This document shows, piece after piece, positions 1-37,918 of a DNA stretch of 37,918 bases (its first letter is position 1; each line of letters opens with the position of its first letter). The position numbers were made by a program, and so were the translations under genes. Origin of the DNA: Deltaproteobacteria bacterium. Lineage in GTDB: Bacteria > Desulfobacterota > Desulfomonilia > Desulfomonilales > Desulfomonilaceae. The stretch spans positions 1 through 37,918 of the forward strand of contig VGSG01000035.1 of the NCBI GenBank assembly GCA_016875095.1. The letters run 5' to 3'. Under the pieces are notes generated by a model, which did not search any database, was not told where the DNA came from, and saw nothing but the letters and a program-made list of their open reading frames with translations.

Positions 1-790
1 CCGGCAAAGCGGCCATTGCGCCAAACTGCTTATCGTTTCCGACCGCGATATACACGTATCCGTCGGACGTGGGATAGACCGAAACCGGCGCAAAGAACTC
101 GTGAGTGTTGCCGCGGCGGGAGATTCGCTTGTTGAAGGCCGCGGTCATGGTTACGGGCACAGTGAGCCATGATGTTGTGCTCTCGAACATGGACATGTCG
201 ATCTTTGATCCGCGGCCGGTCATGGCTCTGACGAAGAGCGCTTTCATGAGCAGTCCGTAACAATGCTCGCTCGTGCCCATGTCCGGCAGCGGAATGCCCA
301 CTACCTGCGGGGTTCCTTTCGGCTCGCCGGTAAGCTCCATGAGACCGCCCCTGGCCTGGAGGATGGGGTCATACGCTGCTTCATTGCTTTCCGGCCCGAA
401 ACCGGTTACCCCAAGCCAGATGATGTCCTCTTTCGCGGACTTGAGCGTCTCGTAGTCTATACCGAGCTTCTTGTAGTTCTTGGGGAGTTGATTGGTCGCA
501 AAGATGTCTACGTGCAGTTCCCTGATGAGCCTCAGTAGCAGCTCCTGCCCTCCGGGTTCTGCCAAGTTAAGGGTCAGCGCCCCCTTCCCTGCGTTTATGG
601 CCATGAAATAGCTGTTCATGCGTTCTTCGCCGGGGAGGAACGGATCGCCAACCAGTCGATTAGGGTCACCGTACACCGGGTGCTCCAGGCGAATTACTCG
701 ACAACCGTCCATGGCCAGCCGATAGGTGAGGTACGGCAGGACCGTAGCCTGCTCAAGAGACAGCACCGTGATATTCTTGAACAGATCCAT
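1..790 (-). CDS. CaiB/BaiF-type CoA-transferase (family III), C-terminus cut by window edge
   Basis: The frame is open from position 790 down to the window edge, giving about 263 residues. Translation starts MDLFKNITVLSLEQATVLPY and continues with class III CoA-transferase features: the early DGCRVIRLEHP strand, a segment around residues 95-120 (ATNQLPKNYKKLGIDYETL), LGVTGFG, and TGRGSKIDMSMFES near residue 195. The family moves CoA between acyl-CoA and a free carboxylic acid in the cytoplasm. The start ATG has an AAGGAG ribosome site at 801-806, ten bases upstream. It is divergent from the molybdenum hydroxylase genes and near an acyl-CoA synthetase, so a role in activating the same acid is likely. 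The substrate cannot be read from sequence. About one third of a typical 400-residue protein is missing beyond the edge. Confidence 0.85.
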   Translation of the reverse strand, partial: MDLFKNITVLSLEQATVLPYLTYRLAMDGCRVIRLEHPVYGDPNRLVGDPFLPGEERMNSYFMAINAGKGALTLNLAEPGGQELLLRLIRELHVDIFATNQLPKNYKKLGIDYETLKSAKEDIIWLGVTGFGPESNEAAYDPILQARGGLMELTGEPKGTPQVVGIPLPDMGTSEHCYGLLMKALFVRAMTGRGSKIDMSMFESTTSWLTVPVTMTAAFNKRISRRGNTHEFFAPVSVYPTSDGYVYIAVGNDKQFGAMAALP

Positions 791-824
791 CCGCTGAGTT
801 CTCCTTACCAAGTGGACAATGGTG

Positions 825-853
825 TTGACAGTGGTAGGATGAGCGCCTATTAT
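825..853 (+). promoter_or_regulatory. sigma70-type promoter for the molybdenum hydroxylase operon
   Basis: TTGACA at 825-830 and TATTAT at 848-853 are separated by exactly 17 bases in the divergent gap. Predicted transcription starts near 860 and would leave a leader of about 150 bases before the first gene at 1009. The match to consensus is close (6/6 and 5/6). No operator is obvious. Confidence 0.55.
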
Positions 854-1008
854 GGAAGCCCTGAAGGATACTGGTCCTCTGACATCACATAATCCGAGAT
901 CAACGGTCGTGTCAAGCCTGTTGCATCCCAGCTCAGCGGTCTGATCACGAAATCCGCGGGCGTCGATCTTCGCGCTCGACCATCTCTGTGGCGACGGCCG
1001 GAGTGCCA

Positions 1009-2001
1009 ATGCGCTTGCCTCCCTTTGAGTATCAAGCCCCCTCCACACTTGACGAGGCCCTGAAAATCAAGCGCGGCCAGGGCGCCGCAGCTCAGATCTT
1101 GGCCGGTGGAACCGACCTGATCGTGAATTTCAAGCATAGGCTTTTCTCTCCCGCGACCGTTATCAGCTTGAACAATATCGCCGAACTCAAGAGGATAGAA
1201 GTAACCCATGATGCGTTGGTCCTGGGCGCTGGGGCGTCGCTCGCCGAGGTGGCGTCTCATCCCGCGGTGAACGAGCATTTTCCCATCCTGGTCAAGGCCA
1301 TCGATTCCATCGGCGCTCTAGGTATCCAGCGCTTTCGTGGAACCATCGGGGGCAACCTGCTGTTGCAGCCCAGGTGCATCTTCTATAATCAGTCTCATTA
1401 TTGGCGTATGAGCAAAGGGCTCTGCCACCGGACAGGAGGCAAGGATTGCCTGGCGCTGGAAGGTTCTGATTCCTGTCATTCCATTTGTTCGGGCGACACG
1501 GTTCCGACGCTGCTGGCGCTCTCGGCGCAACTGGCCCTTGCCGGCGGCGGCGGGAAGCGTGTGGCGCCTTTGGCGGAGTTCTTTACCGGCAGGGGCGAGA
1601 GCCCTTGGAACATTATGCCTGAAGAGATCTTGACCGAGATCCGCATCCCGCTCCCGTGGGCGCCGATCTCATGGTCGTATCAACGGTTGGCTCTGAGACC
1701 GGCTGTTGACTTCCCGCTCGTCAATGCCGCTGCTGCTGCGATCGTCGAAAAGGGCAAGCTGGAGCATTTTCGTTTGGTGATTGCCGCGCTGGGACCGGCG
1801 CCCATGGTTCTGCGCGAGGTGGAGGCCCGGTTGAAGGGCGCGGCTCCCACCCGAGAGGCGCTCGACCTGGCCCAGGATGCGGCGGTCCGAGTAGCGGAAG
1901 GCGTTGTGGTGGCAAACGCGAGCGCATCGAAGGAATACCGAATACAAATGGCCGGCGCTCTCGCGCGCAGAGCGACTGGAGAAGCTCTCGGATTGGCTTG
2001 A
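1009..2001 (+). CDS. molybdenum hydroxylase medium subunit, FAD plus [4Fe-4S], 4-hydroxybenzoyl-CoA reductase beta-like
   Basis: This is the FAD-binding subunit of a xanthine dehydrogenase-family enzyme, 330 residues. It starts MRLPPFEYQAP, with the FAD motifs AGGTDLIVN (about residues 32-40) and GTIGGNLLLQ (about 111-120). An insertion holds four cysteines at residues 123, 139, 147 and 156, within RCIFYNQS, LCHRTGGKDC and SDSCHS. Established knowledge: this insertion carries an extra [4Fe-4S] cluster in 4-hydroxybenzoyl-CoA reductase beta subunits (HcrB) and is absent from ordinary xanthine dehydrogenases. An in-frame GTG at 988 is possible, but the ATG at 1009 matches the family start and has GGAG at 1000-1003. 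It is the first gene of a medium-small-large operon. The substrate is not proven; an aromatic acyl-CoA is the leading guess. Confidence 0.88.
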   Translation: MRLPPFEYQAPSTLDEALKIKRGQGAAAQILAGGTDLIVNFKHRLFSPATVISLNNIAELKRIEVTHDALVLGAGASLAEVASHPAVNEHFPILVKAIDSIGALGIQRFRGTIGGNLLLQPRCIFYNQSHYWRMSKGLCHRTGGKDCLALEGSDSCHSICSGDTVPTLLALSAQLALAGGGGKRVAPLAEFFTGRGESPWNIMPEEILTEIRIPLPWAPISWSYQRLALRPAVDFPLVNAAAAAIVEKGKLEHFRLVIAALGPAPMVLREVEARLKGAAPTREALDLAQDAAVRVAEGVVVANASASKEYRIQMAGALARRATGEALGLA

Positions 2002-2024
2002 GAAACCTCTTCCGTAGGTCCGAC

Positions 2025-2510
2025 ATGCAGAAACACCTTCTGACCATGAGAGTTAACGGCGAGCAGGTTGAACTCGCTGTCAGACCGAACGCTACGCTCT
2101 TGGACGTGCTCCGCGAAGACTTGGAACTCACCGGCGTCAAGGAAGGCTGTTCAGAAGGCGCATGCGGCGCGTGCGCTGTTCTGATGAACAATGAACCGAT
2201 CCGCTCCTGTCTCACACTCGCATTGGAGGCGAACGGCGCTGAGATCCTTACTATCGAAGGGCTTGCCACGGGAGGCCGTCTCCATCCACTCCAGGAGGCT
2301 TTTGTGGAGCAAGGAGCCGTGCAGTGCGGGTTCTGCACGCCGGGAATGATCCTTTCTTCCAAAGCGCTGCTGGACCGAAACCCTCAGCCGAACGATGAAG
2401 ATATCAAGACAGCGTTGGCCGGAAGTTTCTGCCGCTGCACCGGGTACGCCAAGATATTGGAAGCAGTGCGCGCCGCCCGAGACGGTGATGTCGGGAACGA
2501 GGGCTCTTAG
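2025..2510 (+). CDS. molybdenum hydroxylase small subunit, two [2Fe-2S] clusters
   Basis: The protein has 161 residues, typical for HcrC/CoxS/XdhC-type small subunits. The plant-ferredoxin-like N-terminal cluster is bound by Cys42, Cys47, Cys50 and Cys62 (GCSEGACGACAV then RSC). The second, helical domain cluster is bound by Cys101 and Cys104 (QCGFC) and Cys136 and Cys138 (FCRCTGY). It passes electrons between the molybdopterin subunit and the flavin subunit. The ATG at 2025 was chosen; a TTG at 1998 would overlap the stop of the preceding gene and adds nine residues not seen in the family. It lies 23 bases after the medium subunit and is followed by a 195-base gap with two hairpin structures before the large subunit. 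Confidence 0.92.
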   Translation: MQKHLLTMRVNGEQVELAVRPNATLLDVLREDLELTGVKEGCSEGACGACAVLMNNEPIRSCLTLALEANGAEILTIEGLATGGRLHPLQEAFVEQGAVQCGFCTPGMILSSKALLDRNPQPNDEDIKTALAGSFCRCTGYAKILEAVRAARDGDVGNEGS

Positions 2511-2547
2511 TCCCTTGTTGCGCAAATACGATCGCGTGTTCATGGCT

Positions 2548-2610
2548 TTGGTGGGACAGGCATCCTGCCTGTCATTCCTCAACAGACAGGCGAGACGCCT
2601 GTCCCACCAA
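2548..2610. repeat. REP-like nested palindrome
   Basis: The two 14-base outer arms (2548-2561 and 2597-2610, beginning TTGGTGGGACAGG) are perfect reverse complements. Each half is itself a hairpin: GACAGGC pairs with GCCTGTC across 5-base loops (2555-2573 and 2585-2603). The result is a cloverleaf-like 63-base element between two subunit genes. The form is that of REP/BIME-type dispersed extragenic palindromes. Copy number cannot be judged from one window. Confidence 0.7.
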
Positions 2611-2657
2611 TCCTTCCTGATGCACTGACCGGACTAAGGCGTCGGAACACTTGGCGC

Positions 2658-2683
2658 GTCCCCGCAGGGCGCCCATGCGGGAC
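2658..2683 (+). other. hairpin just upstream of the large-subunit ribosome site
   Basis: GTCCCCGCA and TGCGGGAC pair with a single bulged C, enclosing a loop that holds the self-complementary GGGCGCCC. The hairpin ends 11 bases before the GGAGG at 2695-2699. It could stabilise the downstream message or tune large-subunit expression. There is no U-tract good enough for a terminator. Confidence 0.35.
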
Positions 2684-2705
2684 CTTTCTCAACTGGAGGA
2701 TGATA

Positions 2706-5051
2706 TTGCCCGATGATGATTACAAATTGATCGGCAAGAGCGTCCCTCGAATTGACGCCAGGGCAAAAGTCACCGGGGAAGCCTTGTTCACCGCGGATCT
2801 CAAATTTCCCCGCATGCTCGTGGCCAAAGTCCTGCGCAGCCCGCACGCTCACGCTCGAATCCTCAATGTGGATACGTCGCGCGCGGAAAAGCTCCGCGGA
2901 GTGCACGCGGTTGTCACCGGCAAGGACACGGCCGGCGAAAAGTGGGGAGTGTTTCGATACACCCGTGATCAGCAATTGCTCTGCGTGGATAAGGCGCGAT
3001 ACTTGGGCGACGAAGTCGCCGCGGTAGCCGCGGTGGATGAAGAGACTGCGGAAGAGGCCCTGAAGCTTATCTTCGTTGATTACGAGCCCCTGCCGGCCGT
3101 CTTCGACTTCTGGTCCGCGGTCGCGCCTGACGCCCCGCGCATCCATGACGAATACCCGCGTAACATCAACGTGGAAGTGAAAATCGAAGTCGGCCTTGTG
3201 GATGAAGCGTTCCGGAACTGCCGCCTGGTGCGAGAAGACACGTTTCTCGCGGAAGAAGACTCCTATTTCATGAGCGAGCCATACGCTGTGGTGGCTAACT
3301 GCCATGCGGACGGGTCCGTTGAGATCTGGATGCCGAACGCTTCCCCGCACACCAAGGCCAAAGCGCTCTCCAACGCTCTGCGGCTCCCCCTTTCCCAGGT
3401 AAATGTTCGGAAAATCACCATTGGCGGAGCGTTCGGCGGCAGGTCGGACGTGTTCCCGGCTGAGTTCATTTGCAGCCTGCTGAGCATAAAGACTCAGCGA
3501 CCGGTGAAGTTGGTCTACACGCGCGAAGAGAACACAATAGCCACCCGTATGGGCCACGCCATGTTGACCACCCACAAGACAGGAGTGGATAAGAACGGTA
3601 AAGTTCTCGCTCGTGAATCCATCTGCTGGCTTGACGGAGGCGCGTATTCCAGCACCGGCCCCATTGCCACATCAGTCCCCTTTCTCTGCCATGAGCAGGC
3701 GTATAACGTCCCCAATGTGCGTTTCTACGGATACCGGATATATACCAACAAGCCGGTGCGAGGCATGATACGCATTCACGGCCGCTCGTTCGCGTGCGGC
3801 GTGGACACGCAACTTGACATGATCGGCGAAGAATTGGGTATTGACCCGGTCACAATGCGGCTCGTCAATGCTCGACGGCCCGGGGAAACCACGCCCACCG
3901 GGTCGCACGTTGCGAGCTGCGGCCTGGTGGAGTGCATCGAGCAGACCGCAGAACAGAGCAACTTTCTGGCAAAATTTAAGAAATCCGTTCCCAATCGCGG
4001 AATCGGCATGGGCGTCAACTCCGTGCAGACAGGATTCCCCCTCGGGATCAGAGGAGGCTCGCAAGCCTTCATCAAGTTCCACGAAGACGGCGGCGCGACC
4101 GTGATCTCCGGGGTGGTGGACAACGGCCAGGGCAATGACAACATGCTCGTCCAGATCGCGGCTGAGGAACTCGGTCTGCCCATGAGCGAGATCAGACTGA
4201 TCTCCGCGGACACGGAGAGCACCCCGACCGACGCGGGCAGCTATTCCATGATTTCCACATTCGGTGGCGGCAATGCGGTAAAACGCGCCGCGGAAGACGC
4301 CCGCGCTCAGCTCTTCGAGGTAGCCTCCGAGATGTTGGAGGCCGACCCGGAGGATTTGGTGGCCCGTGATCGCAAGATTTTCGTGCGTGGAGCGCCGGAC
4401 GCGGGCGTGCCGCTGCCAAAGGTTGTGCGGCAGGCGCTCCTGCTCGGTCGCCCGATCATGGGAAGAGGAGCGTTCAATCCGGACGTGGACCAGAGGCGTG
4501 AATGGATCGGGAACCCCAGCGGCCAGCTCTCCCAGGCTTTTTCGTTCGGCGCCACCGTCGCCGAGGTCGAAGTGGATCCGGAGACGGGCCAGGTAAAAGC
4601 CCTTGACGTCACCTGCGCACAGGACTGCGGCTTCGCGCTCAACCCCTTAATCGTGGAAGGCCAGTTCGAGGGATCGGTGGCTATGGGCGGCCAGGGCGGC
4701 ATGCTTGCAGAGGAACATCGCTGGCACAATGGACATTGCCTCAACCCGACCATGCTGGAATATAAGATTCCCACGATTAAGGAAATGCCCCGAATAAAGC
4801 CCATAATTGTAGAAACAATCGATCCCGGCGGGCCCTACGGGGCCAAGGAAGCGGGCATGTCCGTTGCCATGTCATCCGCTCAGGCTTACTGCTGCGCTGT
4901 GGGCCACGCCTTGGGCATCTACTTTAACCACTATCCATTGACACCTGAACGGATACGCGACGCCATAGAGCGAAAACAGGAAAGTAAGGGAATCAAGACA
5001 GCCTGGGACATTGAACCGGCTCGGATCATTCCGCCTGAACCGAAGTCCTGA
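2706..5051 (+). CDS. molybdenum hydroxylase large subunit (molybdopterin-binding), catalytic Glu replaced
   Basis: The protein has 781 residues and is the xanthine dehydrogenase/4-hydroxybenzoyl-CoA reductase alpha family. It opens with LIGKSVPRIDARAKVTGEA, has the molybdopterin motif GGAFGGR (about residue 242), and near the C-terminus DPGGPYGAKEAG followed by Met718. In the family this last motif is GxxGE and the Glu is the active-site base; here the codon at 4857-4859 is ATG. The usual RGFG cofactor loop is also altered, to KPVRGMIRIHG. The TTG at 2706 was preferred because GGAGG at 2695-2699 is six bases upstream; the ATG at 2700 abuts that site. It is the last gene of the operon with the small and medium subunits. 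Either the chemistry differs or activity is impaired. Confidence 0.88.
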   Translation: MPDDDYKLIGKSVPRIDARAKVTGEALFTADLKFPRMLVAKVLRSPHAHARILNVDTSRAEKLRGVHAVVTGKDTAGEKWGVFRYTRDQQLLCVDKARYLGDEVAAVAAVDEETAEEALKLIFVDYEPLPAVFDFWSAVAPDAPRIHDEYPRNINVEVKIEVGLVDEAFRNCRLVREDTFLAEEDSYFMSEPYAVVANCHADGSVEIWMPNASPHTKAKALSNALRLPLSQVNVRKITIGGAFGGRSDVFPAEFICSLLSIKTQRPVKLVYTREENTIATRMGHAMLTTHKTGVDKNGKVLARESICWLDGGAYSSTGPIATSVPFLCHEQAYNVPNVRFYGYRIYTNKPVRGMIRIHGRSFACGVDTQLDMIGEELGIDPVTMRLVNARRPGETTPTGSHVASCGLVECIEQTAEQSNFLAKFKKSVPNRGIGMGVNSVQTGFPLGIRGGSQAFIKFHEDGGATVISGVVDNGQGNDNMLVQIAAEELGLPMSEIRLISADTESTPTDAGSYSMISTFGGGNAVKRAAEDARAQLFEVASEMLEADPEDLVARDRKIFVRGAPDAGVPLPKVVRQALLLGRPIMGRGAFNPDVDQRREWIGNPSGQLSQAFSFGATVAEVEVDPETGQVKALDVTCAQDCGFALNPLIVEGQFEGSVAMGGQGGMLAEEHRWHNGHCLNPTMLEYKIPTIKEMPRIKPIIVETIDPGGPYGAKEAGMSVAMSSAQAYCCAVGHALGIYFNHYPLTPERIRDAIERKQESKGIKTAWDIEPARIIPPEPKS

Positions 5052-5312
5052 TACCGGATTCCCTGAACGCATGCACGTTGATTTTCTCATGGAAGTTGTC
5101 GGCGTGAGGCGCCCCTGGTCGAGTCTACGTATGGGGTGGTTTGAAGTGGAGATGAGTCTCCCCTGCTAACCATTGCGCAACGATGCGCTCTTGGGGTCCA
5201 TCTCCGAGACGAAGCCCCGGAGCGCACCTCGGAGCTGAGAACTTCCATGATTTGTTGTGGCTCTTAGCTATGGTAGTTGATTTCAAGAGACGCGGCTTTT
5301 GAGGAGGCTTTG
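5052..5312. other. intergenic region with a spaced inverted repeat
   Basis: No gene is seen in these 261 bases. An 11-base inverted repeat, TCATGGAAGTT at 5087-5097 and AACTTCCATGA at 5240-5250, encloses 142 bases with no coding signal. It may be the edge of a decayed small element or chance. The end of the gap carries the ribosome site GGAGG (5303-5307) of the next gene. Confidence 0.35.
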
Positions 5313-6902
5313 ATGACGGTAAGCAAATGGGTCGATATGGGCACGGTCCTTTCTCGGCAGGCTGTTCAGTATCCGGATAAGCTCGGCTGCCAGGACAAGA
5401 ACCGAGACTTCACGTTCAAGGAATGGAATGAACGAAGCTGCCGCCTTACCAACGCCTTGACCGACATGGGATGCGGGTACGGCGACCGAGTAGCCATCAT
5501 CGCGTTCAACCGCGTGGAATGGATGGAAATGTACGCGGGATGCGCCAAAGGAGGACAAGTCAGTGTCCCTCTTATGTTCAGGCTCGCGGCTCCGGAAATT
5601 GATTACATCGTCACTGACGCGGCCGCCAAAGCCATCATCGTGGAGAAGCCCTTTGTCGAAACAATCAACAGTGTGAGGGACAAGCTGCCCGTTCCCAAAG
5701 AGAACTACATCTACCTAGGGTCGCCCGGAGACTCTGTCCCGCCGGGGTACGTAGAATATGAGGCATGGTTGGCTTCGGCTTCCCCTGCCGAACCCGACAT
5801 CATGCTCGATTCTGAGGACCCTTGGACGTTCATGTACACTTCAGGCACCACCGGGAAACCCAAGGGAGTGGTGCGCAGCCACGAGAGCTACCTTGCAGAG
5901 TACTACCTGAACATAGCCAACACCGGTGTCAGGCCCACGGATAAGCCCCTCATGGTCATGCCCATGTGCCACGTGAATTCGATCTTTTATTCATTCTGCT
6001 ATACGCTGCTCTCAGCCCCGGTGTGCGTGTACAACGAGTCGAGTTTCAGCCCGGAGGATTTCCTGACCACGGTTGAAAAGCACAAGATTACTTTTACGTC
6101 GCTGGTTCCGACCCACTACATCATGATCCTTTCGCTTCCAGACGAGATCAAACGCAAGTACGACGTGTCCAGCATGCGTCAGCTCCTCATCTCGTCCGCT
6201 CCGGCAAGGAAAGACACCAAGGTGGCAATCATGGAGTTTTTTGGGAACGCGGAGCTGTGGGAGGCGTACGGCTCCACGGAAGCGGGATTAGTCACCCTGT
6301 GCAGGCCGGAGGAGCAGCTCAAGAAATTGGGGACCATCGGTCGGGAGATCTTCGGCGTCGATCGCATCAAAGTCCTGGACGAAAACGGAAACGAAGTTCC
6401 TGACGGCCAGGTGGGCGAACTCTATGCCCGGACCCCGATGCTGTTCAAGGAGTATTGGAATCTTCCTCAGAAGACGAAAGAGGTCTTCCAGGGTGAGTGG
6501 TTCACGGCAGGTGATATGTGCTATCGGGATCCGGACGGCTTCTATGTGCTGGTGGACCGCAAGGCCAACATGATCATAACCGGCGGTGAGAACGTGTACC
6601 CCTCCGAGGTCGAAAACGCGGTGGGCAGTCATGCTGCGGTCAAGGACGTGGCCGTTATCGGCTTGCCGCATGACAAATGGGGAGAGGCCGTCCACGCGGT
6701 TGTCATTCTCAGGGACGGGTTTGAGCCGACTGACGGCCTTAGGGACGAGATCAAACGACAGTGCCGAAACAAGATAGCCGGTTACAAGGTCCCCAAGACT
6801 TTGGATTTCATTACAGACGACGAAATGCCACGGACGGGCACCGGCAAGATCCTCCACCGTGTGCTTCGAGAGCGCTACGGCAAGTGGTCCGACACGAAGT
6901 AG
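5313..6902 (+). CDS. AMP-forming acyl-CoA synthetase (ANL superfamily)
   Basis: The enzyme makes an acyl-CoA from a carboxylic acid, ATP and CoA through an acyl-adenylate. It has 529 residues, normal for the family. Motifs in order: the P-loop YTSGTTGKPKGVVRSH (about residues 180-195), YGSTEAG (about 319), the hinge TAGDMCYRDPDGFYVLVDRK (about 392-411), ITGGENVYPSEVE, and the C-terminal lysine motif GTGKILHR. The ATG at 5313 has GGAGG at 5303-5307; an upstream start at 5277 lacks a site. With the CoA-transferase and the molybdenum hydroxylase it forms a plausible acid-activation and ring-chemistry set. Chain length or aromatic specificity cannot be told from motifs. Confidence 0.92.
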   Translation: MTVSKWVDMGTVLSRQAVQYPDKLGCQDKNRDFTFKEWNERSCRLTNALTDMGCGYGDRVAIIAFNRVEWMEMYAGCAKGGQVSVPLMFRLAAPEIDYIVTDAAAKAIIVEKPFVETINSVRDKLPVPKENYIYLGSPGDSVPPGYVEYEAWLASASPAEPDIMLDSEDPWTFMYTSGTTGKPKGVVRSHESYLAEYYLNIANTGVRPTDKPLMVMPMCHVNSIFYSFCYTLLSAPVCVYNESSFSPEDFLTTVEKHKITFTSLVPTHYIMILSLPDEIKRKYDVSSMRQLLISSAPARKDTKVAIMEFFGNAELWEAYGSTEAGLVTLCRPEEQLKKLGTIGREIFGVDRIKVLDENGNEVPDGQVGELYARTPMLFKEYWNLPQKTKEVFQGEWFTAGDMCYRDPDGFYVLVDRKANMIITGGENVYPSEVENAVGSHAAVKDVAVIGLPHDKWGEAVHAVVILRDGFEPTDGLRDEIKRQCRNKIAGYKVPKTLDFITDDEMPRTGTGKILHRVLRERYGKWSDTK

Positions 6903-6933
6903 TCACGGGAAGTTTCGGACGCTCTTGCCGTGA
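6903..6933 (+). terminator. weak hairpin after acyl-CoA synthetase
   Basis: TCACGGGAAG pairs with CTTGCCGTGA (nine of ten bases, one G-G mismatch) around an 11-base loop, starting directly after the stop codon. There is no U-run, so it is only a weak terminator or a message-stabilising hairpin. Confidence 0.35.
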
Positions 6934-7012
6934 TTCCGACAAACTGGTTGGATTTACAGCCGTTTTGTGGTATTGACGTTCGTGCTTAAGATCTCGGTCC
7001 CTGGAGAAATCT

Positions 7013-7288
7013 ATGAGACTATTCCCCATTTGCCTCTGCGTGCTCGTTCTCTTGTGCCTGTGCTGCGTCCCAGTGCCTTCCTTTGCCCAGGGGGATGCCG
7101 TAGGCCGGCCGAGCGCGCCGGATCAGTGGGCAAGTCATCAGATGAACCAGCCGCCTGCAGACAAATCCGGTAGGCATCAAATTTCGGAGAAAAGAATAGA
7201 CGAGATCAGGGATCTATATCAGCAGGCAAAGAAAGATTTGGATAGCAAAAAGACCGACGGTCAGCCTAAGTCACCTGCCCAACCATGA
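7013..7288 (+). CDS. small secreted protein of unknown function
   Basis: The protein has 91 residues with a clear signal peptide: MRLFPI, a hydrophobic core of Leu, Val and Cys to about residue 20, then a likely signal peptidase I cut after PSFA. The mature part of about 65 residues is hydrophilic, with Pro/Asp/Lys-rich ends and a short amphipathic helix (RIDEIRDLYQQAKKDL). GGAG at 7003-7006 supports the start. Its last 23 bases overlap the convergent methyltransferase gene. No family was recognised. Confidence 0.6.
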   Translation: MRLFPICLCVLVLLCLCCVPVPSFAQGDAVGRPSAPDQWASHQMNQPPADKSGRHQISEKRIDEIRDLYQQAKKDLDSKKTDGQPKSPAQP

Positions 7289-8057
7289 AATTCCACCTGA
7301 AGTAATTTTCCCGGTCGGATAGGCGGTTAAACAGGCGTTGAACCTTAAGAAGACGCTCATCATAGGGCAAGCCTGGGAAAAGCCCTGCTGACATGGCCGG
7401 AACAGAGAAGAACTCTCGCACCACGTTCACGGGCAAGCGCAAATCCTCGTGCCACGTGAGCGGGTCGTGGAAAATGCCGGCGAACACTTCAACGAATTCC
7501 GCCAGCTTCACGGGCCTCTTGACGCTTAGTCCCTCCTGCGCGGCCCGATCCGCGCCGGCCAAAGCGTTCTCACCATCCGACTGATAAAACCCGTTCATAA
7601 AGGTCAACCCGACCTTCCCTCCCTGTCTGAGGAGCTCTCGAGCCTGCTTGAGGCTCTCCGGGTAGTCGGGAATAAGGAAGATCGAGGCGCTATAAACAAT
7701 CGCTTCAAACGGCCCGTCAACAGCGTCACGCAGCCTGGCCCCGTCGCCTTCCACGAAATGGAGTCGCGGCATGTGGGCCCCTCTCTCTCGCGCCGCGCAC
7801 AGCATAGCCGGCGAAATATCGAGTCCCCACACTTCCGAGTCCGTCACTGTTTGAAGCATGTGGATCGAGCTGGCGCCTGTGCCGCAGCCCACATCCAAAA
7901 TCCGCGCTCCGGCGGGAATTGCCATCCTTGCCAGGAGCTTCGCATTCAGGTTTCGGAAGAAGCCGCGCCTCTCTTCGAAAGCCTGGTAGATCGCCGGGCT
8001 TTCTTCAAAATTGCTCCTGATGGCCGTCTTGATCTTCGCTATCTTCAGGTCATCCAT
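7266..8057 (-). CDS. class I SAM-dependent methyltransferase
   Basis: The protein has 263 residues. It has a Rossmann fold with motif I ILDVGCGTGASSIHML (about residues 53-68), the acidic end of strand beta2 (VWGLDIS), a GDGARLRD motif II region and LLRQGGKVGLTFM. This is the UbiE/MenG-like small-molecule methyltransferase fold, but it lacks the UbiE signature and has its own 60-residue C-terminal part (FFSVPAMSAGLFPGLPYDERLLKVQRLF). The acceptor is unknown. It lies 41 bases after the cupin gene on the same strand, and the two may be co-expressed. No strong ribosome site precedes the start. Confidence 0.8.
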   Translation of the reverse strand: MDDLKIAKIKTAIRSNFEESPAIYQAFEERRGFFRNLNAKLLARMAIPAGARILDVGCGTGASSIHMLQTVTDSEVWGLDISPAMLCAARERGAHMPRLHFVEGDGARLRDAVDGPFEAIVYSASIFLIPDYPESLKQARELLRQGGKVGLTFMNGFYQSDGENALAGADRAAQEGLSVKRPVKLAEFVEVFAGIFHDPLTWHEDLRLPVNVVREFFSVPAMSAGLFPGLPYDERLLKVQRLFNRLSDRENYFRWNFMVGQVT

Positions 8058-8098
8058 TGGCGCTCAGGGACCGAGGATTTGATTTCTCGCCGTGGGAC

Positions 8099-8794
8099 TT
8101 AGGGATTTGAGGGATGGCGAGACTCCGCGCCGACTTCCCATGGGAGGATCACCTGTCTCTGGAGACTCCTCGCCAGGCTGGCTTCGCTATGGTCGTCGCC
8201 ATGCTTCCACTCGCGCAGCATTGCCTTGGCCTGTTGCTTATCCATGCCGAGCACGTCCCGCAACTCGCCCAGGCTCAAGCATTGTCTCTCGTACGCATAT
8301 CGGGCCAGTATATGCAGCGGCACTTCCTTCACTTCGTCCAGAGTCACCTTGATACCGGCGGCCTTGAGGAATCCGAGGAGTCTCTCGTACGCTCGCTCAT
8401 CCCGGGCAGCCGGATCTTGACTGCCACCTGGACCGGGCTGCTCTTGCTTCAGATAAGCGGCCTTGCCCTGAATGAAATCCTCGCGGATAGGTGAGAAAAG
8501 GTCGGTGACCACACAACCGTCCGGGCCGATCTTCACGCCATGTGGGACCGATGGAGGGATCACGAGCATCTGTCCCGGTCCCAAAGTCACATCTGCGCCA
8601 CCGGGAAAGAGCAGGGTCACCGAGCCCTCGTGCACCATGGTGATCTGCTCGGAAACGTGCTCGTGTTCGGGTAGAGCGGCATTTGGCGCCAGGCGCCACC
8701 TGGTCACCATGATATTCTTTCCCCAGAACATCTGTCTTGTGATGTTCTCGTTGATGCGTTCTTCTGAGATGTCAGCCCATGTGTAGACCTGCAT
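8099..8794 (-). CDS. cupin-domain protein with helical C-terminal extension
   Basis: The protein has 231 residues. The N-terminal half is one cupin-2 barrel with the metal-site pattern PEHEHVSEQITMVHEGSV and LGPGQMLVIPPSVPHGV (about residues 42-90). The C-terminal half (about 125-215) is helical and carries LSLGELRDVLGMDKQQAKAMLREWK, which looks like a helix-turn-helix or small winged-helix motif. Such a pairing would suit a ligand sensor, but DNA binding is only inferred. The ATG at 8794 has AAGG seven bases upstream; an ATG at 8812 lacks a site. It precedes the methyltransferase gene. Confidence 0.75.
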   Translation of the reverse strand: MQVYTWADISEERINENITRQMFWGKNIMVTRWRLAPNAALPEHEHVSEQITMVHEGSVTLLFPGGADVTLGPGQMLVIPPSVPHGVKIGPDGCVVTDLFSPIREDFIQGKAAYLKQEQPGPGGSQDPAARDERAYERLLGFLKAAGIKVTLDEVKEVPLHILARYAYERQCLSLGELRDVLGMDKQQAKAMLREWKHGDDHSEASLARSLQRQVILPWEVGAESRHPSNP

Positions 8795-8892
8795 GGCCCT
8801 ACCTTTCTCCATTGCGACGCTTTTGTAAGAGTAAATCGTCCCGTCTGTTTTTTCAGCGGAGACGAGACGCGCCGCAATGAGCCGATTCTCGC

Positions 8893-9393
8893 CTAGCGCT
8901 CCCAGTCTTCTAAGTCAGTGCGATGAGGATTGATGATGGTAACCTTGGAGTTTCTCAAGGCCAGCCATCGTCTGCACTTCGGGCACTGAATCTTCACTCC
9001 CGTCTTCTTCACGCTCTTTTCCACGGGAATTTTGCACTTGTCACAGGTGATTTGCGCGCTCTCCAGCGCATCGAGCGCAAAGGCTTCCCAGACCTGCCCA
9101 CTGGCCGGTTCCAAGTCCATAAGCTTCTTGGCCGACTCCACCATTGATGCCGCGTCCGCTGCATCGAAGCGGTCCTGGGAGCTTATTCGCTCGATTCTCT
9201 CCACCAGGAATCGGTAATCTTGCCTCGCGTCCGACCGGGGCTGTTCGCGAGCAGGCGCGGGAGGCTTCCGTGGCGGCCAATTCAACTTGATTTTGGCCAA
9301 GGGGTTGATATTTCGAACCTTGTCCGGGTAGCTCTTAACATACCAGATAAGGAAGATGAGCACCCAGATCGCTATCCCGATGAGACTCTCCAT
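8893..9393 (-). CDS. membrane-anchored zinc-ribbon protein
   Basis: The protein has 166 residues. One transmembrane helix lies near the N-terminus (LIGIAIWVLIFLIWYV), followed by a Pro-rich linker, a helical region, and a C-terminal zinc ribbon with two Cys pairs (CDKCKIP and CPKCRRWL). The function is not known. The ATG at 9393 was chosen; a TTG at 9405 would overlap the stop of coaE. It follows coaE by five bases, so the two are probably cotranscribed. Confidence 0.7.
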   Translation of the reverse strand: MESLIGIAIWVLIFLIWYVKSYPDKVRNINPLAKIKLNWPPRKPPAPAREQPRSDARQDYRFLVERIERISSQDRFDAADAASMVESAKKLMDLEPASGQVWEAFALDALESAQITCDKCKIPVEKSVKKTGVKIQCPKCRRWLALRNSKVTIINPHRTDLEDWER

Positions 9394-9398
9394 ACCAC

Positions 9399-10028
9399 TC
9401 ACCAACCCGTCTCACGCTTTTTCGATCGCGCCGCCATGACGCGAAGTTGCGCCAATACTGCTTCAAACTGGGCCCGCGTCTCCTTCAAGTCGCCGGAATT
9501 GTCAATAACGAAATCAGCTCTCTCTCTCTTCTCATCAATGGGAATCTGAGCCTGAAGACGCAAACGCGCATCCTTCTCCGTGAGGCCGTCTCTTTGACGA
9601 AGCCTCTGCTCTTGCACGATTCGAGGCACGTACACCACCACTACAACGTCACAGCTCCGATCCCAGCCCACCTCGTAGAGAAGCGGAACATCCAAAACGA
9701 GCAAATCATGCCCCGACCGCTCCAGTTCGGAGGAAATCCTGTCCTTTTCCTGCTCTACTCGCGGATGAATGATTGCCTCCAACTTCTTCCTTTTGTCCGG
9801 GTTTTCGAAGACCACACGCGCCATTGCGGTTCGATCCAAGCCGCCATCCGAGTCCAGGACCGCGTCGCCGAATTCCTTGCGGATCTCCTCAAGGGCCGGC
9901 GCGCCGGGCTTGACAACTTCCCGTGCGAGCGCGTCCAGGCAGATTATTGGAACCTCCGCCTCCTCGAACATCCGAGAAACCGTGCTCTTGCCTGACGCAA
10001 TGCCGCCGGTAAGACCTATCACCAGCAT
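9399..10028 (-). CDS. coaE: dephospho-CoA kinase
   Basis: CoaE carries out the last step of coenzyme A synthesis, phosphorylating the 3'-hydroxyl of the ribose in dephospho-CoA. The protein has 209 residues, the usual length. The Walker A motif is GLTGGIASGKST (residues 5-16). Further family marks are CLDALAREVV with the catalytic Asp, HPRV, the LDVPLLYE strand and an Arg-rich lid (RQRDGLTEKDARLRL). It is the upstream partner of the zinc-ribbon gene. Confidence 0.95.
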   Translation of the reverse strand: MLVIGLTGGIASGKSTVSRMFEEAEVPIICLDALAREVVKPGAPALEEIRKEFGDAVLDSDGGLDRTAMARVVFENPDKRKKLEAIIHPRVEQEKDRISSELERSGHDLLVLDVPLLYEVGWDRSCDVVVVVYVPRIVQEQRLRQRDGLTEKDARLRLQAQIPIDEKRERADFVIDNSGDLKETRAQFEAVLAQLRVMAARSKKRETGW

Positions 10029-10110
10029 CGATGGGCGCCTCTCCCGCAGCCAGGCCCCTCATTTGAAGGACGACGCGCGCAAAACGTTGCCGCTTGAATG
10101 TGGAAGCACA

Positions 10111-10665
10111 TTATTCTTTCTTCCGTAGTTCTTCCCAAGCGGCTTGAATGGCACGGTCCACCTTGCGCCCCGTCCTTTCCATCTGGTCCAGGAAGGTCGA
10201 CCACTGATCCCTGAAGGCCGTCGCCATCTTTTCGGACCGCTCCCGGCAAGCTTTTAGTTGTTCCTCCCCTACCCTCCCGGTTGCCGTCCATTGCCGTTCG
10301 AGAGTCTTCTTCGCTTGATCCACCGACAGATTGAATGTGTCCTGGGTAATTTCTCCCAGAGTCTTCAGCCGCTTCTCCAACTCGCCGACAAACTGCTCCC
10401 ATTCCTGCCGGTTCTCTTCACTCAAGAGGCGCCAGTTGTTCTTTATCTCATTCGCAGCCCTTTCAACGTCGTCGGCCGCCCATTTGCCCGACTCCTTCAT
10501 TGAACGGGCTACCTTGTTGAGCGCTTCTACGAAATCCTCGCGGGAGCTGCTCAAACCCAAGCGCCTCAACGACCAAAGCTCACTCAACATGAATTGGCCG
10601 ATTGTACCCAAATTCTCAATTAAATCACCCACCGCTTCACCAACGTTCTTGCGCTCTTGTTGCAT
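10111..10665 (-). CDS. coiled-coil protein of unknown function
   Basis: The protein has 184 residues, is almost wholly alpha-helical and highly charged, and shows heptad spacing through most of its length (for example RRLGLSSSREDFVEALNKVA and EQFVGELEKRLKTLGEITQD). It has no signal peptide and no cysteine pair. The ATG at 10665 has GGAGG eight bases upstream; a TTG at 10695 is less likely. The gene lies 82 bases upstream of coaE on the same strand. No family was recognised; phasin-like or scaffold helical proteins are possible by shape only. Confidence 0.65.
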   Translation of the reverse strand: MQQERKNVGEAVGDLIENLGTIGQFMLSELWSLRRLGLSSSREDFVEALNKVARSMKESGKWAADDVERAANEIKNNWRLLSEENRQEWEQFVGELEKRLKTLGEITQDTFNLSVDQAKKTLERQWTATGRVGEEQLKACRERSEKMATAFRDQWSTFLDQMERTGRKVDRAIQAAWEELRKKE

Positions 10666-10988
10666 GCCGTGGACCTCCGCGAGTAGTCTCCCCAATCCCT
10701 CAATGGTCTAGCGTACCATGCGTTGCCGAAGGTGACAACCCGTTCGAGCCAGATGCCTTTTCGCTGCGGCCGCTTGGGAAACAGGCGGGACGGCCCACCG
10801 GAGCGCCAGGCGACGCGCTTTTTTCCCTCTGTGCGGTTACACGCCTGACTTCCTTCAGGAGCCGAGAAGCGGGACCGTTGTGAGGCAGCGTTTCCTTTCG
10901 AGCGGTCTTGTGATATCAGTATTCTGGATTTCGTTTGTCGCTTTTTACCGGGGTCGTCAAGGAAATGCACAACCAGAGAGGTTCTGTC
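10666..10988. other. divergent intergenic region, nothing specific seen
   Basis: These 323 bases separate the minus-strand coiled-coil gene from the plus-strand Pro/Gln-rich gene. No convincing coding frame, RNA gene or long repeat is seen. It must hold promoters for both directions; TATTCT at 10920-10925 could be a -10 box for the plus gene but has a poor -35. Confidence 0.4.
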
Positions 10989-11759
10989 GTGATCGGTCGA
11001 TTTGCCAAACGCAATGAGGACTGGGCAGGAAGGAATGAGGCTTCGCTGAGGCTTATTCTTCCTTTCTTATTTTTCCTGGCTTTTGTGGGGGCCTTTTTGA
11101 CAGCCCCTTTCGCGTGGAGCCAGCAGTCGAGAGATGACTGCAACAAATGCTGCGAGCGAAGTTTTGACGACGAATACTATCGCGATCAATGTCGGCTCAA
11201 ATGCTTCAGAAACGCGGACCATTGCCGCGAGGAAGGAGCACAGGAGCAGCCTCGTCAGCCGCAGCAAACGCAGCAGCTCCAAGAGCCTCGACAGGCGCAA
11301 CAGCCTCGGCAGATCCAGCCCAGACCGACTCAGCCACTTCAGGAGCCCCAGCAAATGCAGCCGTCTCGACAAGTCCAGCAACCGAGGCCGCCTCAGCAGC
11401 TCCCTCCGACTCAACAGTATGGCCCGCCGCAGCAGCTCCCTCCGCCTCAACAGTATGGGCCACCTCAGCAGCTCCCCCCACCTCAGCAGCGCCAACAGGT
11501 CCCACCAGGCGAGCCGAAGCCTCCGCCCGGGACTGTAGCCCTCAGGTGGCCCGATCCTTTGAACCTCACCCCCGGCAGGGAAGTTGACGCGGCCGGGCAG
11601 ATATTGCAACTCAACGGCGTCATGCCCAACCATCCGAGATACCCAGAGGCTTTGAGAGCTGTAGAGCTGGTGTTGGTCGAATTTGCAAGACAGAACCCGC
11701 GCGGAGGGCAGCTCCCCACCACGCAGCTTCGAAACATTGTGCTCAGGTATAAGCAGTAA
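10989..11759 (+). CDS. exported Pro/Gln-rich protein with Cys-rich head
   Basis: The protein has about 256 residues. A hydrophobic stretch LILPFLFFLAFVGAFLTAPFAW ends in a likely cut before SQQ. The mature N-terminus is Cys-rich (CNKCCER, CRLKCFRNADHC), six cysteines in about 30 residues, but without CxxCH heme motifs. A low-complexity Pro/Gln segment of about 100 residues follows, with 12-residue repeats of the type QQLPPPQQYGPP, and then a compact domain of about 65 residues ending in RNIVLRYKQ. The start is uncertain: the GTG at 10989 has AGAGG seven bases upstream, while an ATG at 10965 has a site too close. It lies upstream of a multiheme cytochrome. No family was recognised; a cell-envelope role is inferred. 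Confidence 0.65.
   Translation: MIGRFAKRNEDWAGRNEASLRLILPFLFFLAFVGAFLTAPFAWSQQSRDDCNKCCERSFDDEYYRDQCRLKCFRNADHCREEGAQEQPRQPQQTQQLQEPRQAQQPRQIQPRPTQPLQEPQQMQPSRQVQQPRPPQQLPPTQQYGPPQQLPPPQQYGPPQQLPPPQQRQQVPPGEPKPPPGTVALRWPDPLNLTPGREVDAAGQILQLNGVMPNHPRYPEALRAVELVLVEFARQNPRGGQLPTTQLRNIVLRYKQ
11394..11489 (+). repeat. 36-base in-frame tandem repeat
   Basis: Copies at 11394-11429, 11430-11465 and a partial copy at 11466-11489 encode QQLPPTQQYGPP, QQLPPPQQYGPP and QQLPPPQQ. The near identity at the DNA level suggests recent slippage expansion in the Pro/Gln-rich linker. Confidence 0.8.
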
Positions 11760-11844
11760 CCCTGCCTTTCGAGCGCTCGCCGGTGGCGCCAAGATTCCCC
11801 TTCTTGAAGGCCGCCGGGGCAGAGCGCCTCACCGCGGAGCAATA

Positions 11845-13767
11845 ATGAGTCATCCCCATTCAGGAGGGCGACTGGTCCTCTTTGGTTACGCGGCCGCGGT
11901 GATCGCGTTTTCTCTATGGTTGTCGGCCCCTTCGGGAGCAGAACCCTCCGGGCCTGCCGCGCCCGCTCTGATCCCTCTCGGTCCGCAAGAGTCCGCGCCT
12001 CGTGAGCCGCTATATCCCCAGTGGTGGGGGCCGGCGCCGGAAATCCCTGCTCAGATCCCTTGCAAGGAGCCCGGCTCCTGTCTCAAGTGCCACGAACAGC
12101 ACGCGACCATGGATCCATCGCACGCGTTTTCTTGCAAGCAATGCCACGGAGGCAATCCGGTCGCGGATGATCGGGAGCAAGCTCATGACGGGCTCATCGC
12201 CGACCCCGGCGGATTCGATTCAGTGGAGCGGACATGCGGAAAATGTCATCCCGAAGAGGCGCGCCGCGTGAAACGCTCGTCAATGGCTCTTGCCCCTCGA
12301 ATGATCAACCATGCCAGATTCGCGTTCCACGGCCAGGAGAACCCTGCGTCGCGCCATGCGACCGTGGCGTTAGAGTCCCTTCGGCAAATCCCCCATCCTT
12401 CCGAGTCATCTAATTTGGGAGACGATCTGCTTCGACGTTCCTGTCTCCGATGCCACTTGCATACCAAGGGTTCGGCGCGTTGGGGTGAACACCGCGGCTT
12501 GGGCTGCTCCGCGTGCCACTCACCTTTTCCGAACAGCCAGGACGGCAAGCCCAGACCGCACGCGATCGTGCGATCCGCAGGTATGACTTCTTGCCTCAAA
12601 TGTCATAACTCAAATCATGTGGGCGCTGATTTCGTGGGCCTCTTCGAGAAGGATTTCGATCGAGGTTTTCGCTCGCCTTTCGTAAACGGCAAGCAAACGC
12701 CCCGGATCTACGGGGCGGAACATCATCGCTTGGCATCGGATATCCATTTTCGCGCGGGTATGAGCTGTGTGGATTGCCACACGCTGGACGAGATTCACGG
12801 AACGGGTGAGCTTCCTCAGTCTCCATACTCTGGGGTCAAGGTCACTTGTGAAGGGTGTCACGTGAAAGGGGATCATCCGGCAGTCATGAAGGGGCACGAC
12901 GGAGCCCTCGTTCTGATCAGAGGGGCCGATCGCCGTATTCCGCTTTGGAAAGGCGATTCCGCGCCGCACAGCGTGCAAGCGCATCGCGACCGCCTCCGAT
13001 GTTCGGCCTGCCATGCGCTCTGGTCGTTTCAGGATTACGGCCTTCATTTGATGCTCGAAGAGAGGGCTGACTACTGGAAATGGGCCACGACCGCGACGCA
13101 AAACGATCCGCAGGCGCAGGCGATTTTGGAGCAAAACGTGGGCACGGAGGTGGATGCGCTTCCTCCGCAAACCGGAGCGATGCCGGCCAAGCCCGTGAAT
13201 GAATGGACCCTGCCCCGAACGAAAGACTGGCTCTCAGGCGAGTCTCGACCGGGGGCGTGGTTCAGAGGATACACAACGCGCCGATGGGAGCGGCCTCCTC
13301 TCGGGATCGATCACAAAGGTAAGATTGCGGTTATGCGCCCCATGTATCAGTACGTGGTCTCGCATGTGGACGCCCAGGACAATCTATTGCTTGACCGCGA
13401 GATACCAACCATGGGCTCGGGTAAGCCCGCGCTGGTATGGAATCCCTACGGGCCGCACACGATTTCCAGAATGGGCCGCCAGTGCCATGAGTGCCACGGC
13501 GACCCAAAAGCCGTAGGGCTTGGAGAAGGTTTCAGATCGCAGAAGAAACCCGGGTTCAAACCTATCTGGGCGCCGGAAGAGAAGATTCCCGGCAGGCACT
13601 TCCGATGGGACGCCCTGGTTGACGAAGAGGGAAACCCGCTCCAATTTAGCACGCACCCATCTGCGGGCCCTCTGGACGCCGCCACCATGAAAAGACTGCT
13701 CAACCCTCCCGATGCGCACCGGGCCCTCTGGCACAAATACCTGAAAGGCGACAAGACCGATCCTTGA
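11845..13767 (+). CDS. ten-heme periplasmic cytochrome c
   Basis: The protein has 640 residues with a signal-type hydrophobic segment at about residues 10-27. Ten CxxCH heme-binding motifs start at Cys79, 97, 131, 200, 221, 250, 308, 335, 386 and 547. The first nine are spread over 310 residues; the tenth (CHECH) follows a heme-free stretch of about 160 residues rich in Trp and Tyr. Multiheme cytochromes of this kind carry electrons in the periplasm or to outer-membrane partners in anaerobic respiration. The partner and electron acceptor are not shown. The ATG at 11845 has a weak GGAG, and a longer frame reaches upstream to 11683 into the preceding gene, which is unlikely. It follows the Pro/Gln-rich gene by 85 bases. 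Confidence 0.92.
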   Translation: MSHPHSGGRLVLFGYAAAVIAFSLWLSAPSGAEPSGPAAPALIPLGPQESAPREPLYPQWWGPAPEIPAQIPCKEPGSCLKCHEQHATMDPSHAFSCKQCHGGNPVADDREQAHDGLIADPGGFDSVERTCGKCHPEEARRVKRSSMALAPRMINHARFAFHGQENPASRHATVALESLRQIPHPSESSNLGDDLLRRSCLRCHLHTKGSARWGEHRGLGCSACHSPFPNSQDGKPRPHAIVRSAGMTSCLKCHNSNHVGADFVGLFEKDFDRGFRSPFVNGKQTPRIYGAEHHRLASDIHFRAGMSCVDCHTLDEIHGTGELPQSPYSGVKVTCEGCHVKGDHPAVMKGHDGALVLIRGADRRIPLWKGDSAPHSVQAHRDRLRCSACHALWSFQDYGLHLMLEERADYWKWATTATQNDPQAQAILEQNVGTEVDALPPQTGAMPAKPVNEWTLPRTKDWLSGESRPGAWFRGYTTRRWERPPLGIDHKGKIAVMRPMYQYVVSHVDAQDNLLLDREIPTMGSGKPALVWNPYGPHTISRMGRQCHECHGDPKAVGLGEGFRSQKKPGFKPIWAPEEKIPGRHFRWDALVDEEGNPLQFSTHPSAGPLDAATMKRLLNPPDAHRALWHKYLKGDKTDP

Positions 13768-13861
13768 CAGGATTTGAAACCGGGAGTTATGGTGAAGCGC
13801 TTCAGAGGAGCGCGGATAGAATGGACGCATTGCCGAGGCTGGACTTAAGGACGTTTTCGGA

Positions 13862-14149
13862 ATGAAAATCACAACGGAACAGGTTGAGTATGTAGCCCTT
13901 CTGGGGCGGCTTGCTCTCACATCAGAGGAGAAGAAGAAATACTCGGCTCAATTGGACGATATCTTGAAATACATGGACATGCTGGCCGAGGTTCCCACGG
14001 ACGACGTGGAGCCCATGGCCGGGCCGGTGAAGCTTTTCACTCCTCTGCGAGAAGACAAGGTAGAGCCATCTCTTTCTGTCGAGGATGCGCTCCGGAACGC
14101 CCCGGCTGTGGCCGGCTCTTCCTTTCGAGTCCCCAAGGTCATTGAGTGA
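13862..14149 (+). CDS. gatC: Asp/Glu-tRNA(Asn/Gln) amidotransferase subunit C
   Basis: GatC is the small stabilising subunit that wraps around GatA in the GatCAB amidotransferase. The protein has 95 residues, the family length. Family pattern: EQVEYVALLGRLALTSEEK near the N-terminus, LDDILKYMDMLAEVPTDDVEP in the middle, and the terminal FRVPKVIE. TAAGGA at 13846-13851 lies ten bases before the ATG. First gene of gatC-gatA-gatB. Confidence 0.95.
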   Translation: MKITTEQVEYVALLGRLALTSEEKKKYSAQLDDILKYMDMLAEVPTDDVEPMAGPVKLFTPLREDKVEPSLSVEDALRNAPAVAGSSFRVPKVIE

Positions 14150-14182
14150 AGAATAGGATCAGCAATAGAGGGGAACAGTAAG

Positions 14183-15643
14183 GTGTTGGCGCTGTATGAA
14201 TACACGGCGGGCCGGCTCGCGGAAATGCTCCGCACTAAAGAAACCAGCTCGGTCGAGATAACTCGCTCCGTGCTTGAGCGGATCGACGCGGTCGAGGAAA
14301 AGCTCCGCTGTTATGTCACCGTGAGCCCTGAAGAAGCCGTGAAAATGGCGGAAGAAGCCGACCGCAGACTGGCCGCCGGGGATGGAAAGCCGCTGACCGG
14401 AATCCCCATCGCGATCAAGGACAATATGTGTTGGAAGGGGCACAGAACCACCTGCGCATCCAAGATACTACACAACTTCCACCCACCATACGATTCAACC
14501 GTGGTTCGACTCCTCAAAGAAGAAGGGATCGTGATTCTGGGGTCCGCGAACATGGATGAGTTCGCTATGGGCTCCTCCACGGAAACCTCGCACTGGGGCC
14601 CGACGCGCAATCCTTGGAATGTGGAAATGATCCCTGGAGGGTCGAGTGGTGGGTCTGCAGCCGCGGTGGCCGCGGGCGAGGCTGTGGTGACCTTGGGGTC
14701 CGATACGGGCGGCTCCATTCGGCTACCCGCGGCATTCTGCGGAGTCAGCGGCATGAAGCCCACGTACGGAGCGGTATCCCGGTACGGCCTTGTCGCGTAC
14801 GCGTCCAGTCTCGATCAAATCGGGCCTATCGCGCGAGACGCGCGGGATATCGCCCTGTTACTCAATATCATTTGCGGCCATGACCCCAAAGACTCCACGT
14901 CTGTGCCACGAGATTATCCGAACTTTTCTAACTCCTTGGACAAGCCGGTCAAAGGCATGAAGATCGGCCTGCCTCGTGAGTTCTTTGACAAACTTGAGGA
15001 TCCGGACGTGAATCGGGTGATGAAGGACGCGCGGCAGATCTACCGGAGCCTCGGGGTCTCTTTCGTGGACCTCTCGCTCCCGCACCTGGACTACGCCTTG
15101 GCCGCGTACTATATCATCGCGCCGAGCGAGGCCTCGTCGAACCTTGCTCGGTATGATGGCGTGAAGTACGGGTTTCGAGCGGAGAATTTCGATGGCATGA
15201 TCGATATGTACTGTCGGAGCCGCGCGGAAGGATTCGGGGCTGAAGTGAAACGCCGCATCATGCTTGGGACGTATGCGCTCTCTTCCGGTTACTACGACGC
15301 CTACTACCTGAAGGCTGCAAAGATCAGGACGCTCATTACCAACGATTTCAGGAAAGCGTTTGAAGAGTGCGACGCGATCCTCTGTCCCACCGCGCCCTCG
15401 CCGCCGTTCAGGATCGGGGAGAAGATGGACGATCCGATCCAGATGTATTTGACGGATGTCTTTACCATACCGGTGAATATGGCCGGACTCCCGGGCATGG
15501 CAATCCCGGGCGGATTTTCCTCGGACGGGCTGCCGATCGGCATTCAGCTCGTCGCGTCCCATTTTGAAGAAGCTCGCTTGGTTCAGCTTAGCTCAGCATT
15601 TCAGAAAGAAACCGATCATCACCTGAAGAGGCCCTCGCTCTAG
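14183..15643 (+). CDS. gatA: Asp/Glu-tRNA(Asn/Gln) amidotransferase subunit A
   Basis: GatA is the glutaminase subunit, an amidase-signature enzyme that frees ammonia for transamidation of misacylated Glu-tRNA(Gln) and Asp-tRNA(Asn). The protein has 486 residues. The Ser-cisSer-Lys triad is visible: Lys in PIAIKDN (about residue 79), Ser in [15 protein letters not shown] (about 154) and Ser in [16 protein letters not shown] (about 178). The proposed start is GTG at 14183, 33 bases after gatC. The organism therefore probably uses the indirect route for Gln-tRNA, Asn-tRNA or both. Confidence 0.96.
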
Positions 15644-15651
15644 GATGCGTC

Positions 15652-17085
15652 ATGGACTATGAGGCCGTAATAGGACTGGAAATCCACGCACAACTTCTGA
15701 CGGACTCGAAAGCCTTTTGCTCGTGCACGACTCGGTTCGGCGCGGAACCAAACTCCAACACGTGCCCCATATGCCTCGGTATGCCCGGGGTGCTGCCTGT
15801 CCTAAACCGGAAAGCTCTCGAATTCACCGTGAAAATGGCCCTGGCGTGCAATTGCCGAATCAATGAGTTCAACCGCTTTGCCAGGAAAAACTACTATTAC
15901 CCTGACCTCCCAAAAAACTACCAAATATCACAGTACGAGCTTCCTATTTCTGAGAACGGTTTCGTTGAAATCGAAACTTCACAGGGCAAGAGACGAATCG
16001 GACTCACGCGCATTCACATGGAAGAAGACGCGGGCAAGCTTATCCATGACGAGACCAAGCCGGTTTCGTACGTAGACCTTAACAGAACCGGTGTCCCGCT
16101 CATCGAGATCGTATCCGAACCCGACATCCGATCTCCCGAGGAAGCGGGGGCATTCCTCCGTGAACTCCGCGCCGTGCTCGTTTACCTGGGCATCTGCGAC
16201 GGTAACATGGAAGAAGGAAGCTTCCGGTGCGACGCCAACGTCTCAGTGCGTCCGAAAGGGGAGCAAGCCCTTGGGATCAAGACCGAGCTGAAGAACATGA
16301 ACTCGTTTCGGTTCGTGGAACGAGGCTTGCAATTCGAGATCGATCGGCAAATCGAGCTACTCAAAGCCGGGGAACGCATTGTTCAAGAAACGCGGCTCTT
16401 TGACTCCGCCACAGGGACCACCGCGTCCATGAGAAGCAAAGAATACGCCCATGATTATCGGTACTTCCCTGATCCGGACCTACTCCCTATCAGGGTGGAG
16501 CCCGCCCTGGTGGAACGACTTCGCAGCGAGCTTCCCGAGCTTCCTACTGAGAAAAAGTTGCGTTTCGTGAATGAATTCGGTATCCCCGCGTACGATGCGG
16601 GAGTTCTTACTGCCTCTCGCGAGTTGGCCCTCTACTTTGAGGAGACCGTCAAGTTGTTCCCCAAACCCAAGATGGTGAGCAACTGGATCATGACCGAACT
16701 CATGAGGCGGCTTAAAGGAGAAGAACACGGCATCGACTCGTGCCCGATCAGCGCTGAACAACTTGCCGCGCTTCTCAGGCTCGTAGATGAGGGCAGTATT
16801 TCCGGCAAGATCGCCAAGACGGTCTTCGACGAGATGTTCGACACAGGAAAGGACTCCTCGGCAATAATCGAAGAAAAAGGACTTGTTCAGATTTCAGACC
16901 AGGGCGAGCTGGTGGAGATCGCGCGCAAAGTGCTGGAAGACAATCCTTCCGAAGTGGAGAAGTATCTCGAAGGGAAGACCAAGCTCATGGGCTTCTTCGT
17001 GGGTCAAGTGATGAAGGTCACTCAAGGAAAAGCCAACCCCGCGATGGTCAACCAAATCCTGATGGAGGAACTCAAGAAACGGTGA
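15652..17085 (+). CDS. gatB: Asp/Glu-tRNA(Asn/Gln) amidotransferase subunit B
   Basis: GatB binds the misacylated tRNA, activates its side-chain carboxylate with ATP and receives ammonia through a channel from GatA. The protein has 477 residues. It starts [13 protein letters not shown] and has the zinc-site cysteines CSC and CPIC (residues 23-41), [28 protein letters not shown] and the tail domain (about 335-477) with NWIMTEL and FFVGQVMK. It begins eight bases after gatA stops. No gene of this operon is broken. Confidence 0.97.
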
Positions 17086-17090
17086 CGGTC

Positions 17091-17119
17091 TTGACAAGGC
17101 CGGCAGGACCGGATTTAAT
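17091..17119 (+). promoter_or_regulatory. strong sigma70-type promoter upstream of the MvhD-MetVF-glutamate synthase array
   Basis: TTGACA at 17091-17096 and TTTAAT at 17114-17119 have a 17-base spacer. The start would be near 17126, leaving an AT-rich leader of about 230 bases before the gene at 17358. The leader includes an eight-T run near 17200 but no hairpin good enough to call a terminator or riboswitch. No gene is seen between 17086 and 17357. Confidence 0.5.
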
Positions 17120-17357
17120 AGTAAATGGGTGTAGAATAGAAGAAAATGCTAAAAAAGATAGCCTGTTATTAGCTTTACTAAAGTTTACGCAACATGCTTT
17201 TTTTTCTCGATTCCGGTCCGTAGCTTCAGATCTTACTTATTGAAGGAACGATCCCCGCTCCAGTAGGTTCGCGAGAAAAAGAGGCTTGAAATAGCAGCGT
17301 CCCCAGTGGCATATTCAAAAATTGTGGGCTGGGTCGCTCGCGCGCCCGAGTTTCAGG

Positions 17358-17798
17358 ATGGATGACAAGGCCTTGAACATACTCGTATATCACTGCCGTA
17401 ACCTGCTCCTCTTCGAGAACGGAGGGCGCAAGAGCTTCGCCCGTTCGCACCCGGGCCTGAGATTGGTGGCCGTTCCATGCTCCGGTAAAGTGGAAGCGCA
17501 CCACTTGCTAAAAACCCTCGCAGGCGGAGCCCAGGGCGTCCTGGTCCTGGCGTGCGCGGAAAAGGCATGCCAGTTTCTGGAAGGTTCTTACCGCTCTCAC
17601 AAAAGGTTTGACTATGCGCGCTCATGGTTGGAAGAGCTTGGAATCGAACCGGACAGGATACGGTTTGCCCATATGCGGCCGAAGGATTTGGGATTTCTTG
17701 ATTCCATCCTGGAGGAGTTTTCTCAGAAGTTGAGGACCTTCGGAAGTTTCCCTCCCCAACAGGACCCTCTGACCTCTTTCCAGAACACCGGATTCTGA
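17358..17798 (+). CDS. MvhD-like iron-sulfur electron-transfer subunit
   Basis: The protein has 146 residues and resembles the delta subunit of methyl-viologen-reducing hydrogenase (MvhD/FrhD family), which carries a [2Fe-2S] cluster and passes electrons to heterodisulfide-reductase-like complexes. Visible family pattern: VPCSGKVEAHHLL, GAQGVLVLACAEKACQFLEG, and LLEELGIEPDRIRF-like (seen as WLEELGIEPDRIRF). Cysteines are at 13, 41, 66 and 71. The first usual CxxC pair is reduced to one Cys (YHCRNL), so cluster binding may differ. The ATG at 17358 was chosen over a GTG at 17322. It leads the metV-metF array. Known precedent: MvhD partners MetFV with HdrABC in Moorella; no Hdr genes are seen here. 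Confidence 0.75.
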   Translation: MDDKALNILVYHCRNLLLFENGGRKSFARSHPGLRLVAVPCSGKVEAHHLLKTLAGGAQGVLVLACAEKACQFLEGSYRSHKRFDYARSWLEELGIEPDRIRFAHMRPKDLGFLDSILEEFSQKLRTFGSFPPQQDPLTSFQNTGF

Positions 17799-17886
17799 TC
17801 GGCGCCGGCTTTCCGACGCCAAGGAAGGGCTCACGAGGGGCCTCAGGGACTTGACGCGACAAGCTTCCGAGCTTTGGAGGAGAACC

Positions 17887-18555
17887 GTGGTTGTAGCCGA
17901 ACGGAAGAACATCGAAGAAATACGCGGGATGGTCGATCGGTACTCCTCCATCCTGGTTGTTGGATGCGACTCTTGCGTGGCGGAGTGCGCCGCGGGCGGC
18001 CATCGTGAGACCATGCTCCTTGGGGCGGCTCTGAAGATTTCATTCCAGCAGGACAGCAGGAATCCTCGCATTACCGAAGCATGCCTCGACCGGCAATGTG
18101 TTGACGATTTCATCGAACAAATCGCTCACTTGGTTCCGGAACATGAAGCGATTCTCTCGCTGGGGTGCGGCGCGGGCGTGCAGGCCCTGGCGCGGGTGTA
18201 CGGAGACAAGCCGATCTTGCCTGCGCTGGACACGCTCTTCATCGGAGAGACCGAAATGCGCGGCGTCTGGCAGGAGAACTGCCTGGGCTGCGGTAAGTGC
18301 AAGCTTGGATACTTCGGCGCTGTCTGCCCCGTCACTCGCTGTTCGAAGAGGCTTATGAACGGGCCGTGCGGCGGGTCCAAGGAGGGACGATGCGAGGTAA
18401 ATCCCGGAATTTCCTGTGGCTGGCAAATGATTATCAACCGCTTGGAGACACTCGGTGAGTTAGACAGGCTGTCCGAATATGTTCCCCCGGTGGATTGGTC
18501 CACATCTCATTCCGGAGGGCCCCGACGAGTGGAAAGGGAAGATCAGAAACCGTGA
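17887..18555 (+). CDS. metV: MetV, zinc/iron-sulfur partner of methylenetetrahydrofolate reductase
   Basis: The protein has 222 residues and matches the methylene-tetrahydrofolate reductase C-terminal (MetV) family of acetogens and sulfate reducers. It is Cys-rich: CDSCVAEC (residues 27-34) and the hallmark segment NCLGCGKCKLGYFGAVCP then NGPCGGSKEGRC (about 131-169). MetV joins MetF in the methyl branch of the Wood-Ljungdahl pathway and can carry iron-sulfur clusters. The GTG at 17887 has GGAGG six bases upstream (17876-17880), better than a start at 17851. Its stop overlaps the start of metF in GTGA, which implies translational coupling. Confidence 0.88.
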   Translation: MVVAERKNIEEIRGMVDRYSSILVVGCDSCVAECAAGGHRETMLLGAALKISFQQDSRNPRITEACLDRQCVDDFIEQIAHLVPEHEAILSLGCGAGVQALARVYGDKPILPALDTLFIGETEMRGVWQENCLGCGKCKLGYFGAVCPVTRCSKRLMNGPCGGSKEGRCEVNPGISCGWQMIINRLETLGELDRLSEYVPPVDWSTSHSGGPRRVEREDQKP

Positions 18556-19475
18556 AGACCGACAGTCGTCTTGAGAGAGTTCTCCAAGCCGGGCATTTTG
18601 CGGTGACCGCAGAGTGCGGTCCTCCCAAGGGCTCGGATGCCGGAGTGGTGGAGAGAAAGGGCAAACTTCTTTTCGGATACGTGGATGCCGTCAATGTCAC
18701 CGACAATCAGGCCGCCACGGTAAGGATGGCTTCTCTTGCGGCGTGTGTAATCCTCAAGAACATGGGGCATGAGCCGATCCTCCAGATGACCACGAGAGAC
18801 CGTAACCGAATTGCGCTCCAAAGCGATTTATTCGGCGCGTACGCTCTGGGAATTCGCAACGTTCTCTGTCTGACCGGAGATCATCAGGTCTTCGGGAATC
18901 AGAAGGAAGCCCTAGGTGTCTTTGACCTGGATTCGATCCAGCTTGTGAGGACCGTTCGCGACATGCGTGAAGATGGGACCTTGATCGGTGGCGCAGATAT
19001 TGAGTCTCCACCAAAGATGTTCGTAGGAGCCGCGGCCAATCCTTTTGCCGATCCCGCGGCATGGCGTGTGGTTCGGCTCGCAAAAAAGGTACAAGCGGGC
19101 GCGGACTTCATCCAGACCCAATGCATTTATAACATGCAACGTTTCTCAAACTTCATAGCCCAGGCGAGAGACATGGGCCTGACGGAGAGAGTGAGCATCC
19201 TCGCGGGTGTCACGCCGCTCAAGAGCGCCGGAATGGCCAAGCACATGGCCACCAAGGTCGCGGGGATGGATGTGCCTGAAGCGATTATCAACCGTATGGC
19301 CGGCGTTCCCAAGAAGAAGCAGGCTGACGAGGGGATCAAGATCGCCGTGGAGACGATTCAGCATGTGAGGGAAATCAAAGGCATTGCGGGCGTCCATGTC
19401 ATGGCGATCGAATGGGAAGAACACGTGCCCGAGATCCTCTCCGCGGTAGGGCTGGATAAGCGGCCAAAAGTCTGA
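18552..19475 (+). CDS. metF: 5,10-methylenetetrahydrofolate reductase
   Basis: MetF reduces methylene-H4F to methyl-H4F with bound FAD, feeding methionine synthesis or the Wood-Ljungdahl methyl branch. The protein has 307 residues with a TIM-barrel pattern: FAVTAECGPPKGSD with the conserved Glu, VDAVNVTDNQAATVRMASLA, MTTRDRNRIALQSDLFGAYALGIRNVLCLTGDH, GADFIQTQCIYN and ILAGVTPLKS. The GTG at 18552 overlaps the metV stop; starts further upstream would lie inside metV and add non-family residues. No NAD(P)H-binding domain of a separate kind is seen, as is usual for MetFV systems, so the electron donor is open. Confidence 0.92.
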   Translation: MKTDSRLERVLQAGHFAVTAECGPPKGSDAGVVERKGKLLFGYVDAVNVTDNQAATVRMASLAACVILKNMGHEPILQMTTRDRNRIALQSDLFGAYALGIRNVLCLTGDHQVFGNQKEALGVFDLDSIQLVRTVRDMREDGTLIGGADIESPPKMFVGAAANPFADPAAWRVVRLAKKVQAGADFIQTQCIYNMQRFSNFIAQARDMGLTERVSILAGVTPLKSAGMAKHMATKVAGMDVPEAIINRMAGVPKKKQADEGIKIAVETIQHVREIKGIAGVHVMAIEWEEHVPEILSAVGLDKRPKV

Positions 19476-19507
19476 TTTCGCCCTCCTTCCCGGGGAGCGC
19501 CCACGAC

Positions 19508-19556
19508 CCAACCGGACCCTGAACTCTTTGAACGGGAACCAGGGCGGATGGGTTGG
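19508..19556 (+). other. hairpin in the leader before the first glutamate synthase-like gene
   Basis: CCAACC (19508-19513) pairs with GGTTGG (19551-19556), and CCCTG (19517-19521) with CAGGG (19540-19544), with small internal loops. It ends 22 bases before the start at 19579. It could be a processing or attenuation element that separates metF from the downstream genes. No U-run follows. Confidence 0.35.
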
Positions 19557-19578
19557 CAATCTCGTTGAGAGAAAGAAG

Positions 19579-20961
19579 ATGCCGAAGAAATATCACATCG
19601 AAGTCCGCCCCACGCCTAATCGATACCCGCAGATCGGTCGATCCGGCATCGTGGATTGGGGTGAAGGGTGCCTCAAGTGCCCGTCATGCGTGAAGCATGA
19701 GTGCGTGTACAACGTTTACCGGCAGCGCACGTTTTCAGCGGAGACAAACGCGGACACCATAGACGAGCTATGCAAAGACTGCTTCCGTTGTGTGCAGGGA
19801 TGCCCCAAGCGACTGATCCACAAGGCCCTGAATCCCGAATGGGAGAATCTGGGCGACGACGTGTACACTCCGGAGGTTGTCGCAGCCAATTGGGAACAAG
19901 CTAAGACGGGCAAGATCCCCGTGTCAGGCGCGGGATACGGCGGCGCGTTCGTGGGAAAAGGCTTCGATTCCATGTGGACGGACATGAGCGAAATTGTTCG
20001 GCCCACGCGCGACGGCATCCACGGTCGCGAGTACATCTCGACGGTGGTGGATCTGGGCAGACGGCCCGCCAATCTGCGGTTCGATGAGAGAGGAAATCTC
20101 TCGACCCAGCCTCTCCCCATGGTTCGAGTTCCCATACCGGTTTTGTTTGATATACCCGCGTTCGGCGATATGTCTTCACGAGTTTGGCATGCGGTTGCAC
20201 TGGCCGCGTCGGAGCTGGGAACCCTTGCTATAATCCCGCAGGCCGAGGTCGAGCCACTGTCCGATCTCAGATCATGGCTGGTTCCTCTCCTGGAGACTGA
20301 CGGCTGGGACAGGAAATGGATACGACAGTTCCGCATGGTCGAGCTGGCGGATAGCTCGGACACGGAAGAGCGGTTCGATCGGATCAAGAGGATCGACGAA
20401 GGTATTATCGTTTCCGTGCGAGTTCCAGCCACCGTGGACGCTGCAACCCGCGCCTGGGAACTGACCGATCATGGAGTGGACATAATCCACTTCGTGGCCG
20501 ACGAGAGAGGGTACGAACCCGGGGTCCCGGACGCGAGGCACCTCAAGGATGTCATACGGGCTCAACATGGGGCTCTGGTGGAGCGCGGGGTAAGAGATGA
20601 GATCACTGTTATGGCAAGCGGCGGTATTGCCATGGCTGAGCATGTGATCAAATCAATCCTGTGCGGAGCCAACGTGGTGGGCATAGATCTGCCGCTCCTG
20701 CTTGCCCTGGAATGCCGGTTGTGTCGCAACTGCGCGGAAGGCGGCGAGTGTCCGGTCAGGCTCTCGACCATCGACCCGAGATGGGGAGCGCAGAGGATCG
20801 TGAACTTGGTCGGCGCGTGGCACAATCAGTGCCTGGAGATGATGGGCGCGATGGGCATACGGGAGGCCCGAAGACTGCGGGGTGAAGAAGGCCGGGTCAT
20901 GTTCTTCGAAGACCTGGAAACCGACACCTTCGCCAGGCTCTTCAAAGGGAGAGAGGGATAA
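19579..20961 (+). CDS. ferredoxin plus degenerate glutamate synthase FMN-domain protein
   Basis: The protein has 461 residues. The N-terminus binds iron-sulfur clusters: Cys31, 34, 37 and 42 (CLKCPSC) and Cys65, 68, 71 and 75 (CKDCFRCVQGCP). The rest follows the glutamate synthase central-domain fold and is a tandem paralogue of the next gene, with the same end block: VMASGGIAMAEHVIKSILCGAN, ALECRLCRNCAEGGECPVRLS and DPRWGAQRIVNLVGAW. It lacks the GGMSFGS flavin/substrate loop, and the barrel N-half is different (IPVLFDIPAFGDMSSRVWHA). A structural or electron-relay role is inferred. The ATG at 19579 was preferred over 19528. It sits 16 bases before its paralogue. Confidence 0.75.
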   Translation: MPKKYHIEVRPTPNRYPQIGRSGIVDWGEGCLKCPSCVKHECVYNVYRQRTFSAETNADTIDELCKDCFRCVQGCPKRLIHKALNPEWENLGDDVYTPEVVAANWEQAKTGKIPVSGAGYGGAFVGKGFDSMWTDMSEIVRPTRDGIHGREYISTVVDLGRRPANLRFDERGNLSTQPLPMVRVPIPVLFDIPAFGDMSSRVWHAVALAASELGTLAIIPQAEVEPLSDLRSWLVPLLETDGWDRKWIRQFRMVELADSSDTEERFDRIKRIDEGIIVSVRVPATVDAATRAWELTDHGVDIIHFVADERGYEPGVPDARHLKDVIRAQHGALVERGVRDEITVMASGGIAMAEHVIKSILCGANVVGIDLPLLLALECRLCRNCAEGGECPVRLSTIDPRWGAQRIVNLVGAWHNQCLEMMGAMGIREARRLRGEEGRVMFFEDLETDTFARLFKGREG

Positions 20962-20977
20962 GAGGAACAGTCGAGCT

Positions 20978-22513
20978 ATGCGCTACAGGAATATCTGGAG
21001 TGAGGTCCCTCCGAGAAAAGTAATCGCCACTCCGTCTCGCTTCCGCCGCGGCATCGGCAAGTATACGGTGGTGGTGTCGGACGCGTGTAACCACTGTTTG
21101 AAGTGTGTGGTGGTTTGTCCGGAGAGTGTTTTTCGGGCGCGTGGGAGCAAGCTGGAGCCACCGCAAGACCATTTGTGTCTTGGTATTGAGTGCTCCAAGA
21201 AGTCGAATCGGTGCATGGCCAATTGTCCGGTCTCGGCAATTCGCGTCGGAGTGAATCCTTCCGTCAAGGCGCTGGGGGATAGGCGATGGACCGCGGATCT
21301 CCTGATGAGCACATGGCGCATGGCGGAGACGGGCAGCTTGCCGAAGAACGACCTTGAGTACCGAATAGGCGGTTCACAAGGCGGGTTTGATCGATTGAGG
21401 TTTGCCTTTCCGAAACGGCTTCCGAAACCTGATCTTGACAAGAATGACATCGATACCTCGATCACCCTCAACAGAAGGAACGACGCTTGCGAGAGAATCG
21501 ATATTCCCATCCCGGTTTACGGGGGCGGCATGTCATTTGGCTCAATAAGTCAGGTGACCATGCTCAGCCGTATTCGCGCCTACGCGGCCTGGGGATCTTT
21601 CTGTTGCACCGGCGAAGGCGGGTACCCGGAGATCCTGTACCCGTTTGACGATCACATCATTACTCAGGTAGCCACAGGCCTTTTTGGCGTCCGTGAGGAA
21701 ACAATCCAGCGGGTGAAGATCGTTGAATTCAAGTATGCCCAGGGCGCAAAACCGGGACTGGGAGGACATTTGCTCGGCGACAAGGTCACGCCCGCGGTGG
21801 CTCGAATTCGGGAGACTGTGCCGGGTTCTTCGCTCTTCAGTCCTTTCCCGTTTCATTCGGTCTACTCGGTGGAAGACCACAAGAAGCACATTGATTGGAT
21901 CAAGACAGTCAACAAGCGCGGGCTTGTCTCGGTCAAGGTTTCTACACCATCGGACGTGGACATGGTGGCGGTGGGCTCATATTACGCGGGGGCCCACATC
22001 GTGCACCTGGATGGGTCTTACGGCGGCACGGGAGCTGCTCCGGACGTGGCGAAGAAGAATATTGCCATGCCCATTGAGTACGCGATTCCTAAGGTGCACA
22101 AGTTCCTCGTGGATGAGGGAATTCGGGACGAGATATGCCTCATAGCCTCAGGTGGAGCTCGAACGGCATACGATGTCGCCAAAGCGATTGCGCTGGGAGC
22201 TGACGGCGTTGTGACCGGAACCTCCGACTTGGTCGCTCTGGAATGCGTGCGATGCCACAACTGCGAGAGCGGCCGGGGATGCGCGAGAGGCATAGCCACC
22301 ACCGACGCGGAGCTGGTGGGGTTGATGGATCTGGAATGGGGCACGCGGCGCATCATCAACATGCTTTGGTGCTGGAGGGACCAGTTGCGTGAGATCCTGT
22401 ATCGCCTCGGCATGAGGAGCATACGCGAACTCGTGGGTCGGACCGATGTTCTGGCGCACCTGGACTACAATTCAAACGTGCAGGATGACGATGTGAGAGA
22501 GGCGATCTATTGA
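20978..22513 (+). CDS. ferredoxin-FMN glutamate synthase subunit (archaeal-type GltB2)
   Basis: The protein has 511 residues. Two [4Fe-4S] motifs come first: Cys37, 40, 43 and 47 (CNHCLKCVVVCP) and Cys67, 72, 79 and 83 (CLGIECSKKSNRCMANCP). The FMN/2-oxoglutarate barrel follows, with GGGMSFGSIS at 182-191, PGLGGHLLGDKV, VSVKVSTPSDV, LDGSYGGTGAAP and LIASGGARTAYDVAKAIALGADGV. The [3Fe-4S]-type Cys group is CVRCHNCESGRGC. This is the synthase half of glutamate synthase, turning 2-oxoglutarate and ammonia into glutamate. No GltD-type NADPH subunit is nearby, so electrons probably come from ferredoxin or the neighbours. The ATG at 20978 has AGAGG at 20961-20965. Confidence 0.88.
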   Translation: MRYRNIWSEVPPRKVIATPSRFRRGIGKYTVVVSDACNHCLKCVVVCPESVFRARGSKLEPPQDHLCLGIECSKKSNRCMANCPVSAIRVGVNPSVKALGDRRWTADLLMSTWRMAETGSLPKNDLEYRIGGSQGGFDRLRFAFPKRLPKPDLDKNDIDTSITLNRRNDACERIDIPIPVYGGGMSFGSISQVTMLSRIRAYAAWGSFCCTGEGGYPEILYPFDDHIITQVATGLFGVREETIQRVKIVEFKYAQGAKPGLGGHLLGDKVTPAVARIRETVPGSSLFSPFPFHSVYSVEDHKKHIDWIKTVNKRGLVSVKVSTPSDVDMVAVGSYYAGAHIVHLDGSYGGTGAAPDVAKKNIAMPIEYAIPKVHKFLVDEGIRDEICLIASGGARTAYDVAKAIALGADGVVTGTSDLVALECVRCHNCESGRGCARGIATTDAELVGLMDLEWGTRRIINMLWCWRDQLREILYRLGMRSIRELVGRTDVLAHLDYNSNVQDDDVREAIY

Positions 22514-22521
22514 GGTAGACC

Positions 22522-25185
22522 ATGAAATACGACGGTTCCTTCGCTGACAAGATCATTGCAAACCGACGGCGGGAGCGCGGCCCCATCGATTCGAAGAGGA
22601 ATGTCAAAACGGCCGATGAGGGCGGTTGCGGTGTTACCGGTTTTGCGTGCAGTATTCCTGTCGCGGGCCGCCATATTTTTGAACCTTCAATCCGCATGCA
22701 CAACCGGGGAAACGGCAAGGGCGGCGGAATCGCCGCAGTGGGAATCAATCCCGATCGGTTGGGAGTTTCCCAGGACGAACTCGATTCACATTACATGCTT
22801 CACGTGGCGTTGCTGGAACCTTCTTGCCTCCCCGGGCTCAAGGAAACCTGTTTCGACCCGTACTTTGACGTGGCCAAGGAGGAACTTTTGGAGCATGTCC
22901 GTGACTACCGCGACATCGAGGGCCTTGAGATCCGGCCTCCCGAAGTATGGCGGGCATTTGTTCGCGTGAAGCCCGCGGCCCTGGAGAAGTTCATCAAGGA
23001 GACCGGCCTGCGCGGCATCGATCCACGTCAAGCAGAGGACGAGTTTGTCAGCAGGAACACATTTCGGCTCAACAAGCAGCTCTATAGCTCCCTCGGCGAG
23101 AAGCAGGCATTCGTGCTCTCACACGGCCGGAATGTGATGATTTTGAAAATCGTGGGCTATGCCGAGCACGTGGTCCAGTACTATCAGCTTGAGGACCTGC
23201 AAGCACACGTCTGGATTGCTCATCAACGCTATCCCACGCGCGGCCGGGTGTGGCACCCGGGCGGCGCTCACCCATTCACCGGCCTGAACGAAGCTCTCGT
23301 CCACAACGGGGACTTCGCAAATTATTACGCGACTTCGGATTACCTCAGGCAGAGGGGCATGGAACCGCTCTTCATGACCGACACCGAGGTGAGCGTCATG
23401 CTCTTTGATCTGTGGAACCGAGTGTACGGCTATCCGTTGGAGGTGATCATCGAGGCATTTGCGCCCACCACCGAGTTGGACTTTGACCTCCTGCCGCCGG
23501 AGAAGCAAAGGCTCTATGACTCGATTCAAACCACCCATGTGCACGCGTCGCCTGACGGTCCTTGGTTCTTCATTATCGCGAGGAACATTCCTGAAACACA
23601 AACCTATCAGCTCATCGGGATAACCGACACCGCTATGCTGCGGCCTCAGGTCTTCTCTCTGTATGACGGCGACGTTCAAATCGGCCTCGTCTGCTCGGAA
23701 AAGCAGGCAATTGACGCGACCCTCCGGTCGCTTGCCGATGAAGATCCACGCTTCAGCCCGGTCGCGGACAAATACTGGAACGCGCGAGGGGGGTCCTTCG
23801 ACGACGGCGGCGCCTTTATGTTCAGCGTGCAGCCCCTGGAGAACGGCGGAAGAGAGCTTGTTTGTCAGAACAAGTTCGGGGAATTTGTCTCCGTAAGCTC
23901 TCGCAAGCCGCTCGATATAACCAAGGCTGTCCGCAAGCCGGAGCAACAGGCGAGAGATATCGACTCAGCCCTCGAAGACGCGTTGGAAAGGGGAGACGCC
24001 GGCCGCGTTTTCCAATATTTTCGGACTCACACTTCGTGGTGGGATTACAACACTCTGCGCTGGGCTGTGGGCCGGATGGGCCGGATGGCCTCCAAGAGCG
24101 CGCAAGCTTTGCCTCACGTGCTCGACGCGCTCACCCTTCTCATCGATCGACGCATTCCTCTCGGAGATAAGAAGAATTCCGCGCTCGTCCGGATCGTCAC
24201 CAATCAGCTCTACGAGATCCTGCGAACCATGCCCCGGATCACGGGTGGGGCTCTATTGCACCATTATGCCCTGATCGACGCGGATACCCGGCATCACCTG
24301 CGCCCACCCATCGCGATGGAAACCACCCTGATCGTTGACGCACGCTATTTCTCTCCCGAAGGAGACGATTGCGACGCGTCGCTTCTGTCCGACGCCCACA
24401 AGATGGGATGGAAGAAATTTATCGTGTTCGACCTGCGAGGCCAGCGGTTCCAGGGTTGCGGATTCGGCCCGAAAACCGACGACATACGCATCGATCTGTA
24501 CGGCTCCTCAGGGGACTACGTGGCCAGCGGCATCGATGGCATGGAGATCCATATTCACGGTAATGCGCAGGACCAGATCGGCCAGATTATGAAAAAAGGA
24601 ACGCTGGTGATTCACGGCGATGTGGGCCAGTGCTTCCTTTACGGCGCCAAGGGCGGAACCACGTTCGTTCTGGGCAATGCCGCGGGACGGCCTCTGATCA
24701 ATGCCGCGGGCAGGCCGAAGGCGGTGATCAACGGCACTGCCCTGGACTTCCTCGCTGAGAGCTTCATGGCCGGCGATCCCCTGGCCGGCGGCGGCTTTGT
24801 CATCGTAAACGGACTCACCCGCGACGAGGACGGCACTATCATCTTTCTCGACAGGCCGTACCCCGGTTCCAACCTGTTCTCCCTCGCGTCCGGCGGAGCC
24901 CTGTACATCAGAGATCCCGACAAGAAGGTTGTGAATGAACAACTGAACGGTGGAGAATTCAGGGAGTTGTCCGACGCGGATTGGAACTTGATCCGACCGT
25001 GCCTTCTTGAGAATGAAGGTCACTTCGGCATCAAGGTCGAAGACCTGCTCAGCGTGGACGGTGTGAAGCGAACGCCGAGAGAGGTTTACCGAAAAATAGA
25101 AGCCGTGCCGCTAGCGGTCCTCAGGAAGATCCCGGAAACGGACGATTCAGTCTGGGCGACAGAGAAGGCAAGGGCCGCTCTCTGA
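22522..25185 (+). CDS. glutamine amidotransferase class II plus GXGXG-domain glutamate synthase subunit
   Basis: The protein has 887 residues. Residues 36 to about 400 are a class II glutaminase: nucleophile Cys36 in GGCGVTGFACS, IAHQRYPTRGRVWHPGGAHPF, the HNGDFANYY loop and a TDTEVSV acidic site. Cys36 is preceded by 35 residues, as in GltB propeptides of bacterial glutamate synthase, so maturation by cleavage before Cys is expected. Residues about 640-830 are the GXGXG beta-helix (IDLYGSSGDYVASGIDGMEI, GDVGQCFLYGAKGGTTFVLG, NGTALDFLAESFMAGDPLAGG). Together with the previous gene it supplies the parts of an archaeal-type split glutamate synthase. It begins nine bases after its neighbour, with GAGG at the junction. 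The last gene of the array. Confidence 0.85.
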   Translation: MKYDGSFADKIIANRRRERGPIDSKRNVKTADEGGCGVTGFACSIPVAGRHIFEPSIRMHNRGNGKGGGIAAVGINPDRLGVSQDELDSHYMLHVALLEPSCLPGLKETCFDPYFDVAKEELLEHVRDYRDIEGLEIRPPEVWRAFVRVKPAALEKFIKETGLRGIDPRQAEDEFVSRNTFRLNKQLYSSLGEKQAFVLSHGRNVMILKIVGYAEHVVQYYQLEDLQAHVWIAHQRYPTRGRVWHPGGAHPFTGLNEALVHNGDFANYYATSDYLRQRGMEPLFMTDTEVSVMLFDLWNRVYGYPLEVIIEAFAPTTELDFDLLPPEKQRLYDSIQTTHVHASPDGPWFFIIARNIPETQTYQLIGITDTAMLRPQVFSLYDGDVQIGLVCSEKQAIDATLRSLADEDPRFSPVADKYWNARGGSFDDGGAFMFSVQPLENGGRELVCQNKFGEFVSVSSRKPLDITKAVRKPEQQARDIDSALEDALERGDAGRVFQYFRTHTSWWDYNTLRWAVGRMGRMASKSAQALPHVLDALTLLIDRRIPLGDKKNSALVRIVTNQLYEILRTMPRITGGALLHHYALIDADTRHHLRPPIAMETTLIVDARYFSPEGDDCDASLLSDAHKMGWKKFIVFDLRGQRFQGCGFGPKTDDIRIDLYGSSGDYVASGIDGMEIHIHGNAQDQIGQIMKKGTLVIHGDVGQCFLYGAKGGTTFVLGNAAGRPLINAAGRPKAVINGTALDFLAESFMAGDPLAGGGFVIVNGLTRDEDGTIIFLDRPYPGSNLFSLASGGALYIRDPDKKVVNEQLNGGEFRELSDADWNLIRPCLLENEGHFGIKVEDLLSVDGVKRTPREVYRKIEAVPLAVLRKIPETDDSVWATEKARAAL

Positions 25186-25235
25186 CTTGTTTCGGACTAT
25201 TGAGAAACAGTCGCAAGACCGCAGGTCGGCGGAAC

Positions 25236-25418
25236 CTACAAGCCCCTGATTCGGGTCGCCACCAGCATCAGCACCAGCCCGACAATGGCAACCCACCCCG
25301 TATATCCTGCCAGGACAGGAATCGACACTAAGCGCAATGCGATAAGCACGGCGAATATGCACAGCACGAGCGAGATCCACCAGGTAATCGCCTTCGGAGG
25401 CGTGTATTTGGTCATCAT
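25236..25418 (-). CDS. small two-helix membrane protein
   Basis: The protein has 60 residues. Two hydrophobic helices are predicted by eye (ITWWISLVLCIFAVLIALRLV and WVAIVGLVLMLVATRI), with short polar ends. The start at 25418 has a near-perfect AGGGGG ribosome site about eight bases upstream; a start at 25517 would add 33 hydrophilic residues without a site. It is convergent with the glutamate synthase gene and divergent from ubiE/menG. Function unknown. Confidence 0.6.
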   Translation of the reverse strand: MMTKYTPPKAITWWISLVLCIFAVLIALRLVSIPVLAGYTGWVAIVGLVLMLVATRIRGL

Positions 25419-25465
25419 TTCAATATCCCCCTTTATCCAGGCTCGATTCATCCGCACCTGCGTCA

Positions 25466-25493
25466 AATGTACATCGGGTTTCAAGATAGTCAA
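25466..25493 (-). promoter_or_regulatory. possible promoter for the small membrane protein
   Basis: On the minus strand TTGACT (25493-25488) and TACATT (25471-25466) have a 16-base spacer. The start would lie about 40 bases before the ATG at 25418. Confidence 0.35.
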
Positions 25494-25564
25494 GTTATAA
25501 TGGCTGTTATTACTCATTTAGGCTCTACCGAGGAGCTTTAATTCGCCGAGGAAATCGCACGGAT

Positions 25565-26305
25565 ATGCCCACGAAAACAGAGGATTTCGTTGGAAGGCCG
25601 CATGATTCCCTTGTCTCCGCGGAGGAGAACCGGGAGATGTTTGACAAAATAGCCTCACGCTATGAGGGCACAAACCGGATTCTCTCCCTCGGTTTTGATC
25701 GTCGTTGGCGACGTCGAGCGGCGGACCGGCTATGTCCTAGGCCGGGCGCTCTCTACCTCGATGTGGGATGCGGCGCCGGGGACATGTGTATTGAGATACT
25801 CAGAAAGGCGCCAGGTTGCCGCGTAGTGGGAATAGATCCGTCGGAAGGGATGCTGGCGGTCGGGAGAGCAAAAGTCCGAGCCGCTGGAGTCTCCGACGCG
25901 GTGTCGCTTCTCCCGGGTGATGTTCTGAATCTCCAGTTCCCTGACAACTCCTTTGACGGCGCAATCACCGCATTCTGCATACGCAACGTCACAGATCGGC
26001 TCATGGGCTTGCGCGAAATCAATCGAGTCCTTCGCCCGGGCGGATCTCTGGTGACCCTGGAACTTACCGACCCGGTCGGCCTCATGAAGCCGTTGTTCCG
26101 GCTCTATTCGAATATGGTCATACCTCTGGTGACCAAGGTGATGTCTTGCGTCTCCGCGTATCGATATCTTACCGATTCCATGGCGGACTTCCCCCAGGCC
26201 GACCGCTTTGTCACGGTCATGCAAGACGCGGGATTCGCGGACGCTGAGTATTTCCGCATGACCGGCGGTATCGTTACCATATTTCACGGTCAAAAGCCGG
26301 TTTGA
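25565..26305 (+). CDS. menG: demethylmenaquinone/ubiquinone methyltransferase
   Basis: The protein has 246 residues. The UbiE/MenG signature is clear: MFDKIASRYEGTNRILSLGFDRRWRR near residue 24, LDVGCGAGDM (motif I), FPDNSFDGAITAFCIRNVTDR, REINRVLRPGGSLVTLEL and the terminal GGIVTIFHGQKP. It methylates the naphthoquinol ring in menaquinone synthesis at the cytoplasmic membrane surface, using S-adenosylmethionine. Menaquinone rather than ubiquinone is inferred from the anaerobic context. Flanked by unrelated genes. Confidence 0.9.
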   Translation: MPTKTEDFVGRPHDSLVSAEENREMFDKIASRYEGTNRILSLGFDRRWRRRAADRLCPRPGALYLDVGCGAGDMCIEILRKAPGCRVVGIDPSEGMLAVGRAKVRAAGVSDAVSLLPGDVLNLQFPDNSFDGAITAFCIRNVTDRLMGLREINRVLRPGGSLVTLELTDPVGLMKPLFRLYSNMVIPLVTKVMSCVSAYRYLTDSMADFPQADRFVTVMQDAGFADAEYFRMTGGIVTIFHGQKPV

Positions 26306-26331
26306 TGCGATCGAGAATTTTCGCCGGCTTT
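26293..26331. terminator. possible bidirectional terminator between convergent genes
   Basis: AAAGCCGG (26293-26300) and CCGGCTTT (26324-26331) pair perfectly around a 23-base loop. The left arm overlaps the end of menG, and the right arm lies just past the stop of the convergent 26356 gene. The arms end in A/T runs of three to four, so the terminator is weak in either direction. Confidence 0.4.
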
Positions 26332-26355
26332 GCATAAGCGCACGCGGGAAGATGG

Positions 26356-29300
26356 TCACTTGAATTCCAGGGAGTGAAATTCAGTTAACGAGTCCGCTTT
26401 TGTCCAGAGTCCCACGTATCCATCCAGCGTCCGATCCGCTCTGTGGTCGATCAGCAATCGATCGTTCAAGTAGCATTTCGTCCTGTATTCGGATGTCTCA
26501 ACGCGGAGGGCGTGCCAGGTGTTCGATGCAATGGGAAGGTCAACCGTGGCAAGCTGAAATCTCTTGGAATGTTTAAATTCAAACAAGATGGCATTGTTTT
26601 CCAGCGCATTGATTCTGAATGCGAAATAGTTGCCCACGTCTCGTATGCCAAAGGCGATGCCGCCCGCCTGATCAATAAGGCCGGCAAGGAGCCTCACCTT
26701 CACGCGTATTGTTCCTTCGTTGAGCAGACTTCCTTTTCGGACAGCCAGCGGAAAATAGTAATAGGCGCCTACGTTATCCAGGAATTCCTGGTACCGGCTT
26801 CCTAGGAATCTTCCCATGAGCCCGGCCGCGCGAGATGAAACCCACGTTGCATATTGAGATCCGTCTGAAAGCCATACCGTGCGTCCGTCAGCTTCAGCCT
26901 GCCTCCAGTGGCCCGTGTTTATATAGAAATCGGGTGGTTCGTCAGGTCGCTTTCTCTCCAGAAAATTGTAGTCCTCCCGGAAAAAGGATTCAGTCAGTAT
27001 GGGAATTTCGTCCGGATTGGCGATTCCCATGTCCATGAGTCTGCTGGATCCCAATAGCCTTCCCAGTTGGTCGAGAGCCTCCTCCATACTCTTGCGTCCC
27101 GCGCGAGAGAGGGATGCCTCTATCAGGTCGCCCTTGACCTGAACAGTGAAGCCCAGTCGCCGCAAAACCTCCTCAAGGAATCGGATGCGTAGGGACTTGC
27201 CGTAATAGGATCCGACACCTCCGGCGAATTGAAGCGTCACATAGTTTTGGTCGGCATCTTCGCCGCACAGTGAGTCAACGGTGGCGAAATGATATCCGAA
27301 CCGTGCGTTAAAGTTCATGTAGTCGTCGGAAATGAGCGCATAGCTGGGACTGCCCAGGACATCTTTCGTCTGAGGCGCGGCGCCTCCGGCGACCAGTTCC
27401 ATAAGATTCCGCGCGCTGATGCCGACGGTCGCCTTCCAGTTGATTCCCGGATGATGCAGGCCCTGTAAAATGGCGGCGAAAGGAATCGAGCCTATGCTCC
27501 GGGCATCGGGAGTGTCTTTGGCAGCGAGGTTTTTCCGGAGACCTCCTCCAAGATCAATAACGTAGAGCCACAGAGGAATACTCAGTTTCATCTCGACGGC
27601 TTCCGTCACCCGTTCAGCCACATCTCCATAGCCGAACATCTCCCGCATAGCCTGCTCATGGGTAAATCGAATGATGTCGTGGATTGTTCGACAGCCTTCC
27701 GGCGAGAACGCTGAATCCTGCGGATCGGTCAGGTTGAGGGGCGAGATACTCTCCAAGACGGCCTGCATCTTCAGGTGGGTTGGACTTGCGAAAATGGGTC
27801 GCTTCACCCGGCGCATCGATTGTAGAAGGTCTTCCACCACTCCGGCATAGACCCGGGACCGACTTGCCCATAACGTGATCGTCTCGCCGTCAACAAGTGT
27901 TGAAGTGGCGCGCTGGGTGTCGAAGAGAGCCGGAACCGCGAATTCACGGGCCACCGAAGCCAGGTGGCTTGTTATGCTTCCGACATCCGTAATGATGCCT
28001 TTGACTTTGGCTATGACCTTGGCGTGCTGTGGAGATGCGGTTTTCGTGACCAGTATCACATCCTCTTCCAACCGCTTGGCATCTGCAAAAGTTTCCCCAA
28101 CTCCCACAAGTACGACCTTCCCCGTAGCCGCTCCCGCGGACACGCACTTGCCACCCTCGATCAGCGCCTCATGGCCTGGGTAATCTAGGACGATTTGCTG
28201 GGTTGACGCCTCGTCTTCTTCGTAAAGGAGCAAAGGACGGGACTGGAGCACATACAACCGGCCAGACTTGTCTACGGCCCATTCAATGTCCAGGGGACGA
28301 CCAAAGTGGTTCTCCAGGATCTTGGCCCCATCCCAGAGCTGGTGGAGGATCGCGTCCTCGTCGCGTCTGTCCGCATCACGATACCGCGACAACAACTCAG
28401 TCGCGGTGGAGTCTTCTGCGGTCATCTCCTGCTCGACAACTGAAAACCGGTCTTTATCCAGCAAATAGGTGGCGTGCGCAGACGCTTCTCCTCCCACAAG
28501 CGCCTCACCAATGCCTTTGACGGCATTTATCTTCATGCGGCGGACATCACCGGAAACCGGGTCCGCAGTATAGAGCACGCCGCTTTCCCGTGCGTCGACC
28601 ATTGCGAGAACCAGGACGCACATGGGCGTTTCCCGGTCATCCAGTCCGTGGAGAAGACGGTAAGAGAGCGCTGAGGCGGAATACTTGCTCGCAACAACCG
28701 TCTTGTACGCTTGAACCAACTTGTCCCGATGCACGTTCAGAATAGAGGTATATTGTCCTGCGAAAGAAGTTTCACTGTCCTCGCCGACTGCGCTGCTCCG
28801 CACCGCAACAGCGACCCCCGGATGAGTTCTCTTCTCTAGGTCTTCATAGGCCCGAATCAGCTCCTTCCCAATTGAATCCGGCGCCTTCTCTTCCATGATG
28901 CGAGTCTGGATAAGCTTTCCAACGGCCTCCAGCTTCTCGATGTCGTCCGGATCGATCTCAGCGAGGGCACGGTCGATCACGTCAACAAGCCCTGTTTCCG
29001 TAATGAACTGCTCATAAGCAGCAGCCGAGATGGCAAAGCCTTCAGGCACGCGAAGTCCGATCCCTCTTTTGATGACGGCGAGGTTTGCCGCTTTTGCCCC
29101 CACAGATCTAAGGTGATCGGAATCGATCCGCTCAAGCGGCAGAACAAAGGACTCGGTTGCGGGCCGAATCTTTGGCGCAAGCTCGTCCCGCACCGACCGT
29201 TGAATACTTGCCAATACGGACGACAGCATCGGCCGAGCTTTCCCGGACAAGCCCTCGAGGCGCCTGACGATAGCCGCCACCTCTTCGTGGAGCGCATCGT

Positions 29301-29499
29301 AGTGAGCCTCAATTTGCCGACTAACAAGAGGACGGTTGGAGTAATACGTCTCCTCCAGGTCCGCCATAAGCGTCAAGGCCCTGCGATTGTGGTCCAGCAA
29401 GTCTTTGAAGAAGTTATATTTGCTGGCGTGCTTCGGCCCCACAACACGCGACGGGGCAACCACGCTGCTTTCCAAAGGAGATCTCACATTGTCTTTCAT
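26356..29499 (-). CDS. PEP-synthase-like protein: ATP-grasp, phosphohistidine swivel, novel middle domain, LamG-like C-terminus
   Basis: The protein has 1047 residues. Residues 1-120 are helical. Residues about 125-425 are the pyruvate phosphate dikinase/PEP synthase ATP-grasp domain (VGAKAANLAVIKRGIGLRVPEGF, AVRSSAVGEDSETSFAGQY, VLYTADPVSGD, DIEWAVDKSGRLYVLQSRPL). Residues about 455-550 are the mobile phosphohistidine domain with His512 in GSITSHLASVAREF. The PEP/pyruvate barrel expected next is missing. Instead a domain of about 330 residues that I do not recognise follows (SDDYMNFNARFGYHFATVDS), and then a concanavalin/LamG-like domain (about 925-1047; NYFAFRINALENN, LNDRLLIDH, VGLWTKADS). 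A phosphoryl-transfer reaction on another acceptor is inferred. It ends a leftward run behind chrA. No signal peptide is seen. Confidence 0.85.
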   Translation of the reverse strand: MKDNVRSPLESSVVAPSRVVGPKHASKYNFFKDLLDHNRRALTLMADLEETYYSNRPLVSRQIEAHYDALHEEVAAIVRRLEGLSGKARPMLSSVLASIQRSVRDELAPKIRPATESFVLPLERIDSDHLRSVGAKAANLAVIKRGIGLRVPEGFAISAAAYEQFITETGLVDVIDRALAEIDPDDIEKLEAVGKLIQTRIMEEKAPDSIGKELIRAYEDLEKRTHPGVAVAVRSSAVGEDSETSFAGQYTSILNVHRDKLVQAYKTVVASKYSASALSYRLLHGLDDRETPMCVLVLAMVDARESGVLYTADPVSGDVRRMKINAVKGIGEALVGGEASAHATYLLDKDRFSVVEQEMTAEDSTATELLSRYRDADRRDEDAILHQLWDGAKILENHFGRPLDIEWAVDKSGRLYVLQSRPLLLYEEDEASTQQIVLDYPGHEALIEGGKCVSAGAATGKVVLVGVGETFADAKRLEEDVILVTKTASPQHAKVIAKVKGIITDVGSITSHLASVAREFAVPALFDTQRATSTLVDGETITLWASRSRVYAGVVEDLLQSMRRVKRPIFASPTHLKMQAVLESISPLNLTDPQDSAFSPEGCRTIHDIIRFTHEQAMREMFGYGDVAERVTEAVEMKLSIPLWLYVIDLGGGLRKNLAAKDTPDARSIGSIPFAAILQGLHHPGINWKATVGISARNLMELVAGGAAPQTKDVLGSPSYALISDDYMNFNARFGYHFATVDSLCGEDADQNYVTLQFAGGVGSYYGKSLRIRFLEEVLRRLGFTVQVKGDLIEASLSRAGRKSMEEALDQLGRLLGSSRLMDMGIANPDEIPILTESFFREDYNFLERKRPDEPPDFYINTGHWRQAEADGRTVWLSDGSQYATWVSSRAAGLMGRFLGSRYQEFLDNVGAYYYFPLAVRKGSLLNEGTIRVKVRLLAGLIDQAGGIAFGIRDVGNYFAFRINALENNAILFEFKHSKRFQLATVDLPIASNTWHALRVETSEYRTKCYLNDRLLIDHRADRTLDGYVGLWTKADSLTEFHSLEFK

Positions 29500-29626
29500 A
29501 GTCTCTTACCTCACGCGCCACTCTGCCCCGCAGCAAGGCGCCGAACGATCAGAAGGTCACGAGGCCGGAAGCCCAACAAATCCAGCCTGAACATGCGCAT
29601 CTTCCCTTGGTGTTTCTCCGTTCTTC

Positions 29627-31054
29627 CTATCCCACGAGCATCCTAATGGCATGGTACGCCACTCCCAGCGCGGCACATCCAGCAATGGTAGGGATCATTC
29701 CGATCTTGAATCTGAAGAGAGCCAGCAGAGCCACCATCGCTATGCAGAGCGACGGCAGATTGGCCGTTCCCAAAACAGGGACCTGCAGATGGGCGCCAAG
29801 AACCCACACGTCCCTAACGGATCCGAAAATCGTGTTGAGGGCGAACCAGACGCCAAGGTTGAGAACAACCCCTACAACGGCTGCGGTGATCGAAGACATT
29901 GCAGCGTTAAGCGACTTGTTCCCGCGGAGCGCTTCGATATATGGCGCACCGAAGAATATCCAGAGGAAGCACGGCACGAAGGTCACCCATACCGTGAGCG
30001 CAGAGGCAAGCACTCCGGCAATCATGGGGTCAAGGGCGCCCGGATTCCGGTATGCGCCCAAGAAGCCGACAAATTGAAGCACTAGGATGAGAGGCCCAGG
30101 GGTGGTCTCTGCCAAACCCAGCCCGTCCAGCATCTCTCCAGGTTTCAGCCAGCCGTAAGAATCCACGGCCTGCTGCGCCACATACGCCAATACCGCGTAT
30201 GCGCCCCCGAACGTCACGACCGCGGTTTTGCTAAAAAAGACCCCTTGCTGAAAAAAAACGCTCTGCGATCCGAGATGGAGAAATATCAGGATAATTGGAC
30301 CGAACCAAAGGGCCGACCATATCAATAGGACACCCACGGACCGTGGGAGAGAAGGACGGACATGCGAGGCGGTCCCCGAATCCAACAGAGCATCCGCAGC
30401 AGGTCCATTACATGCAACCGGATTAATCGCTGTAGCTTGATTCAGCGCAAATACTTCGGGTCGGAGCCGCTCACCCAGAAAGCCGATGACGGCGGCGGAC
30501 AAAACGATCAGAGGGAACGGCGCTTCATAAAAAAAGATAGCCACGAACGCCAAAGCCGCCAGAATGACCATCATTCTATTTTTCAGCGCCCGCTTGCCGA
30601 TTCGTAGGACCGCCTCCAGGACGACGGCTAATACTGCCGGCTTGAGTCCGAAAAAAAGCCATTGAACAAAATTCAGGTTATGGAAACCGGCATACAAGAC
30701 GCTCAGAACAAGCATGAAGAGAAAACCGGGGATCACGAAGAGGGTTCCCGCGACGATCCCCCCAGGAGTCTTGTGCAGAAGCCAACCGATGTACGTTGCC
30801 AGTTGCTGAGCTTCAGGGCCGGGAAGAAGCATGCAGTAGTTGAGCGCGTGGAGGAAACGGCTTTCGCTGATCCATTTCTTCTCTTCTACAAGGCGCCGGT
30901 GCATAACCGCAATCTGGCCTGCCGGCCCGCCGAAGCTATTGAGGGCAACCCCGACCCAGACCCAAAATGCTTCCCGGAACGTGACCATTTTCAGCGGGAC
31001 ATCTTCACAGACCGGTTCAAGCGAAGGGGCTTTCGTTTTGTTTGCTACATCCAC
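29627..31054 (-). CDS. chrA: long-chain chromate transporter ChrA
   Basis: The protein has 475 residues with two homologous CHR domains and about ten or more membrane helices. Domain 1 has NSFGGPAGQIAVMHRRLVEEKKWISE and NYCMLLPGPEAQQLATYIGW; domain 2 has FGGAYAVLAYVAQQAVDSYGWL and GLAETTPGPLILVLQFVGFLGAYR. ChrA proteins export chromate by proton motive force; some homologues move other oxyanions such as sulfate. The start is GTG at 31054 with AAAGAGG at 31061-31067, six bases upstream; an out-of-frame ATG between them is ignored. It lies 41 bases after the ChrB-domain gene, in the same operon. Confidence 0.9.
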   Translation of the reverse strand: MDVANKTKAPSLEPVCEDVPLKMVTFREAFWVWVGVALNSFGGPAGQIAVMHRRLVEEKKWISESRFLHALNYCMLLPGPEAQQLATYIGWLLHKTPGGIVAGTLFVIPGFLFMLVLSVLYAGFHNLNFVQWLFFGLKPAVLAVVLEAVLRIGKRALKNRMMVILAALAFVAIFFYEAPFPLIVLSAAVIGFLGERLRPEVFALNQATAINPVACNGPAADALLDSGTASHVRPSLPRSVGVLLIWSALWFGPIILIFLHLGSQSVFFQQGVFFSKTAVVTFGGAYAVLAYVAQQAVDSYGWLKPGEMLDGLGLAETTPGPLILVLQFVGFLGAYRNPGALDPMIAGVLASALTVWVTFVPCFLWIFFGAPYIEALRGNKSLNAAMSSITAAVVGVVLNLGVWFALNTIFGSVRDVWVLGAHLQVPVLGTANLPSLCIAMVALLALFRFKIGMIPTIAGCAALGVAYHAIRMLVG

Positions 31055-31095
31055 GCCATACCTCTTTAGCTTGGAATCGGATTTACGTATATTCC

Positions 31096-31539
31096 TCAGA
31101 AAGCCTTTTTCACCTTATCTTCGCACCAAGCATACAGAGCATCGTACATGGGGAATTCAAGCTCCATCTTCTTGTGGTCATTGGCTCCATAAAGGATAGA
31201 GAAGCCATGTGCTATAGCTTTGAGACCTGCCCCTTCCGCTGATCCGGCCGGATCAGCGGACACATCGGCCGCATGGATTATCTCGGCCATACGGGTAAGC
31301 GCCACGTTGTCGGTGAACCCATACTTGAGCAAAATGCTCTCGAAGGAGCATCGTCCGTCAACATGGCCGAGTTCTATGCCTGCAACGTCAAATGGAATAG
31401 CGCCCTGGCGGTCGGCCTCCGGGGCCACTTGATCTTTCGGGACGAATATGAACTCCGCGTCCTCGTCTATGAAGCGCTTTATCAGCCATGGACAAGCGAT
31501 GCGGTCGACTTTCGCGTCTTCACGAGTAATCCATTTCAT
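31096..31539 (-). CDS. stand-alone ChrB C-terminal domain (chromate resistance protein)
   Basis: The protein has 147 residues and equals the C-terminal half of ChrB: KWITREDAKVDRIACPWLIKRFIDEDAEF, FDVAGIELGHVDGRCSFESILLKY and AEIIHAADV. The same block occurs in the full ChrB at 33658-34638 (YVDRIACAWLIRRFIDPDA). The N-terminal DNA-binding part is absent, so this copy is unlikely to be a repressor. GGAGG seven bases upstream of 31539 fixes the start. It follows the rhodanese gene by two bases; database families exist in which these two domains are one protein. Confidence 0.88.
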   Translation of the reverse strand: MKWITREDAKVDRIACPWLIKRFIDEDAEFIFVPKDQVAPEADRQGAIPFDVAGIELGHVDGRCSFESILLKYGFTDNVALTRMAEIIHAADVSADPAGSAEGAGLKAIAHGFSILYGANDHKKMELEFPMYDALYAWCEDKVKKAF

Positions 31540-31541
31540 GA

Positions 31542-31862
31542 CTATTCCTCCAGCGGTTCGCCGCTTTCCGCCCACGCCCTGATTCCGCCTTGAAGGAACT
31601 TGACATCGGGATGGCTCTGCTGCAAGCGATCAGCTATTGACTGACTTACGGAACCACCCTTGACGCAGTACACCACAACCTGTCTATCCTGAGGTATGTC
31701 AACAATCCACTCGTCGGCCTTTTCCGGATCAAGCCACACAGCGTTCTCGATCTTCTTTGGGACAGCCTCGAAGTCGGCTTTTCTTCGCACATCCAAGAGC
31801 GCCGGTTTGCGGTCGCCGGCCATGAAGGCTTTCAGTTCCTCGGTAGTTATAGAATCGGCCAT
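31542..31862 (-). CDS. single-domain rhodanese (sulfurtransferase)
   Basis: The protein has 106 residues, one rhodanese domain. LLDVRRKADFEAVPKKIENAV gives the N-terminal family block, and the active-site loop YCVKGGSVSQSIADRL places the persulfide Cys at residue 66. It would carry sulfane sulfur in the cytoplasm. GAGGAGA upstream of 31862 supports that ATG over 31904. It sits between the MFS gene and the ChrB-domain gene, two bases from the latter. Rhodanese next to ChrB domains suggests a sulfur or redox link to oxyanion handling; the direct role is unknown. Confidence 0.88.
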   Translation of the reverse strand: MADSITTEELKAFMAGDRKPALLDVRRKADFEAVPKKIENAVWLDPEKADEWIVDIPQDRQVVVYCVKGGSVSQSIADRLQQSHPDVKFLQGGIRAWAESGEPLEE

Positions 31863-31931
31863 CTTCAGGTCTCCTCTATCTGTTGAAATCGAAGAAAACG
31901 GCACGTCACGCGAAAGATCTCTACCTGCCTG

Positions 31932-33185
31932 TCACGGGACTCGCACTGGATACGGCCTGCTCCGCAGATCTTTTCCGTAGATCGCGAATCCAAGCGTTCC
32001 CATGACTCCGAACGCAAACGCCACCAAGAAATTGGTTTCCGGGCTGATCTCCCAAAGCAGAGCGCCTCCGAACGCAGCCACTGAGACGAACACGTCCCGA
32101 ATGAGGTAATATAATCCGAACATCCCGGCCTTACAGGTGTCGGGAGCGAGATCCATGATCAGAGCCTTGCGGGTCGGCTCCCCGAATTCCTTGAGTCCCC
32201 TCACGACGAACGCGAGTATCAACCACTCGAAGGTCCGACAGTACATGAGCACCAGGGGAAACAGGGTGAAGAACCCAAAGGTCATGAGCACATAGGGCTT
32301 CTTGGTTCCCTGATCGGCCAGATAGGCAACCGGGATATAGATGAGCACAGCCGTCGCCATTTCAATGCTCGTCAGGAGCCCGAACTGGAACGCGGACACA
32401 GGATCTGCGATAACCTTCATGCACCAGACGACCACAAAAGCATAGGGGATCTGCTCGCAGAAACGCACCAGAATATCGGTTACCAGCAGCCCCCTCATCT
32501 GGGGACTCATGAGTCTCAACATCTTGAAGGGGTTTTTCTCAGGCACGAGTTCGCACTCGTTGGTCGGGTCGGATACCCGTCCGTCTTCAATAAGAATCTG
32601 CTGAAGAATCAGGGCCACTCCGGCCAGCACGAGCGCTACCAGGAATGCGATGCGAACCCCATCACGCTCTCCCCAAACGCTTATACAAAGGCCCCCGAGA
32701 ATGGGGCCAAGGGCCATGGGTATGCGGCGAACCAGTGAGTGCATGGTCACGCCCATCGTGCGCTTGTTTGCGGGAAGCGCCTCGTACATCAAGCTCACGG
32801 TTGCAGGCAGAGAAATCGCAGACCAGGAAATGAACAGAGCCGCGCCAATGAGGACCGCCTGCCAGGTGGGCACGAAAATCACGATGGCAAACCCTGCCAT
32901 GGCCACGAGGTTGAAAACCACCAGCGCCCTCTTGCCTCCGATCCTATCCGACAGGTAGCCACCGGGGAACGAGTAAAGAGCGGACAGCAAATTGTCCATG
33001 GCGTTCAAGAACCCGATGGACAGAGCCCCACCTCCCAGCGCCATCAAGTAGATAGGCAAAAACCGCTCGGCCATACGTTCGCCCATCCCCACCAGGATCA
33101 CGATGGAAAGCACGCCTACCGTGCTCCGCTGCAACGCCAGAAACCCGGGAAGGCGCGCGACGTGTGCCCGAACCGAGTTAGCCAT
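31932..33185 (-). CDS. MFS transporter (leftward operon)
   Basis: The protein has 417 residues with about 12 membrane helices. The MFS loop 2-3 motif is seen as GGYLSDRIGGKRALVVF (about residues 75-91), and a second half begins near residue 225 (MRGLLVTDILVRFCEQIPYAF). Charged residues within helices (GMGERMAERFLPIYL) hint at a polar substrate. The ATG at 33185 has AGAGG about six bases upstream. First gene of the leftward run to rhodanese, ChrB domain, ChrA and the PEP-synthase-like gene. The substrate is not recognisable; it shares no obvious specific motif with the other MFS gene beyond the family fold. Confidence 0.85.
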   Translation of the reverse strand: MANSVRAHVARLPGFLALQRSTVGVLSIVILVGMGERMAERFLPIYLMALGGGALSIGFLNAMDNLLSALYSFPGGYLSDRIGGKRALVVFNLVAMAGFAIVIFVPTWQAVLIGAALFISWSAISLPATVSLMYEALPANKRTMGVTMHSLVRRIPMALGPILGGLCISVWGERDGVRIAFLVALVLAGVALILQQILIEDGRVSDPTNECELVPEKNPFKMLRLMSPQMRGLLVTDILVRFCEQIPYAFVVVWCMKVIADPVSAFQFGLLTSIEMATAVLIYIPVAYLADQGTKKPYVLMTFGFFTLFPLVLMYCRTFEWLILAFVVRGLKEFGEPTRKALIMDLAPDTCKAGMFGLYYLIRDVFVSVAAFGGALLWEISPETNFLVAFAFGVMGTLGFAIYGKDLRSRPYPVRVP

Positions 33186-33198
33186 TAGATCCTCTCAA

Positions 33199-33227
33199 GA
33201 GTCTACGACTCTGACGATTAAATCGTC
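33199..33227. promoter_or_regulatory. paired palindromes upstream of the leftward MFS gene, candidate operator
   Basis: GACGATT-A-AATCGTC at 33213-33227 is a perfect palindrome with a one-base centre. GAGTC-TAC-GACTC at 33199-33211 lies directly beside it. Both sit 14-42 bases before the MFS start, a normal operator position. The repressor is not known; ChrB from the divergent operon is a candidate. Confidence 0.4.
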
Positions 33228-33342
33228 GAACCGCCGCGGCGCCGAGGCTCCCGCTGTCTCGGTCAGTGCTGGGGTAGCTGCGGCTCGTGATCTTTGCAAA
33301 AGGGAGAGCCTCCCCCACCACCGGAATTTGGCATACACGACA

Positions 33343-33576
33343 CTATCCCCTTCTTACGGGGTCCTCAATGTGCGCGCAAGAATCTCCTGCCTCGGCTTCC
33401 CTTGACGCCGCGGTCGCGGCCTCCTCAACCTGCCCTTTCTCTTCTTCTCTTTTTGACATAGCCAATGCTTTCTCTTCGTTTGCCCCATTCGAGATGGTCC
33501 ATTCGGTTACCGGAACGGGGCTCGTCGAAAATCGTTCTCGCAGGAGAGGGTCTCTATAAGCTTCATTCCTATAGTT
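33343..33576 (-). pseudogene. open frame without a good start, possible remnant of an intron-encoded maturase N-terminus
   Basis: On the minus strand a frame is open for 77 codons, with one ATG at 33459 giving 38 residues (MSKREEEKGQVEEAATAASR and then AGDSCAHIEDPV before a stop). No ribosome site is clear. From memory this resembles the leader of some group II intron reverse transcriptases, but no reverse transcriptase motifs or intron domain V follow. The rest of the 472-base divergent gap (33186-33657) holds the operators and promoter described separately. The call is tentative. Confidence 0.25.
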
Positions 33577-33599
33577 TCATCGCCCATCTTCATCGAACT

Positions 33600-33638
33600 C
33601 TTGACAAGAAGATACATCTGCATCATTATCATGTCAAG
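33600..33638 (+). promoter_or_regulatory. chrB promoter inside a 7-base inverted repeat
   Basis: TTGACA at 33601-33606 and CATTAT at 33624-33629 have a 17-base spacer. CTTGACA (33600-33606) and TGTCAAG (33632-33638) are perfect inverted repeats that bracket the promoter. This layout fits an operator for an autorepressor; ChrB is known to regulate chromate operons in other bacteria. The ATG of chrB is 20 bases further on. Confidence 0.5.
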
Positions 33639-33657
33639 TGTTGCATAGAGGTGTGCA

Positions 33658-34638
33658 ATGACTCAATGTCTGGACGGAAAATGGCTGCTTCTCATCCACC
33701 AGATCCCCCCGAAGCCCGGATACTTGAGGGTAAAAATCTGGCGGAAACTGCAGGCCCTTGGCGCGGTAGCCATTAAGAACTCTGTCTACGTGATTCCCAG
33801 GAACGAACAGACCCTTGAAGATTTTCAATGGGTCCTAAGGGAAATCGTACAGTCGGGGGCGGAAGCTTCTATCTGCGTGGCCAGTTTTGTGGACGGGCTG
33901 ACGGACGACCAGGTGGAAAGTCTGTTCCGGAGCGCGCGTGATGCGGACTACGGACAGATTACCGATGAAGCCAAGGCAGTTCTCGACACCGCGCCTCCAA
34001 GCGCGTCAATGACCCACGACGATCGGTCCGAAGTGGAGACTGCCCTGACGCGCCTCAAGAAGAGATTCTCGGTTGTCGTTAGCCTGGACTTTTTCGGGGC
34101 GCCCGGCCGCGAAGCCGCCTCGACCTTCTTGGAACAGATTGAGTTTCGGCTCGCAGAAGCACGGAGTCGCACGGACACAGGGACGAAAGAGCTGGACACG
34201 TCGGATCTCACTCGGTTCCGAGGACGAACGTGGGTGACGCGTCGAGGAGTCTACGTGGACCGCATCGCCTGCGCATGGCTCATTCGCCGGTTCATAGACC
34301 CTGATGCCTCGTTCAGGTTCGTTTCCGAGCGGGGGTATCGTCCGAAGGCCGAGGAATTGCGATTCGACATGTTTGAAGGAGAGTTTACCCACGAAGGCGA
34401 CCTCTGTACCTTCGAGGCGCTTGTCCGGCGTTTCGCCGTTCGTGACAGGGCCCTAGCCGAAATCGGCAAGATCGTACACGACCTCGATCTCAAAGAAGCC
34501 AAATTCAAGAGACCCGAAACCGCCGGAGTCTCGGCTTTGCTCGACGGAATCGTGGCGTCCCGCAAACCTGATGAAGCTCGGTTAGAGCGAGGTTTCGCTC
34601 TGTTCGACGACCTCTACGAATTCTTTCGTAGAAAGTAA
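33658..34638 (+). CDS. chrB: ChrB, chromate-responsive regulator/resistance protein
   Basis: The protein has 326 residues, the full ChrB length. The N-terminal part (WLLLIHQIPPKPGYLRVKIWRKLQALGAVAIKNSVYVIP) is the winged-helix-like ChrB N-domain. The C-terminal part from about residue 195 is the ChrB domain (GVYVDRIACAWLIRRFIDPDASFRFV, FEGEFTHEGDLCTFEALVRRF). ChrB senses chromate and controls chr operons in Ochrobactrum and Cupriavidus (established knowledge). AGAGG at 33647-33651 is six bases before the ATG. First gene of the rightward operon. The stand-alone C-domain at 31096 is its partial paralogue. Confidence 0.9.
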   Translation: MTQCLDGKWLLLIHQIPPKPGYLRVKIWRKLQALGAVAIKNSVYVIPRNEQTLEDFQWVLREIVQSGAEASICVASFVDGLTDDQVESLFRSARDADYGQITDEAKAVLDTAPPSASMTHDDRSEVETALTRLKKRFSVVVSLDFFGAPGREAASTFLEQIEFRLAEARSRTDTGTKELDTSDLTRFRGRTWVTRRGVYVDRIACAWLIRRFIDPDASFRFVSERGYRPKAEELRFDMFEGEFTHEGDLCTFEALVRRFAVRDRALAEIGKIVHDLDLKEAKFKRPETAGVSALLDGIVASRKPDEARLERGFALFDDLYEFFRRK

Positions 34639-34658
34639 TTACTCAGGAGGAACACACC

Positions 34659-34952
34659 ATGCCCAGCATTGAAAAACACGTGGAGATCAGTCGCCAAAGG
34701 ACTGGGAAGGAGTATCTGGAATTGCACGAATGGATCGATAAGGACCCGGAAAAGAAGGTGGAACGGCACGACATCATGAAGATCTATGAATACGGGCAGA
34801 TGATGCAGGACAAATACGGCCCTGAGGGCTTGCAAGAATACCTCCGGCACATCCACGACGATTTCATCGCCAGATTCAATCACGTCAAGGAGGACGTGGA
34901 CAAGGCCATTGCCGACACGCTGGCCTATTTCGGGGTGAAATCGCCGAAATAG
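34659..34952 (+). CDS. His-rich 97-residue protein, paralogue of the N-domain of the next gene
   Basis: The protein is acidic and helical. Its key pattern is LHEWIDKDPEKKVERHD, EYGQMMQDKYGPEGLQEYLR and HIHDDFIARF. Conserved His at 23, 37, 64, 66 and 75 could bind metal (inference). About 95 residues match the N-terminus of the 35063 protein, with roughly three quarters identity by eye at both DNA and protein level, so the two arose by tandem duplication. AGGAGG ten bases upstream gives a strong start, 20 bases after chrB. I do not know its family name or function. Confidence 0.75.
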   Translation: MPSIEKHVEISRQRTGKEYLELHEWIDKDPEKKVERHDIMKIYEYGQMMQDKYGPEGLQEYLRHIHDDFIARFNHVKEDVDKAIADTLAYFGVKSPK

Positions 34953-35062
34953 GTCCCTTGGATGAGGCTCGAGAGGCCGTAAGGTTCTTCAGGCCTCCAC
35001 ATTACAAATATCAGAAATAGGCTTGCGAAGCCTTCTCTATTGGCGGACGAGGAGAATACAAC

Positions 35063-35920
35063 ATGCCAAGTATTGAAAAACACATCGAAGTCAGCCGCGG
35101 TAGGACCGGCAAAGACTATCTCGAACTGCACGAATGGATTGATAAAGACCCGGCAACCAAGGTTGAGCGGCACGACATAACCAAGATCCCGGAGTATGGG
35201 AAGATGATGGAGAAGAAATATGGGCCGGAAGGTCTTCAGGAGTACCTCCGGCACATCCATGACGATTTCAATGCACGATTCGGTCATGTGAAGGAGGATG
35301 TTGAAAAAGCCATCGGCGATACCCTCGCCTATTTCGGGGTCAAACCTGACACTGACGTAAAGAAAAACGCTTACGGCATCAGCACGGCGGACATTGACCT
35401 TCTCCGGAGAGCCGGCCTTGCAGACAAAGACCTGGGGCACTCCATCCGGGTGGCTCTGAAGGCCCTCGACGTTGCCGGGAGAATGAACGCACCGGTGCAC
35501 ATGGAACTCGTGGGGAGAGGAGCGCTGCTGCACGATCTTGGCAAGGCCAAATCCAAGGGATTCGATCACGGTATAGCCGGGGCGGAACTGGGCCGAACCC
35601 TGGGGTTGCCGGAAGAATTGACCACGATCATTGAGAAACATGTGAACGCGGGACTTACACCGGAAGAAGCCGTTGAACTCGGTCTGCCCGCGAAGGACTA
35701 TGCTCCGACGCGCATAGAAGAAAAGATCGTGATCTATGCAGATAAGCTCTCGGACATCGTTTCCCATCCCGACGGACTGGTCTCCAATGACGCAGAAGCG
35801 GAAGACCGATTTGCTGAGATACTTAAAGCTTATCCGGCGTTGAACAAGGGAGACAAGCCTCTTGCCAGGCACCTGAAATACCACGAGGAAATCCAAGGTC
35901 TCATGAAGGGCAAGGCATGA
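35063..35920 (+). CDS. His-rich domain fused to an HD phosphohydrolase domain
   Basis: The protein has 285 residues. Residues 1-95 copy the small protein encoded just upstream (LHEWIDKDPATKVERHD, YGPEGLQEYLRHIHDDF). Residues about 105-285 are an HDIG-type HD domain: GHSIRVALKALDVAGRM with His126, GALLHDLGKAKS with His157-Asp158, DHGIAGAELGRTLGLPEEL, IIEKHV and YADKLSDIV with Asp227. HD proteins of this type are metal-dependent phosphohydrolases, often acting on nucleotides. GAGGAG lies before the ATG. The pairing of the domain alone and the domain-HD fusion in one operon suggests shared partner or substrate binding. The substrate is unknown. Confidence 0.85.
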   Translation: MPSIEKHIEVSRGRTGKDYLELHEWIDKDPATKVERHDITKIPEYGKMMEKKYGPEGLQEYLRHIHDDFNARFGHVKEDVEKAIGDTLAYFGVKPDTDVKKNAYGISTADIDLLRRAGLADKDLGHSIRVALKALDVAGRMNAPVHMELVGRGALLHDLGKAKSKGFDHGIAGAELGRTLGLPEELTTIIEKHVNAGLTPEEAVELGLPAKDYAPTRIEEKIVIYADKLSDIVSHPDGLVSNDAEAEDRFAEILKAYPALNKGDKPLARHLKYHEEIQGLMKGKA

Positions 35921-35941
35921 TGCCCAATGGAGGAACTGAAA

Positions 35942-37225
35942 ATGAACGCCTCTGATACCAAAGCATTGGCATCGTCGATCAACGGTGCATCAACGGCTCA
36001 GGGCTTTCTGAATACATTCAAGGGGCTGTGTGCGGTCGGATTTCTGGCACGTGCGTCGTATGGACTGGCACGAACCCCGGTGTTGGCTCTCTTTGCCGCA
36101 TCGTTGGGCGCCGGGCCGGAGGCCGTAGGCTTTGCCGTGGCCATCTCAACCGTGACAGGCATCTTCTTCAAGATGCCCGCGGGTGTCCTATCGGATGTTA
36201 TCGGCCGCACCCGGACGCTCTTCATGGGGCTGGCAGTGTTTGCGTTTGTCCCATTAGCGTATCTGTTCGTTTCATCCTACGAAGCGCTGGTGGTGGTCCG
36301 CTTCTTCCATGGGTTCGCAACAGCCATCTACGGCCCGGTGGTGATGGCTGTTGTGGTAAGTGTTGCAGGGGACAAGCGAGGCGAGATGCTCTCCTGGTTT
36401 TCCTCAGTAACGATCCTGGGAACCCTCGTGGGAGCGCCGCTCGGCGGATTTCTCTTGTCATCACTTCCCGGGGCTCAGGAGCCTACTCTCCGAGATTTCC
36501 ATATCATCTACGGTGTCGTAGCCGCGATGGGCATGGGTTCTCTTTTCATCGCCTTGTTGGTCATGCAAGGACGCTGGGACGCGCCCAACGACGCAGATGG
36601 TCGGACTCTGTCCGCCGTGTGGACGAAGTTCCGTTGCGGTGTGAAAGAGATCCTTATGGACCGGCGGGTCTTGCTGACCAGTAACATGGAAGGAATCCAA
36701 AACCTCTCGGTGGGCGCCTTGGAAGCCTTCCTCCCGATTTATGCGGTCATGGTGTGCGGTTTCAGCGCTTTCCAGGCCGGACTCCTCTGGGGCGTGCAGA
36801 TGGCGGTGACGGTATTGACCAAACCGCTCATGGGAAGATTTTCTGACCGGCACGGCCGCCAGAGTCTCCTCTTTTGGGGGATGTTCGTGTGTGCGATTCC
36901 CTTCGCGCTGATACCGTGGTTCAGCGGCTTCAGCGCGCTCCTCCTGCTCGCTGCGATCTTCGGCTTGGGCGAAGCGGTCGTGACATCTTCGGCTGCTGCT
37001 CTTGTCGCCGACTTTTGCAGAGAGGACCAACTTGGGTGCGCCATGGGGACTTTTGGCACGATCTTCGACGTGGGGCATGCATCGGGTCCGCTGTTGGCAG
37101 GATTACTCATTGGGGTCGTCGGCTCAAGCACCGACTACCGTATCCCGTTTGCAATCGTGGCATCGCTGCTGGTTTTCGCAGCCATAGTCTTCCGAGCAGG
37201 CGTGAAAACCGAGGCGGGCAAATAG
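35942..37225 (+). CDS. MFS transporter (rightward operon)
   Basis: The protein has 427 residues with about 12 membrane helices. MFS motif A appears twice: PAGVLSDVIGRTRTLFMGL (about residue 80) and MGRFSDRHGRQSLLFWG (about 300), and GTLVGAPLGGFLL marks helix 5. It looks like a drug/metabolite efflux-type antiporter. GGAGG at 35929-35933 is eight bases before the ATG at 35942, which decides against 35927. It follows the HD gene by 21 bases. The substrate is unknown, but its place beside chrB suggests export of a toxic anion or derivative. Confidence 0.88.
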   Translation: MNASDTKALASSINGASTAQGFLNTFKGLCAVGFLARASYGLARTPVLALFAASLGAGPEAVGFAVAISTVTGIFFKMPAGVLSDVIGRTRTLFMGLAVFAFVPLAYLFVSSYEALVVVRFFHGFATAIYGPVVMAVVVSVAGDKRGEMLSWFSSVTILGTLVGAPLGGFLLSSLPGAQEPTLRDFHIIYGVVAAMGMGSLFIALLVMQGRWDAPNDADGRTLSAVWTKFRCGVKEILMDRRVLLTSNMEGIQNLSVGALEAFLPIYAVMVCGFSAFQAGLLWGVQMAVTVLTKPLMGRFSDRHGRQSLLFWGMFVCAIPFALIPWFSGFSALLLLAAIFGLGEAVVTSSAAALVADFCREDQLGCAMGTFGTIFDVGHASGPLLAGLLIGVVGSSTDYRIPFAIVASLLVFAAIVFRAGVKTEAGK

Positions 37226-37298
37226 ATATTGGAGAAACGGATGATAGTTGTCGTACGCTGCGTTGGTGTACGCATGCTAACGAATAGGAGACAATGAC

Positions 37299-37918
37299 AT
37301 GAATTTCAAAGGCCCTTTTCGGTTATCGATGGTCACATTGACGCTGTGTTTCTGGGTGATCCAGGGTGAGCCGGCGTTTGCACAGCAATCATCGGAAACT
37401 CGTTTCATCTTCGAGGGCATTGTGCACAACACCCTTCCCGCTGGATGGAAATCAGATGCGACCAACAAGCAAGGATTGCCTTCCGCGTGGGCGGTGATCG
37501 AAGATTACGAGGCAACCAGTGGGGTGAACATTCTGGCCCTCCGTAAGGTGCAGGACAATCCTCGGTCCGTCTTCAATATTTGCTGGGCCAGTCAGCCTGT
37601 TTTTCACGACGGGGAAATAGAGGTGAAAGTCCGAGGGGATTCCGGCAATACTGACCAGGGGGGAGGGCCCGTCTGGAGGGTGAAAGATGCCTCAAACTAC
37701 TATGTGGCACGCTACAACCCTTTGGAGAACAACTTCCGACTCTATTACGTCAAGAATGGGGACAGAAAGATGATTGCGGACTCCGGCAACATCCCCGCTA
37801 AAACGGGCGAATGGTTCACCATCAAAATCGTCCACAAAGGTGACAAGATCGAGGGTTGGCTGAATGGGAAGAAGCTCTTGGATGCTACTGACAAAACCTT
37901 GCCGGAGGCCGGAGGCGT
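37299..37918 (+). CDS. secreted LamG/concanavalin-like protein, C-terminus cut by window edge
   Basis: The frame is open for 206 residues to the window end. The signal peptide is MNFKGPF plus a hydrophobic core, with a likely cut after PAFA before QQ. The mature part has the beta-sandwich pattern NYYVARYNPLENNFRLYYVK, WFTIKIVHKGDKIEGWLNGK and KKLLDATDKTLPEAGG. This is the same domain that ends the PEP-synthase-like protein at 26356, with NY...R.N.LENN and LN..LL.D shared. TAGGAG at 37285-37290 supports the ATG. The protein would act in the periplasm or outside. The glycan-binding or DUF1080-like role is an inference. Confidence 0.82.
   Translation, partial: MNFKGPFRLSMVTLTLCFWVIQGEPAFAQQSSETRFIFEGIVHNTLPAGWKSDATNKQGLPSAWAVIEDYEATSGVNILALRKVQDNPRSVFNICWASQPVFHDGEIEVKVRGDSGNTDQGGGPVWRVKDASNYYVARYNPLENNFRLYYVKNGDRKMIADSGNIPAKTGEWFTIKIVHKGDKIEGWLNGKKLLDATDKTLPEAGG

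Follow-up and report, generated by a model that had tools for sequence, protein, structure and literature searches.

The window, that is, the whole stretch of 37,918 nucleotides of contig VGSG01000035.1 (Desulfomonilaceae) that was analysed, contains a block of six genes, all on the + strand, with the boundaries read off the sequence:

17358-17798, + strand: MvhD/FlpD-like protein of a subfamily dedicated to glutamate synthase (GltS) (146 aa; Pfam FlpD, 90.6 bits)
17887-18555, + strand: MetV, iron-sulfur subunit of methylene-H4F reductase (222 aa; PF12225)
18552-19475, + strand: MetF, methylene-H4F reductase flavoprotein (307 aa; PF02219)
19579-20961, + strand: Fd477 (a label coined in this analysis), ferredoxin-plus-barrel protein (partial Pfam match, alignments, AlphaFold model)
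20978-22513, + strand: GltB2, ferredoxin domain and FMN glutamate synthase barrel (511 aa; PF01645)
22522-25185, + strand: GltB1/3, fused class II glutamine amidotransferase and GXGXG domain (887 aa; GXGXG, GATase_6)

The order MvhD-MetV-MetF-Fd477-GltB2-GltB1/3 on a single strand, as given by the sequence-only reading, is confirmed by the sequence and by Pfam, which identifies PF12225 as the C-terminal domain of MetV (about 118.6-118.7 bits), MTHFR (PF02219) in MetF (146.1 bits), Glu_synthase in the C-terminal part only of Fd477 (55.9 bits) and in GltB2 (PF01645, 302.3 bits), and GXGXG (57.0 bits) and GATase_6 (29.2 bits) in GltB1/3. The metV and metF genes are adjacent, with the GTG start of MetF overlapping the MetV stop. 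The block lacks Hdr and GltD, as that reading also held: a scan of 25 ORFs of the window, 6 of them against both Pfam and NCBIfam and 19 against NCBIfam only, recognised no genes for Hdr, GltD, RnfC or FrhB. A scan for promoter-like sites (3 found, 3.1 expected) and terminator-like sites (3 found, 7.4 expected) is uninformative.

By domain and motif criteria, the block encodes a putative glutamate synthase (GOGAT). GltB2, with its FMN/2-oxoglutarate barrel and GltS motifs, is the only full PF01645 match found in a search of the genome and is similar to a GltS of solved structure (PDB 2vdc; E 7e-51). GltB1/3 combines a GXGXG domain with a class II amidotransferase that has a candidate N-terminal cysteine; the motif EGGCGVTGF, present in 46 of 50 relatives, likely holds this catalytic cysteine after propeptide removal. 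A glutamate dehydrogenase-family gene is present in the host genome, so that the GltS of the cluster need not be the sole glutamate route.

Fd477 consists, according to alignments, of an N-terminal 2x[4Fe-4S]-type domain, a GltS-like barrel and a C-terminal CxxCxxCx5C site. The three barrel motifs of GltB2, which are retained in 63-64 of 64 GltB2 relatives, are absent from all Fd477 sequences (0/121), whereas the fold and the iron-sulfur motifs are kept, so that Fd477 looks like an electron-relay subunit. The AlphaFold model of Fd477 matches GltS 1ea0 with Z 24.4 (VIA); among the rows shown, glutamate synthases (Z 22.9-24.4) and glycolate/lactate oxidases (Z 21.4-22.0) are so close that the fold alone separates them weakly, and Foldseek alone ranks glycolate oxidases at the top. 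The most conserved stretch of the protein (residues ~116-152) is yet the least confident one in the model and may become ordered on a partner. Where MvhD, MetV or MetF lies upstream, 113 of 114 rows carry the C-terminal four-cysteine site (as do 2/2 cut rows), and none of the 5 rows without any of these genes upstream has it, a correlation that amounts to at most two events because the four loci in which a GlcD-like oxidase/dehydrogenase occupies the slot upstream of Fd477 form a single clade. Natural Fd477-GltB2 fusions are found in 7 loci. The model of such a fusion (998 aa, 36 rows) has a pTM of 0.60 and low confidence in the regions 115-152 and 462-500 and in several GltB2 loops, and is uninformative about the geometry of a complex or its interface.

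The gene order is conserved in related genomes, which was the check proposed with the sequence-only reading. MetF lies directly 5' of Fd477 in all 14 same-family loci, 12 of which contain the complete MvhD-MetV-MetF-Fd477 array; in the remaining two, a contig end cuts MvhD (L043) or the contig ends inside MetF (L047). In an even sample of 148 genomes of the phylum, 42 of which bear Fd477, MetF is found directly upstream of Fd477 in 24 of these 42, compared to a chance of ~0.1% per genome (a rough estimate) for a same-strand MetF copy located no more than 2.7 kb upstream. Among the best 80 named loci, MvhD-MetV-MetF precedes Fd477 in 42; such counts include weak rows, namely, L086, where 'MetF' is a 114-bp remnant, and L151 and L202, where MetF is cut by contig ends. 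Loci with the conserved order include records labelled Nitrospirae, Thermodesulfovibrionia, Chloroflexi, Phycisphaerae and Abyssobacteria. The spacing is tight: with starts picked by script, its median is -13 bp between MetV and MetF (n=49), 14 bp between MetF and Fd477 (n=54) and, where MetVF is absent, 20 bp between MvhD and Fd477 (n=17).

The position of MetVF relative to GltS, upstream or downstream, differs between lineages, and on whether MetVF is kept apart from the glutamate synthase genes, an arrangement named beforehand as one that would speak against a link, the picture is mixed. Set against the 24 loci with MetF upstream, 11 of the 42 loci in the phylum sample contain MvhD-GltS with neither MetV nor MetF 5' of Fd477, 3 contain MetV only and 4 neither MvhD nor MetVF. 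Two of the former 11 (G058 and G094) carry an MvhD-MetV-MetF set some kb downstream of GltB1/3. MetVF is also located 3' of GltB1/3 in L103 and L108, and likewise in L115, where MetV is at the contig end; in L057/L218 and L184/L219, it lies behind a long ORF that is HdrA-like by its N-terminus. In one lineage, MetV alone is found between MvhD and Fd477, with its cysteines retained (one column at 0.7). A glutamine synthetase gene (Pfam) is located upstream of MvhD in L208, and look-alikes, judged by their N-termini, occupy this place in L214, L199 and L053.

The most constant partner of GltS is MvhD, which is found in 36 of the 42 phylum-sample loci and in 72 of the best 80 named loci. The window protein belongs to the FlpD family (90.6 bits, with a Pfam cut-off of 22.3), matches the solved MvhD chains 7bkb and 5odc and scores below the cut-off of NCBIfam VhuD (56.8 bits against 215). 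By pattern, four cysteines are retained in the window protein and in 71 of 73 relatives, the exceptions being a copy cut by a contig end and a CSA variant, and the canonical CxxC is missing from the window protein and from 69 of the 73 (a count that includes one copy cut at the N-terminus, L082). In a tree of 135 columns with many open forks, some long branches and no Moorella sequence, 98 of 99 cluster MvhDs, the window protein among them, lie outside a set with 98% support to which all 18 MvhDs found beside MetVF elsewhere belong; on the GltS side, MvhDs accompanied by MetVF are interspersed with those lacking it. The cluster MvhDs represent a subfamily of their own, dedicated to GltS and distinct from the MvhDs that normally accompany MetVF, and the original assignment of MvhD to MetVF is not borne out by the tree or by the operons that lack MetVF.

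MetV contains 13 cysteines common to its relatives, and a single-sequence search of solved structures returned nothing at E <= 0.01. The host genome encodes four other MetF homologues, and the window MetF shares 60% identity with a second copy, at G000:C20. In the MetF tree, cluster MetFs are split into 4 groups by MetFs that carry the label non-cluster, with 2 changes forced by well-supported branches; the rows of L218 and L219 bear this label but are actually located a few kb downstream of a GltS core. Of 14 even-sample genomes with GltS-MvhD and no MetF before Fd477, 13 were tested, and all 13 have a MetF elsewhere (E <= 3e-113). G158, a 99% complete genome with acetyl-CoA synthase (ACS), has no MetF at E <= 1e-40 other than that of the cluster. 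G078, which has no ACS match at 1e-60, encodes a single MetF at E <= 1e-20, located in the cluster.

Split glutamate synthases carry the FMN barrel with a ferredoxin domain, the amidotransferase and the GXGXG domains on separate or fused genes and have no GltD. The block shares this subunit layout, and no GltD, the mark of NADPH-glutamate synthase, was recognised within the window ORFs scanned; the additional components are the motif-less barrel paralogue Fd477 and MvhD, often with MetV and/or MetF. The N-methylglutamate synthase MgsABC is distinguished by methylamine-glutamate methyltransferase activity with an NMG dehydrogenase partner, and the GlnA gene beside the L208 cluster favours GOGAT over this enzyme. 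The F420-dependent glutamate synthase of ANME archaea, inferred from gene clusters in a section of PMC9012536, is likewise a split GltS to which a module for electron input has been added, FrhB there and MvhD with MetVF here; the window ORFs scanned include no recognised FrhB/FdhB-like subunit. Among methylene-THF reductases, Type IV (MetVF-HdrCBA-MvhD) of Moorella thermoacetica, with the same arrangement reported for Sporomusa ovata (a passage of PMC7483475), likewise has the genes of MetV and MetF grouped with one for an MvhD-family protein. Here, however, GltS subunits replace Hdr and the MvhD comes from another subfamily without the canonical CxxC; because hdrA, hdrB and hdrC were not recognised among the 25 window ORFs, the block is not filed as type IV. 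The type III enzyme MetVF-RnfC2 similarly adds an electron-carrier subunit to MetVF, but this RnfC-like subunit was not recognised among the window ORFs scanned.

The conservation of a C1-reductase/MvhD/glutamate synthase block in many anaerobic bacteria points to a possible direct transfer of electrons between carbon and nitrogen metabolism. We give a little less than an even chance to an Hdr-free MetVF-MvhD-GltS electron-transfer module, that is, a modular glutamate synthase with the GltS-specific MvhD and MetVF as its input. Electrons would flow from the MetF flavin via the MetV iron-sulfur cluster, the MvhD [2Fe-2S] and the Fd477 iron-sulfur clusters to the GltB2 FMN, with GltB1/3 providing ammonia from glutamine. 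The most likely direction, which takes about two thirds of the confidence in this reading, is from methyl-H4F to GltS: methyl-H4F would be oxidised to methylene-H4F, and electrons near -200 mV would reduce 2-iminoglutarate in GltB2, so that glutamate synthesis would be paid for by C1 oxidation, without NADPH or ferredoxin. The 2-oxoglutarate/glutamate potential is near -120 mV. The methylene/methyl-THF couple is placed at -200 mV in a section of PMC8760232. G078 keeps its single MetF in the cluster, and the MetVF there presumably serves to form the methyl-H4F needed for methionine, opposite to the proposed oxidative direction. Gene order alone cannot prove a complex, and we infer the formation of one, its cofactors and the electron path with its direction.

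The participation of the ferredoxin-FMN proteins in electron transfer with MetVF, proposed from the sequence, stands to the extent that MvhD, the iron-sulfur motifs and the module swaps fit such a link better than shared regulation alone. Co-regulation only, with the proteins of an anabolic operon for methyl groups and glutamate working separately, is an unlikely explanation, even if both functions are biosynthetic, a share of the genomes has MetVF elsewhere and some clusters carry a glutamine synthetase gene upstream of MvhD, as in a nitrogen-assimilation regulon; it leaves unexplained the GltS-specific MvhD subfamily, the retention of MetV without MetF, the co-occurrence of the C-terminal iron-sulfur site of Fd477 with MvhD and the single order across very distant records. 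Somewhat less likely still is a shared ferredoxin hub, in which reduced ferredoxin would feed Fd477, and Fd477 in turn would supply both GltB2 and, via MvhD, MetVF in the reductive direction: to our knowledge, neither MetVF nor glutamate synthase needs MvhD for ferredoxin use, and the GlcD-like dehydrogenases in the slot before Fd477 look like donors, not acceptors. This hub would nevertheless agree with the ferredoxin-type cysteine motifs in both Fd477 and GltB2, with the presumable need of G078 for a reductive MetF and with the acceptance of reduced ferredoxin by an isolated MetVF-type enzyme in vitro (a passage of PMC8760232). It is very unlikely that the docking partner of the GltS-side MvhD is an HdrA, a hydrogenase or a dehydrogenase from another locus, with MetVF as a passenger, given the separation of this MvhD from the MvhDs beside MetVF elsewhere, the missing CxxC and the lack of a recognised Hdr gene among the window ORFs scanned, despite the usual role of MvhD as an HdrA adaptor (sections of PMC2702500 and PMC9012536), the 13 FlpD-family matches in the host genome and the 1020-aa ORF, HdrA-like by its N-terminus alone, just 3' of GltB1/3 in L057 and L184. 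A bifurcating complex, also part of the original proposal, is only conceivable, not indicated, because none of the proteins of the block was recognised as a bifurcating flavoprotein or an NAD(P)H-binding subunit. NADH-driven bifurcation is without support, with no Hdr, NuoF, RnfC or GltD recognised among the window ORFs scanned.

Extending the electron-transfer module, MetVF-MvhD-GltS might be a fifth kind of methylene-H4F reductase complex, with methyl-H4F as the direct GltS donor, and, more generally, a plug-in GltS in which the Fd477 relay takes electrons from varied low-cost donors (MetVF via MvhD, or a GlcD-type 2-hydroxyacid dehydrogenase); we regard this wider version as rather unlikely. 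If true, it would hint at a function for the motif-less GltS paralogue found in these operons and offer a candidate answer to a question described as debated in a section of PMC8760232, namely, which redox partner MetVF-type methylene-H4F reductases use physiologically. No description of MetVF-MvhD-GltS coupling was found in the open-access literature searched, a literature search on DVU1823 returned nothing, and the word 'glutamate' is absent from the main text of Price et al. 2018 (PMC5764234). Among the Fd477 genomes, ACS is present with no difference between those with MetF in the cluster (19/24) and those without (14/18); taken together, these genomes contain ACS more often than the others in the sample (33/42 versus 54/106; Fisher p 0.0028, with relatedness ignored).

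The block consists of six plus-strand genes flanked by gatCAB on one side and a gene for a UbiE/MenG-type methyltransferase on the other. The products were identified by Pfam/NCBIfam domains and the boundaries were taken from the sequence; the name Fd477 is coined here from the length of the ORF as first listed:

17358-17798, plus strand, MvhD-like protein
17887-18555, plus strand, MetV
18552-19475, plus strand, MetF
19579-20961, plus strand, Fd477, a ferredoxin-plus-barrel protein
20978-22513, plus strand, GltB2, catalytic FMN subunit of glutamate synthase (GltS)
22522-25185, plus strand, GltB1/3, fused amidotransferase/GXGXG subunit

In a search of the host genome (G000; 4.7 Mb in 202 contigs), only GltB2 gave a full Glu_synthase match, the remaining two matches being Fd477 and a partial one (43 bits). 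This genome also encodes a glutamate dehydrogenase-family gene, five MetF homologues and, on contig C20, a second MvhD-MetV-MetF triad whose MvhD has the canonical CCxxC. Three further FlpD/MvhD matches, at C44 25321-25689, C44 20296-20664 and C21 27522-27893, contain one in-frame TGA each, as could be expected of selenocysteine-containing MvhD.

The sequence-only reading had joined MvhD, MetVF and a split glutamate synthase in one array, and this order is retained in related genomes. Fd477 was matched in 30 of 60 relatives, including 14 of the 17 from the same family; MetF adjoins Fd477 in all 14 same-family loci, and the complete MvhD-MetV-MetF-Fd477 order is present in 12, the other two being truncated (MvhD cut by the contig end in L043; contig ending inside MetF in L047). 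A wider set comprised the best 80 loci from 556 relatives (GTDB genomes) and thus leans to close relatives; it was scored up to 2.6 kb upstream of Fd477 with neighbour profiles built from the window and cluster members. The upstream genes are MvhD-MetV-MetF in 42 loci, MvhD only in 17, MvhD-MetV in 7, MvhD-MetF in 6, MetV-MetF in 5, MetF in 1 and none in 2. Among the eight loci lacking MvhD, seven lie close to the upstream end of their contig, and in L107 MvhD is found 3.1 kb upstream; three of the 17 MvhD-only loci encode MetV downstream of GltB1/3, two of them with MetF. One of the six MvhD-MetF loci, L086, carries only a MetF remnant between MvhD and Fd477 (9868-9981, 44 bits), which suggests loss of MetVF from that cluster.

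In an even sample of 148 genomes from across the phylum, Fd477 was detected at E ≤ 1e-60 in 42, giving 42 loci, the window included, several on contigs identical to those of the best-80 set (e.g., L052 and L083). These comprise MvhD-MetV-MetF (18), MvhD only (11, with MetV downstream inside the examined stretch in G058), MvhD-MetV (3), MvhD-MetF (1), MvhD-MetV-MetF-MvhD (2), MvhD-MetV-MvhD-MetF (1), contig-cut loci (2, both with MetF) and loci without MvhD (4, the Fd477-type protein of G084 being very divergent). Altogether, 24 of the 42 loci have MetF upstream and 36 have MvhD.

On the evidence of its tree, MvhD is the component that belongs to GltS. In the MvhD tree (123 rows, 135 columns, many open forks), one set with 98% support comprises all 18 MvhDs that adjoin MetVF at other loci, plus 4 additional rows, and 98 of the 99 GltS-side MvhDs fall outside it; the sole exception is the MetV-side MvhD of G073 (L216), where another MvhD separates MetV from MetF. 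In the same tree, GltS-side MvhDs with and without MetVF interleave. By pattern, cluster-type MvhDs contain four cysteines in 71 of 73 cases (the others are one truncated copy and one CSA variant), and CxxC is found in only 4 of 73. The blocks of G078 (L211) and G112 (L213) encode two MvhDs, whose genes precede MetV and Fd477, respectively; this may be an intermediate stage of the merger.

MetF, for its part, either joined GltS more than once or was repeatedly lost. Four groups of cluster MetFs can be distinguished (one of 50 rows, to which the window belongs; one of 6 rows; one of 7 rows, mostly without MetV; and the G078/G112 pair), with MetFs labelled non-cluster separating them. Among these separating MetFs, the ones of L218 and L219 follow a GltS core, some kb farther downstream. 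At least 4 changes are needed on the MetF tree, 2 of them forced by well-supported branches, and at least 11 changes in the presence of MetV/MetF beside GltS on the Fd477 tree. MetVF lies downstream of GltB1/3 in L103 and L108 (L115 is cut); in G058 and G094, GltB1/3 is followed by a 1020-aa ORF that by its N-terminus looks HdrA-like, and then by MvhD-MetV-MetF. In G083, G171 and G117, MetV alone, with its cysteines retained (one column at 0.7), separates MvhD from Fd477. Fourteen even-sample genomes have GltS-MvhD and no MetF before Fd477; all 13 tested (G081 was left out) encode MetF elsewhere (E ≤ 3e-113).

At its N-terminus, Fd477 has two four-cysteine motifs, which match a strict pattern in 115 of 121 rows. 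In its structure model (pLDDT 82.6), the barrel aligns to glutamate synthase 1ea0 (VIA, Z 24.4, 305 residues, rmsd 3.2, 15% identity), followed by glycolate oxidases (Z 22). Three barrel motifs, whose loops bind FMN or 2-oxoglutarate in known GltS structures, are present in 63-64 of 64 GltB2 relatives vs 0 of 121 Fd477s. Of the 114 rows in which MvhD, MetV or MetF lies upstream, 113 have a C-terminal four-cysteine site; it is also found in both cut rows, and in none of the five rows without these genes. This correlation amounts to at most two events because four of the five belong to one clade. Natural Fd477-GltB2 fusions as a single ORF (L058, L116, L139, L199, L204, L205, L206) are evidence that the two proteins work together.

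A GlcD-like FAD oxidase is a candidate second electron-input module. G071, G132 and G138 of the even sample, as well as G028 from the search of 60 relatives, lack MvhD. At these four loci (L207, L209, L212 and L060), the GltS core is unchanged, and the place of MvhD/MetVF is taken by a GlcD-type FAD oxidase that carries an Fe-S domain and stands ~40-55 bp in front of Fd477. A close MetF is missing in three of these four genomes (only 2e-25 in G071 and 1e-27 in G132, none at E ≤ 1e-20 in G028), and G138 has one at 8e-125.

The GOGAT-type motifs of GltB2 and GltB1/3, together with the glutamine synthetase gene adjoining the L208 cluster, make glutamate synthesis the likely reaction. The 2-oxoglutarate/glutamate couple lies near -120 mV and lactate/pyruvate near -190 mV. 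For methylene/methyl-THF, PMC8760232 gives -200 mV. If these potentials are right, GltS would be a suitable acceptor for electrons from MetVF as well as from GlcD-type donors, and NAD+ a poor one, which favours electron flow from methyl-H4F to GltS. Against this direction, the only MetF of G078 (E ≤ 1e-20) sits in the cluster and acetyl-CoA synthase (ACS) has no match there at 1e-60, which argues for reductive use of MetF. In G158 (99% complete, ACS present), the only MetF at E ≤ 1e-40 is likewise in the cluster, so that its MetVF would be needed for the C1 pathway itself.

Four types of methylene-H4F reductase are named in PMC8760232, in passages that link none of them to GltS, and searches of the PMC open-licence library found no paper that describes a block of MvhD, MetVF and glutamate synthase. 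The modules are known; their arrangement seems undescribed, widespread and testable.

Elsewhere in the window, 988-5051 encodes proteins similar to the beta and alpha subunits of 4-hydroxybenzoyl-CoA reductase, with scores below the family cut-offs; 11683-13767 encodes a 694-aa protein resembling cytochromes of selenite/tellurite reduction operons (ExtM, 184.6 bits; cut-off 800); and 26356-29499, on the minus strand, encodes a 1047-aa protein that is PEP synthase-like over residues ~115-567 only.
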